NCBI GenBank assembly: GCA_027475525.1
Contig: JAMWFC010000117.1
Coordinates: 2,776,183-2,840,182 of the forward strand
Length of the DNA: 64,000 nucleotides
Direction of reading: 5' to 3'
Origin: Macrolepiota albuminosa
Taxonomy: Eukaryota; Basidiomycota; Agaricomycetes; Agaricales; Agaricaceae
Below the pieces are notes generated by a model, which saw only the letters and a list, made by a program, of their open reading frames with translations, was not told where the DNA came from and did no database searches. Shown piece by piece: positions 1-64,000 of this stretch (positions are counted from its first letter, which is position 1; each line of letters begins with the position of its first letter). The translations under genes and the position numbers were made by a program.

Positions 1-1513
1 TAGTCGCCAAATCAGCGGCATGGGGAAGTGACTTTCCCTGTCCACCTTGCGGAGGACGTCCCGAGCCTCCTCGACTGTGGGCATAATTGCCCTCGTCTCG
101 AGGAATCGACCTAGGGCCGTCATCCCGGCCGTTACCAGGGACATCACGTCTCGTGGCGCCATCTCGATCGAGGAAGTCTCCTCGATCATGATCGTTGCGC
201 CGCCCTGGAACTGGAGAAGCTTGATTCTCCTGACCCTGCGTGACAAATTGACGACGCATCTCATCAATGGGCTTAGTGCCCTCGAATACGATGCCCTGAT
301 CGTTGATAAGGGACTGTCCCTTAGTCCTGAGGTCGCCATTGCGCATACATTGATACGCAACTCTGTCACTCAACGTTTCGGCCATGGGCACGTGCGGCAT
401 CACGGATGCCTCGCTTTCCACTTTGAGCACAGTGCTATCGTGCCCATCCGGACCTGACATATCTGTCCTACGGTCATGGTTACGCATGTGCGGGGGCTCC
501 TCACGCCACCCTTGTCCTGCTGGAGTATAAAAAGTACTCACCGGTCTTACTTTGGGCACTTCTTGCGCCCGTGCTAGTGCCTCCACTAGCTCGATTCCGA
601 CGTCTTGATTGCGTCGTGCTGAGCATTCCTCGGACGTGTGGCTCCAGGGGGTCGAGACCCCCGATTGCCGTGTGGCCTTACGCTGCACATACATTTGCAG
701 CTCCATAGTGAGCACTCTCACCATCAAATCAGTATATTTCGTACTGAATACATTGGGCACTTCGTGCCCTTGTCACCTAAGTGCTACTATATGGGCTGAC
801 GCGTAGCGCTCGAGTCGCGCTTGGGTGGTGTATTTCATCACCTCTGGGTGCAAGTCCCAGAACACCCGCAAGCGCACGGTGTACGCGGTTTTCAGCCGCT
901 GTTCCTCTGCTCTGACGTCGTCGTCACTTGACAACTCCATCACCTCCTCTGGAAGCTCTACAACCTCTGGAGCTTCCTCCACTGCTGGTGTGCGTGGAAA
1001 TCGATCTTCCGCGCAGTATACTTCAGGCCTTGCAGCCTCCTCCGGTACCTCTTCTAAGCGGGCTTCCGCTACTTTAGAAGGCATTGGACCCGCTGTGGAC
1101 CGCCTGGTCCCACTGCTCCAGCTCGCAGGGAGGGCTCTCCCAGTCTGTACTGACGACTCGGCGTCTCCTGGGGCGCCATAGGCGCCGGTTGACTGTCGGC
1201 CGTCCTGTGGGGGTTCTTTGGAAGCCAATCGGCTAGACCGTCGCGGTCCTCCTGGCAGCTGCGTAACTGGGGGCGTTAATCCCCCGGGCATCTTGTCTTG
1301 GAGGCGTTGCGGACCGTCCTGCTGTGAGCTTTCAGCTCTCCGGGCCTCGCTCTCATTCCCGGCTAGGTCGGTACTCTGACCTCGGTCTCGAGCCTTGGGT
1401 CTTACCTGACCCGCATTGGACGCTGACGCGTCCTGGGTGTCTGCTGGGTCTCCCCGTAGGTCGTGGGCATTTCGCCCACCGTCAGTGGGCGCTGCAGGTA
1501 TGGGATTACTCAT
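1..1513 (-). pseudogene. Retroelement gag-like ORF with one in-frame stop, runs off the window
   Basis: The first ATG (1513-1511) opens a 247-codon frame to a TGA at 775-773. The same frame then stays open to the window edge, about 257 more codons. The first part is acidic and Pro/Ser/Arg-rich. The second part has short helical stretches and then a low-complexity basic Arg/Asp/Gly-rich tail that includes SRGGSGRPPQGGQGKS. No zinc knuckle or enzyme motif is visible inside the window. It lies just downstream of LTR-like repeats in the same orientation, which is where gag belongs. I infer a structural gag gene of an LTR element with a nonsense mutation. A leaky TGA cannot be excluded. I do not recognise a specific family. 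Confidence 0.5.
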
Positions 1514-1648
1514 CGATCCCCTGTTTGAAATTTGCACGGTGTGGCTGTGCAAGAAGCTCGAGAAGCTGATAGAGTTCTGTCAACAAACTCAACGACTAAT
1601 GTCGGATGCTAGGCAATAGATCCTAGCTGGCGGATTCAAAAAAAATAT

Positions 1649-1802
1649 AACGAAGTTACGAAGGTTAGAGAGCTTAGTGTGCACACACGACACTGAATCA
1701 GACCAGACCGGTCTATTGGCAATGTAACGAAGTTACGAAGGTTAGAGAGCTTAGTGTGCACACACGACACTGAATCAGACCAGACCGGTCTATTGGCAAT
1801 GT
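1649..1802. repeat. 77-bp tandem duplication 1
   Basis: Copies at 1649-1725 and 1726-1802, in LTR-like repeat B. The sister repeat A has only one copy. Confidence 0.9.
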
Positions 1803-1868
1803 AGTGTACACAAAGATAAGCTGCTTTGTAAGCAGCTGGTAAACTAATTTATATAGTAATGTAAATTA

Positions 1869-2022
1869 ATATTATATTATAATAAATATAATATAATAGT
1901 ATCTACTGTAAGGTAAGTAAAGCTATGTGGCCAACGCCACATAGCATATTATATTATAATAAATATAATATAATAGTATCTACTGTAAGGTAAGTAAAGC
2001 TATGTGGCCAACGCCACATAGC
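1869..2022. repeat. 77-bp tandem duplication 2
   Basis: Copies at 1869-1945 and 1946-2022, also in LTR-like repeat B. Repeat A has a single copy. Confidence 0.9.
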
Positions 2023-2036
2023 AGACTACGCTACAC

Positions 2037-2287
2037 TGGCGGATTCAAAAAAATATAATGAAGTTACAGAGATTGTGAGAGCTTAATGTTCACACTGCAC
2101 AGAATCAGACCAGTCCAGTCTATTGACTATGTAGTACAGAACAAAAATAAGCTGCTTTGTAAGCAGCTGGTATAACTATATATATAATAATGTAAATAAT
2201 ATTATATTATAATAAATATAACATAATATTAGCTACTACTGTAAGTATAAGCTATGTGGTCAACGCCACATAGCGAACTACGCTACA
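2037..2287 (-). repeat. LTR-like repeat A (distal), tandem to repeat B
   Basis: This 251-bp unit matches repeat B in order and content, including both hairpins and the AT-rich core. It is separated from B by a single base (C at 2036). It differs from B at scattered positions, several of them CG to TG or CA changes. A head-to-tail pair of LTRs with one base between could come from unequal recombination or insertion of a two-LTR circle. A tandem satellite unit is the alternative. Confidence 0.5.
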
Positions 2288-3430
2288 GATGTCAAGCTTC
2301 TTGATTGATCACAATCAGCTTCCCGTATTGTTTGCTCTTTTACAACGCCATATTCGTTCGCACGCAGATGACATCCACAGCGTGTCCCCTTCTGGATCTT
2401 ACGGCTTCGTTGTCTCAACGTGCAGACAACAGTTTGGTCTGGCTGACTGTGCGTTCGACTCTGCCCCGGCACCCTTGTTGTGCCTAAATTCCTACTCTTT
2501 GTACTATGCTGTAGCCACCGAATCCTGTCTCATAGACTGTCTAATATATTTCTTGCCATGTTCTCAGCGCTCGGCGCCCTGCGCCGGCAGACTTGAAGCA
2601 TCCATGGTCACGCTTTTGAAAACGCTCAATTTATCATTCCCACTTGCTCGTTGCGCTAACCCATCTGCATTTGCTTCTAGCTTTTGAGACATGGTTCCTT
2701 TGCTCTGGTACTCCTCTCTTATCTCCTCCTTTTTGACGCATCAGCAGTTCTGCTGACCTTGCGTTCAAACCTATCTCGGCACATTTTTGTACGTCACTCT
2801 CTCTTGTTTGGTCTTGCACACAAGTTGACACCTCCTCAGGCTGCCTTAGAGTATTTCTCTCACTCATAGACTCCCAACTCTTGTCTGTAGCCTTCCCAAT
2901 ATATTTCTTATTGCTGCTCCATTGTTCTAAGCAAGCTTAATTCACACATACTCTTCATACATCAATGCATGTCAACACGTTTAATTGTTGACGTAAGCAC
3001 ATGCTCAATTATGTGTGACCCCATTATATAAGCAGGTGCACCGACAATTTGATTACCAATCAACATGACTAGCATGTGACCACATGACTTTGAGAACGCT
3101 CGACTAGCCCGTGACTACTTTATATAAGCAGGTGCACCGACGATTTGATTATATCATCAGGGGCATCTGCTGACATCAACGTGACTAACACGTGGCCATG
3201 TTTCTGAGAACGCTCAATTCTGCACGTGTCGCCACAAGTTTTGAGAATATTTGCGCACCTCAGCAACGTGACAATGCGCTGTTGTGCCTCTTCTTGTATC
3301 CCTGATCTTTCTCTTGCCTCAGACCCTCCTTAAGACATTGGTAGCCCAGTTGTAGCCATTGTAGTAGCGAGCATATAATGCCACTAATTGTTCCTCCTTT
3401 TTACCAACTACCCTGGAGCTCTAGGCAGAC
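2288..3430. other. Non-coding stretch with diverged tandem repeats
   Basis: No gene is supported here. Two diverged tandem duplications can be seen. One is a segment starting TATATAAGCAGGTGCACCGAC at 3025 and again at 3121 (period 96). The other is a looser match between about 2430-2560 and 2740-2910. The segment is pyrimidine-rich on the plus strand. Just left of the integrase end, the minus strand has a purine run (about 3388-3400) that would suit a polypurine tract, but no LTR matching the one at 10832-11650 follows it. Confidence 0.4.
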
Positions 3431-3434
3431 TGAG

Positions 3435-6400
3435 TTACTCTTCCTGTTCCTCTCCTAGATGTACACCCCGGAGGTAGAGGTCTTCCTCTACTTGTCCCTC
3501 ATTCTTCTCCTCTCTTAACTCTTGTAGTTTAGAGGGTGTAATATCAATCCATTCTTCAATACTAGTAGGCAGAGTGATTTGCTGCCTAGCCTTGTAAGGT
3601 ATAACCCTAAAGGCAGCTACTCTTTCTTGCCACACAGTACCATCCAACTCTGCCACTATATAGTTGCCTCCCTTAGTCCTAGTCAACACTACCATAGGTC
3701 CCCAATAGCGAGCAGACATTTTCCCACTTAGAGATTTAGCTGCCACTATTTAGTCCTAGTCAACACTACCATAGGTCCCCAATAGCGAGCAGACATTTTC
3801 CCACTTAGAGATTTAGCTGCCACTATATTTCTGACCAGTACTAAGTCTCTTGGTTTGAACTTGTACTCCTTAATAGAGGCTTCATTTTCTCTAGTGAAGT
3901 TCTCTGCCCATCTCAGCTTCTCCTTGCTGACTCTAGTCTTCATATCCTCCACATGCTGGTAATGCTTTGCCAGTGCTTGAGCTCTTAAGCCAATTAAGTC
4001 TTCTGTAGATACTGCCTATCTGGCCAGTCTACTAACCAAGTGGCTTCCACTAAGTCCAAAGGTAGTATAGGATGCGCTCCAGTTACTAAGAAGAATGGGG
4101 AGCACCCAAATCTCTTTCTAACTGTAATCCTGTCTGCCCACATTACATGCCAGAAGAACCAGTACCACTTGGTCTTGTCATCACAGGCTTTATACAAGGC
4201 CTGCCTCACATCCCAATGTGGTCTCTCTATCCTCCCATTAGCTCTAGAATTATAGGGAGCAATAGTTATGCCCTGTATCCCATACTTCTTAGATAGCCAA
4301 TGTACCACTTTTGTGAACTGCCCAGCATTATCTGTTACAATAGTGCTTATACAGCCCCATCTGCATATCACTTCTTCAAACAACCACTGCCCAATCAACT
4401 TGTGGTTATCCTTCTTCAAAGGTCTACCCTCCATCCATGAGGTTAAAGCGCACCTCCCATGTACAATATATTTACACCCATTAGAACTTGGTGTCATATG
4501 CATGGTGTCCAAGTGTATGGTTTCAAATATACTGGGAGTATAGGCTACCACAGGCTGCCTGCATACTGCGACTTTCTGCCTAACTTGGCAAGCATGACAA
4601 GTGTCTATATACCACTTTACATCAGCTTCCATTTCTGGCCACCAAATCCTCTCTTCCAGTAAAGCCTTAGTTGCAAAGGTCCCTCTGTGACCAAGTGCAT
4701 CATGGGCTGACTTCACCATATACATCCTCCTGTCCTTCTCTATGACCAGCTTGTGTCTCCCTTCTTCTCCTCTCTTGTAAAACCTTCCCTTGAGGTCAAA
4801 GAAGAACTGTCTTGCAAATTTTAGAAATTGCTTTTCTTTCATTTCTCCAGGTACCTTTCCAGGATGCCTAAGCCAGTCCTGTACTAGGGGTAAGAGGTTA
4901 TCTAAGGATTTCCCCTTCTCAGTTCTCCTCTCTTCCTGGTATTCTTCTTCAGTAGAGGCGGAGGGCCTTTCTGGCAGCAAGAGTGTAGATAAAGTTAAGA
5001 CTGCTACTGGATTCAGTGTAGTCCCTGCTTTAGTACTCTGCTCTTGTAAGCCTAAGGCTATCCCTTGCTCTCTGTCTCTACCCAATCTCACTTCCTCCTG
5101 TACATCCTCTGGAGTGACTGCTAACAAGTAGCCTCCTCTTGTATCAATCTCATCCATGAAGTCTTCTAACTTGAGGGGAACATGTTCCTCCCAGCCAGGT
5201 ACTTTGTTAATCTCATCTGGATACTCAAAGGACATTGGCTTTGGATCATCCAGTAAAGATGAGTCCACAGGAGGATACTCTTCATCTCCTGGTTGCTTCT
5301 CCCTGCGAGATAGACCATCCATACTGAAAGTCTTTCCTGGCACATGCCTCAAGGTGAAGTGATACATAAGTACAGCTTCTACCCAGCGCATTATAGTAGC
5401 ATTAGGTCCTATTCCTGGGTTGCTCAGCATGCCCTTGAGGTATTTAGCATCACTCTCAATGATAAGCTTTCTGCACCCTAGTAACCAATAGCTGCTAACT
5501 TGTAATGCCCTCATAAGACCATACAACTCTCTCTTAGGTTGTGAAAACCTAGCCTCCCTCTCATTCAAGGTAATGGACCCCAGTCTAGCACAAGTCCTCT
5601 GTTTTGGATTTGTACTGTCTTCTTGGAAGATTCCAAACCCAACAGCCATCCAAGAAGTGTCTACTGCCAAGATGACAGCTCCTTCAGACTCATAGTCTAT
5701 AGGTCTCAGAGCTGCACAACTTGCTAACCTCCTCTTCATCTCCTTCATGGCCTCCTTCTGTTCTTCCTCCCAGACAAAAGCCACATCATCTTTAGTGAGC
5801 CTATTGATAGGCTCTGAGATCTTGGCATAGTCCTGGATGAACATCCTGAAGGTACCACAAGTTCCCAAGAACTTCCTAACCTCAGAGACATTGCGGCAGT
5901 CTCCCCAACTCATGACCACTGCATATCTCTTTGTCTCTGGCTTGCGCCCCTCATAAGAACACAGGTGTCCTACTACAGTGATTTCATCTGCACATAGCAC
6001 AGACTTAGTCCCTGAGAAGGTTCCTCCAGCATACTTGATGCGCTGAACAACTCTATTGACATTGTTCAGGTGCTCCCATACAAAGCGCCTAATCCCTTTA
6101 TTCTCTGCAATAGTCTCATACCCTCCTCCTTCCAACTCATACCTAGTCTCAGGCCCTCTTATTGGAACATCATCAATATAAGGCCAAGTGACATGAGGTA
6201 TCTCATCCTGCAAGATATAAGTAACATCATCATGGAAGATGGGAACTGAATTAGTCCATCCCATTGGCAATGTCACCAATCTCAGAGCTCCATAAGGTGT
6301 CTGAAAGGTGGTATAGTCTCTAGACTTAGGGTCCAAAGTCCTTTCATCATATCCAACATAGAGGTCACACATCCCACCACATGCTCTTCCAGCAAAGTGG

Positions 6401-7126
6401 TTGGCCAGTTCTTCTGTAGCAGGAGGTACTCCAGAATGAGCTATAGTGACTTTGTTTAGAGGTTCTAAACTGTGCACAAGCCTTAGACTTTTCCCATCCT
6501 TCTTCAGAACAGCAAACCATTGTGACCTATATGAGGAGTTTGACCTCTCATAAACCCCTGCTTCCAACTTCCTCTTAATCTCCTTGCACAGATCATTGTA
6601 CTTCCCAGGAGGTATGGGTCTGTTTTTCAACACCCAAGGCTGGTGAGGTACTACTGGCATAACAACAGGTGGAAAGTATTCCTCTTTGAACTTCCCCTTC
6701 TGACTGTCATTCCATGCAAAGGCCTCATTCTGCTGCATCATCAACTGGTGCAGTAACTTCCTCTCTTCTGGCCATAGAAACTCCCCTTCATGTGCTTGGT
6801 CAATAATCTGTTTGCACTCCTCTGTGTACCTCCCAGTAGGCCTGAATTCAGGTGGATGTGGACTCAAAGGTGGCATGTCCTTTAAAGGATCACCAGTGAT
6901 ATTCCTCTCTATCCTGAACTCCTCTGGTGTAGTACCCAACACAGGTCTAACTTTCTTGGCAACAGGCTTATATTTCCCAAACACTTGTACAGTTTCCTCC
7001 TGGCTTTTCTCCCCCCCACTCTTTAACTCTTCAGGTAGGTAGCCTAGCTCTCCATTCAGGTAAGCTCCCAGCAACTGCCCCGTCCTTTCTCCTTCTCCTC
7101 CAGTAGCATGGTAAGCAGCCAAGTAC
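3435..7126 (-). pseudogene. pol: Ty3/Gypsy pol: reverse transcriptase, RNase H, integrase
   Basis: A frame of more than 1000 codons (to 3994) continues, after one frame slip near 4010, to a stop at 3435. The RT has a VTLPMGWTNS-like strand and a YIDD catalytic box. RNase H follows, with AVDTSWMAVG, ELYGLMRAL and ESDAKYLKGM. Integrase has an HHCC zinc module (H-x4-H, then C-x2-C) and D,D,E residues in LDTMHM, VTDNAGQF and NGRIERPH. The last segment (3952-3435) is a basic integrase C-terminus containing one 77-bp duplication that shifts the frame. The apparent N-terminus above 7126 is translated solo LTR, not pol. True pol continues upstream at 8072-8190, where EELIPDQGEAA aligns with EEVIGDDHGDV of the young element. 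Confidence 0.85.
3673..3826. repeat. 77-bp tandem duplication 3
   Basis: Copies at 3673-3749 and 3750-3826, in the integrase C-terminus. It shifts the frame; with one copy the ORF is continuous. Confidence 0.9.
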
Positions 7127-8071
7127 TGTAGTACTTGGTTGCAAGTAGTACTGATAGTTCTGGGGCTTTCTTGAAGTCTTAGAAAGTGACCTCTAATCCA
7201 CACTGGTGCTTGATGATAAAAACTTGATGTATTGGGTGCTTCACAGAATATCAAATATCCTGATAGGCAGAAGAAGGTTCTCAATAAACTCCAGCCTAAG
7301 TAGTTCACTCCCTGGGAACCACCGAGCCTTTGTCTACCAATAGACTTCCAATAAGAGGTGTTCAATAAACTCTAGCCTAGGTGATTCACTCCCTGGGAAC
7401 CACTGAGCCTTTGCCTATCAAATGCCTGTCTATTCTCTACTAAACTTGGGCTATTTATACTGTTTTTCTGGTGCACAGACCACTATCTACACATGACTCT
7501 TTTGTTGTCAACTCCCCAGCCTCCAGAACATATTTGATAGTCCAATTTCCCTTTTGGGAGGCATGTTTTGGTGCCACCAGTTCCACCATTCAACTTCTTG
7601 TTCCACCATTCCTCCGGATGTCTCTGATTGCCACTTCCCCATTTGCTTCAGCTCCATTTAGCATGATCCCATTCATAGATCCTTCTTTCCCCTTTTAGCG
7701 CTTTCCTGCATTCCATGCTTCTTTTGACATCCCTCCATGCTTCTTTTCCTTTCCCCTTTCAGTCATGTCAAATCGGGCATTGTCAGATCTGATCTTGATC
7801 TAGATCATCACAAATTGATCCCATTTCGTCACTTCTGCCAGCTCCCATGCTTCCCCTCCCCATTACAGTGGTTGGACTATTGTTGAGTGGATAGCTTGAG
7901 CTGGTCCCTGCCCTTTGTTCTGTACTGTCTGTGTATTTATTGGGGTGTTTTTGGAGATATAATTTGTTGAGACTGCTACCAGGAGGCTTACAGTTTTCAG
8001 CCCATAATTAAATGTTTATTTTGACTTCTGGTGCATGGTGTGTCCCTGACTGCTGGTACAGCATTGTATCA
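7127..8071 (-). repeat. Solo LTR inserted in pol of Gypsy element 1
   Basis: This 945-bp unit matches the LTR at 10832-11650 along its length. On the plus strand it starts TGTAGTACTTGG and ends GTATCA. It is flanked by GTAC on both sides (7123-7126 and 8072-8075), a 4-bp target-site duplication. Joining the flanks puts RT-side and protease-side coding sequence next to each other, so it is a later insertion that recombined to a solo LTR. It contains an extra diverged internal duplication (7281 and 7362, period 81). The minus strand has a TATAAATA box. Confidence 0.8.
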
Positions 8072-8190
8072 GTACATATCTCTGAGTTCTTGCTGCTCAA
8101 AACTCTTCTCCTTGACACAGTACCCCTTGATCCAGAAACCTTCCTCCTCACCCCCCTCTATCATTACTGCAGCCTCTCCTTGATCTGGAA

Positions 8191-9195
8191 TCAACTCCTC
8201 AAGGCTGAAGCTTTTCCCAACTCCTCTTTGTTGCTACTAGAGGGTGCCTTGCCTCTCTCATAAGTTGGCAGGGCAGTCCTCTTCCCAGTATTAGGATCTC
8301 TGATAGTGATAATTGCACTACCATCCTTCAAGTTCTGCACATTACTCTCAGTGGCTGTATCAAATGGCCTCCCCAGTAATACTGTATATGCAGGTTTCTC
8401 AAATATATGCACTTGCAAGTATATTGTGAAACCCTCAGCAAACTTGAAGGGCACATTCTTGGCCATCCCCAAAGACTCATTGACCTGTTGATTGGCACTC
8501 TCCATGCGCAACCTTATGTCAGGATCCCAAGTCAATCTCAAACTTAGTGCCTTGTCTAAAGCCATGCACACAATCTGGGATCCACTATCCAATATAGCCT
8601 CTACCTTGGCTTGGTCATTCACACTAGGGTACAGAGACCTCAACACTTGCAAGTCTCTGGCCACATAGACCACTTCTGGCCTATCCCCTGGTGGAAGCTG
8701 TTCCAAGAAGGTAGCCACACAGTCCTCATGAACCACTGATCCCTTTGGAATCCCCTCTTCTTCACTCTGAGAGATATGGTACCCTGGTTGAGGCAAGTCA
8801 TCTATATTGACCTGGCTCATTACAGAGGCACTTCTATCCTCCTGTGCAAAGACCTTGGCAGCTGTCCACTTGGTAGCACCTTCCCTCCTTCTCCAAGTCT
8901 TCTCCAGAGCCTCCTGCAAGGCTGGCACCTTCAACAATTCCCTTGTAGAAATTGTCACCTCATTGTCCAATATTTTGTTGACAATCTCATCCTCCCTTCT
9001 CTGCCAAATTCTGGGCTGGTACAGCTCTTTCTTGTCATTTTGAAATTTTACTATTTTCTCTCCATTGACAGCAGGCACCTGCTCAAAGGGCAGGTTCCCT
9101 TTGCCTACTTCTATAACTCCCCTTTGCCTTTTCAGATCACTCTCAGGTGGTAGTGGTGTCCTCAATTCAGGCTGGACTCTTCCATCTGCCACCAT
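8191..9195 (-). pseudogene. Retropepsin-like protease segment of Gypsy element 1
   Basis: The frame encodes AILDSGSQIVCMALD, the D-S/T-G active-site triad of retroviral-type aspartic proteases. It is followed by LLGRPFDT, the second conserved strand. The same two motifs occur in the intact gag-protease of the young element (VDSGSQII and LLGRPFDV). In the young element protease is fused to gag. Here it sits in its own frame because of a frame change and stop just upstream. The segment ends 119 nt before the solo LTR, and pol-frame sequence starts in that gap. Confidence 0.8.
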
Positions 9196-9206
9196 CCTTG
9201 AGTTCT

Positions 9207-9719
9207 CTAAAAACCCTCCTGCTTCTGCTGGGGGCTCTTCTCATAAGTCTGACTCCTAGTAGTTATCAGACTTGCCACCAAGCTCTGCAGCTCCTCTATC
9301 TTCTTCTCCAAATCCTCTTTCTCCTTGGGCACTGCCTGCACATATGTAGACACACTAGGCACCACAGTGACTGGCTCTTCAACCCAACCATAGAAAGCAG
9401 CAGCCTTAGGATCCATGATAGCATTGACCCTTTCCTTGGGAGACACATTAGGTGGGCTCCTGGGAATGGGATCCCCAGAAGGTAGCCTAGGCCTGCCTTC
9501 AAAGAGGATGAGCTTGCCTTCTTGGACTTGAGTCTTGAGATATTCACAGTCATTGGTCCTGTGTCCCAACTCCCAACAGTGATAACAATTTATCCCAGCA
9601 GCTGAACTGTTGCCTCCTGGAAACTGAACAGTCTGCAAGGCCTGAGCAGGCATCCCCATCCTATTCTGCAGAACTCCCTGCACAGGAACCTGACTCTTTG
9701 CCTTCCACTCATTGTTCAT
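9207..9719 (-). pseudogene. Nucleocapsid (CCHC) segment of Gypsy element 1 gag
   Basis: This segment encodes one zinc knuckle, CYHCWELGHRTNDC (C-X2-C-X4-H-X4-C), typical of the nucleocapsid part of gag. A Pro-rich stretch and a heptad-like KKIEELQSLVASL follow. It is in a different frame from both the gag segment upstream and the protease segment downstream, so the ancestral gag-protease polyprotein carries two frame changes here. Neither junction overlaps a 77-bp duplication, so these look like genuine decay. Confidence 0.75.
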
Positions 9720-10668
9720 GGTCTGCCATGAACCCCCTCAGACTGCTCATCTCTTTCCCCAATGCCAAAACTCCATCTTGCAAGTTGGCTAACCTTCCTT
9801 CATTCTCCAGGTCACTCTCCTGCTTAACCTTGATCACTCCTGGGGCTCTTTCTTTTATCCCCTTATCATCTCGGAATGATGTTCCAGAGTCAACTAAAAT
9901 AGACACTACATTTATAACCTCCTTCAGGTTATATCTGTCATCTTTGTGTCTTCTTCTAGTTACATCACTGTAATGTCCATACTTCTGCAATGCCTGAGCT
10001 AAGATTAGTTCACGGAATGCTGGTGTGAAACACTTGGTGAACTTGTCCACCAGCGCTCCATTCCCCAGCACCCCAGTCAACTTCTTTGCTTCAGCACAGA
10101 ACTTCCGAACAAGTGCATGAATTTCTTCGGTGTCATGCTGACCTAAGCGTGCATGCTCTTGGCAGATCCGATCAAGCACAGCCACGCTTCCCTCATCTGA
10201 GATTGCTTCAGGGTATGAACTTTGTATTTCTTTGACAAATTCGTCATATGTCGATTCATCCCCAAAGCTATCTAACCCTCTCCACTCGCTGTCAGTCTCA
10301 GCATCCACATACTCTGTCAACTTGTCCTTCTGCTCCTGGTTGTCATTGATCCCAGCAGCCTTGAAGAGGCTCTCCATCTTTCGAAGGAAGCACCGTACTT
10401 CAGTAGGCTGTGTATGGGTGAACTGAGGAGCGTCACGGCTTGTTGACAGTGGCAGCTTTTGTCTCACTGTTTCAGCAGGCATATTTTGTGTTGGATTTTG
10501 TGTATTTGATGTATTTATATTTGAAATATTGATATTGTTAGATGTACGCTTTCTACTAGATCTCAAGATCTGTTCAGGGTCCCTGGCACTATTAAGTGTC
10601 GTGGTCTTGGTGCTACGGGTTATGGGCTTGCAGACGTGCTCCGTGATGTTGAGCCGTTGCTTAGGCAC
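9709..10668 (-). pseudogene. gag: Gag (capsid) segment of Gypsy element 1
   Basis: A 319-codon open segment encodes a helical capsid-like region, with FLRKMESLFKAAGI, EYVDAETDSEWRGL and RFCAEAKKLTG-like segments. These align by eye with ELEYLFRDCNITD and ARYVSYDTAETWTGL of the young element's gag. The first codon of the open segment is GTG. The first in-frame ATG is at 10492, so the start is uncertain. The segment ends in a stop 10 nt inside the next, differently framed, zinc-knuckle segment. Confidence 0.75.
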
Positions 10669-10808
10669 TGTTCTCTTTAGCTTTTCTGGGGTAGACCCTC
10701 TTGGTGCAAATGAAATCTTGTATTAAACTTTTTGATGTGAACCGGACTTGATGGTCCACAATAATGAACTTGATGTCAGTGTAACTTGTTGGTCACTTGC
10801 TAAACCAA

Positions 10809-10829
10809 AGCCCCTTGCGGTGGGCTCCA
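10809..10829 (-). promoter_or_regulatory. Primer-binding site of Gypsy element 1
   Basis: Two bases inside the LTR, the minus strand reads TGGAGCCCACCGCAAGGGGC. It begins with TGG, the complement of a tRNA CCA end. The young element has TGGAGCCCACCGCGAGGG at the same place, so the two families share a primer site. I could not assign the tRNA. Confidence 0.7.
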
Positions 10830-10831
10830 GA

Positions 10832-11650
10832 TGTAGTACTTGGTGTGAGTATTACTGATAGTTCTGGGGCTTGCTGGTGTAGAGTATGACTCCTCAATTC
10901 ACACTGACTTGATGATGAACTTGATGTATTAATGTTTTGAGTTGCAAATCCTAATCTTCCGGAATGCAGAGGGTTCTCAACAAACTCCAGCCTAAGCAAT
11001 TCACTCCCTGGGAATCACTGAGCCTTTGCCTATCAATTGCCTGTCTATTTTCTACTAAACTTGGGCTATTTATACTGTTTTTCTGGTGCACAGACCACTA
11101 TCTACACATGACCCTTTGTTGTAAACTCCCCAACCTCTGGAACATGTTTGATAGTCCAATTTCCCTTTTGAGAGGCCTGTTTTGGTGCTACCAGTTCCAC
11201 CATTCAACTTCTTGATTCATCATTCTTCTGGATGTCTCTGATTGCCACTTCCCCATTTGCTTTTGATCCATCATTCTTCTGGATGTCTCTGATTGCCACT
11301 TCCCCATTTGCTTAAGCTCCATTTAGCATGTGCTTCCCTGCATTCCAGTTGTGTCATTGTCAGATCTGATCTTTGATCCAGATCACTACAATTTGATCCC
11401 ATTTTGTCACTCCTGCCAGCTCCCATGCTTCCCCTCCCCATTACAGTAGTTGGACTATTGTTGAGCTGATAGTTTGAGCTGGTCCCTGCCTATTGTTCTG
11501 TACATTTCTGTGTATTTATTGGGATGTTTTGGAGATATATTTTTGTTGAGACTGCTACCAGGAGGCTTACAGTTTTCAGCCCATGATTAAATGTTTATTT
11601 TGACTTCTGGTGCATGGTGTGTCTCTGACTGCTGGTACAGCGTCATATCA
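10832..11650 (-). repeat. 5' LTR of Gypsy element 1
   Basis: This 819-bp LTR on the minus strand starts TGATATGACGC and ends AAGTACTACA (TG...CA), directly before the primer-binding site. It matches the solo LTR at 7127-8071 with many point differences, which indicates age. A TATAAATA box lies on the minus strand near 11074-11067. A natural 51-bp duplication (11221 and 11272) is present and imperfect, unlike the exact 77-bp ones elsewhere. Confidence 0.8.
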
Positions 11651-13731
11651 CCAACAGAAGGTGTCACCATCAACATGAGGTACTAGCTGAGGGGTCCAAG
11701 AGGAGTCTACCCTGGCAACCACCAGTTGCCAAGGCTCAAGCCCAGCAACATCCTCCTTGTCTGACACTGCTTGCCAGGGGGCAGCAGGGCCAAAGCACAG
11801 CAGCATCTGCCAGGCTGGTTCTTCCATTGGCAGCTCCTCAGCTGCTCCCTCAATCTCTTGCTCCTCTGCCACCTCCTCGACCTCTTGCTTGTCTGTCACT
11901 TCACGCACCTCCAGATCCTTCTCCCCTGCCACATCTTTATTGTTGTCTGCCACTGCCATTCCTCCTGCTGTTTCCAGCAGAGTCTGCCCCACCAAGTCCT
12001 TCTCTGCTACCAGGGGAAACATTGCTGTGTTCCTGTCATTGTCAACTACTGGCAAGGAGGCCCCTCTCAGATGGATGGAGAACAGCAGCCGGCTAGGCCT
12101 GGCTTGGGGGTCGCAAGGAGGGAGACAGCTGGCAGCAAGCACATTCTCCAGCTCCTTCATTTCCCTGTTTTCAGAGGAGGAGGGAGGTGACAACACCCAT
12201 GCACATTTGGCCTTGCCCTTCCCCTTGGCAAGCAAAGGGACTTGTTGTTTTGAAGGGACCACCGTCCCTTGATGCTCACTGGCACCACAGTTACCGACTG
12301 TTTTGTTTTTGTCCCCTTGACATGTCAGCAGCGCCAGGGAACCCTTGCTGATCAGAGCCACGTCGCCAGCAGCCTGCTTCTTCCTCTCCCCCTTGACAAA
12401 CTCCCATGCTCTCTTGACCAAGACAGCACATTTGAAAGTGCGCTCCACTACCATGTCAGGAGCTCCTCTGTGCTCATGACTCTTAGCACCATCCAAAGTG
12501 CAAGCCCATTTCAGCGTCCTGCACTGATAGCAGGGCTGGCTACTAGTAGGGTACCAACACCCCTCTGGGTCGTTGTCAGCCCAGCACTTGTTGCACTACA
12601 GGAACATTAGCAAGCATGGTAGGGAAGACTGAAGTACTTACTGCTCCCTGAGAGTCCTTGAACTCCCGTCTTGCTGCCAAGCTTGCCGTCCTCTTGTCCT
12701 TCATCTCCAGCAAGACCACTCCCACTTCCATCCCCTCATCCAAGACCACCTCTTCCCGACGCAGCACCAGTGAATTCTTCAGCTCCGCATTACTGAAGAA
12801 TGTTTGCGTAGGTGCCTGTTAAGGTTGGTCAGTAAGGTCAATAACAGCTTAGGGCTCGCTTACCACATAGCAAGGAGCGGCAACTTTGCGAGACTTCAAA
12901 GCAGCCGTTAGTGATGCAGGACAGCGGTAAGGGATGTCAAAGCTCACCTTCTTCTTCAAAGCCTGGCCTGGCTTTACTGGGGAGCCCAGCCTACTAGCTG
13001 GCAGTGCTAGGCTCTGCATACTGCTGGCACAGGGAACTTTGCCAGAAGCCTCATCAGTGGACTTCTGCTTCTTAGCAACCAGTGCCTGTTCCCTGTCAAG
13101 CCTCTCCATCTCCTCTGCTAACTCCTTTACTTGCTCCTGCTCCTCCAGCACCTTCATAATCTCCCTAGCTTCACGGGAAGCCTCAGTCTGGGCAGCAACA
13201 AACTCCTCTTTCACTTGAAGATGCGCCAATGGTACCAGTACCTCTTGCTTGCTAAGGAGGGACAAGTCAGACCACAGCTAAGTCAGAAAACAGGGTCAAA
13301 AATACTCACTCAGTCATTGGTGCGCTTACTGTCATTGGCAAGGTGCCAGACAGAATATCCTCGAGCTTGTCCTCAATAGTAGGGATAGCTGGAGGCGCCT
13401 GGCAACTGGTCAGCTAGCGACATAGTAGGCACAAGTAAAGACTTATGAATTGAGAGAAGGGTGCTAGCCACTCAGCGCCAAGGTTATCAATATACTGGGC
13501 TCAACACCACTCCCAGACCTCGATTTCTCTGTCTCAGCCAATGCCAAGGACACGCACCTCGAGCCACTGCTCCAGCAACCTCATCATGGCCACCACCAGG
13601 TTTGCTGGCACTTCAGCGCCTATGTTCTTGATATGCTTGAGAAAGCGGTTAGCCTTCTCAATGTAGGTATGGGTGGCATCCTGAGCTTCACAGGACAGCA
13701 TGGGAGGCGGAGTTGGAAATTAAAAAGACAT
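11651..13731 (-). pseudogene. Decayed copy of the LTR-element zinc-cluster accessory gene
   Basis: This region is collinear with the six-exon minus-strand gene at 37784-39999 and has corresponding splice sites. The ATG (13731) is followed two codons later by TAA where the young copy has an Arg codon, and exon 1 carries another stop, so it is a pseudogene. The last exon (from 12595) is still open. It keeps all six cysteines of C-X2-C-X8-C-X8-C-X2-C-X6-C and a long Glu/Lys/Ala-rich tail. Many changes are Arg to His, Cys, Gln or Trp, as expected from CG to TG or CA transitions. The 3' end is cut by the LTR of Gypsy element 1 at 11650, whose first bases provide the stop. Before that cut it extends past the point where the young copy is fused to RNase H. 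Confidence 0.75.
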
Positions 13732-13898
13732 TTTTTTGAGCAGAGCGCCAGGAAGTTTCAGAAAAAGAGGTGAAGTCCCTATTCATACGCTAGGACTATA
13801 AGGAGATTGCAGCAGGCACATGGGCCACCAAGTTACAAACCAGTAATGGTAGCTATTTTTAGTGACTGGAGATAGTCAATTTTTCAGTTGGGGTGAGA

Positions 13899-14811
13899 TA
13901 ATAGGACCCCACACAGGCTAGGCACATCAATGGCAGGCTCAGCAGCAGTTCTGAACACTGGGCCGAACCTGGTGCACATAATTTAACCATTTTAGGCCTT
14001 ACCTGATGGCCATGCACGGCAAGCAACAGATCCTATTAGTGATAGCACTGGTGGCAGCTGGAATGACAGGCATCATGCCACCAGCCAACATTGACAGATA
14101 GCAGCAATCAATCAGCACGTGGCATGGCTAGCCAGCAACAGCGCTTATGGATTAGGTATAATGTCATTTACTCATGATGGATGGAGGGATGTTTACCCTG
14201 GCACCTGACACCTCTTGGCACCCCCTCTCAGACAAACAGACAGCTTGCTTGCTTCATTTCTCAACATTTAGTTTAATACAAGACATTTAATTATATTACT
14301 TATAGTTCACCGTACCTTGGCAACTCTTTGCTCCTTAGTGCCAGGGAACTTGTTTCTCACTATAAATACTTATCGTTGTTGCTAGCTACCACAGAATAGA
14401 GTACCCCGTTTACCTTGCTCAGTTCACCTTATGGTTCAGATTTCTTTCAGGCTGACTAAAGTTCTTGGTTGCCTAACTGTCTGGACACCTTTAGCCTGCT
14501 TGCTGCAATTACGCTTATGGAACTTACGTGCCTCACATCTATGGCAGGCACCTAGCAGCTTAGTTGCTGCTAAGCCTTTTATCTTCTTGCTGCCTCTCTT
14601 GCTGCACTCACGCCAAATTACCTTAGTTGCTTAGGCACCCTCCACTTAGCACATATCTCTTACCGACATCTCTTGCCAACTAAAACTTTATCTTTCTGAC
14701 TTGTTTTCTGGGACCTGCCTGGGACTCCCTCAAAACACTTAGCACACCCAACACATACAGGTCAGTAGCCATAAACCGTATCTGCTATTGACCAACTTTT
14801 GGGCATCATCA
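13899..14811 (+). repeat. Old LTR of the same family as the young Gypsy element
   Basis: It aligns with the 952-bp LTRs at 32301 and 40169 from start to end, finishing GGGCATCATCA. A polypurine-like CAGTTGGGGTGAGAT stands directly before it, matching CAGTTGGGGGGAGAT before the young 3' LTR. The spacing to the decayed accessory gene start (13731) equals that in the young element. It is therefore the 3' LTR of an old, otherwise lost element. CG sites of the young LTR are mostly TG or CA here, for example GCGCATCAACGG versus GCACATCAATGG. Confidence 0.75.
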
Positions 14812-15357
14812 ATACATACAATAGCTAAAAATTCAGAGTTTTAACAATTTTCTGTTTTTTTTTTCATGTCTCCCTCACAAGCCATAACCTCTTATATCCC
14901 ATAGCTCTGGGTGTTGACCAAGGGGTATAGGTTAGGAGGGGTCCAACTGTAGCTATACCACATGCTGATTGAGTAAATGCCACTGTCACCTGTTATTCTA
15001 GCTGCTGCTGGCACTATCACTGATCAGATTTGTTGCCGTGCATGGTCATCAGATAGGACATAAAATAGATAAATCATGTGTGCCAAGTTTGGAACAAGTG
15101 CAGCAAGGTGTCCAGAGCCAATGCCAAGCCTGCCATTGATGTACCTAGTCTGTATTGAGTCCTATCAGCACACATCCCTTACCAACTTTTCTTCTTGACA
15201 TTTACCCTTTTCTTGCTATATAACTTGTTTCTGACTTGTATTCTGGGACCTGCCCAGAACTCCCTTACTCTCTTACACATTTAGCATGCTCAACACATAT
15301 TCTTAGATTAGTAGCCATAAACTATGTCTGCTACTAACCAACTTTTGGATATCATCA
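14812..15357. repeat. Unassigned spacer followed by rearranged LTR fragments
   Basis: About 14970-15167 is an inverted copy of the first part of the 13899-14811 family LTR, ending GAGTCCTATCA. About 15170-15357 is a direct copy of the last third, ending TATCATCA. The stretch 14812-14970 contains an A/T-rich tract and nothing I recognise. The head-to-head arrangement may be a relic of a nested insertion like the one at 31.6-41.5 kb, but no clean target duplication was found. Confidence 0.5.
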
Positions 15358-16977
15358 ACAAAGAAGAGAAATATGAGATTGAAGCAATTTTCAATGCAAA
15401 AAAAGGATATTTTCCTGAAGGAAAGATGAGTTATTATGTTAAATAGAAGGACTACAATAATAGCGAGAATAGTTGAGTAGACAAAATAGATGCTAGCAAA
15501 TTTGTGGCTTTTATTGAAAAGTTCTGGAAGAAGAAAAAAGCTAGAAAGTTATTGGATGCTGCAAAATCTCTGAAGAAGCCATGAAAATTAGCTGCTTCTG
15601 AAAACATAGATCAATCTATAGTACTGCAACCAAGAAATATGGGAGAAAATCTCAAAGCACAACAGTGATGGGCATCTATTATAAATGTCCATGAATAGCA
15701 CCAACACAAGCACCTCATGTTAGTGCATTAGTAGCACTAGAAGCAGCATGCCTTAGCACTTCAGGAGCTAGTTTTTTCATATTTTTACACTAATAATTTG
15801 CAGCTGGAGCCTCTAATTATTCCAGGACTACTTTTTATGGCATCACTTATTCTTAGCACCACTCTTGACATCTTGCTGCACCTTGCCACTCACACTCTAT
15901 GGCTATACATAGACATGGACACTTGGCATTAGTCAATCTGAAATAATGCTCTTAGCTGATAACAGTGCTTACAGAACAGAATGATGAAATATTTTCATGA
16001 CAGACAGCTAAGAGTTTCACCTTGGCATCTGACATTGCTTAGCACCTTGCCGATTTAGACTGACAGCATGATTGTGGACTTTTTTATCATATAGTTTAAT
16101 TCACAGCATTTACTTACATATGAATACTTACTTTTTGTTAGTAGCATACTATCAATTTAGCAGTAGGAATTGGATCCCAACATTTTGGTCACCCTATGCA
16201 ACAAACTATCTTTTGTTGACTGTATTGCCAAGAGAATTCTGCTTTAGTTTTCTCTCTCTCTCTCTATAACCTCTTAGTGCCTTGCAATTATAGCTTAGTG
16301 TTTGTGCTTAGATCTGCTAAGCAATCTTGTTATTTTATCATCTCATTTTAGATGCTAACACTTAGTGCCTTTGAGTGATCTTTTCCATGCCTCTTAGCAC
16401 CTTTCCTTGGTGACTCTCTCTGTGCCTCTTAGCACTTTGCCTTGGCAACTTTTAGCACCTTTTTTTAGTGACTTTTAGTGCTTTCTTGCTATGTTTGGAG
16501 CTTTACATAAGTGCCTCCAATCATCTACTTTTCTTGCCACCAACCTCTTGCCTACCATAGGTTCTTTGAGACCTGTTTGAAACTCCGTCTCACACTTGGT
16601 GCACTCAAAGAAAAATTGACTAAGTAGCTGTACTAGTGATAGTGCACCTTAGCTCAATTTGAGCATCATCAACAGAGTCTATCTCAGAAATCAGAACAAA
16701 TAAGAAAGCAGAAAAGAATTGAGCTACTCCTGATCCTGACAAGGATTCCAATCCCCTTGAAGATGAAATATCCATCAGGAATATATCAGCATATATAAGT
16801 GTTCAGAGTTGGAAGCAGTTGGTGGAGACAGTTGATACTCTTGAATGTACATCTGAAGGCAACCTTCACCTGCACTTTGCACTTATAACTGGTGATAGTA
16901 TTGTGGAGGACTCCAAACTCTGTTCTCAATGTTTTCCACAAAAGATTATTGAGTTTTATGAAAGCAGCTTGGGGTAA
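15358..16977 (+). pseudogene. HP1-like (chromo plus chromo-shadow) pseudogene split by a solo LTR
   Basis: From about 15361 one frame reads KYEIEAIFNAKKGYFPEG and then YYVK-stop-KDYNNSENS-stop-VD. This is a chromodomain in which the two conserved tryptophans have become TAG and TGA. A Lys-rich hinge follows. After the LTR (15666-16671) another segment reads SVQSWKQLVETVDTLE, LHFALITGDSIVEDSKLC and FPQKIIEFYESSLG, ending at TAA (16977). This is a chromo-shadow domain like that of heterochromatin protein 1/Swi6. The LTR is flanked by ACAG at 15662-15665 and 16672-16675. HP1 binds H3K9-methylated nucleosomes; this copy cannot make that protein. A host paralogue is more likely than a TE integrase chromodomain, because the shadow domain is present. 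Confidence 0.7.
15666..16671 (+). repeat. Very old solo LTR inserted in the HP1-like pseudogene
   Basis: It starts TGATGGGCATC and ends GAGCATCATCA. It follows the family LTR in order but is highly diverged and CG-poor. The flanks ACAG/ACAG form a 4-bp target duplication. Internal matches include the segments around 16020-16110 and 16540-16671. Confidence 0.65.
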
Positions 16978-17246
16978 ATTTACATTGTTGTTATACATGA
17001 CCATGGTTGCTTCAAGGGAATCATAGCTGATTTCTCAAAGCATCATGCATTCTTGTGCCCCCTCAGATGCTATACAGTCAGCCTAGCATTCTCGCATTTT
17101 GTTAAACAGACGTGTTTTTTTTTTCGAGCAAATATTACTTATCTGTAAAAAATAACCTTCTGGGCCATTGACGGATCTGACCAGATAAGATTAGATCGTG
17201 CGGATTTGCTACATCAATTGTTCCGACCTGAACCCTAGCTCATGAA
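16978..17246. other. Upstream region of the GPI13-like gene
   Basis: No gene is seen. The sequence becomes less repetitive towards 17246 and contains a T-tract (17115-17124). It would hold the promoter of the gene starting at 17247, but no clear TATA element was found. Confidence 0.3.
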
Positions 17247-20200
17247 ATGTCGTCCAAGAGACTTGCCCTTCTCCTATGGATATCTTTCATCCATATAGCA
17301 GGCATCTACCTTTTCACTCGCGGTTTTCTCTTGACTCGTCTCTCTCTTCCCGACTACACGACATGTTCAGACCAGAAATGCACACTAAAGCCCCTTCACA
17401 AGCGTGCTGTTTTCCTCATTATCGACTCTCTGCGTTTCGACTTTGTCACTCCTGATCCCCCAAATCCATTGTCGCCATATCATCACAATATCCTAACTCT
17501 TCCGAGGGAACTGACAACATCACGTCCGAAACATTCATACTTATTCAATGCCTATGCAGACCCCCCGACAACTACACTTCAACGCATAAAGGGCCTGACC
17601 ACAGGATCACTACCAACTTTTGTTGATGTCGGCAGTAATTTCGGGGCTTCATCCATTGCAGAAGACTCAATCCTCAGACAGTTGCGTATTGCTGGAAAAA
17701 AGGTATCGTCATGTCAAAGTGTATGTTCTATACCTTGCTCATGGACTACAAGTCTGCCTTCATGGGGGATGATACTTGGATGTCTGTATTCCCCGACTCA
17801 TTTGAACCGAACATGTCGTTTCCTTATGATTCATTCAATGTAGAAGACCTTCACACTGTGGATGAAGGTGTAATCAACCATCTGTTCCCCCTCTTGGAAA
17901 ACCCGAACAAACCCTTCGACTTCCTAATAGGTCACTTTCTGGGTGTCGACCACGTAGGCCATCGAGTGGGACCCGACCACCCTAGCATGAAGGCCAAGTT
18001 GACCCAGATGAACGACGTATTGAAACGAGTTGTAGACCTATTGGACGATGACACTCTTCTAGTCGTGCTCGGTGACCATGGGATGGACCGCTCTGGGGAT
18101 CACGGTGGCGACGGTGTGCTTGAAACATCGGCTGCGCTCTGGGTGTATAGCAAGGGCCCCGCATTATCACAAGCACATGTCCCTCCCTCTGGCCTACTTC
18201 GGTATACCTACTTCCCTGGAACCACAGTGCGCCATCGTAATATACAGCAAATTGACATTCTGCCAACCGTATCGCTCCTTCTTGGTCTTCCTATCCCCTA
18301 CAATAATTTGGGTAGTGTGATACCTGAGCTATTCTGGCGGGATGACAAGGGATCCGAACTCTTACGTGCCCTGGAGATTAATGCAGCCCAAATCAAAACT
18401 TATTTAGATACATATCGTTCCAGTCAGTCTGGGGGCGAACTCGATGATTCTTGGCAAACGATAGAAGCTGCATGGGCTACAACTAAAGTTACCTCATTGA
18501 CTCAGGACAGCAACTTCGTCAAGTTTTCCAACTTCAATTGGGTCGCATTAGGAGCGTGCCGGTCGATGTGGGCACAGTTCAACCCTCTTCTCATGGGCCT
18601 TGGATTGAGTGTGCTTGGGATTGGCCTGCTTGCTACTTGGTCAGCCTGGTCGGGCCTGAAAGTGGCTGAAAATAATTGGTATAATTGGCTGAACGTGTAT
18701 TTAGGACGCCTCCTTCGTGGCATGGCTGGTGGAGCAATTGTTGGCATCGTGGTGTCCCTGGTACTTTCACCATACATCCCAGGCATTGATGCCCTTGACT
18801 ATACTTTGTTTTTTGCTCCTCTGCTTTCATCAGTCATTGGCATCATCTCCTCCCCTCCGAAAATATCTCTGCAGGCCTTCAGTTCTATCCCAATACTTAT
18901 ACTTCATACCTTCGCCTTTTTCTCGAATTCTTTTACGTTTTGGGAAGATAGGATCGTGCCCTTTCTTCTTGTATCCTCTATCGTTCCTTCAGCACTCGTG
19001 GGTTTCACTGCTCCCGTGAGCCGACTGCGCTACCGCATTCTTGGCTTCTCCCTGCTGTTTGCCGTGTGTGTTAGGATTATGGCAATCAGTACTGTGTGTC
19101 GCGAGGAGCAAGGCCACTACTGCCACGTCACATTCTACGCCTCATCCACGGTTCCCTCTCCGCCTTTACTCGTCCTAGCCCTGGCCCTTCCCTCCGCCCT
19201 AGGTCTCCCGTACGTGTTGACACACTTCTTAAGCATCAGCCGCTCCGACGTGGGCGTTGTACGTTCCTTCATTCCACTCATTCTGCGGCCTTCACTTGTT
19301 GCTGGTGCTACGTTTTGGATCATTGAATGGGCAGATTCCGCGGGAATTCTTGGGCACGAGTGGGCATCTTTTTTGCGGATTTTGAGGACAGGCACCGTGA
19401 GAATGGCTTTGAGTATTGCCCTCGTTGGTGGCGGATTCCTTTGGTGGTCTGTACCAATCTGTCTAGACTTTGAGGCGGGGGAAGGCCAACTTGGAAAGAA
19501 TCGACAGGTAAATATTATTGGCTATGCGAATGCGTTTGGGTCGCCGTATCTTATATTTTGGAGTGTCGGCCTTGGGGTTGTATATGCCGCGACTCAACTT
19601 ACTGGCCAAATTGTTGTTGGTCTGGCGACGATTGCATTGTTGTCATGGTTGGAGGTCGTGGATAGCGTGCGTGATGTGAGGAGCATCGATGCGCAGTTTG
19701 CGAACGCCACTCCTTCGGCATTGCTGAATGCAGATGCATCTGCCACTCCCTCATCCCCTATTCGGTTCTCAGACATCGTTCCGCTCGCGCTACTTGGAAC
19801 TCATGTATTTTTCGGTACGGGTCATCAATCGACCATTTCATCCATTCAATGGAAACCCGCGTTCCTCGTCACAGCAAATCTCACATATCCGTGGTCAGCT
19901 ATGACTGTCATCCTCAACTCCCTTGGCCCATTGTTCCTCATGGCACTCGCAGCTCCACTTCTCGCACTCTGGAATCGTGCGCCAGTAATGAACATAACCC
20001 CGACAATACCTCAAGAGAAAACAAAGAATAAGGACACGCAGGAGCAACAGCTGGCAGCGCCAGATATCCAGGTGAAAGGGGAGAGTACGCTGGCGGGTAT
20101 AGGATACATGGCCTACTACGCTGCACTGCTGCTGGGGACAGCAGTGAGTGCCGCGATATTGAGACGACACTTGATGGTTTGGAAGGTGTTTGCACCTCGC

Positions 20201-20314
20201 TTCATGACAGGTGTGTTGGGTGTCATCGTAGCTGATGTGGGTGTGTTGTTGGGTGTTGGAATTGGTGTGAAGAGGATTACTAATAAAGTGGGTCATATGT
20301 TTGGGAAGAGATAA
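17247..20314 (+). CDS. GPI13: GPI ethanolamine phosphate transferase 3 (Gpi13/PIG-O)
   Basis: Two exons, 17247-17702 and 17753-20314, joined across a 50-nt GT-AG intron, give 1005 aa, the usual size for yeast Gpi13 and human PIG-O. An N-terminal membrane helix precedes a lumenal alkaline-phosphatase-fold domain. Its metal and nucleophile motifs are LIIDSLRFDF, TTLQRIKGLTTG (Thr nucleophile), HFLGVDHVGH and VVLGDHGMD. The C-terminal half has about a dozen membrane helices. The enzyme adds ethanolamine phosphate from phosphatidylethanolamine to the third mannose of the GPI precursor in the ER, the site later joined to proteins. Splicing converts GKK directly to SAFMGDDTW. No break is seen, so the gene looks functional. 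Confidence 0.93.
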
Positions 20315-21110
20315 CTGAAGACAAGTGAGAGTAGAATTAATACTTCATAACTGCTAGACCTACGTTACGCGAAGTGCTGTTTGGATCCTGTATGAAGGCT
20401 TGCGGAGATGTTCTTGCAAGAAGGGTAAGCTCAAAGAAAACGATATTGTATCCATAGGAATAGCTAGAGGACTCCGACTTTATGTAATGACTCTATTAAG
20501 ATGAAAAATGTTGTGAGTTGGTACACCACGTATTATTGTAGTTTCCATCACTCTTGGTAATAAATTAGACAGGATTTGGAATGAGAATTTCAACCAGTTT
20601 ATTGAATGTATTCTTCCTATCCTTTACTGCATTTAAAATTAACAGTGCAATACTGGATAGATAACAATATACCTAAACTGATGCCGAAAGAGTTGATCAG
20701 GAGTGATAACATACATTAAAAGAGTCTTTTGACTTGGGGATTTTTGTTGCATGGGCCTCGAGACTGTGAACCAGAAAGTAATTAACAGTTTGTAGTTAGC
20801 CTTTAGCAAGAATATCCCTATCAGTTCCACCAAAAGCCATCTCTTGGGATCAGGGGGTATTGAGATTGATTTATAGCGAAACATGAAAGGAGAATTTGAA
20901 CTTTTCGGTAGTTCATCAGACGGTGCTTAAATTTCTTTCAAAAAAAAAGTGAACTGAAAGAGCATTGGGACGCTGTCGTTGAGTCTGATCACTCTTAGTA
21001 ATCTTATCGCCCCCTTTAATGCTACCCATACCACCGAACACTTCGATGCACTTTGCCAAGCCACGGCCGAACGAAATGCCGAAGCAGGTGCCTTGCATTC
21101 CCTCCACGAC
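20315..21110. other. Intergenic spacer
   Basis: I see no supported gene. The frame of the guanine deaminase gene is open upstream of its ATG, from about 20958 to 21110, but has no ATG and lies outside the conserved protein, so it is probably 5' leader. Confidence 0.3.
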
Positions 21111-22859
21111 ATGCCATCTCTAGGGTCTATCTTCTACGGCGCAGTTATTAGCCCAAAGACTCTGAACACGTATGACGCATTTTTGCATTGTCTTCTCTCA
21201 GTGGGACCGGACGGGAACATTGAGTGGATAGAAGAGAATGTAGAAGATCACGAATTACAGGACACACTAGCGAAGAAAGGAATTGTCGACGTAGACATTG
21301 TGGTGTTGCAGCCTGGCGAATTTCTCTTGCCCGGATTCATAGATACTCACACTGTAAGCCGATAAACCCTTTTGAGTGCCATTGTCTCATCATAAAAACA
21401 GCATGCACCCCAATTTCCTAATCTTGGATGGTAAGGACGTTGCTTACATCTGAAGATCCTGTCGATCGAACGATGATCAGTGGTCAACAGTACGAACTAC
21501 TCGAATGGTTGAATAATGTCACATTTCCGATGGAAGCAAAGTTCTCGGACATTGAGTTCGCACGTAGGTCTTATGAGTCCGCGGTCAGACGGATCATCGA
21601 TTGCGGAGTGTGTTCAAGTTTCATTTATCTGTATGCAATAATTATAACTAATACGGTTTTTTTACAAAGACTACTACATGTTGCTATTACGGGACACTTC
21701 ATCTAGAAGCGACTAAGTTACTTGCGAATATCGTCCATACTAACGGTACGTAACGCTCAGCAAAGATCTATGTTTTTGTTCATATCTTACTTTACAGGAC
21801 AACGAGCGTTCATTGGCGTAAGTGTATATCAGAGTTGACCATGTAACTGACTGTCTCAAATCGGAACCAGAAATGTAACATGGACCGAAAATGTCCTGAT
21901 TACTACGTCGAACCATCAGCAGAAGTATCTATCCGTGATACTCGAGCACTAATTTCCCATATTCGTTCATTGCCTTCACCGTCAGCGAGTCAAGATACTC
22001 TTCCTCTGGTCCAGCCCATTCTGACACCACGATTTGCCATTTCATGTACTCCCGATCTTCTGACCTCTCTTGGGGAATTAGCGTCGTCAGATCCATCCTT
22101 ACACATACAGACCCACGTATCAGAGAACTTGTCCGAAATTGAGGTCGTGAGCAAGCTTTTCCAGGACTCCCCGCACTATACGGGGGTGTACGATCATTTC
22201 GGGCTCTTGCGGTCCAACACGATCTTGGCACATGGTGTATGGCTCAAAGATGCCGAGATAGACCTCATCGCAGAGCGAAAGGCTGGCATTAGCCATTGTC
22301 CTGTGAGCAACTTTAACCTGAGCAGTGGAGTTGCTCCGATCGGAGTGTACCTAGATAAAGGTGTCAAGGTTCGTCTTTCTAACCTTTCCGACACTTTTTC
22401 ACCTCGATTCAATTCAAATCACACCAGGTTGGCCTTGGTACTGACGTTTCTGGCGGATTCTCGCCATCAATCCTTGATGTTGTGCGAAACGCTGGTATCG
22501 CATCCAAGGTAATCGCAATGCAGAACCGCAATCTGAGCAAATCTGTGAACAAATTCGCGAACCGACAATTTACTGTGGCGACACTGCTTTACCTCGCTAC
22601 CATGGGTGGTGCGGAAGTATGCGATATTGATAAGAAAGTGGGATCGTTTGCACCTGGAAAGAGTTTCGATGCACTAATCGTTGATACACGGTCGAGCGCT
22701 GGCACTCCTGGCCTGTGGTTCCCGGAGGATGACATGCAACGGATGGACAAAACAGCTCTTGAAGGGCTGTTGGAGCGTTTCTTGTTTTGTGGAGACGACA
22801 GGAACATTTCTAGTGTATATGTTCAAGGACGATTTATCGGAGGCAAATCATTTAATTAG
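21111..22859 (+). CDS. Guanine deaminase (amidohydrolase family)
   Basis: Seven exons (21111-21353, 21402-21430, 21481-21607, 21670-21745, 21798-21817, 21871-22368, 22428-22859) give 474 aa, normal for the family. The enzyme hydrolyses guanine to xanthine and ammonia in the cytosol, feeding purine salvage and nitrogen recovery. The zinc-binding HxH is built across the first splice junction: GFIDTHT joins HAPQFPN. Further family motifs are GQQYELLEWL, TFPMEAKF, QTHVSENLSEI, TILAHGVWL, SHCPVSN and GLGTDVSGGFSPSIL, which carries the catalytic Asp. The start chosen is the ATG before SLGSIFYGAVISP, where the conserved protein begins. No disruption is seen. Confidence 0.92.
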
Positions 22860-23689
22860 AGTGTAAAGTATGAGGACTAAATGCAATGCCCTTATCGCCA
22901 AGGAGCCAACATGGACGAAGTTTTATCACTTGAAGACTCGTAATAAGAAGAGAAGTAAATAGACACAGTAGCAGAGTCGCTCATAACTATTACATTTCAA
23001 TCGGCTCGCTGAAGCTCAGCGGAGTCAGTAAGTGATATCTCGCGAATTACTTTGTTCAGCCCACTTTCAACACCATCATTCAGGTCGAATTCGGTATATG
23101 ACTGGAGACAGTAGCATTCTCTCAAATCGCGGACTAAGATAGAGGTAACCTTTACGAGTAATTCTCCCCTGCTGGTATGGACCCAGAATGCTTAAGGCTG
23201 AGGAAGAGCGTCGCTTCCTTGATGGGACACTTCTGTGTAAAGACAAATGATTCTTGTGGTGCGAGAAAAAGAAGCTAGTATGGGAAAAAGAAATGATGGC
23301 ACAAGACCTACAGCTTCTGCTGGAAAGCCACGGCAAGGGCGTAAGAAGTCATTTATCTTGATGCATAAGAAAACAGAGGAGTAACCCGAAATTGTAAGCT
23401 TCATCTGGACAGGAAATTAAGACCCACAATGACTCTTTTGCAAAGGGAGAGATCGAGATAAAACCGGGATAACCACTCATAAGACGAAGGAAGGCGAGAA
23501 ATTCAAGTCGACCGTGTCCAGCCTGAGTTTGAAATTACATCACGCGCACGTGCCTCTGATCGTTGGCGCGTCCGCGTCAAGTGTGATATAATCTCAAAAA
23601 GCCTTACGCTTGATATCATCAGCTTTAGACACTATAAGACATGAACTCGTCTTTCAAAAACTTCAGCTTTGTTCTATCTTTCAGCCACT
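22860..23689. other. Intergenic spacer and catalase promoter region
   Basis: No supported gene on either strand. Near the right end are TATA-like stretches (GTGATATAATC near 23581 and CACTATAAGAC near 23630) suited to the catalase start at 23690. Minus-strand open stretches at 23076-23404 have no recognisable features. Confidence 0.3.
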
Positions 23690-26286
23690 ATGACTTCTCT
23701 TGCTCAGTCAGTCAAACATACCGTTACTAGCGCCTTTTCTACTGCCAAAGTAGCCGATTTGGACGGTGTTACCATTGACACCACTGCCTCCGCCGCCCAT
23801 TCTGGTCTTACTACAGACTTTGCATCTAAGATATCTAACACGGATACTTGGTCAGTCTTACAGCTTGTTTTTGTATCAAGTCTACTTACTTATTTTCAGG
23901 CTCAAGGCCTCAGATGGCAGTACTACAGGGTCATCGCTTCTTGAAGACCACATTGGTCGCGAGAAAATACACCGTTTCGACCACGAGCGCATTCCGGAGC
24001 GTGTCGTTCATGCCCGTGGAACCGCCGCCCATGGATATTTCAGGGTCTTTGACGATAATGCATCTAAGTATACTTTTGCGCCTGTTTTGACCGACCCGAC
24101 GCGCTCTACGTCCGTCTTCGCTCGTTTCAGCACAGTCCAAGGATCCAGAGGAAGCGCTGTATAATTCCTCTTTGCATCGTTAATCTTTTTTTGACTAATG
24201 AAATCCTCAGGATACCGTTCGCGATGTTCGTGGATTTGCCGTCAAGATGTATACGCATGAAGGCAATTGGGATATTGTTGGCAATGACATTCCCGTCTTC
24301 TTTATTCAGGAAGCCATCAAGTTCCCTGATGTTGTCCATGCAGTTAAACCTGAACCTCACAACGAAGTCCCTCAGGCGCAGACAGCTCACAATAACTTTT
24401 GGGATTTTGTTGGTCTCCAGCCAGAGTGTATGTTAATTTAATTTTTCAATAGATGTTACATTCTGATTTCTTTTTGTAGCCGCGCACATGATCATGTGGA
24501 TCATGTCCGATAGAGGTAGGACTCGCATTCTTTTCTATACAGTTCTCTGATTATATATGAGCTGTCCCTCGCTCTTACCGGATGATGCAAGGATTCGGCG
24601 TCAATACGTTTACTTTGATTAACGCCAACGGGGAGCGTCACTTCGTCAAATTCCATTTCACTCCAGAGTTGGGCGTTCACAGCCTGATGTGGGACGAGGC
24701 TCTCAAGATTGCCGGCCAGGACCCCGGTGAGCTCAATCGATAGTTATCTTTGCTGACCATCAACTGAACTTGTTGACGTCAGACTTTCACCGTAAAGATC
24801 TTTACGAAGCCATCGAGAATGGATGCCCCGCTAAATGGACATTCGCTATCCAGACTATTGCAGAGAAGGATGAGCACAAATTCGACTTTGATATCCTTGA
24901 CGGTACCAAAATTTGGCCCGAAGAACTCGTACCCCTTCAAACTATTGGTGAGATGGTACTGAACCGAACCGTTAATGAATTCTTTCCGGAGACTGAGCAA
25001 GTGGCGTTCTGCACCTCGCACGTTGTTCCTGGAATTGGCTTCAGTGACGACCCCCTCCTCCAAGGCCGTAATTTCTCATATTTTGATACGCAAATCTCCC
25101 GGTTGGGCATCAATTTCCAGCAGGTGTGTTCACATGTACATGCACATAAGGCATCGTCAAGCTGACTCTCGTGTTTGAGATTCCAATTAATCGTCCTATT
25201 TGCCCGGTTATGAATCATCATCGGGACGGACAACACAATGATCAGATTCACAAAGGCACCGTCAATTATTGGCCCAACCGTCAAGGCGTCGGACAGCCTG
25301 TCCCTCCCGAGCAGGGTGGTTATGCGGAATACGCTCAGAAAGTCCAAGGTATTAAGCAACGTATCCGAGGTGCAAAATTCCAGGAGCATTACAATCAGGC
25401 CGAATTTTTCCTGAATTCGCTTTCCTCGCACGAAAAGTCCCACCTCGTCAATGCTCTTGCTTTTGAACTCGACCATTGTGACGACCCTGTCGTGTACAAG
25501 ACGTATGTCAATAAGATTCTTCCTAACATCTCTTTGGATCTTGCGCGAGTGGTATCCGAGAAGGTCGGTGGGGCACTCCCTGAAAATCCTTCTAACATAC
25601 GCAAGCCCCACGGGAAGAGGTCCGATCGGCTCTCGCAAGTGTATTACTTGCCCAAGACGCCGACTATCGCAAGCAGGCGTATTGCTATTCTCGTTGCTGA
25701 CGGGTTCAATAGTACTGAAGTACACGCTTTGCGCGCGGCTTTTGCGGGAATGGCAGCTACTACTTGGATGATTGGGCAGAGGAGGGGTGAAGTGAAGGCG
25801 GAATCTGGTCCCAGCATCAGCGTTGACCATCATTTCGAGGGGCAGAGGTCGACAATGTTCGATGCACTTTTAATTCCTTCGGGTGTAGATCACGCCAAAG
25901 CACTTGCAACCAATGGACGGACTGTTCACTGGGTACGTGAGGCGTTCGGGCACTGCAAAGTTATTGGTGCAATTGGTGAAGGTACGTATCCATTTTTTTA
26001 CACTTGATTCTGCTGATGGTGTGCGGATCCATTAGGCGTTAGTGTTGTACAGCATGCGGTGGCGCTTCCCGAACTGAAGTTCGCTGACCCTTCTGGAGGG
26101 GATGATGTTGTCAATTCGTATGGTATTATTACTACTGACAAGTATGGCGTCGCGGGTGCTGCGTCTGATATCATTTCGATTGCGGCGGGTCCGAAGGGCT
26201 TTGTGGCGAATTTTGCGTACGAACTAAGCAAACATCGCTGCTGGGACCGCGAGTTGGATGGGTTGATTTCGCAGGTCGCCTTCTAA
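23690..26286 (+). CDS. Large-subunit catalase with C-terminal DJ-1/PfpI-like domain
   Basis: Eight exons (23690-23850, 23900-24158, 24211-24427, 24480-24515, 24562-24726, 24783-25123, 25180-25981, 26036-26286) give 743 aa. That is the size of clade-2 catalases, about 200 aa longer than the small type. The enzyme dismutates hydrogen peroxide with heme. The active-site His is in [16 protein letters not shown]. The distal region has NNFWDF, and the heme ligand Tyr is in [14 protein letters not shown]. Residues from about 555 form a class-I glutamine amidotransferase-like domain ([29 protein letters not shown]). No signal peptide is obvious, so it is probably intracellular. All splice junctions keep the frame. 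One intron interrupts between FQ and QIPINRP. Confidence 0.93.
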
Positions 26287-26819
26287 TACACTTGCCGCTC
26301 TCCAGCGTTCTGCGATTGTATTCACGAGTGTATCAATACAAATGTTGTGTCGTTGCCTACCCCAATCTTTCGGATTAGCACCCATTGTCTGCGTTGGCTG
26401 ATTTCGCAGCTTGCTTTATATATTCCTTCCTCGACTTTAAGACTGAATCAAGGTATGCAATGAGAAAACCAATTGTGATATTGTAATTGTTTATCCGATG
26501 TTATACACGTTGTACTGGTAAAAGATGATTGCTTTTCGTTGGGAAAAAGTGAGAATATCCCAGTGTTAGCTCATGAATATACACCGCCGTATCGCATTAT
26601 TCGACGTCCGATACAACGTGAACCTGCTTTGTACGGCCTTACATATTCTGATAGGGAGCTGTAGTTGTACCAGTAGAAACTCGTCTAATGCAGAATACTG
26701 CAACGCGATCGAGTAAAGAAAAATTATGGATCTAGACGTTGCTCATAGATTGGTAAGTCGGTGGTATGTCATTTGTTAGACCACGAGCCCAATCAGAGTG
26801 AAGTTGTACCCGCAAATTT
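26287..26819. other. Intergenic region between convergent genes
   Basis: The catalase gene ends at 26286 and the next gene, on the minus strand, ends at 26820. The spacer holds no supported ORF and presumably contains both 3' untranslated regions. Confidence 0.3.
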
Positions 26820-28042
26820 TCAATCTCTTCTCATCGTGTCCATTTGCTGTTGGATCTGGTCCGTAGAAGCTCTCTGCTCATGCGAATGGTCGAATGACAA
26901 TGGGGAGCGCATAGGCAGAGGCCTCTTCGTAGATGCAGTCTGTACTGTAGCAAGCGCCTGCATCTCACCCGTCAGTTCTCGTATTTGTCTGTCAATTTCG
27001 GCCTGTCGCGTGCTGGCAACAGAGGTTGAATTAGTCTCATCATTTGAGATACTGTTGTCGTAATGAACAGATGGCGAAATAGTCTGGCTGGGGTCATGTG
27101 CTGTAGTCCGAGGGGTCTGCATTTCATTTCGAGTGCTTTGTGTTAATAAGAATGGTTCAAGTCCCCCGAAGGACGCAATATCTCCTGCATGAGACGGCGT
27201 AGGCGACACCCTGTGCCTTCTCCGATAGAGATATAGAATGATGATAATGATGCCAAGTACCAAAACGCCACCAACAGCACCTCCTACGATGGCCCCAACT
27301 GGTGTATCAGTGTGTGGGTTTCCAGGGGGCATAGGTGTTGGTGTTGGTGTTGGTATTGTTGTGGGCGTTGGCGTTGACGTTGACGACTGGGTCGTGACGG
27401 CAAGTGTGTCATCAAAGCTATATCAATTTGAGTGAATTTAGTAGTTTTAACAAAGCCAGTAGATGCACAAACGTATAATTTGCATAGTCAAAGCAGATCC
27501 ACGATTGATCAGTAAATCCAGAGATTGATATTTTTAGTGTGTGTCTCTCATTGGATAGGTCGTTTTTAGAAAACGCAAGGGTGTTGTATTCGTAATCGTT
27601 TGAACTGGGAACGTGGTGGAACGACGATACGTAGCTGCCGTTAAGATAAAAATCGCAGAATGCCTGGATAGGGAATTCGAATTGATTGTCATAGACTATG
27701 AAGTAGACGTAAACTGCAGAGCCTGAAGTTAGAATTGAAATTCAGCATTATTAAAGATATACAACATAGGGACGTACCTTGAAATGAAAATTGTATGGAA
27801 TATTCAGAGTTGTTCGGGTATGTGAATTGCCAGGTGATGGCAGAGTATGTCTGCATGAACGCTTTCCCCAAAGATGGTTTCCTTGAGCAATCACCACAGT
27901 CTGGGCTTTGCCATGGGCCAGGAAGGTACATGGGTTTTTCTCCGGTGACCAAGTCTCCATCGGTATCATCTATGGTTCGATTCGTAATAGCAGCATGGAT
28001 CAAAGGTAACCAGAGAAGTAGTAGAACCATCCTCGAGTACAT
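26820..28042 (-). CDS. Single-pass membrane protein with secreted N-terminal domain
   Basis: Three exons (28042-27778, 27722-27473, 27417-26820) give 370 aa. An N-terminal signal peptide (MYSRMVLLLLWLPLIHA) leads a roughly 160-aa ectodomain with several N-glycosylation sequons (NRT, NNS, NGS). A Thr/Pro-rich stalk (TPTPTTIPTPTP) and one membrane helix after GAIVGGAVGG follow, then RRRHR and a 120-aa Ser/Thr-rich cytoplasmic tail with a short amphipathic segment (AEIDRQIRELTGEMQAL). The layout is common among agaricomycete surface proteins of unknown function. I do not recognise a catalytic domain. It is on the opposite strand to the catalase gene. Confidence 0.75.
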
Positions 28043-28974
28043 TCTGAAAATTCGGACAAATGGTTGAGCGCTGTTGAAGCTTGGCACTGAGATTGTAGGG
28101 TAGTGCCTTTAAGGCATTGCTACCATCCAAGCTTGATTTATCATTGATACTGTCAACGAGAATGTTTCCGGGCGCTGCTGTGTTGAGAAATAAGTTTGAT
28201 GCAATTGTAGGCTAAACTCATCAGCGCACAACGCACACGAGCAGAGAATTGACCGAGGACTCCATTGGATACCGAACAAGCTACCAGATTATCATGTGCT
28301 GCCGTAGAACCGGGACACCTCAAAAGAGTTCAGGACGATGAAACAGAGATCATTAACCACCCACCATCACAGCAATTGTTAGCACGTTGACTTGTTGAAG
28401 CTCCTTGATTGATTATAGGCGATAAGGAAGTTTGGAACAAATGAGCATTCTAAGCAGTGTTATAGATGGCAACCGAGTCACCGAGAACATTCCATTGTCT
28501 TCACGAAGGCTCGACCGATTCAATTGTCTACGAGATTAGTTGTCCTTACTACCAAAGCAGTAGAAAGATGTTTTCCAATCTCGGCTTGCTGAAAGTCAAA
28601 AGTAACTTTGAATGCTCTGCAGTCATTCAATTTGTATTTGTACTACAGTTCAAAGAATCAGTTTAGAAAATATATATTCAGTATACTAAGGTCAAAAAAC
28701 CTTGCTCTGCTTATTAAAATCCTGGTGAACGAGTAACAAGTTGCCTTTTGGCGGTTTGAGAGGTTGAAAGCCTGATGACATCAAAGGCATGAGTTGGGAG
28801 AGATTTGGATTTCGTCACGCCCCTGAACAGAGACCTGTTCAGCTGCCCTAAAGCACATGTAATGTATTGACAAGAGTTGTTCAGCCTGTTACTTTTTGTT
28901 GCATGCTTAGTGAGCGTCTCTTTTAGCAGTTCCGATGCTCGAACTTAAGGGAAGTGTCAAAAAAATTCTTCACA
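28043..28974. other. Intergenic spacer
   Basis: I see no supported gene. Short open stretches (for example 28466-28666, plus) show no conserved motif or plausible splice structure. The right end is the 3' flank of the ZCCHC8-like gene. Confidence 0.3.
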
Positions 28975-29534
28975 TTAATCAACATCCGATATTTCCATGT
29001 CATCGTCATCAGGGCCATTTACATGCGCAAGGTTTAAGGAACTGTTGGAAAAAGTCGTAGAAACAGAGGGTCGCCGTGACAAGGGCAATGGAGATTCCAA
29101 AGGTAGAGGCGGTGGAAGTGGGGGAGGCTCTATGTCTGGCGGAGGCGGAGGAGGGGGACTGTACTTTCCCGAGATTATCTTCTGCCAGAGTGCATGACGC
29201 TCAACAGTATAAGTAGAACTACCTTGATGAGAAATAGGGGGTAACATGAAGCCGTTGTAGACGGGGAGGAGTTGGGAGGAGAAGTGGCTGGGTGGGTAAG
29301 TTGCCCAGCGGCTGAGATGGCATTGGGGCTGCGGAGGCGAGGAGGGAGATGTGAGAATAGTTGGCATCGATGAGGCTGTAATAACTCTCCCATGCTCAGC
29401 CTCCCCGTTCTCCGTCTCTGAAGCGCTTTCCTCGTCTTCAGGAGTACCCGATTCCCTATTACCATTCACGTTCTCAACTATGTCGTCATCTATGTAGATA
29501 TAGAAATTCTCGGGTACTTGATCACCCTCATCGG
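28975..29534 (-). pseudogene. ZCCHC8-like gene, 3' half (separated by LINE insertion)
   Basis: From 29534 to the stop at 28975 the minus strand encodes an acidic linker (YIYIDDDIVENVNG, EDEESASETENGE) and the aromatic segment RWATYPPSHFSSQLLPVYNGFMLP. A polyproline tract (SPPPPPPPDIEPPP) and an acidic end, MEISDVD, follow. Its upstream neighbour in the intact gene is at 45939-46478. The 13-bp sequence at 29522-29534 is repeated at 45939-45951. Joining the halves there reads SEYTDEGDQVPENF without a frame break. The open frame above 29534 is LINE sequence. Confidence 0.8.
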
Positions 29535-29617
29535 GAAACGCTTCTTGATCCGACACCACTAACTGGCCGTGAAATTCCCACGGTTGAGAAGTGAGCAGGA
29601 GATATAGTGCAGTACAT

Positions 29618-31545
29618 ATGTACGGCGAGAGCGTTACAAAGAGACTTAGAGGGGGCCCACTCGGGCACCCGAGAGACCCAGACCCAGACATAAGCACCTC
29701 ACCATCGAGACCAGTTCTCGGGAGGCGCAAAAGGACTGATATCGAAGTATCTGATTTACAGGCCGAACAAGACCCGAACCCCCCCACGAACCCGAAGAAG
29801 CACCAAGGACCAGAAAGCGACATGGTGACGGACACGGAGATGGAGGACGAGACAACGACCACGGAAGCTGAAACTGTTGTTGTATACCAGCTGGAACAAC
29901 TGCGACGGGAGATGAAACGCTTCTCTGACCACCACGTGTGGGGGAACCGGGCTGTGGAAGCAGCCTATGCCATAGCGAAGAAGTTCATCCCGGAGCTGAT
30001 AAGCGCAGGTGAGAAGTCAATCGAGAACAAGAACCCTGATACCTCACGTGCACTACAGGAAACGGCAGAGCTAAGGGCCACGGTCAAAGACCTGGCCAAG
30101 ACAGTAAACAACTTGGTAAAACGACAGGAGACAGGAATGACAGGAAACAGAGAGGAACAAGGGAAACAGACAGCGGCGCAGGGGGCAAGGGCCGTTATGG
30201 CAGATGGACCGACATACCGACCAACAAAGGCCAACCCAATGCCGGCAAAGGCACCGACACAGCGCCACCAATACACCCCACGCTCCCCGAGGGATCAATA
30301 CCACCCGGCCAGACTAATCGTGATCCCAAGAGGCGCGAAGATAGACGCAAACCAACTGAATCCCCGTAGACTGGTCAACCTCATCAACGACCGCCTGGAA
30401 CAATCAGAGAACACCAAGCACCTACGAGTAGCGTCAGCACAATACAACCACAACCAAAACCTGATCATTATGATGCGAGAGGACCAGAAAGGAGAGGAAT
30501 TAAGACGACATGCGGAAGAATTCATTGACATATTCGGGGTACCGCCAAACACGATCGACATGCTAACAGACGACAGGAGATACAAGGTTAGAATCAATGG
30601 GGTGTGGACAGGAAGAGACGGGAGAGGAAACTACAACACACCAGAGGAACTGAAAGAAGAAATCGAAAGGTTTAACCCGATTATGTCCAAAGTTACGCTA
30701 ATGGGTCTACCCAGATGGATGCGTGCAGAGTCGGACATACAAACCAAGGAACATTCATCAATCGTATTAGAGTTCAGCAGAGAAGAAGACGCGCAGGCGC
30801 TAATTGCCACAAGATACGTAGCGATGTACACGAATTTCTGCGAGGTAGTATACCACGCGGATAGGCCCCCGGTACTGCAATGCAGTAAATGCTGGGCAAT
30901 CGGACACCACGTATCGCGCTGCAGGAGCAACACAAGATGCAGGATATGCGGGGGGGAACACGAAGAGAAAGACCACAAGGCGGCAGAGGTGATAGAAGTC
31001 GTTGAAAACGGAGAATGAAGGGAGGAAAGAGGAACGAGGTGCGTCAACTGCAAAGGAGATCATCCAGCAACGGACAGGAACTGCCCCGAGAGGAGACGTG
31101 CCCAGATGATAGCAAGGGAAAAGGATGGAACGTCAACGGATGGAGGCATATCAATAAGGAAGAGAAAAATGGCCAGGAAAAACACAGCCGGGCCGAACAT
31201 GGACAGAGTAGCAGAGGAGACCCGATCCGGAGCCTCTGGAGAGGGAGGACAAGGTAGTACGTATGGGAAGGACAATGACAGAACCAGCGCGACGCAACCT
31301 GGAAGGGGGAACGCCGAGAACGGTAAGAACACAAGCAGAAGCGGGAACAAGATGACAGAACCAGCGCGACGCAACCTGGAAGGGGGAACGCCGAGAACGG
31401 TAAGAACACAAGCAGAAGCGGGAACAAGAACATGGCTCTTGAGAACCTCCTGAACCACCAAGAGGAAGAAAGGTGGGACGAGATGGAAGTGGAAGAACAG
31501 ATAGATGAAGAAATGCAGACACTTGGTAACGTACAACAGTTATGA
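29618..31545 (+). pseudogene. LINE ORF1 (RNA-binding protein with CCHC knuckles), one in-frame TGA
   Basis: From ATG 29618 the frame encodes a charged N-terminus, a coiled region, an RRM-like middle (VTLMGLPRWM, SSIVLEFSREEDAQALI) and zinc knuckles CSKCWAIGHHVSRC, CRICGGEHEEKDH and CVNCKGDHPATDRNC. A TGA at 31016-31018 falls between the second and third knuckles. The frame continues beyond it, so it is a single nonsense change (CGA to TGA is plausible). A 77-bp duplication at 31275-31428 shifts the frame. With one copy removed, the ORF runs to MQTLGNVQQL and stops at 31543-31545, overlapping the ORF2 ATG in ATGA. ORF1 proteins bind LINE RNA to form the RNP. Confidence 0.8.
31275..31428. repeat. 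77-bp tandem duplication 4
   Basis: Copies at 31275-31351 and 31352-31428, in LINE ORF1. Removing one restores the ORF1 C-terminus and its ATGA overlap with ORF2. Confidence 0.9.
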
Positions 31546-31659
31546 AGACCAAACCGATCCACATTGCACAGCTGAATACCAACCGCAGCAACATGGTGTG
31601 CCACACCATGCTAAATACATTTATAGATAAGTTTGATATCATTCTCGTCACGGAACCGT
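31542..31659 (+). pseudogene. LINE ORF2, N-terminal piece (endonuclease start)
   Basis: This is the first 39 codons of ORF2, beginning MKTKPIHIAQLNTNRSN and ending IILVTEP. It is the start of an APE-type endonuclease, with the metal-binding Asn in LNTNRS and Glu in TEP. It is cut by a solo LTR after CCGT (31656-31659). The same four bases restart ORF2 at 41539 with WWGDIG. Removing the insertion gives EPWWGD in frame. Confidence 0.85.
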
Positions 31660-32300
31660 TGATGACGCCCAAAGTTTGGTCAGTAACAAATGTAACAATT
31701 GTGTTACCGTACCAAGAGTGTGCGTTGGGCGCGCTATAAGTGATTTGAGGAGTCCCGGGCAGGTCCCAGAGAACGCGTCTGTGAAAAAGGATAAAAGTCG
31801 GTAACGGGGTCGGCAAGTGTCAAGCGCTAAGGTAAAGCGCGATAAGCTTAGCGAAGTTCTAAGCGTCGATAATGCCTGCCGTAGTTGCAAGGCGCGAGTA
31901 TGTCGAGTGTTGGCGAGCGTCTACAACTGCCGATGAGTTTGACGTTGCCGACCGTAGCGTAAATGAGCTCTTGAGCGTAAGGGAGACTGAGGAAAGGGGG
32001 AAACTGTGGTCTATTCGTCTCTTGGTTCTATGTACAAGTCGGTAAGTAATATATATACTACAAGGAGTTCACCGTCGCCAGTGACCAACCATTGCCAAAG
32101 TGCGGTAAACTGGAAAATTTCATAGGGGTAGCTCCAACGGTTTCAGATCCCTACCGTCCATTCAAGAGCCTTAGCGACGCCAGGCGACAGATCGCAAAGC
32201 TAAACCATCACTCCATCACCCTTCTGTCTGTCAGAACACCTAAGCGACGTTGGGCGCCAAATCGAGACGGTAAGCGGTGTCAGACGCCAAGGTCAAACGC
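31660..32300 (-). repeat. Solo LTR in LINE ORF2, first part (split by the young Gypsy element)
   Basis: This is a reverse-oriented LTR of the same family as 32301-33252. It begins (as its reverse complement) with TGATGACGCCC at 31660 and ends at ACGC (32297-32300). The remainder is at 41198-41538. Flanks CCGT (31656-31659 and 41539-41542) are its target duplication in LINE ORF2. It differs from the young LTRs at several sites and is shorter overall. Confidence 0.85.
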
Positions 32301-33252
32301 TGATAGGACCCCATACAGGTTAGGCGCATCAACGGCAGGCTCGGCACCGGCTCCGGAAACCTTGCCGCACTCGTTCCGAACTTAGCGCACGCGTTCTACC
32401 CATTTTAAGCCATTTCTGACGGCCGCGCACGGCAAGAAGCAGATCCAATCAATGATAGCGCCGACGGCAGCAAGAATGACAACTGACAGATGGCATCAGT
32501 CACTGACGACAGCGCTTAGCGAGAAGCTTGATGATCTATCAAAAACTGACGGACAGCTTGGCGTTTGACCTTGGCGTCTGACACCGCTTACCGTCTCGAT
32601 TTGGCGCCCAACGTCGCTTAGGTGTTCTGACAGACAGAAGGGTGATGGAGTGATGGTTTAGTACCGCGATCTGCCGCCTGGTGGCGCCAAGGGTCCTCAA
32701 AGGACGGTAGGGATCTGAAACCGTTGGAGCTACCCCTTTGAAATTTTCCAGTTTACCGCACTCTGGCGTCATTAGCCACTGGCGACGGCAAACTCATTGT
32801 AGTATAAAAGTACTTACCGACTTGTACATAGAAGAATAGCAGACGAATAGACCACAGTTTCCCCCACTTACTTCAGTCTCCCTTACGCTCAAGAGCTCAT
32901 TTACGCTACGGTCGGCAACGTCGAACTCATCGGCAGTTACAGACGTTCGCCAACACTCGACATACTCGCGCCTTGCAACTACGGCAGGCATTATCGACGC
33001 TTAGAACTTCGCTAAGCTTACCGTGCTCTTGCCGCTTCCCGTTGCCGTGTTCACTTACCGCATTTTCTTAAGCGCTTTACCTTAGCGCTTGACACTTGCC
33101 GACTCCGTTACCGACTTTTACCCTTTTTCACAGACGCGTTCTCTGGGACCTGCCCGGGACTCCTCAACACACTTATAGCGCGCCCAACGCACACTCTTGG
33201 TTAGGTAACACTTTAGCTACATTTGTTACTGACCAAACTTTGGGCGTCATCA
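32301..33252 (+). repeat. 5' LTR of Gypsy element 2
   Basis: This 952-bp LTR has TGATAGGACC...GTCATCA ends. It carries a TATAAAAG box at 32803-32810, likely the element's promoter. It is rich in CG dinucleotides and matches the 3' LTR at 40169-41120. Confidence 0.9.
32803..32810 (+). promoter_or_regulatory. TATA box in 5' LTR
   Basis: TATAAAAG lies in the middle of the LTR, where the U3/R boundary of an LTR promoter is expected. It is repeated in the 3' LTR near 40671. Placement is by motif only. Confidence 0.5.
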
Positions 33253-33255
33253 AAT

Positions 33256-33275
33256 TGGAGCCCACCGCGAGGGAT
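33256..33275 (+). promoter_or_regulatory. Primer-binding site of Gypsy element 2
   Basis: TGGAGCCCACCGCGAGGG starts three bases after the 5' LTR. Its first 13 bases equal those of Gypsy element 1's site. Confidence 0.75.
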
Positions 33276-33632
33276 CTCTAGGGCAGAATTCCGCCAGAAA
33301 CCCGTCTCCAGCGTAGGCGCCGCCTGCTAGACCAGTCGGCAGAAGGCATTGCTCCTTCCCACCCATCAACTCCACAACCACCTGGTGCCTTACCGGGTCT
33401 CTCTCTAGCCCAGGAACTACAGAACGCCACTGTAGACGCTTTTCCTGATCTCTTCCCGCACTCCCTCGATTATAGTGCCGACGACCCCTTAGCGTCGCCC
33501 TTTGCCGTACCACAGTCAATCACTCCCATTACTCCGCTAACGCCTCTTTCACAACTCATTTCTCTTACCCCGTCGCCAATTTCTAGAACTCCTTCCCCAC
33601 TACCGCTAACCGAACTCGCCAACACAGTCGCT

Positions 33633-35951
33633 ATGGAACAACAAGTTCAGCGCATGCCGCCACGCAACCACTTCTCGGCACCGAAATGGGACGAGACCAA
33701 GCCACGGGAGCTCTCCCAGTATTTCAAGGAGTTGGAGTATTTATTCAGAGACTGTAACATTACCGACCACACGCAGATGAAGGAGTACGCGGCAAGATAC
33801 GTATCGTACGACACGGCAGAGACGTGGACAGGTCTTACGGAGTTTGCCGCCTTTGTCCCTGCCGCACCGCCAGCTCCAGCTCAAGGCGCTTCGTATGAGG
33901 ACTGGAAGACGGCAGTTATCCAGCTGTACCCTGGCGCTGAGGAGGCTACCCGATACACGGTAAACGAGTTACAGAAACTAGTACAGGAATCTTTCGACAG
34001 TGGCACATCGTCGCTTGGCGCGTTCTCTACGTATTACCGCGAATTCCAGAAAGTCGCTAGGTGGCTTCTGCAGAACGGCAAGCTCTATATTAACGAGGAG
34101 CGTCGCCTATTTCAGCAGGGCATCCCGACTTCACTGTGGACGCGTATTGCTCGTCGCCTAGAGATAGTTCATCAGGCTCATCACCCAGACGAGCCCTATA
34201 ACGTTGCCGACGTCTTTGAAGCCGGTAAATGGGTTCTCAAGGGAACGGACACTGGCGTTGGACTGCAGCGCGCTAGGACGAGCCCACCCCCTGAGCGAAC
34301 TAACGGTATCATTCCCATCCCGCCTCCTGTTGCCGACTTCGTTAAGAAAGAGGAGCTCAATGCTGCTATTACCGCCGCTGTCGCTTCCGCGATGACACGT
34401 ATCGAAACTATGATTACCACCAACCTGACTGCTAACCGACCCGCTAACGTACCCGCACCTGGCCCTTGCCACTTCTGTGGGGAAATTGGCCACACCATGA
34501 CTAGAGGACGCTGCGCTACCCTCGAGAATTACGTTCGCCAAGGTAGAATTCGACGAGCTATCGACGGCAAGATAGTCCTCACCACTGGCGCCACCATCCC
34601 CAACTACCCAGACAAGAAGTCCTTCCAGGAGCGGGTAGATGAATGGCATAGGCGCAACCCAGGACAAATCGTTACCGGCACGCTATCTGGCAACGCTAAC
34701 CCCGACCCCGAACAGGCGACCCAACAGCAGATGATTCACGAGGTCCTACATTTCGACAGCGTTGGCGACCACCCTACTTTTTCGCGGGAAGAGCGTATCG
34801 CCAAGCTGCAGCAGGAATTAGATTCGCTAAAGAACCAGGTCTTTGATGGGGTTGAAGTTAAGCAGCCTAAACAACCTCTTAAAGGATACAAGCCGATGCC
34901 TCCCGCTAGCAAGTTACCGGCACCTGCTCCTGCCGCACCTCCTGCCACTGCCCCTGCTCCTGCTCCTGCCTCAGAACCATCGTCGTCCGCTACCGCTCCC
35001 GAACCGCCCTTGCCGCCTCTCCATCCCTACTCAGGGATTCCCGACCGTTATCACGCTCCCGCACAACGAAACTTTGCCGCTCCCGAGAAACGTCCTGAGG
35101 GTGGCTACCGACCTACTGCGCCAATATTCGATATCGAGAAATCCAACCACGTCTTTAACCGCATCATGAAAACCAATGTTACCTTATCAGTAGAAGAGCT
35201 TTGTAGTATTGCTCCCGACGTCCGCAACCAAGTCAAGACGGCAGTCACTCCTCGACGACCCTTGGCGACAGCCGTTGCCGAAGTTGATGAACTCGACGAC
35301 GCGCTTCCTGGTTTCTCTGTTACCATCGACCCTCCCGACACTGAAGACACTCTTGCCGACCCCATCGCTAACGCCACCTCTGTGGACCCAGTGGAGACCT
35401 ACCTTAGGTCAGTCGACCACGGCGAAGACCCAGCAATCCTTACCGTCGCCCAAGAATCACACGCTATCCGCTCGGTAGCGCTAACCGTAGACAACAAGCA
35501 CGAGGTAGAGGCAATCGTGGATAGCGGGTCTCAGATTATTTCTATGGCAGCAGAAGTCGCTAACGATCTAGGCCTCATTTACGACCCTACCGTTATACTA
35601 AACATGCAGAGCGCTAACGGTACGGTAGACAGATCCCTAGGCCTCGCCAAGAATGTGCCGTGCACCCTTGGCGACATTACGTTTTATCTTCAGATCCACA
35701 TTTTACGCTCCCCAGCATACGACTTATTACTCGGCAGACCTTTTGACGTCTTGGCACGATCAGTCGTCAAGACGGTTACCGACGAGGAAACGACCCTCAC
35801 AATTAGCGACCCCAATTCCGGAATCCGACGAACGGTGCCAACGTTCCCTAGGGGACAACGAAAAGGCGCCCGCGCTAAGCCCCCGGAGTTTACCGACCAG
35901 CACGCCAACGAGCCTCCCCACCGGTGTTTTCACAGACCATCGAGGAGGTGA
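33633..35951 (+). CDS. gag-pro: Gag-protease polyprotein of Gypsy element 2
   Basis: An uninterrupted 772-aa frame begins at ATG 33633. The capsid region (about residues 1-260) has SQYFKELEYLFRDC and YDTAETWTGL. The nucleocapsid knuckle is CHFCGEIGHTMTRGRC, a variant with six residues before the last Cys. A long Pro/Ala-rich linker follows (about 420-470). Retropepsin is near residues 625-720, with IVDSGSQIISM and LLGRPFDV. Gag assembles the particle and protease cleaves the polyprotein. The last 73 nt overlap the pol frame, which lies in the -1 frame, so pol is probably made by -1 frameshifting. No canonical X_XXY_YYZ heptamer is evident. Confidence 0.9.
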   Translation: MEQQVQRMPPRNHFSAPKWDETKPRELSQYFKELEYLFRDCNITDHTQMKEYAARYVSYDTAETWTGLTEFAAFVPAAPPAPAQGASYEDWKTAVIQLYPGAEEATRYTVNELQKLVQESFDSGTSSLGAFSTYYREFQKVARWLLQNGKLYINEERRLFQQGIPTSLWTRIARRLEIVHQAHHPDEPYNVADVFEAGKWVLKGTDTGVGLQRARTSPPPERTNGIIPIPPPVADFVKKEELNAAITAAVASAMTRIETMITTNLTANRPANVPAPGPCHFCGEIGHTMTRGRCATLENYVRQGRIRRAIDGKIVLTTGATIPNYPDKKSFQERVDEWHRRNPGQIVTGTLSGNANPDPEQATQQQMIHEVLHFDSVGDHPTFSREERIAKLQQELDSLKNQVFDGVEVKQPKQPLKGYKPMPPASKLPAPAPAAPPATAPAPAPASEPSSSATAPEPPLPPLHPYSGIPDRYHAPAQRNFAAPEKRPEGGYRPTAPIFDIEKSNHVFNRIMKTNVTLSVEELCSIAPDVRNQVKTAVTPRRPLATAVAEVDELDDALPGFSVTIDPPDTEDTLADPIANATSVDPVETYLRSVDHGEDPAILTVAQESHAIRSVALTVDNKHEVEAIVDSGSQIISMAAEVANDLGLIYDPTVILNMQSANGTVDRSLGLAKNVPCTLGDITFYLQIHILRSPAYDLLLGRPFDVLARSVVKTVTDEETTLTISDPNSGIRRTVPTFPRGQRKGARAKPPEFTDQHANEPPHRCFHRPSRR

Positions 35952-38023
35952 TTGGCGACGATCACGGAGATGTAGCGCTAACGCTGGAATTTGACCATTC
36001 AACTGGTCTTGTAACTGTTTTGTCTACTGCTTTTCTTGACCAAGACGTTTTAACTACTTTACCCACTACCGACGCAGAACCTTCCCAGAAAAACCAAAAT
36101 ATTACCGACTCCTCTCTTGCCTACTTGTACCTTACCGCTTCCGAGTCATTTCAAAATATAGCGTCTACCGATACTTATCTCACCACTCTCCCCGGAGCCT
36201 CGCCTCCTGCCGTTCTTGGACTTGCCGCTCCTCAGGCTACAGTTCCCCTTTCCACATCTGTGTATAACCAAGCTAACGCTCCCAAAAGGAAAGGGGTTCA
36301 AGTTAAAAAGAAATATAAGCCAGTTGCGCTTAAAACAAAACCCATCGCTACGCACTCTCCCGAGACTTTCAGAATCGAGCGCCAGATCATTGGCGACCCT
36401 CTTGCCGACATGCCGGCCTTATCACCGAATCCGCCACCCTTTCAGCCCACAGGACGTTTTACCGCAGAACGCCAGCAGCAGTTCGCCAAGGAGCACGACA
36501 CAGGATTTTTGACCAAAGATGAGTTGAACGTCCTTACCGATCTCGTCGCTAAGCAAGACAAAGCCTTCGCTTGGGAGGACTCAGAACGCGGCAGTCTACG
36601 TACAGATTTCTTCCCGCCTGTCGTCATCCCGACCATTCCTCACGTACCGTGGACTGAGCACAACCGACCGTTACCGCCTGGGATCGAAGCCGAGGTCTGC
36701 CAGATCATTAGGACCAAAATACAGGCTGGCGTTTACGAACCCTCCAATAGTTCTTACCGCTCTCGTTGGTTTTGTGTCCTCAAAAAGAACGGCAATCTAC
36801 GCATAGTTCACAGTCTCGAGCCGCTAAATAGAGTTACAATACGACACTCTGGCGTACCGCCTTTCCCTGACCACGTTGCCGAGTCCTTTGCCGGGCGCAT
36901 TTGTGGCGCCACCCTTGACCTTTACGTTGGCTACGACGAACGTCTGATACACCCTTCTTCCCGAGATCTCACCACATTTCAGACTCCGTTTGGCGCACTG
37001 CGCCTAGTCACCTTGCCGATGGGCTGGACAAACTCAGTCCCTATATTCCATGACGACATCACATTCATCCTCCAACCCGAGATACCGCACCATGTCCTTA
37101 GCTTCATTGATGACGTTGGCGTCAAAGGTCCCAAAGACTGGCGACTCGTTAACGGCTTACCGACGACCCATCCGGAGAACCCCAACATTCGCTTAGCGCT
37201 ATGGGAGTTTTTCTTGCTGCTCAATCGAGTTCTCCAACGTATGAAGTATAGCGGTGGCACCTTTAGCGGTCACAAGCTCCTTCTTTGTGCGCCAAGGTTC
37301 AAAATACTTGGTCACATCTGCACTCCCGGCGGTCGCATTCCCGACGAGTCTCGCTTAGCACTCTTGGAGCGCTGGGGTCCTTGCCGCGACTTATCTGAAG
37401 TTCGCGCCTTTCTTGGTACCGTTGGCGTTCTTAGAATATTCGTCAAGAACTTTGCCCATCGCGCACATGCCCTTAACCGACTCACCCGCGCTAACGAGCC
37501 CTTCGAATTTGGGCCAGACCAGGTCACTGCCCAACGCGACTTAGTAAAAGCTCTGCAGGACGCCAAGCCCCTAGTCCCCATCGATTATACCTCTGCCGAC
37601 CCTGTTATCTTGGCGGTGGACACCTCGTACATTGCCGTTGGCTACTTCTTGTGCCAATGCCTTAGCGACAATCGGAAACAGCGACGCTACAACCGCTTTG
37701 GGTCTATTACGCTAAACGACAGAGAGTCTCGCTACAGCCAGCCTAAACTAGAGCTCTATGGACTCTTCAAAGCCTTCCGGTCGCTAAAGATGTATTTGAT
37801 TGGCGTGCGGAACCTTATTGTTGAGGTCGACGCTAGGTACATCAAGGGCATGCTGCAGAATCCTGATATCCAGCCGTCCGCTAGCATGAACCGGTGGGTA
37901 GTCGCCATCCTCATGTTTCACTTTGAGTTGGTACACGTCAAGAGCTCTTTCCACGGACCAGATGGACTTTCTGGCGACCACGGGGTGCCTAGGCTCCAGG
38001 CCGGCAACGTCCTCGGGATCTGA
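35879..38023 (+). CDS. pol: Pol of Gypsy element 2: RT and RNase H only
   Basis: The frame opens after a stop at 35876-35878 and runs 714 codons with no ATG needed, as expected for a frameshifted pol. RT motifs include SSYRSRWFCVLKKNG, LVTLPMGWTNSVPIFHDD and FIDDVGVKG (catalytic FIDD). RNase H follows (LAVDTSYIAVGYF, ELYGLFKAF, VEVDARYIKGML) and ends FHGPDGLSG. Integrase should come next, but the frame stops 15 codons later, inside the 3' end of the opposite-strand accessory gene. RT-RNase H core motifs look intact. Confidence 0.9.
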   Translation, partial: APGVYRPARQRASPPVFSQTIEEVIGDDHGDVALTLEFDHSTGLVTVLSTAFLDQDVLTTLPTTDAEPSQKNQNITDSSLAYLYLTASESFQNIASTDTYLTTLPGASPPAVLGLAAPQATVPLSTSVYNQANAPKRKGVQVKKKYKPVALKTKPIATHSPETFRIERQIIGDPLADMPALSPNPPPFQPTGRFTAERQQQFAKEHDTGFLTKDELNVLTDLVAKQDKAFAWEDSERGSLRTDFFPPVVIPTIPHVPWTEHNRPLPPGIEAEVCQIIRTKIQAGVYEPSNSSYRSRWFCVLKKNGNLRIVHSLEPLNRVTIRHSGVPPFPDHVAESFAGRICGATLDLYVGYDERLIHPSSRDLTTFQTPFGALRLVTLPMGWTNSVPIFHDDITFILQPEIPHHVLSFIDDVGVKGPKDWRLVNGLPTTHPENPNIRLALWEFFLLLNRVLQRMKYSGGTFSGHKLLLCAPRFKILGHICTPGGRIPDESRLALLERWGPCRDLSEVRAFLGTVGVLRIFVKNFAHRAHALNRLTRANEPFEFGPDQVTAQRDLVKALQDAKPLVPIDYTSADPVILAVDTSYIAVGYFLCQCLSDNRKQRRYNRFGSITLNDRESRYSQPKLELYGLFKAFRSLKMYLIGVRNLIVEVDARYIKGMLQNPDIQPSASMNRWVVAILMFHFELVHVKSSFHGPDGLSGDHGVPRLQAGNVLGI

Positions 38024-39999
38024 CACCTCCCAGGGGGCAACGTTACCGTAAGGCGGTAGCCACCGCCACTGAGGCTCCTCCCGGGCGACTTCTGCCACTG
38101 CCTCCCCTTCTCCCTCTACTTCTGCCGCTACCGCCTCCTTGGCGGGGGCCTCCTCCTCGTCACCTTTGCGCTGGGTCGCCAAGGTCTCGTCTGGCTCCCC
38201 ATCTGCGTCCTCGTCGCCAGCCATTGCCGAGGGGCTCCCTTCGCCCCTTGGTATCGCCACTATCGGTCCCGCCTCCTGAGGCTCTTCCCTTGGCGGCGGG
38301 TCCATTACCGCGTCGTCCTCGTCAGCGGCCGGCAGAGAAGGCCCCCTCAGGTGAATGGGAGAGAGCAACTTACTTGGCCCAGCCTCCGAGTCCCTGACCG
38401 GTAGGCGACTGGCAGCAAGCGCCTTCTCCAGCTCCTCCATCTCCACGTCCTCGGGGGTAGGGGGAGGAGATTCTACTACCCGCGCACGTTTGGCCTTGCC
38501 CTTCCCCTTGGCGGGCGAAGGGACTTGTCGTTTTGAAGGGACCGTAGTCCCTTGGCGCTCTCCAGCGCCACGGTTGCCGACTGTTGCAGACTCGTCCCCT
38601 TGACGCGTCGGCAGCGCCAGGGAACTCTTACTAATCGTCGCCGCGTCGCCAGCGGCCTGCTTCTTCCTTTCCTCCTCAACGAACTCCCGCGCTCTCTTGA
38701 CCAAGACGGCACGCTTAAAGGTCCGCTCCACTACCGCGTCGGGAGCCCCACCGCGTTCACGACTCTTGGCGCCGTCCAAAGTGCAAGCTCGTTTTAGCGT
38801 CCCGCACCGGTAACAGGGCTGGCCACCGGTGGGGTACCAACACCCCTCTGGGTCGTTGTCGGCCCAGCACTTATCGCACTACAGAAGTGTTAACAGACGC
38901 GGTAAGAAGAGCTACAACACTTACCGCTCCTTGGGAGTCCTTGAACTCCCGTCTTGCCGCCGGACTTGCCGTCTTCTTGTCCTTCATCTCCGGCAAGACC
39001 ACCCCCGCCTCCATTCCTCCATCCAAAACCGCCTCATCTCGTCGTGCCACCAACAAACCCTTCAGCTCTGCGTCGCTAAAGGAAGTTTGCGTTGGCGCCT
39101 GTCAAATGGTTGGTTAGCAAGGAAAGTACCTTGGCGCAACGAACTTACCGTGTAACGAGGGGCGGCAGCCTTACGAGACTGAGAGTGGGATAAGCAGAAG
39201 TCGCCAGCGGTAAGAACCCTCAAACTTACCTTCTTTTTCAAAGTCTTGCCAGGCTTGACCGGAGAGCCCGATTTGCTTGCCGGCAGTGCTGGGCTCTGGG
39301 CACTACCGGCGCGGGAATCCTTCACATCAGACATCTGTCTCCTGGCAACTGGCGACTTCTCGCTAGCAACCAGGGACTCGCCAACGACCTCTCGCTCCTC
39401 CAACGCCTTGGTCCTCTCCTTGGCGTCACGGGAGGCCTCTTCTAGCACGCTCTCGCGAATTGCCGCCATCTCGGCGTCCACCTGCAAATTGGCAAGAGGC
39501 GCTAACACCTCTTGTTTGCTATGGGGAGACAGATCAGACCACAGCTAAGTTAGAAAGTACAGTTAGAGATACTCACTCAGGCGCTGGCGCGCTTACCGTC
39601 ATTGGCAAGGTGCCAGAGAGGATGTCCTCCAGTTCGTCCTCAATGGTTGGAACAGGAGGAGGCGCCTAGGAACCCAATCAGCTAGCGACACGGCAAGAAC
39701 TAGAAGCTACTTACAAATCGAGCATAGGGCGCTAGCCACTCTGCGCCACGATGATCCAGGTACCGCGACCGGCACCACTCCCGAACCTCGATTTCGCGAT
39801 CCCATCCCACGCCAAGAACGCGCACCTCCAGCCACCGCTCGTACAGCTTCATGACGGCAACCACCAAATTTACTGGCGCGTCCGCGCCAACGCCTTCGAT
39901 CCGCTTAAGAAAATTGTTCGCCTTTTCGATATAGGCCGAGGCGGCGTCTTGAGCCTCACGGGAGGGAACAGGTGGCGGAGTTGGAATGCGGAAAGACAT
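37784..39999 (-). CDS. Retrotransposon-borne zinc-cluster-like accessory protein (six exons, antisense)
   Basis: Six exons (39999-39715, 39665-39597, 39544-39230, 39178-39149, 39098-38925, 38878-37784) are separated by GT-AG introns of about 49-52 nt, all phase 0, giving 655 aa. Exon 1 encodes a helical region (EAQDAASAYIEKANNFLKRI). Exon 3 is a Glu-rich coiled segment and a Lys-rich SPVKPGKTLKKK. Exon 6 opens with a cysteine array, C-X2-C-X8-C-X8-C-X2-C-X6-C (CDKCWADNDPEGC, CYRCGTLKRAC), resembling but longer-spaced than a Zn2Cys6 cluster. A basic PAKGKGKAKRAR and a long acidic tail follow. The last 80 or so codons overlap pol antisense and may not be original. Function is unknown; a nuclear DNA- or chromatin-binding role is only inference. 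A mutated copy is at 11651-13731. Confidence 0.7.
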
Positions 40000-40156
40000 T
40001 TTATTTTAATTGAGCGCCAGGAAAAGATGGGGAGGAGAAACGAAGTCCACACTCATGCGCCAGGACTATAAACCAAATCTCAAGAACGCACGGGCCACTT
40101 GTCACAAAAACGGTAACGGTAGCCTTATTTGGTGACTGAGGACAGTCAATTTTTCA

Positions 40157-40168
40157 GTTGGGGGGAGA
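40157..40168 (+). promoter_or_regulatory. Polypurine tract of Gypsy element 2
   Basis: AGTTGGGGGGAGA lies directly before the 3' LTR, where plus-strand DNA priming starts. The same tract, slightly mutated, precedes the old LTR at 13899. Confidence 0.7.
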
Positions 40169-41120
40169 TGATAGGACCCCATACAGGTTAGGCGCATCAA
40201 CGGCAGGCTCGGCACCGGCTCCGGAAACCTTGCCGCACTCGTTCCGAACTTAGCGCACGCGTTCTACCCATTTTAAGCCATTTCTGACGGCCGCGCACGG
40301 CAAGAAGCAGATCCAATCAATGATAGCGCCGACGGCAGCAAGAATGACAACTGACAGATGGCATCAGTCACTGACGACAGCGCTTAGCGAGAAGCTTGAT
40401 GATCTATCAAAAACTGACGGACAGCTTGGCGTTTGACCTTGGCGTCTGACACCGCTTACCGTCTCGATTTGGCGCCCAACGTCGCTTAGGTGTTCTGACA
40501 GACAGAAGGGTGATGGAGTGATGGTTTAGTACCGCGATCTGCCGCCTGGTGGCGCCAAGGGTCCTCAAAGGACGGTAGGGATCTGAAACCGTTGGAGCTA
40601 CCCCTTTGAAATTTTCCAGTTTACCGCACTCTGGCGTCATTAGCCACTGGCGACGGCAAACTCATTGTAGTATAAAAGTACTTACCGACTTGTACATAGA
40701 AGAATAGCAGACGAATAGACCACAGTTTCCCCCACTTACTTCAGTCTCCCTTACGCTCAAGAGCTCATTTACGCTACGGTCGGCAACGTCGAACTCATCG
40801 GCAGTTACAGACGTTCGCCAACACTCGACATACTCGCGCCTTGCAACTACGGCAGGCATTATCGACGCTTAGAACTTCGCTAAGCTTACCGTGCTCTTGC
40901 CGCTTCCCGTTGCCGTGTTCACTTACCGCATTTTCTTAAGCGCTTTACCTTAGCGCTTGACACTTGCCGACTCCGTTACCGACTTTTACCCTTTTTCACA
41001 GACGCGTTCTCTGGGACCTGCCCGGGACTCCTCAACACACTTATAGCGCGCCCAACGCACACTCTTGGTTAGGTAACACTTTAGCTACATTTGTTACTGA
41101 CCAAACTTTGGGCGTCATCA
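40169..41120 (+). repeat. 3' LTR of Gypsy element 2
   Basis: This 952-bp copy is identical by eye to the 5' LTR at all lines compared (constant offset of 7868). A 77-bp duplication repeats its last 75 bases at 41123-41197. The opposite-strand accessory gene begins only 170 bp to its left, so that gene's promoter may lie in this LTR. Confidence 0.9.
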
Positions 41121-41199
41121 ACGCGCGCCCAACGCACACTCTTGGTTAGGTAACACTTTAGCTACATTTGTTACTGACCAAACTTTGGGCGTCATCAAC
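41046..41199. repeat. 77-bp tandem duplication 5
   Basis: Copies at 41046-41122 and 41123-41199, spanning the end of the 3' LTR and its target duplication. Confidence 0.9.
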
Positions 41200-41538
41200 G
41201 CCAAGCTGTCCGTCAGTTTTTGATAGATCATCAAGCTTCTCGCTAAGCGCTGTCGTCAGTGACTGATGCCATCTGTCAGTTGTCATTCTTGCTGCCGTTG
41301 GCGCTATCATTGATTGGATCTGCTTCTTGCCGTGCGCGGCCGTCAGAAATGGCTTAAAATGGGTAGAACGCGTGCGCTAAGTTCGGAACAAGTGCGGCAA
41401 GGTTTCCGGAGCCGGTGCCAAGCCTGCCGTTGATGCGCCTAACCTGTATAGGGTCCTATCAGGAACAAGTGCGGCAAGGTTTCCGGAGCCGGTGCCAAGC
41501 CTGCCGTTGATGCGCCTAACCTGTATAGGGTCCTATCA
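41198..41538 (-). repeat. Solo LTR in LINE ORF2, second part
   Basis: Continuation of the LTR interrupted at 32300. It starts at ACGC (41198-41201), the second copy of the Gypsy element 2 target site, and ends CCTATCA. It contains an exact 77-bp duplication (41385-41538). CCGT follows at 41539. Confidence 0.85.
41385..41538. repeat. 77-bp tandem duplication 6
   Basis: Copies at 41385-41461 and 41462-41538, at the end of the split solo LTR. Confidence 0.9.
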
Positions 41539-41542
41539 CCGT

Positions 41543-44500
41543 GGTGGGGAGACATTGGAAACGAACAGAAAGGTCCGGCAGCCCTGATGGCATGGACACC
41601 AATATTACCGACAGCAAAGATACCAGCAGACAAACGACCACGAGTCATGGCCTATGTGAAAAAAAGGCAGGACTTTGAAGTAACGTTGCGCTCAGATCTC
41701 GCGAGAGATTTGGACATACAAATACTTGATGTAACGCAAGCTAACTACCCAACAGTTACGATAGCAAACGTGTACAACCAACCCAAAGGCAGGGGCCCAA
41801 CACCACAGGAGGACGACGCCTCAATCAGACTGCGAGAGATTGACTTCCCGACAGAGAGGCCAGTCATTCTGAGTGGCGACTGGAACCAGCACCACCCAAT
41901 GTGGAGCAAAGGTGAACCACAACCAACAGAAAGAACACAGGCACTAGTCGAATGGATGCAAGAACACGACTTCACAATGTTGAACGAAAAAGGAGCGTGT
42001 ACGTACCACGAACATCGCAGAAGGGGGGCAACATCGGTACTGGACATCACGTGGGCAAACACGGAGGCAATGGCCCTGGATGCCACAAAGGAGTGGGCGG
42101 TCGATCCAGAACTAGCGTGTGGGTTGGACCACTTTGCCCTCAAGTGGACAATAGACCATGGTGTGTCAGAGGTACAAAACGTGACCGGGAGCCGATACAA
42201 CTTCAAGGAGACGAAACCAGAAGAGTGGAAGACGACATTCGAACTAGAGATGGATAAAGATGCGGAAAGGTGGGTGGCAGTCCAGGATTTGCAAGCTCAC
42301 CGATCCATAGAAGAACTCGACAAAGACGTGGAGTTAATAATGGAGGCAATGAAGGTAGCGACGGAGGAAAACGCAAGCCGAAGGAAACCATCGGACAAAG
42401 CCAGGCCGTGGTGGACTGAAGCACTGGGAGAGGCCAATGAGAAGAGGATGAGACTCCGAGAGAGTCAGAGGGCCCACATGACCAGATGGGGAGAGCAGAG
42501 CGACAAAATAAACAAGGAGATAAGGAAGGTTACTAACTATTTTCGAAGACTATACAGACATGAAAAGGCAAGATGGATAAACGACACGCTAGAGGAGGCA
42601 ACGCTGGAGAACATGTGGAGACTGAGAGGGTGGTCAAAGGGAGCGAGGAATTACCCGTCGCCAGCAATTAAAAGGAGAGATGGAACCACAGCAATAGAAC
42701 ATGAGGATAAGTGTGATGCGCTGCGTGAGACTCTCTTCAAACCGCCTCCAACACTCAAAAACAACGAGGTACCGGATCTAACGAGGAGACAGGACCACGA
42801 CCACGAACATGTGAAACTCACACGCGAGGAGGTGAGAGAGGCGATATACCGACACAGCGCAAAGAAGGCACCAGGGGTGAGTCAACAACCATTCAATACA
42901 GTTCGGTGGGCATGGGAAGCAGAAGGAGACACAATCTTCGCACTAATGCACCACTGCATTGAGAATGGTTACCACCCACGACTATGGAGACAGGCCGTAG
43001 CGGTGGCACTTCGGAAACCAGGCAAACCGGACTACTCAGAACCGAAAGCATACAGGCTGATACAGCTACTGGAATGCCTGGGAAAAGTGTTGGAAGGTAT
43101 AGTAGCCAAAAGGATAAGCTTCATGGTAGGCAAAGAAGATCTGGTACCGCCAACACAGTTCGGAGGCCGCCCAAGCAGCTCCACTAACGATGCGTTACTA
43201 ACACATATTGAGGATATCCAGGCCGCAAGGAACGATGGTAAGGTAACATCAATACTAACCTTTGATATCTCAGGTTTTTTCGATAACGTCAACCATGCAC
43301 GACTGTTAAGGGAACTGCGCCGAAAAGGGATCCCACTACCGCTCGTGAAATGGGTGTCTTCATTTCTCAGTGACAGGCAAGCGGCGGTTTGCCTAGACGG
43401 AACGAGAGGGGAGATGAAACCCGTTAAGAACGGCATTCCGCAGGGTTCACCGGTCTCACCAATACTGTCAATAGTGTATGGGAGTGAGATCCTGGAACTC
43501 ATGGAGAACAGACGGAAGAGACGAAAAGAGGACACGACGTTGCTAATGTACATAGATGACGGCACGCTCAGGACCGCCTCAAAGTCATTAGATACAAACG
43601 TCACGACACTTAGGCGGGATTTTATTTTCGTAAATGAATGGCTTACTAAAGTTGGACTCTCAACAGAACCAGAGAAGACAGGGCTAATGCATCACTCGTG
43701 GAAACAAGACAGAGGACACTCCCCAGCGATCAGACTACCCATGCCAGATGGGTCGGAAACGACCATCAGAGCAGGAGAAACGATACGCATCCTCGGTCTA
43801 CACATTGACAGAAAACTGACCTTTAATCAGCATGCACAAATAGTGGCTCAAAAGGCAAAGAAAGCAGTCGCGTGTACACGGATGCTGGCAAACACAATCC
43901 GGGGGATAAGCCAAAGCCAACTCAGGATGATGTACAGAGCTTGCGTTGCACCGATCATGACATATGCCAGCCCAATCTGGTGGACAGGTAAAAAGATACA
44001 TAGTAACAAGCTAACAAGGGTACAGAACGAGGCGCTCCGACACATGGCTGGAGCATTCAGAACAACCCCGATCAAGGCCCTAGAAGTTGACATGTCGATT
44101 CCACCAATCGAGATCACGATGAACATGACCCTAGGAAGCTACGCAAACAGACTACACAAGCTGAAAACATCCAACCCGGTGCTGGAGAGGCTACCTGAGG
44201 AATGGCGACAAGGTAAACCTGCGACTAACCCTCCACCATTCCAGCCCAGGACAGCAGTGAAGAGGAAGAAGCAAACGAAAATGACGCAACTCGAAAGGCT
44301 GGCGAGGAAAACGTACAATCCGGAGATGGGGGAGGTGATCAACCCATTCATTTCCCCACCGTGGCGAAGAACAGCGAAGGATTTCGACGGACGCCTAAAA
44401 ATCGTAGGTGCACCCAAGGGAAGCACCAAATCCGCCGAAGCCAAGAAACACAGAGAGAGAGTGAGTGATTACAGATACGACCCCGCCCGAATCTACGTCT

Positions 44501-45504
44501 ACTCCGATGGGTCGATGAAGGAGGAGGGACCGGAGACGACACTCAGAAACACAGGATGGGGGATAGTTGGATACCATCAGGGAAGAGAAATCTTCACAGG
44601 AAGAGGGGGCATGGGTCACAAAGCAGAGGTATACGACGCCGAGCTGGTCGGACTAACGCAGGCTGTGAAAGCCGCCACAGACTACGTGAAACGACATGAA
44701 CAGGTGAAACATGTACATATCTTCGCTGACAACACAGCAGCGGTCACATCGATATACGAGCCGAAGGTGACGCCAGGCCAACAACAGATGATCAGAACCA
44801 CGTATGCAGTAGACGAGTTTCTGGATAGGGATGAGGAGAGGACAGTCAGCATAGAGTGGTGCCCAGGCCATAAAGACGTGGAAGGGAACGAACGTGCAGA
44901 TCAAGAGGCAAAGCTAGGGTCGGGAATATGGACACGCGACTTCACAACAATGACGAACGCGAAGAGAAGCACGAAGGAGGTCGCCCTAGAGGAGTGGAAA
45001 AGGGACTGGCAGAAGGCGTCGACCACCGGAGGGTTCTCTATAGCGAACAAGATGCAACCAAGGTGGAAACCGAGGGAACATGTTACCCACACTCCGAGAG
45101 AGGTATTTGGTAGACTCACACAGTGTCGAACAAAACACGCTTTCATTGGTGAATACTACGCAAAATTCGTAACTGACGAATTAATAGGTTGCCCATGCGG
45201 AGAGAGATTCCAAACGAGGGAACACATAATACTACAATGCACAAGATACGAAGAGTACCGATACATACTAAGAGAGGCGGACGAGAGGATGGAACTGGGG
45301 ACGCTCCTGGGGACCAAGAAGGGGATTGAGGCGATGGTCAAGTTCCTAGGGAAGACCGGAGCGTTTACGAAGACAGGAACGAAAAGAGTACCGAAACCAA
45401 CACCGACGATCGAGGACGACGAAAACGAGGTGGACGAAGAAGACTGGTGGGGGAGGATGGAAGGGGACAGAGAGGCGGCGTACGGGTTGATAGAGGGCGA
45501 GTAG
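41543..45504 (+). CDS. LINE ORF2: endonuclease, reverse transcriptase, RNase H, zinc knuckle
   Basis: Together with 31542-31659 this makes a 1359-aa protein with no stop. The APE endonuclease continues (VTIANVYNQP, LSGDWNQHHPMW, SVLDITW, CGLDHFAL). The RT has the fingers and palm motifs QLLECLGKVLEGI, PPTQFGGRPSSST, FDISGFFDNVNH, NGIPQGSPVSPIL and the catalytic YIDDGTL. An RNase H domain follows (YVYSDGSMKEEG, AEVYDAELVGL, FADNTAA, CPGHKDVEGNERAD), then C-X-C-X7-H-X4-C near 45189-45240. This domain order fits the Tad clade of fungal LINEs. The protein nicks the target and primes cDNA synthesis there. Interrupted by insertion, it is not expressed from this copy as a whole. Confidence 0.9.
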
Positions 45505-45938
45505 GGGGGAAGGGTAGAGGGAGGAGGGAGGAAGAGCGAAGGGGGAAGCAAGAGGGATCACAAGGTCAACAGACACGGCGGACCTGGGGAGACACACCGC
45601 GGGAGGCCAAGGCACCCCGTGTACGCGGACACACCAGAGGAATAGGAACTACGCTAGGACCCAAGAGGCCCCACCACAATCCAAGGTAACTCGACCAAAC
45701 CCCAGACACACTTTTTCGATGGGAGGAGTTCGCGACGTCACCCAGCTCACACCACACGCTACCGAAAAACCATACGAAGAGAGTTCTACTGCAAAAAGCT
45801 ACAAAAAACGCCAGCGGATAGACAGCCTATCAGTTAATTACTTGGCGTAGTGCGATAGTTAGACACTACCCCCGCCTCTTAGCCCTGTATAGCGGCTTGC
45901 CGGCGGCATAAATAGAAACCATTCATTCATTCATTCAT
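45505..45938 (+). other. LINE 3' UTR and ATTC-repeat tail
   Basis: The 3' UTR is GA-rich near the ORF2 stop and ends in CGGCATAAATAGAAACC followed by (ATTC)5. A short tandem-repeat tail instead of poly(A) is known in several LINE groups. The host gene resumes at the TCACCCTCATCGG duplication. Confidence 0.75.
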
Positions 45939-46478
45939 TCACCCTCATCGGTGTATTCGCTCCAGATGATCTCGCGAATCTTGTCTCGAGGGTCCTCCGA
46001 GCCCACCCAGCCTTTAGGATATCCCCATAAAGCCATGTTCTCCAGCCAATCGCCTTCCTGGCCGCCAAGGGCATCACGAAGTGCAGCACCGCGGATCTCG
46101 CCTGGTACAAAAATATCAAGAAACTCAAGGCGCTGCTGCCGCCACTCTTCGACCTCATGGATGCGTTTGTAAGTCACTGCACCATGCTCAGTTTTGATAA
46201 AGGCATGCAGGTCGCGAGATAGAGATACAAGCTGATGGTTAATGGGCTTGGGACAGGCGCCGACCAGGTGAGTAGGCTCGCCACAGTTGAAACATGCTGA
46301 CCTGGGAACAGTAGGGAGATAGGTATCTACAGTTGAAGGTTCCGGCTCTTCGTCACCTAGGATCATCTCAGTAGCGCGCACATAGATTCCGCCTGGTTGC
46401 CAATTTGCATAGGTACCAGTGTCAACAAAGAATGGATCGGGTTCTATATTTCCGATTCCGGTAAGGAGTTGATGTCCA
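45939..46478 (-). pseudogene. ZCCHC8-like gene, 5' half (CCHC and PSP domains)
   Basis: The minus strand encodes NIEPDPFFVDTGTYANW, a zinc knuckle CFNCGEPTHLVGAC, ISLSRDL-like helices, and a PSP domain (LEFLDIFVPGEIRGAALRDAL, MALWGYPKGWVG). This order is that of ZCCHC8/PSP-domain proteins, which in animals scaffold the NEXT RNA-surveillance complex. The LINE interrupts after SEYTDEG; the rest is at 28975-29534. The start is unclear. The likely ATG (46478, MDINSLPE) is in frame with the upstream glutaredoxin-like ORF, and the frame must slip near 46450 to enter NIEPDPFF. This copy cannot make the full protein. Confidence 0.8.
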
Positions 46479-46871
46479 TGTTCTCTTTCTGATTCTGCCA
46501 GTTGTCCAAAGCTGGAATTATCGTCTGTGCGTTCCACCGTCCCTTTGCAATCTCCTTGCCCTCCAGATGGAGCGCTGGAATCCAGTAGACGTATTTCTTC
46601 TTCCACTTCTCCTGTCCTGGGTCCTGGATGTTGATAGTTTCCAGCTCGAATGGTCGCTGAAGGAGTTGTGCGTGAGTCACTTTGACACAGTGTTCCGAAA
46701 TGTGGAAGTGCGTACAATTTGCCTGACTTTGGCTAGTTCGGCCTTGGCAATCTGCAAGAGAATGATTTTAAGAATTTGAGGGTTCTTATAAAAGACGCTC
46801 ACGTCACAGAGGGAACAGTTAGGACCAGAGAAGAGGGTAAGTCGCGGTAGGCGCACAAGGCGGGCAGCCAT
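46444..46871 (-). CDS. Glutaredoxin-like protein (DUF836 family)
   Basis: Three exons (46871-46803, 46751-46716, 46656-46444) with GT-AG introns give 105 aa. Motifs are LTLFSGPNCSLCD, a thioredoxin-fold C-x2-C in a loop typical of DUF836, and RPFELETINIQDPG, KKYVYWIPALHLEGKEI and GRWNAQTI. These are close to the small fungal glutaredoxin-like proteins related to yeast YDR286C. A redox role is inferred from the fold. The C-terminal dozen residues (MDINSLPESEI) look like the start of the neighbouring ZCCHC8-like protein, so either the genes overlap or a natural fusion has suffered a one-base shift. Confidence 0.85.
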
Positions 46872-47034
46872 GGAGTGTTTGGAAAGAAGACGGACACGTG
46901 ATTATGTGAATTTACGCGTTTATGGTTTTTCCTGTCAGAAATGTCAGTTCAGTGACAGTTGTAATTCTGTAACGAATTGCTTGACGTTGGGGCGGCAGGC
47001 CTTTCTATCCCTTGTTGTGAGGTTATGCCAGGAA

Positions 47035-50000
47035 ATGGACTGGCCAGCTCCTGCTTGGAGAATTAAATGTGAGTACTTGAGTCTCCGCGCACGTATGAAT
47101 ATTTATCAACTCAACATGCATGATAACAGCGCGACCATGCCCATTCTATCAGCAGGGACGTTGTTACTTTGAAGACTCATGTAACTTTCTGCATACAGTC
47201 TCAGTCAAATGCGCGACAACAGTCTACTCGCAGACTACCCAGTCGCAGACACCACCTCTTTTCACTGTTGATTCACCTTGGTCTATTCGTTCGCCTCCTC
47301 GCTCTCCGCGTCTCAATGGCCTGCTTCACGCACTTAGGGACGTCATTGGAGAAGATCCCGACGATGCATACGACTTCGAAGGGTCAACATATATTGAAGA
47401 CCCGGTTAAGGCCGCCGAAATTTCGGATTACAACAACAAAGTCATCGAAATGTGTCATACATTATCTGATGTCGAAGAAAAATGCGCAGAGAGCACTCTT
47501 GACAAAGAGAAAACTTTACGCTTTCCTTTTCAATCGTCGGAGCCTCAGTCCTCAATTCAAACATCTTGTTCTATAATATCAGATGTCCATCCATTGTCAC
47601 CTGTTCTTCTGTCTCCGATTGATATCACAACTTTACCTATTGATGACGCAAAGCTGAATGAGGACAGTGATACTGACTCGGGCTCCCTCCATACTTTGAA
47701 GCCCAATCCACGCTCTTCATCGGGCTCTTTCAACTCTACCTGTGGTGCACTCTCTTCGCCAATCCCTACCCCATTATCGTTCGTCCTCTCTTCTCGCCTC
47801 AGCGCTTTCATAACTCGACCGTTCCAATCACCCTTCGTTCCTGCTCCAGTCGAACATGACGATGTGCTTTCTAGTATCAGCCCTGACTCACCCGCTGATC
47901 AGTCGTTTATTCACGATGACCCAGAACCAGTACCATCTGAACAATATGTCATAGTGGGACCCGAGACTGGAGTCATGTACGATGCTGTCATAGAACCTGT
48001 TGATGAGCAAAAGACAGAAGAAGCTTTGGAGCCGGAGACAATCACTACGGCAGATTACCACGGCGACGACACAGAAGCCGGACATTGTTTTGAAGAACAC
48101 ATGACGTCTATCTATGAAGGCATACCGCGAGTAACTCCAGAAGAGGTTCATGATGCCTTTCGACAAGCAACTCAGACGCCGGTCCACTTCCTAGCGGATA
48201 ATGTCAATTTTGTCGAAAGCGAAGCTATTGCTAATTCTTCTACGCAGTTCATCAACCCCGACTATATGGCCTCAAGTACATCCCATACCTCAGAATCACC
48301 CGACCTTTCGGCTGCCCTGGCAGAAAGCCAGCAGAAGCTGAACTTGACTTTGAGTCCTTTCTCTGGTTTTGAGGATCTTGATGACGGCGATATTGATATA
48401 AATTCTCGACTCGCTTATCTTTGTACTCCTTTCAACGAGAGCGACATGTTACACACTCTCTATGATCAGTACTATGACTTGACGGAGGAAGAGCCCGAGG
48501 AGAGTCATGTGGAAGCTCATGTAAAGAACCCTCTAGTGAAAGATAACGAGAGTCCGGTGGTGGAAAGCCCCCCCTTAGTGACGCCTTTGGACGATCCACA
48601 CTTCGACACAGCAGAGGTAGAATTATCATCGGGTCTGACGCCAGTGCGAACTGGTTTCCTTCGTGAACCAGTCTTCACGCCACCATCGACGATCCCTGTG
48701 AAAAGGTCGCAGTTGGGGACCGTTATTGCGGGAGATTTGTCCCGTTCAGGATCAACGCGGACCACCACTTGTTCCCTCTTCCAACAGGCAGGTTCTTCAT
48801 CTGAATCGGCAGGAAGTCCGGGAAGTACAATGCCAGAAGTGCAGGAAGTTATTGTCTCCAAGAAAGTCCCGTTTGGCTTTCGAAAGTCCATTGTACGCGC
48901 TAGGCCGTTAATTATCTCTCTGCTAATGTGTCACTGACTCCAACTTAGGGCCGAAGCGGCACAACTGCGTTGTCGTCGCGAAGGTCTTCAATGACAATTC
49001 GACCACCTCCTGCGGCACCTAATGTAATACGAACCTACCAACACCCTGAATATAGTCCCCCTAATACTGCACCTGTAAACGGGCTCCGGCCACTTAGACT
49101 AGTATGTATCCCGCTTCTTGTTAGTCTGACGAACCATCTTATCTTGAGCCGCAGTCTACTAATTCAACTTCATCTCAACCATCCTCAGCACCTACTTATA
49201 AATCTGTTTTTTCTGCCGATATATATCGATCATCTCGTGAGTACACGCATTAAATTGGTTTCGCTTTGTTTGACAAATTCTCGCCTTTTCTTGTAGTCAA
49301 TTCTCATCGCGTATCTCTCTCATCTACAAGTGTATCATCAGATTACTCTTATTCTCGCAACCCCTTGGTACGTTGATGGCTTAGGCTACGCACTCAAAGC
49401 TATGATTTACCAGTGTTTCTGAAGCTCTTGTCATCATTCAATTCATCTGTCATACCCGAACATCATGGTGTTCGTAATATCCCGTTCACGACTGAAGACA
49501 TTCCTTCACCACTATCATCCATTCACTTTCACCGTCTTACAACCTTTGAATCAGCCTTTGATGGCTCGCCACGGTCTGCACCTTTATCCCGCCTCCTATC
49601 TCGGCAAAGTAATCCTGTAGCAGACTTCCGTCATCTCAGTGAAACAACGCAAAATGGGTCTATGCTCACCAGATCGTTTCCCCGAGCTTTTGAACCTCCA
49701 TGTATCCACGAAGATGTTGAGGACGAGCAAGATGATTCTGTACAGGATGATCAGAATGATGAACGAGATCATCCAATTTCCCATACTACAATCGCCGATC
49801 ATCGCGTCTCCATCGTCGGCCGTCGTACATCAGTCTCCCGTCCACCTCTGCATGCAGTTTCAGTGCCCAAACCCACTCTTATGTTCGCAATCGCCTCCGA
49901 TGACGTCAAGCAAGTACGGCATGTACTAGAAAACGGCGACGCGGGTCCCAACGATTCCGTAGGGCCCCAATCGGCGTTGGCATTTGCATTGACAAATGAA

Positions 50001-51432
50001 CAACTGGAAAACAGGATGGAGATCGTGAAAACCCTCCTGGCATACGGCGCTGACCCTAAAGTCATCTTGCAGTCCGCGTCGAGAGATGTATCCGATCCGC
50101 CCAGTTCCAATGAAAGTCACTCAGAGGACAGTGGAATGTCCACACGTCCATCCTTGATGGACACGCTTGATCCGGCTACCAGGTAGGTTCACGCTACATA
50201 GACTTGATGGTCCGCTCCTTATACTATACGTCTTATAGGTATTACGTTGACAGGGCGAATGCACCTCATACTTGCAATGCATCAGTTCTCGTACAACGCT
50301 CAGATTTCCGTCCATTAACACGCGTCCGCTACGAGTTGATAGGACAAGACCGAGCGCTCGAGCAGCTATTCAAAGATCTAAGTATACATTCACGCCAGCT
50401 GTCTGTCACGCCGATCGTCATTCTACTGTGTGGTATGCATCTTCTACTGACATTGATTCCTTGTCGGCAGCTCATTGTTTACAGGTCCTAGTGGTCATGG
50501 CAAAAGTTTTCTAGCTCGGAAATGTACGTGCTGTTACAAGTTTCAGCTGGCATTTTGCTGATGAGTCGTTCTCACCCGTTTCAGTCGGCTCTTTGTTGGA
50601 TTATCCGACTCATACTGTGGGAATGACAACGATTCATTCGGCCCAGGACTTATGGAAGTCCTATTCAATGAGTCCAAATGACGTTGGTGGACATTTATTC
50701 ACTTTTTAATTCTTGCAATTGACTTTGTTTCAGCCGCCTAGTACGCGGACCCTTGCCGAATTCCTTTGCGATCATGAAGGCAAACGATGTGTGGTCGTAT
50801 TAGACGTGCGTAAATTTACAGTCGATTTCATACATGCCAGACATCAGTTGATGTCAATCATTACCCCAGGAAATCGAGAAGACGCACGGCGAATCTCCGT
50901 TATGGGCATTGTTGATGCCTTGGGAGCATGGTAGGTGCACATTCGAAGCCAATGGCCGTCTTGTCGACACACGAAATGTTATATGGCTGGGCACATCCAA
51001 TATCGGCCAGGATCTGGTCCTCGAGCACCACAACTCCCGGGCCCTCCGGCATGAACAAATGTCAAAAGGGGAATACACTGAGTTGATGGCGATGCTGCGT
51101 CCGCGTGTGTCTGAACGTCTTGGAGTAAGCCTATCTATCATTCCTTGATATAGTTGCGCGGCACTTTTGCCGATGTTAATCCTTTGTTCTTTCATCAGGC
51201 TTCAATGCTCTCGCGCGTCACGACGGTACTGCCCTTCGTCCCATTTACCCCGGAGGAACGAGAGGCGATTTGCTACGAGGCGCTGCACACCATTGCGGGC
51301 GACATTATCCAGACATTGTCGACAGATGTTGTGGATGCAATGGTCAAGGGCGCATTAGCCAACTATACTGTGGCTGAGGGTGCCAGATCTATATACAGAG
51401 CTGTATCCAATCAACTGGTAGAAACCATTTAA
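47035..51432 (+). CDS. CCCH zinc finger, ankyrin-like and AAA+ (Clp/Hsp100-type) ATPase protein
   Basis: Twelve exons (47035-47068, 47130-48892, 48949-49074, 49125-49236, 49297-49367, 49425-50182, 50239-50432, 50485-50523, 50585-50682, 50734-50805, 50870-51124, 51199-51432) join without a stop to 1251 aa. The N-terminus holds one CCCH finger, CPFYQQGRCYFEDSCNFLH. A roughly 750-aa disordered region follows. Ankyrin-like helices come next (LMFAIASDDVKQVRHVLENG, IVKTLLAYGADP). A AAA+ module has IGQDRALEQLF, Walker A GPSGHGKS and Walker B VVVLDEIEKTHGE, both assembled by splicing, plus WLGTSNIG and a Clp-like small domain (LSRVTTVLPFVPF). The junction exon at 49425 uses a weaker AAG acceptor, so two adjacent genes (CCCH and ankyrin-AAA) remain possible. 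Function is unknown. Confidence 0.7.
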
Positions 51433-51745
51433 ACGCTGATCGGCTGTCTCCATTTAGTTATCGGCATCTCGATCTCACACCCGTCATCCTTCTGTAACTA
51501 AGCTCTTCCTCATCCAATCGCTGACAAGTTCAAATCTCCTGTTGGTATCCTGGTACTAATCCATCAAATGACATCCCCTGAAATTTTATCAATTTGATTG
51601 GACACTTGCAGATTCACGATGTTTCATGTAAAATGGTGTGGTCTGACAGGAATATCAGCTTCGTCTCCCCCTTCCCACCTTCAAGGCGGTGGGAGGTCAT
51701 CGTGAACACTTGATTTCTTTTCTCCTCGTTCTCGAGAAGAGTGCC
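51433..51745. other. Intergenic spacer
   Basis: This is a 313-bp gap between two plus-strand genes. It contains no recognisable ORF or RNA gene. It must hold the 3' end of the AAA+ gene and the promoter of the SH3 gene. Confidence 0.3.
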
Positions 51746-52856
51746 ATGCATAGCAAAAGATACACTTTAAAACGTCGTCTTAATCGCTTGGAGCATCGGG
51801 CGCCAGGAGGAGAAGCTGCACCGTCAAGTGTTTCGTCAGTTAGCGAGTCGCACTCTACAAGTGCACCCACGGTGAACGCAGCTCCGCTCTCCTCAGGCAC
51901 TGTAGCAGCAGTCGCCACTGTGGTCTCTCTCCTTGTTGCAGCAATCCTTCTGGGTCAGTGTATTCGATTGGGTAGTTGTTGTAGACCATGCCTTGATGTC
52001 GATTTGGTTTGCAGGGATCGTGATTTGCGTGTATAGGAAGTATAGACGTCGCACGACAAATACGTTGCCCAGCGCATTGGCTGGGAAGGTTATCGTCGAG
52101 AAAGGATACCGATCCCACCCTGTGGAGCACGTCGACCTGACAGATATCTCCATCTACACTGAGAAACCTAAGAAGGCGGTTCTCACTCCTCGTTCATTCG
52201 ATGAGCCGGCAGGCTGGGTCCCTCAAATCAAGTCATATCCTCAGAACAATCTGCCACGCCCCGAGCCGACTGCTTCTCCCAAGAACAAGAAGTCCCCCAA
52301 GCTTTCTGTGATGACGGCAGACACACCTCAATCGTCCCCTCCAAACTATCAAATGGCGAATCGAGCATCATTGGAGGCCCAGCCTCCTCACCCCATCCCT
52401 CCCCTTCAATGCATTTTGACACCTTTTGTTCCACCTCTGACATCCTCTGCCAACAGACCGACGAAAACGATCGTCTCTCTCGCTGAGGAGCCCACGCAAC
52501 TTCCAACTCCACGCTCTGAGTCCTTCACTCCTCAAGACCTGATTTGCCCTAAAGAACCGAGCTCTCCCAACCCGGATGAGCCCGCCCAGAGGCTCCCTCG
52601 TCTTATGACTGTTGCCGCCTCCTTCACACCCTCCCTTGATGACGAACTCTCCATCAAGATCGGCGACATCGTCAGAATGCTTGAAGAATTTCGGGATGGC
52701 TGGTGTCTCATACAACGCGTTGGGCGCATTGACGCGCCCAAAGGTGTCGTGCCTCGCTTCTGTCTTCAGGAACGTCGAGGCGTTGCTCCTATCGTTCCCT
52801 CGGTAAAATATTCGACCAGTTCACTTTCTGCCACGCGTGAAATCATATCCCAGTGA
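51746..52856 (+). CDS. Membrane-anchored SH3-domain protein
   Basis: Two exons (51746-51953, 52015-52856) give 349 aa. A short basic N-terminus and Ser-rich stretch lead to one membrane helix (GTVAAVATVVSLLVAAILLG), then IVICVYRKYRRR, so the C-terminus is probably cytoplas­mic. A Pro/Ser-rich linker follows. Near the C-terminus is an SH3 domain (LMTVAASFTPSLDDELSIKIGD, FRDGWCLIQ, KGVVPRFCL). The arrangement resembles fungal Fus1-like or osmosensor-type SH3 membrane proteins, but no specific orthology is claimed. It would bind proline-rich partners at the membrane. Confidence 0.82.
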
Positions 52857-53398
52857 TCAATCACGCTTCCCTTCGTTCGAGAGTTCTACATTGCTTCAAT
52901 CTTACTATTATACACTTTTTAACTCCACACTGTCTTCCAAGATGCGTGTTTTTCCCTTGGGTATTATCTATCGTTGTACGATTTTCAGCGTGTCCTTCCT
53001 TTCCACCTTCTCACGAGCCTATCTTTTGTTATTTATTCGTCCTTTTGATGCTGGAAACGCGCCGTGTGGGTGTGTAGACGCATCCTCGCTGGCAATAAAG
53101 TCATAAATTGTGAGTACAATAAAAAGATGTCTGAAGTCTTTCCGACCGGGTTGATAACATGTATTGACTATGTGTGGTAAACCGATACTCTGTCGTAACA
53201 ATCAAGACATCCATGTCGCTATCACCATGAGACTTGAAGCTTGAGGAGAAATGCCAGTGGTCATTGAAAGACACTATCCAAATATATGATGACGGTTAAT
53301 GCTTCAACTATCGGAACGAACATGACATATATTGGGTCGTGGGGCATGTCAGAACATTAACAGTGCTGTTAAGTGCGTGTATGTAATTGGAAAGTAAT
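52857..53398. other. Intergenic region between convergent genes
   Basis: It separates the SH3 gene (plus) from PAM17 (minus). No coding potential was recognised. AATAAAG near 53095 could serve as a polyadenylation signal for the SH3 gene. Confidence 0.3.
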
Positions 53399-54228
53399 CT
53401 ATTCTTCTGGGAGCGTGACCTTGCGTTTATATTTCCCTTGGTCACGCAGCCACTGTCATTCGGGTAAGTGACGCCTTTTCATGAGCAGCCAAGGCTCGTA
53501 CCTGTCTATATTGGTGCAGCGATCCAATTTTCTCACCTAACAAATATCAATGAAAAGCTTCCTGAATCAGGGAGGAAATGATGCTGACCGTAATAGTCGG
53601 GAACAGGATGTGTCGGGCTTTGGAGGGAGGCATCCACTCGATTTTTAGCTATCCGGCGGTAAAACTCACGGTCCATGGTGTCTACCGCAGCAAGTTGAGC
53701 TCGGTGCCGCACTCTCCACGCTGCAGCCCCGATGCTCGGTCCAATCAACGCGCCAATACCTAACATTGGAGTTAAACTTGAGAGGTTTTCGTATTGATCT
53801 TTGAATGGGTTAACCTACCGACACAAGCAACTGTGCAGGCACCGTAGAAGAAGAAGGGATCAATTCCCTATTGAATACGATACGTTATAGTCCAACATAG
53901 TAAGGGATGGTAACAAACCATAATTAGCCGGGTTGGATTAGTCTCAAGAGACCCGAAGTAAGCAGCGCCTCCAAAGAAACCGAGTGAAGCGCATGGAATA
54001 GTGACAGCCTAAGTTCACTCGTGAGCGATGAACGTCATACTGTGCCAAAGTCCTTACTAGCTGCCATTTTCGTTTGCTGCCTCGGATAGCCAGGTAATCT
54101 GGCCAAGTTAACACTTTCGCTCCTTCAACAGCTGGTTTCTTGGCTGAAGTAGTCTTAAACCTCAAAAGCACTGGATTTCGTATGATAGAACGCAGGCCGA
54201 ATGGCCGAGGGAGTATGAGTCTGAGCAT
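53399..54228 (-). CDS. PAM17: Presequence translocase-associated motor subunit Pam17
   Basis: Six exons (54228-54058, 54008-53919, 53867-53819, 53759-53589, 53536-53502, 53452-53399) give 189 aa. The start MLRLILPRPFGLRSIIRNP is a basic amphipathic mitochondrial presequence. TWPDYLAIRGSKRKWQ, two membrane segments (CASLGFFGGAAYFG and CVGIGALIGPSIGAAAW) and the family end DREFYRRIAKNRVDAS, PVPDYYGEKIGSL and YRQWLRDQGKYKRK follow. Pam17 helps couple the TIM23 channel to the import motor at the mitochondrial inner membrane. It shares a short (97-bp) divergent promoter region with the SNF2 gene. Confidence 0.92.
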
Positions 54229-54325
54229 TAAGTGTTGTGAACCCGCGTTGAGGACCAAATTTCGGCAACGTGACACGTGATCTTCATCAAGGAGTCTTTT
54301 GACTCTTTCCTCATGTCCAGAAGCC

Positions 54326-57300
54326 ATGACATTTGCAGACCAGAAATCTCTCTTGATTGCATTTCCTGCTGCCATCTATGTACTTCAAGTCGGCCTCAAC
54401 CAGGTGGAACTTCCGAGGCCAAAAATCCGTATGCTGCATTTCCTGCTGCCATCTATGTACTTCAAGTCGGCCTCAACCAGGTGGAACTTCCGAGGCCAAA
54501 AATCCGTATGCATTGGACAATCTCCTGCCAGCCGGTACCCTTGCTCTTGACTTAGATCACGACGTGCCGTGCAATCATACTCATTCGGAGGACGCAATCT
54601 CCTGCCAGCCGGTACCCTTGCTCTTGACTTAGATCACGACGTGCCGTGCAATCATACTCATTCGGAGGACGCTGGCATCCTTTTGAAGGAAGCCTATTCA
54701 AGGAATGTCTTTCGACAGACAGTGAATTGTGCAGAGATATAGCCTTTCTCACGGAACACCGCTTCATTGCTGTCACATATCGACTAGGGTCGTCTATGGA
54801 CGTTATTCTTAGAGTATATCTCATTCCACATGACTTGGCCAACGTCAAAGGACAGCTTCGAAATCGCAAGAAAGAAATACTGGGCCCAGCGCGCCGCTCA
54901 TTGAGAAAGATGCTGCCCAGACTTGTCCAGGACCAGACGAGTTGGCTTGAAGGAAGTATCCCACCGAAATTCTCTCCTCATCTCATTCCAAATACCAAGG
55001 TACCGATATCATGTTGTCACCCTCTCTACTTCTAATGGAGTCTAGGATCGTCGAAGCTTAGCAGAAATTTACGGTGACCTTAAGTCGCCCAGCCCAACTC
55101 TTACTACCGGCTGGGAGAGTATCACAGGACGTTTCCTTAATTTTATGGATGATCTTAGCGGACTCGGAATGCGAAGCTGTCTATATAAATATCAAAGACG
55201 CTCCGTAGCCGCCATGATCCAAAGGGAGCTGGACCAAACTGACATACCAGATCCCTTGTTCATACCGCTTCAGTCCATGAAGGGAGAAACTTTTTATTTT
55301 CAACCTGGAACGATGGAGATCCTCAGAGAAAGGCCGACCACTCAAGCGAGCCAGAGTGGAATACTCTGTGAAGAACTAGGTAGAAATCCTTGACATATTA
55401 ATGGACACGGTGTTTTGTTTTTGACGCAGGTTTCCCAGGTACTGGGAAGACGGTCATGATACTGGCACTCATTTTGGCTACCATCCATCAACTATCAACC
55501 CCCGAACCTTCAATTACAGATGACAGACCTGTTTTGACACCCATCTCACTTCGACATTTTCCCTCATCAGAATGCGCATCTGCCCGTAGTAAAGCCTTTT
55601 TCAGGTGTGACAAGCATGTTTGTTCTATAAAAGGAGCTCGTGTCCCGTCTTTGGTGGAGCTTCTTCTTCACAGAAAACGAACAGCCCCGGACGATAGGAT
55701 CCATGACACCAGTACATATTTAGGAGCTGTTAGGGAGGAAAAGAGACAGCACTGGGCAACTCGGGTCGAGGAAATACCCCAAGCACAGCTTCTCAAGCTG
55801 AACAATCCATTCTATTATCACTATCCCGAAATACCTCTAGGTGTTGAGCGGTCTCCACGTACGAGAGCTGGGGTGGGACCCCGAATGGTGTATATAACTT
55901 CCGCGACGCTAATCATAGTCCCATCAAATCTGCTAAGCCAGTGGGATCGCGAAATCTATAAACACTGTGAATATCCACTTCGAGTCCTGATCATGAGGTC
56001 AGGATCACAAATGCCAGATGCTTCTTTACTTGCATCAGATTATGACGTACGCTACTTTCTTTTTTCACCGCGTGGTTTCCTTACTCAGGCATGGTAGATC
56101 ATTCTAATGACATATCAACGTTTGTTCTTTTGCTTTCTCGTTCTTCCGTGTTAAGAAGTACGCCTACCGCAGGTTTCACAACTGAAAACAAGTATAGTAA
56201 CATCCAGAAGTTGCATTCGTGGAAGTCATGCTCTTGCCCGTGTGTTCCTGGCAGCCGCATGAAAACAAGTATAGTAACATCCAGAAGTTGCATTCGTGGA
56301 AGTCATGCTCTTGCCCGTGTGTTCCTGGCAGCCGCATCCAGATTGCAAGTGCAAAATACTCGGTGTCTCCCCTCTTCTCCAGGTCAGGTGGAAACGGCTT
56401 GTCATTGATGAAGGACACGTATCTGCTTCTCTCTCTACGATATTGACACCGTTTGTAAAATTGTTGAGCGTAGAGAAGAGATGGATTGTCACTGGAACCC
56501 CTACGCGGAATCTTCTCGGTCTCGGTCTGGGAGAGAAATCGGCCAAAGATGCTCGTGCTGGAGTCAAAGAAACAGAGTTAAATCAGGATGATTTTGGTAC
56601 AAATTCAGAAAATAGCTCATTCAAGGAAGATCTGTCTGATTTATCACCTTCCCGAAGTCAAACACCTCCCTTCACGAACATTGACAGTACACCTGCTCGT
56701 GTGTGGACGAAACATGATCGAGAGGACCTCGGAAAGTTAGGGAAAATGATTTCGCATTTCATCGCTGTCCCTCAGTTCATGGCAAGCCCGAAACTTGTCA
56801 CGACACATGTTATCGAACCTCTTCTTGACCCTAAAGGTCCATGTCCAGGTGCAATCCAGATTTTAAATCAGGTCATGGAAGCGAACATGATTCGCCATCG
56901 GTATCTACCTTTTCGAACGTTGTTGTCTATATGCTTATATAAATGAAGGATTGAAGACATAGAGAGAGAAGTCGTCCTACCCCCTATGCATCAAGAAGCC
57001 ATCCTTCTTGAACTTGATCCTTATGCTGTCAAATCTTACAATGCAATGCAGGCCGCCCTTGCTATCAATGCTGTGGACTCTCAGCGCATTGACCAGGTTT
57101 GTTTTTTTGAAATACCCTACCATGTGGAGAGCACACTGAGCGAATTAATCACACAAGGACTACATGTTCCATCCAAGGGTGAGCATAGTGTTTGAAGCTT
57201 GTATATCATCGTTGAATTAGTGTCTGTTCTTTTTAGAACGTAGATGCGTTACAAACGACGGTAAAGAACATGTCGCAGTAAGTTCGAGGATAGGAGCTAG

Positions 57301-59131
57301 TCAGTCATAATTGATTCATTTTTCAGGGTCATGTTCTGGTCAAGTGACGAAATGCTTTTTGGAGTGGATGAGATGTTGAAAAATTCTTCGGGATTCATTA
57401 GGGTTGCTTCAGAAAGGAATGCTCCTCCGGAAGACCTGCGATTATTAGATGAAGCAGTTAGACACATGTAAGATTCGTCATGTTGTTCAGAAGGAATGCT
57501 CCTCCGGAAGACCTGCGATTATTAGATGAAGCAGTTAGACACATGTAAGATTCGTCATGTTGTTCAGAAATTGAACTAATTTTCTCCTTAAGCAAACTCG
57601 CTGCCGAGGACCAATTGTGGAGAGCTATTCAAACCCATGAAGATATTCCCTATCGCATCACTGGGCTCAACAGAAGACTCTTCGAAGCGTGGAGTCGTAC
57701 CCTTATATCTGAATCCGTACACGATGAATCCTTTATTGGCTTCATTCATTCCGATCGGCTGCTTAAGATGCAAGAATGTGTGATACGAAAGCCCCTCATT
57801 TCAGAAAATGCTTTTATCGCCCATGGTGTTGATGTTCAAGCGGACGATAACATGCTTCGACGGCTCTATGTCGAGTCACTTAAAGGTAAAGACCGCAAAT
57901 CCGCATCCAAAGTCCGGCCACACGAGGACGAGATCAATGCTGGTTTGAAGGCAGAGGATGCTGCAAAAAAGGCTAGGAATCCTGAGACATTGAAGGAAAT
58001 GAAAAACGATCTCGACATCGCAATGACCCGTCTAAATGATTCAGCCGAATATGATGAGATACGATCTCTGAGGGTTGTGGATCCTTCTTCGACCTTGCCT
58101 GGAGAAAATATCTTATCTGCATCGCTCCTCGGTCCCGTCCGAATACGCTCCACTGCATCGAGCAAACTAAACTACATTATCAACGAGGTATACGCTGGAA
58201 ATTTGTAGTCCAGTTTCATCTGTTCACTGACCTTGGCGTGCCATAGGTCTTGAAATACGCAGCTCAGGAGAAGTTTTTGATTTTCTCGGACTCGGAGTTG
58301 ACACTTGCTCATGTAGCTGAGGCATTGGAACTCATGCACATCAAATTTTTGCGCTTCACGACTCAGATCGATGTCCGTCTCCGTGAACAAATGGTACTGA
58401 CCTTTGAAACCTCCGATAAATACCGAGTTTTCCTTATGGAGTTGAAACATGGTGCTCGTGGCTTGTATGTCTGGTTACCTGATATTTTTTGACACCATTT
58501 CATTGTGTGATTATATAGAAACCTCATTTCCGCCTCGAGAGTTATCTTTTGCGAACCAGTTTGGCAGGCTGATGTTGAAAGTCAAGCCATCAAGGTATGA
58601 CATTCTATTTTAATCACCATTTTAAAACCAACTCAGCGTTCTGTTAGCGTGCGCATCGAATCGGGCAGACCCGGGCTATCACGGGTAGGAATTGACTTTG
58701 TTTCGTAACAGTTTTGCAAACTGATACAACCGGTATATAGTCAAGACATTGGCGATTCGTGGTACTGCAGAAGAAAACATAATGGCTCGACGCAACTTCT
58801 TCAGAGGGAGCCATGAAAAGGTTCCTAAGATTGTCGAGGATTCCGGCATGCGCCACTACATCGCCGTAAGTTTTCAGAACGAAACCTGAACATGAAGTGC
58901 TTGACTCGTCTCCAGAATCCCAAATTTCTCACTCCTTCGCCAGAACAATGTGTGACCGTTGATCTGCCCTTACTCACCATCCGGCCTTTAGATGATGCCG
59001 ACAACCAACCTGTGGACATAGCTTCCCCTGTAAAAAGCATCGGACCTGTGGATAAAGTGAACCCCGTGTCTCGAGATGTCAATAGGGAGCCGTCTCCCAA
59101 GAAAAAGCGAACTGTGCAGTTTGCGTTATGA
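54326..59131 (+). CDS. SNF2-family helicase-like ATPase (Rad5/Rad16-like), with assembly damage
   Basis: A long plus-strand gene with many introns. Its start is probably ATG 54326 ([10 protein letters not shown]). ATPase motifs are GFPGTGKT (Walker A, formed by splicing at 55379/55430), [26 protein letters not shown] (56398-56418), [38 protein letters not shown] and RAHRIGQTR (about 58650). No RING finger is visible. The C-terminus is Lys-rich (PKKKRTV), possibly a nuclear signal. Four exact 77-bp duplications lie inside (54358, 54518, 56183, 57414). Removing the last restores a 48-nt intron. The frames around 54.4-54.75 kb and 56.18/56.34 kb are still off by one base, so the model is incomplete there. 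The family remodels nucleosomes or acts in DNA repair. Confidence 0.8.
54358..54511. repeat. 77-bp tandem duplication 7
   Basis: Copies at 54358-54434 and 54435-54511, in the 5' part of the SNF2 gene. Confidence 0.9.
54518..54671. repeat. 77-bp tandem duplication 8
   Basis: Copies at 54518-54594 and 54595-54671, six bases after duplication 7. Confidence 0.9.
56183..56336. repeat. 77-bp tandem duplication 9
   Basis: Copies at 56183-56259 and 56260-56336, in the SNF2 ATPase domain before the DEGH box. Confidence 0.9.
57414..57567. repeat. 77-bp tandem duplication 10
   Basis: Copies at 57414-57490 and 57491-57567, across an exon-intron border of the SNF2 gene. With one copy a 48-nt intron joins RHI to KLAAEDQ. 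Confidence 0.9.
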
Positions 59132-59411
59132 CAGCTTTTCTGGGGTTAGTTTTGTCCCCTAAATATGCATCTCTATGTTCTATCTGACAGTCGAAATGAA
59201 CGGTAGACAGCAGGACCATCTATCCACTTTAGATAAGTTTAAAGTACATACGACAAGCGATCATTTATGTAACTTGACAACTTAAGAAGTTCAGTTTCGG
59301 CGACTAATTGCCTAACGAATCTGGATTCTGATGACGGCTATATTTCTGGTCTATTTAAATGACTTGGTTGTTTGTATTACAACCCAACAGTCAGTTGGTT
59401 CTTTACCTGGC
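59132..59411. other. Spacer upstream of the Kre9-like gene
   Basis: This short gap between two plus-strand genes has no gene and no clear regulatory motif. Confidence 0.25.
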
Positions 59412-59985
59412 ATGAAGCTCAAGATTACTCTTACCGCTCTCGCTTCGTCCCTGGTCTCTGTGGCTAATGGCGCAGCTGTCAATGCTCGCGCTGCTTTAGA
59501 CGTCTTTGTTCCGAACATTATTAGTCCTAATGTGTCCACTGTCTGGTTGGTGGGCAGTGTTGAGACTGTCACATGGTTAGTCGATCAAACAAAAATACAG
59601 TCATATTCGTTCGTGACCTCTGTGTCAATTTATCGGTATACAGGGACACCTCTGATGCTCCTGTGAATATCTCTAATGTCGCGAGCGTCGTACTCAGACC
59701 AGGTATGGCTTTATCATTGTCCAATTTTGATCCTCTAGTTGATATGGCTTGAGCTGAATCTCTGACGCCCCAAATCACACTTACGAAAGGCTTTGACCTT
59801 CGCGCCGGTAGTGTCAACGTAACAATTCCTGACTTTATCACACCCGGCGGTTATGCCATTATTTGTAAGCGGCTCTTGCGTACATGCTATGTGATTCTTT
59901 AGCTCAACCTTCTTATATAGTATTCGGAGACTCAGGAAACATTAGTCCGCCCTTTGAAATTATTGCAGATCAGAGTTCTGAATGA
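59412..59985 (+). CDS. Small secreted Kre9/Knh1-like domain protein
   Basis: Four exons (59412-59575, 59644-59702, 59754-59864, 59921-59985) give 132 aa. A signal peptide (MKLKITLTALASSLVSVANG) precedes one Kre9/Knh1-type beta-sandwich: VFVPNIISPNVSTVW, GSVETVTWDTSDAP, LTKGFDLRAGSVNVTIPD and IILFGDSGN. Fungal proteins of this class are secreted or GPI-anchored and linked to the cell wall. Here there is no Ser/Thr-rich tail or GPI signal, so it is probably simply secreted. All introns are 51-68 nt. Confidence 0.85.
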
Positions 59986-61177
59986 AGGCCTCGTTAGACT
60001 ACTTCACAGGCTTGCTTTGAATGTTTATTAGCTCAGTCGCTTTTGATTCAATCACTTTTCAAGAGTCTTAAATTCAAGGAATATGAACTGTGCATTATGC
60101 GAGTCTAGACATCTGGAACCAGCAGTATATCTTCAAGGTAATGTGTTGTAAGTACGTGCAGATCTCTTTTGCAGTAGCGATCAAAATCCTTGATTTATGT
60201 CCAACAATCATGCAACTGCGTGAAAGAGAACAAGAAAATAATAGAGAGTCTGGACCATTACATGGAATGGTCACAGACTGAATATTCCAGGAGTAGAAAA
60301 ATGATACATTTTGTCACGGAATTTGGTAGCCTGTTGTTGGCAGCGCCTCGGCAGGTCCGTCGGACCTTGGGCTTGTATGGAAAACATGTCTTCTGAACTT
60401 CTCTTCTTAACCGTGGAGTAACCACGTTTTGCATGTGAGTACATACCTCACCCACGGAATGGGCAACTTACATCCGGATCCATTATTATCTCTGACCAAG
60501 GATCCGTCAATTTGCTCAAGCCAATGATAAAGGGACTTGAACTATTCTCAAAGGAGGAGTTATGATTTCCTGACTTCACTTTCCACAAAAGGATTAGGAA
60601 GCGCTCTTGGATGGATCCATATTCTCAAAGGAGGAGTTATGATTTCCTGACTTCACTTTCCACAAAAGGATTAGGAAGCGCTCTTGGATGGATCCATTAT
60701 GTGCTACATCCACGAAATTTCCGGGAGCTATGGACCAAGACCGTTCCCTTTTTGTTCCAGCAGAAGAGCTGGTTACAACTTGAGATTACATTCTTGGCAA
60801 TGGGTATTCGATAGTATGTCATTGATCGGCAAGAAGTTCTTAGGCTACTTTCTTTTGTGTATTGCTTCTGCCGTACTTTCTCGGTGAATAAGGTGCTTCT
60901 CAGTGCTTGAAAGGGTAGCGTATAGTCGGATCTGCTGACCTCTGCAAGGGGATGCTTCTAGCTGTGCTGCCCTACATTCAAAATATCAGCCCACTTTCTG
61001 TACAGACAGCCGTGTCTTGAATCCCACAGAGAGATGAGAAAAGATGATATAACATGTGAACAAGAGACAACTACAATCACTTGAGTCTCCGAGGTGAGTC
61101 ATAAGTGTGATTAAAGGAAGTGAGACGAAACCAAATTCATACCATGCATCAACATCAATTAATGTCCTCCGAACCCG
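59986..61177. other. Intergenic region with an exact 77-bp duplication
   Basis: No supported gene. It includes the tandem 77-bp duplication at 60544-60697. The remaining open stretches lack conserved motifs. Confidence 0.3.
60544..60697. repeat. 77-bp tandem duplication 11
   Basis: Copies at 60544-60620 and 60621-60697, in intergenic DNA. Confidence 0.9.
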
Positions 61178-62705
61178 CTATCTTGGAAGAATACCAATAC
61201 AAAAATCAACTCCTCTCGCCTTGGCAGCCTGTGTTACCTCTGCACTTAACTGTGGTGAGTACCCGGCCGACGTATCCAGGTACATGTCAATTGTGTCCCA
61301 ACCAGTGACGGCCACAGCATCCATGATAGCATCCAATCGCACCATTTTTGGACGAGAAAGTGAGATTTTATGCCTATTCTGAGTCGTCCTCTCATCTTGT
61401 TGCCTTCGTACTTTTCGTATCAATGCCTTTTCACTTGTGAGATCACCTTCTAGTATAAGCGTCTCAAGGGACGTGAGACCTGGCATGGCTACGTCGATGG
61501 CGTATTCTTCGTCATCTGAATCACGCCACATTCCGCAGGCCGAGATATGAAGAGATACAAGCGTTGGAGACACTCGCAGCAGGAATGCGAGTAAATCGGA
61601 ATTCGTTAGGCCTCTAATGTCGTCAAATCGGGCGACTCGTATGGTTGGTGGTAAGGAAAACAGTCCTGTTAGCCGCATGAGAAGGGGACCTTTAAGCATG
61701 CCGATGCTCAGGTTCAAATTCTCGATGGGACAGGCGATTTGAACATCCTGAGGAGTAGGATTCAGAAATTAATTGGCACAAATATACAAAGTATCACACC
61801 TCGACATCTGCATCACTTGATGATAGGGAATCTAATCGCGATGACAACTTCAAGTTCATTATACTCAACTTCCTAAGGTGTGGCCAAAGAGATACAACCT
61901 TCAGAATTTCCTCAAAAGTCAAGTGGCGGATATCTGAATCGGAAGGGGCAAACCGATGCATTCCTGTTACCTGCAGATTGCTAACCTCCCGTAAACCACA
62001 AAGAATGTTGTAGAACTCAGGGAAATGAAACACGTCTGTAGACTCAATGGCTAGGTCCGTTACGGCTGTCGCATAGTGAAGTATCGTATTTTGCGCCTCG
62101 CAAAACACTTTGAAAGCATTTGTAATGCGCCTTGGTCGTAAATATTTAGTAGGCGAATAAGTCATGATAAGTGGGCCACGAGAGGAATTCTCCTGTAACG
62201 AACGTGCAACTGTGGAAATACTTGGAGGATCATGGTCGGATCTCAACTCTTGGAAGTAGGCAAAGAAAAAGTCGGCAAGGTATGCCCATGACTTGCAGAC
62301 AAGGCTACACGATAGAAGGCCTCTCCTCCATTCCTTTTGCTTGTCTGAGAAAGCAAAGAGGATGATGCGGGATAGGATTGGTTGAGGAAGATTAAAAGTC
62401 GACCACGGAGGACGGTTTTTTGTAACTGGAATGACACGTACACAATGCGAGTGTACTCTCGTGGGTTGTATATTGCTCCCACCGGGACTAAAGTCCGGTT
62501 GTACTGAGTGGCTACACTGAAGGAAGAACGTAGAGGAGACTCTGTGCTCGGTGTGCTCGTGTATGATTTGAGGTGAAGGTTGGGATGTATGTTGTTCCCT
62601 TAGGACTAATCTCGCAAAGTGGCCCCAATATGTTCGAGAAGGAACAAGCTCAAAGATGATGGTGCAAAGTTGCTTATCTCCAATGGTAGTCGCGCAGTGA
62701 TCCAT
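61178..62705 (-). CDS. F-box protein with leucine-rich C-terminal region
   Basis: Two exons (62705-61800, 61747-61178) with a 52-nt intron give 491 aa if the ATG at 62705 is used. The start is uncertain because the frame is open further up. The F-box-like motif is WSTFNLPQPILSRIILF followed by LLSCSLVCKSWAYLA. The C-terminal part has repeated leucine-rich segments (LREVSNLQVTG, LWPHLRKLSIMNL, LRVSPTLVSLHISAC, LTSLETLILEGD) and ends DTIDMYLDTSAGY, ARGVDFCIG. Such proteins are very numerous in agaricomycetes. They are presumed SCF ubiquitin-ligase substrate adaptors, with targets unknown. Confidence 0.75.
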
Positions 62706-63736
62706 CGACTGTACGGGAGTGCGTGAGGCAATCAACGTCTTTCTGTAGCTTAGACCCGTTACACGGCTGGAACGGGCTAGATCAGTGCATTCTGTCACTG
62801 ACTGACGGCAGATGTGTGAGGATTGATAATAAAAGTTCTCGACCATGGGCACATACCATTTCATTTCCCTCGTTCCCTTTGACGATCAGAACTCGTATCC
62901 CTTTGAAGTGGTTTTGAGCACCGGCATCTAGCACGATAGATATCATGATTGTACGGCCATCCTTCGGCAAGAATGACGGTCCTTCGTTAGTACTATAGCT
63001 CGTCCAGTGAGTAGCCGTTGACTGTTTCGTCATTCGTTCGTGAGCGTCAAAAAGGAACAGCGTGTCCGTCCGTAAATGAGACATCTCACTTGATCAAGCA
63101 CAAAACAGGCTCCATTCCTGGCCAATAGGGGATTTAGGGCAATGATGATATCAATCAGTTGGAGTGGATCGGCCAGTGAACCCACAGACCAATTTCCCTG
63201 AGAAGTACGCGGTGAAGGAAACGGTTTACAAACCGAGAGGTGATTGCATGATCGATGATGTATTTCGGTCAAGGTCTCCGGGGGCCAAACCCAAGGAAGT
63301 CAGCAAAGTCTATTGGGTTGACAAAGACATAGAGCAAGTACGTGGGTCTGACGCTTGGTTTTCTTCCAGGAACGTGTGACACGGAACATGGATCAAAGCT
63401 AACTTCCACCGGTCCGACCTCTCATTGCTCATTGCACGGCACTCATTCTATATAGTACCGTTTCGCTGACTTGCTGTGCTTGCGACAGTCATCAGAATCC
63501 TATACTGGACGCCGTACACCACGTACTTCGTGGTCACGACAGGCTTCAGATAAACTTACAAGGCATCTTACTCATCCATAGCATATCTGGCGGAAGATTC
63601 TCATGCACCATGATCCACCTTACTATCTCATCTGCGGATGCCTGAGCAATGCTTCATTACGCCTTGATATAAATAACTCAAGGCCTTTGAGTTTGGTGGG
63701 CTGACCCACTTATACCTGGCCTCTTCTCACGCCATC
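62706..63736. other. Region with unresolved minus-strand coding potential
   Basis: Minus-strand open segments (about 62782-63084 and 63030-63272) contain SIVLDAGAQNHFKGIRVLIV and LQLIDIIIALNPLLARNGACF. They could be upstream exons of the F-box gene or a separate small gene. I do not recognise them. The right end is the promoter of the dehydrogenase gene, with TATAAATA at 63668-63675. Confidence 0.3.
63668..63675 (+). promoter_or_regulatory. Probable TATA box of the dehydrogenase gene
   Basis: TATAAATA lies 62 bp before the ATG at 63737, a normal TATA distance for a fungal gene with a short leader. Confidence 0.45.
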
Positions 63737-64000
63737 ATGAGAGCTCTTGTGACAGCGGAGGGAAATACTGCCACCATTGCCAATGTACCCATTCCAAAAC
63801 CGGCGAAGAATGAAATTCGGTAAGTAAATATTTCTACAGTACTCCTTCCTTCATTAGAGGTATCAATTAAACTCGGTGGCAGTATCCAAGTCCATTCAGT
63901 AGCGTTAAATCCTGTTGACGCTTTGTATGTTGCTGCTCAGCCCAATCCGGAAGATGTGGGTCGTGTGGTTGGAAGTGACTTTGCGGGGACGGTCGATCAA
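63737..64000 (+). CDS. Medium-chain dehydrogenase/reductase, 5' end only
   Basis: Exon 1 (63737-63819) and the start of exon 2 (63893 onward) are joined by a 73-nt GT-AG intron. They encode MRALVTAEGNTATIANVPIP, then IRIQVHSVALNPVDALYVA and GRVVGSDFAGTV. This is the GroES-like N-terminal half of zinc-type alcohol dehydrogenase or trans-acting enoyl reductase proteins. The ALNPVD signature without zinc-ligand Cys favours the enoyl-reductase/quinone-oxidoreductase type. The gene runs off the window, so the cofactor domain is unseen. Confidence 0.85.

Follow-up and report, generated by a model that had tools for sequence, protein, structure and literature searches.

A motif-coated Gypsy retrotransposon of Macrolepiota albuminosa with a conserved, spliceable antisense gene: a possible self-recognition module

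The window, i.e., the whole 64,000-nt stretch of the Macrolepiota albuminosa contig JAMWFC010000117.1 (positions 2,776,183 to 2,840,182), contains a Gypsy element with an antisense gene and an old, decayed copy of that gene (Table 1). The two LTRs of the element are identical at 952 of 952 positions and flanked by ACGC on both sides. Eleven exact 77-bp tandem duplications occur in the window, a mark typical of k=77 assembly overlaps left untrimmed. One of them includes 41121–41197, so that the apparent extra copies of the target-site duplication at this place are not biology, and because of this artefact the identity of the LTRs may overstate the youth of the element. Pfam matches in the window copy comprised the protease and RNase H, while its reverse transcriptase (RT) had no Pfam match in pol and was assigned via similar proteins, some of them with PF00078. 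The Ty3/Gypsy order of gag-protease, RT–RNase H and integrase between LTRs was found in the sibling elements, with integrase present in 20 of 20 loci and RT–RNase H in 18 of 20 (L015 and L023 are shortened). As originally predicted, integrase is absent from the window copy itself.

Table 1. Features of the antisense gene-bearing element and of the old gene copy (positions in the window)
Feature	Position	Strand	Remarks
Old decayed antisense gene copy	11648..13731	-	cut at 11651; coat CpG-decayed
LTR beside the old copy	13901..14811	+	59% to young LTR
5' LTR	32301..33252	+	952 bp; 22 CGSYAA/TTRSCG sites
Coat, 157 CGSYAA (TTRSCG) sites	32301..41120		spans LTRs, coding and non-coding parts
gag-protease ORF (DUF4100, aspartyl protease)	33282..35951	+	45 coat motifs
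pol ORF, shortened, RT–RNase H only	35879..38023	+	frame differs from gag; stop beyond deletion junction
Antisense exon 6	37784..38878	-	C6 zinc-binding-like array, basic patch, acidic stretch
Deletion junction	37973..37983		11-nt microhomology GGCGACCACGG
Antisense exon 5	38925..39098	-	
Antisense exon 4	39149..39178	-	
Antisense exon 3	39230..39544	-	
Antisense exon 2	39597..39665	-	
Antisense exon 1	39715..39999	-	start codon; helical domain predicted in relative P0001
Region common to gene and element	40000..40168		169 bp; gene 5' flank and element polypurine tract
3' LTR	40169..41120	+	identical with 5' LTR

The predicted six-exon gene on the opposite strand (39999 to 37784) was recovered with all exon borders in phase 0, a 655-aa product and its C-X2-C-X8-C-X8-C-X2-C-X6-C array. 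Its five introns are 46–52 nt long and all have the form GTAAG..(T/C)AG. Splice sites of all five were present in 23 of 26 gene models, and the antisense frame was open over 716–728 aa in 14 of 20 sibling loci. Because independent copies keep the splice sites and the reading frame, the gene is not a chance structure; it is intact in many copies and spliceable via conserved sites. The introns would survive reverse transcription because they are read backwards in the genomic RNA. A TTTATAG-like sequence in the 169-bp region common to gene and element is the putative promoter. The native protein has about 720 aa, with a helical N-terminal domain, a coiled coil, the C6 zinc-binding-like cluster, basic and acidic stretches and a C-terminal helix; in the window copy, the native C-terminal domain is deleted from exon 6, and the codons below ~37970 are antisense RNase H.

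Among 11 aligned relatives, the last four cysteines of the array never vary, and the first two are present in all but P0003, whose gene model is altered at that splice. The array gave no Pfam model above threshold and no PDB sequence match, and a fold search with the predicted model returned nothing (best E 0.96), the models being poor in the zinc-array region and the second one too poor for a fold search. An identity as a Zn2Cys6 fungal transcription factor was rejected: no such Pfam match occurred at E 1 in 13 members, and the array has a spacing of X8 where C-X2-C-X6-C is required for the first half. A weak match to DUF3716 (best E 0.12) was seen in 2 of the 13 members. Searches which each scored the ~8,000 candidates sharing most words yielded 15 protein relatives, all from Termitomyces and annotated as hypothetical. 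Capture of a host gene was also considered, and no non-element copy was identified, the 15 Termitomyces relatives being judged from protein records alone.

The original prediction was that this gene stands in place of integrase, and the window copy taken alone gives that impression. Comparison with the siblings contradicts it and makes the probability of such a defining family trait practically nil: all 20 of the fetched loci have integrase sequence and, between it and the 3' LTR, the antisense gene complete with its native 3' end. At the window junction, ~2.5 kb are missing compared to the siblings, namely integrase, spacer and the 3' end of the gene, and this junction was found once in the whole genome. 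Integrase and gene end were thus lost from the window copy in one private, accidental deletion. Pol does run into the gene and stops ~16 codons past the junction, as had been noticed, but the abrupt fusion belongs to this copy only. The junction is unique, and the idea that the deletion gave rise to a non-autonomous subfamily is therefore unsupported.

The gene is a regular component of the family, having been found at no fewer than 233 places in the genome, i.e., at least 233. Of 40 LTR candidates scored, 17 LTR pairs were readable and all 17 had the gene, which bears out the proposal that it has long travelled with these elements; it was also present in 48 of 64 scored pol copies, the remaining 16 being not readable either way. 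Between copies, dN/dS was below 1, as anticipated for a selected function (0.07–0.20 in 45 of 45 pairs); in a comparison with pol, the values were 0.07–0.18 for the gene and 0.06–0.14 for pol (28 pairs), and the gene is thus under purifying selection with a constraint similar to that of pol. An incidental reading frame, with only the antisense RNA being of importance, is contradicted by these ratios and by the splice sites kept at all five introns, and we regard it as extremely improbable, even if antisense RNAs can feed RNA silencing (PMC7264820). Intact genes made up 18 of 26 models, and exon 6 was without stop at 98 of 126 and 83 of 107 places; because copies were picked by similarity to the queries, the intact share is not a genome average. 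The broken copies L014, L016, L020, L021, L023 and L025 each have at least one 77-bp duplication in their stretch, not always in the gene.

Gene versions fall into types I–III, with identity down to 65% overall, and near-identical backbones carry diverged versions, i.e., the gene moves as a cassette. Such exchange might be mimicked by assembly chimeras, and L031 indeed has one 77-bp mark near a cassette edge, but L029 and L030 have none near theirs.

The whole element is coated with a sharp 6-nt word, CGSYAA. Its 157 sites in 8.8 kb, approximately one per 56 bp, compare with 18.5 expected, and the density of 17.8/kb compares with 1.2/kb in host DNA within the window. When the 6-mers of the element are ranked, its four forms take the first four ranks, and the same word read backwards has 16 sites. 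Out of 16 one-letter alternatives, 15 occur at 0.39–1.76 of expected, the remaining one (CGSYAG) being 3.2 times expected. The coat goes far beyond codon choice, since synonymous shuffles of 10 coding sequences never reached the observed count (0 of 500; z 6.8–16.8); the gag-protease ORF, for instance, has 45 motifs vs. a mean of 9.5 under shuffling. The LTRs are the most densely coated of the long segments (23/kb vs. 14–17/kb in gag, pol and exon 6), and introns have ~26/kb, counted with a 5-nt overhang. Both strands bear the coat, antisense exons and introns included, which rejects a same-strand RNA motif; within LTR and pol, the sense strand has more of the sites. The commonest distance between motif pairs was 13 nt (10 of 134, a raw count without control). 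Diverged genes have similar site numbers (25–29) with only 26–44% of positions shared, compared to 6–30% for control 6-mers. This turnover at constant density might suggest a by-product of biased mutation or conversion in the family. Such a process, however, should drain the one-letter neighbors, most of which are near expectation with some down to 0.4–0.6, and the sites persist more than control 6-mers, which makes this explanation very unlikely.

In a second family, which carries a gene distantly related to this one, there is another coat word, GCGCTA, at 7.3 times expectation, as measured in one family with two near-identical copies. The main family also shows a 4-fold excess of GCGCTA and the second one a 1.9-fold excess of CGSYAA, and the coding test for GCGCTA in the second family is weak (5 vs. 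a mean of 1.2, a count that the best shuffle equals). There are, then, two words in two families, and types I–III share one word. That a distant gene-bearing family has its own sharp word links gene and coat. An unlikely alternative is that the coat serves another factor (a host protein, a Gag/integrase complex or RNA packaging) and that the role of the antisense gene is unrelated. In its favor, the pairing of coat and protein is read from sequence, proteins differing by up to 35% among types I–III have one common word, and sites in LTR and pol prefer the sense strand. Against this stand the use of both strands, the coating of antisense exons and introns, and the different word of the family whose gene is diverged.

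The mutated but collinear copy predicted at 11651–14811 was confirmed. It has a stop at codon 4 of exon 1 (read by eye) and has lost the first splice donor; exon 6 stays open up to 11651, where an LTR-like repeat belonging to another element cuts it. The decayed word is still at 4.7 times expectation, and its CpG o/e of 0.25 compares with 1.06 for the young element. Open pol frame pieces were also taken from two Gypsy families with no copy of the gene nearby (1,201 nt per family, in addition to the window copy); their CpG o/e is 0.08 and 0.03, and they lack the coat motif. The CpG decay of the old copy and the CpG-poor, motif-free state of the pieces from these two families point to a link between the coat and CpG silencing. 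A LINE in the window keeps a CpG o/e of 0.86 with neither gene nor coat; CpG retention therefore needs no such system.

We tentatively favor, at a little short of an even chance, that the antisense protein recognizes the coat and protects the element against CpG silencing, in the manner of VANC and the VANDAL transposons; both the binding and the anti-silencing are inferred. The gene would be transcribed from the 169-bp shared region or the LTR and its transcript spliced, and the protein would enter the nucleus, recognize the densely spaced CGSYAA sites of the element and keep its DNA from CpG methylation and silencing. Copies losing protection would decay at CpG, and related families would have diverged proteins and other words. 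The protein might instead bind the coat as an ordinary regulator of LTR transcription or chromatin, like HTLV HBZ or as proposed for Grande GENE23. This fits a spliceable antisense gene adjoining the 3' LTR, the high LTR density and a basic patch readable by eye as a nuclear signal. A coat that reaches almost the same density in the coding sequences of gag, pol and the gene is, however, of little use for promoter control, and together with the CpG contrast to Gypsy families without the gene nearby it renders this alternative rather improbable. The broader proposal, that this is the first self-recognition and anti-silencing module of a retrotransposon, in which a CpG-containing password (CGSYAA) and a cassette-exchanged, intron-bearing antisense reader gene drift together between families, is possible, with the balance somewhat against it. 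If true, the anti-silencing reading helps to account for a CpG-rich Gypsy family remaining intact next to Gypsy families with open frames that are almost devoid of CpG.

The original prediction of an undescribed class holds in part. Antisense additional ORFs between pol and the 3' LTR are known, including Grande gene23, RIRE2, Retand TRP28, PvRetro13 and Botrytis Boty brtn, and they resemble our gene in position and antisense orientation, in being present in most copies, in a constraint like that of other element proteins and in a suspected nuclear or DNA-binding role (PMC7264820; PMC11963269). Conservation about equal to that of gag-pol marks the aORF-3R class, and our gene is about as conserved as pol. 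In contrast to those ORFs, the present gene is split into six exons at conserved splice sites, undergoes cassette exchange and encodes an unrelated C6 zinc-binding-like protein (brtn being set beside it by description only), and its element has a dense coat motif. A word search of the main text of PMC7264820 and PMC11963269 did not find “intron”. In this retrotransposon family, the splicing, the exchange of the gene as a cassette and the motif coat look new. HBZ of the animal retrovirus HTLV-1 is a spliced bZIP protein, and to our knowledge, HTLV-1 has no coat motif. HBZ is likewise an antisense regulator adjoining the 3' LTR (PMC7264820; PMC11963269). TET/JBP-encoding fungal DNA transposons such as Kyakuja are also fungal transposons suspected of countering CpG methylation (PMC12730594), but by catalytic 5mC oxidation. 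In the Arabidopsis VANC/VANDAL system, a short motif is dense in the element and rare elsewhere, and protein and motif diverge between families (PMC5735166). Our element likewise encodes an accessory protein and has a short dense motif rare elsewhere. VANDALs are Mutator-like DNA transposons with mainly non-coding, often tandemly repeated motifs, whereas here the carrier is an LTR retrotransposon and the coat spans coding sequence too; binding and demethylation were demonstrated for VANC, while the present system is known from its sequence. The consulted part of the review literature gives no established function for antisense accessory genes of LTR retrotransposons, and in this family, a sharp candidate DNA target adjoins the gene, which makes the function of such a protein directly testable.

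The antisense gene of the young Ty3/Gypsy element stands as originally predicted, with six exons, five introns of 46–52 nt, all in phase 0, and a product of 655 aa. In the window copy it lies between RNase H and the 3' LTR, the two LTRs (952 bp) being identical. Neither its exon-6 part nor the full-length product of a sibling gave a Pfam domain. All 15 protein relatives found were from Termitomyces, and the pol relative with a name came from Sphagnurus, which makes a lyophylloid mushroom the probable host. The structural model of one protein relative (P0001) shows a helical domain at the N terminus, predicted well, together with a long coiled coil and a helix at the C terminus; the zinc region was poorly modelled. 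Because its spacing differs and there is no such Pfam match, the zinc array was not filed under Zn2Cys6. CGG is bound by many Zn2Cys6 proteins.

Twenty 10-kb sibling loci of the same genome (L009–L028) were compared with pieces of the window element. All of them show integrase similarity, then the antisense gene, then the 169-bp region and an LTR, and all have the C-terminal domain of the gene that is missing from the window copy. RT-RNase H was visible in 18 of the 20 stretches (another LTR interrupts L015, and L023 stops short). In L009, the pol frame continues uninterrupted across integrase, the antisense product has 720 aa, and 430 bp separate the stop codons of the two converging genes. 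In the window copy, the RNase H end runs directly into mid-exon 6 at GGCGACCACGG; L009 and L012 carry this 11-nt word at each end of the ~2.5 kb that the window copy has lost. This junction occurred once in the genome (100.1 Mb, 129 contigs) with up to 3 mismatches allowed, and the LTR pair start distance was 7.87 kb against 10.2–12.0 kb in 16 other pairs, read by hand from 40 scored LTR candidates. From the sibling integrase and native gene end, the single junction and the shorter LTR spacing, the window copy is therefore, on sequence comparison, a private deletion form, the deletion perhaps resulting from template switching during reverse transcription.

Exact 77-bp tandem duplications, eleven in the window and 49 more in loci of 5 kb or longer, look like untrimmed k=77 assembly overlaps, and these can give the false appearance of frameshifts, long introns or additional target-site duplications; periods of 30 to 159 other than 77 gave a single repeat. 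No such mark lies between window positions 32301 and 41045.

Features of the window and of comparison loci
Feature	Position	Strand	Observation
268-aa ORF	773–1579	-	close to the other Gypsy, on its 3' side
77-bp tandem duplications	1648, 1869, 3673, 31275, 41046, 41385, 54358, 54518, 56183, 57414, 60543		exact repeats
CpG-poor Gypsy families	3994–10722; also L046, L047		97–99% and 71–72% to the copy in the window; long open pol frames; CpG o/e 0.03–0.11
LTR-like repeat pair	7357–8071, 10972–11650		90–95% identical; flanks gag-protease ORFs of the other Gypsy, whose RT-integrase comes after the second repeat (an unusual arrangement, nested or rearranged)
LINE-like element	29588–31610, 41452–45504		first ORFs and 1350-aa ORF; interrupted by an inverted LTR, which in turn holds the young element (three-layer nest)
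GACTGAGGACAGTC and polypurine tract	40133–40168		hairpin-like
ORFs beside type-V gene	L036 (C105) 1567–3181		resembling KDZ-type transposase fragments

The gene was predicted to travel with this LTR family, and indeed it was present in all 17 readable LTR pairs. Two protein searches without overlap placed exon 6 at least 126 and at least 107 times in the genome (at least 233). Among the matches listed, 45 of the 64 scored pol copies had the gene 3' of them; with two further copies read directly and the one in the window, the total is 48 of 64, the remaining 16 being without assignment either way. For two other Gypsy families (41 pol copies), only the window's own had the gene within 12 kb among the matches listed, and this gene is an older separate copy beside which that Gypsy inserted. 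Donor and acceptor were found at all five introns in 23 of 26 attempted gene models (one donor 3 nt off); 18 models were open over 650 aa, 6 were broken, and no model was obtained for L032 or for the old copy in the window. The dN/dS ratio, proposed earlier as support for a selected function if below 1, was 0.07–0.20 in all 45 pairs of ten representatives, with most change at third positions; over 28 pairs it was 0.06–0.14 for pol and 0.07–0.18 for the antisense gene. On these results the gene is genuine and under selection.

Compared with L009, loci L029–L031 were mostly 86–99% identical per 250-nt bin across gag-pol and the beginning of the LTR (81 and 84% in two bins) and 61–87% identical through the antisense gene. 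Between the two groups, dS was 0.94–1.46 for the gene against 0.19–0.36 for pol (15 pairs); within groups the gene was likewise above pol, by 1.1–2.2 times. The gene tree grouped L029–L031 at 100/100 support, a grouping rejected by the pol data (AU p 0.010). These patterns indicate exchange of the gene as a cassette between element backbones. The caveat is the untrimmed 77-bp overlaps of the assembly; near the cassette edges L029 and L030 have none and L031 has one. Loci L041 and L042 combine exon 1 of one gene type with exon 6 of another, and L037, a more distant Gypsy (integrase 70%), has a further type, labelled V. A type-V copy in L036 has no pol match upstream.

Counting 6-mers revealed a coat absent from the original prediction: the four most enriched words of the window element were CGGTAA, CGGCAA, CGCCAA and CGCTAA, that is, CGSYAA. 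There were 157 sites against 18.5 expected, both LTRs included (135 if the 3' LTR is left out), and 16 of the reversed word; the density was 17.8/kb in the element, 1.2/kb in host stretches and 0.7/kb in the LINE. The word is sharp: 15 of 16 one-letter alternatives were at 0.39–1.76 of expectation, CGSYAG alone reaching 3.2. Synonymous-codon shuffling of ten coding sequences, 500 times, never reached the observed count (z 6.8–16.8), and introns had about 26 sites/kb, a 5-nt overhang included. Siblings L009–L031 and L040 had 4.1–8.4 times the expectation, with the minimum in L023 and the CpG-decayed L021, and the same four words ranked first in 3 of 8 siblings checked. Diverged genes had 25–29 sites each, sharing 26–44% of site positions against 6–30% for control 6-mers. 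The GACTGAGGACAGTC/polypurine stretch, common to the same place in L029–L032, L039 and L040, has 36 nt identical even in the distant family and is a putative conserved cis signal.

The distant gene-bearing family had GCGCTA instead (30 against 4.1 expected; CGSYAA mild, 1.9 times). The young element had a CpG o/e of 1.06, this second family one of 1.14. In the old window copy, the one-transition forms TGSYAA/CASYAA reached 4.7 times expectation and CpG o/e was 0.25; therefore, this copy was probably coated in the same way before losing its CpG. The other two Gypsy families had an open pol frame in most of the 41 listed copies; one 1,201-nt piece of each had CpG o/e of 0.08 and 0.03 and no CGSYAA, against a median of 19 in same-length stretches of the gene-bearing family. 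CpG avoidance is a possible way for them to live with methylation.

The most economical account of the gene and the coat would be a self-recognition system directed against CpG methylation. The antisense gene would be transcribed away from the 3' LTR and its transcript spliced; the product would be a nuclear protein binding the coat, and once bound it would block or reverse CpG methylation. The LINE in the window, with CpG o/e of 0.86 and neither coat nor gene, counts against such an anti-silencing reading. In the open-access literature searched, no fungal LTR retrotransposon was found with an antisense gene that is spliced or with a coat motif. Related literature includes the fungal case brtn (review PMC11963269 and citing papers PMC8365987, PMC4227169 and PMC5987419), TET transposons of fungi (PMC12730594) and further work (PMC5408684, PMC11728184, PMC12844716). 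VANC (PMC5735166) is the closest working analogue of the proposed self-recognition system.
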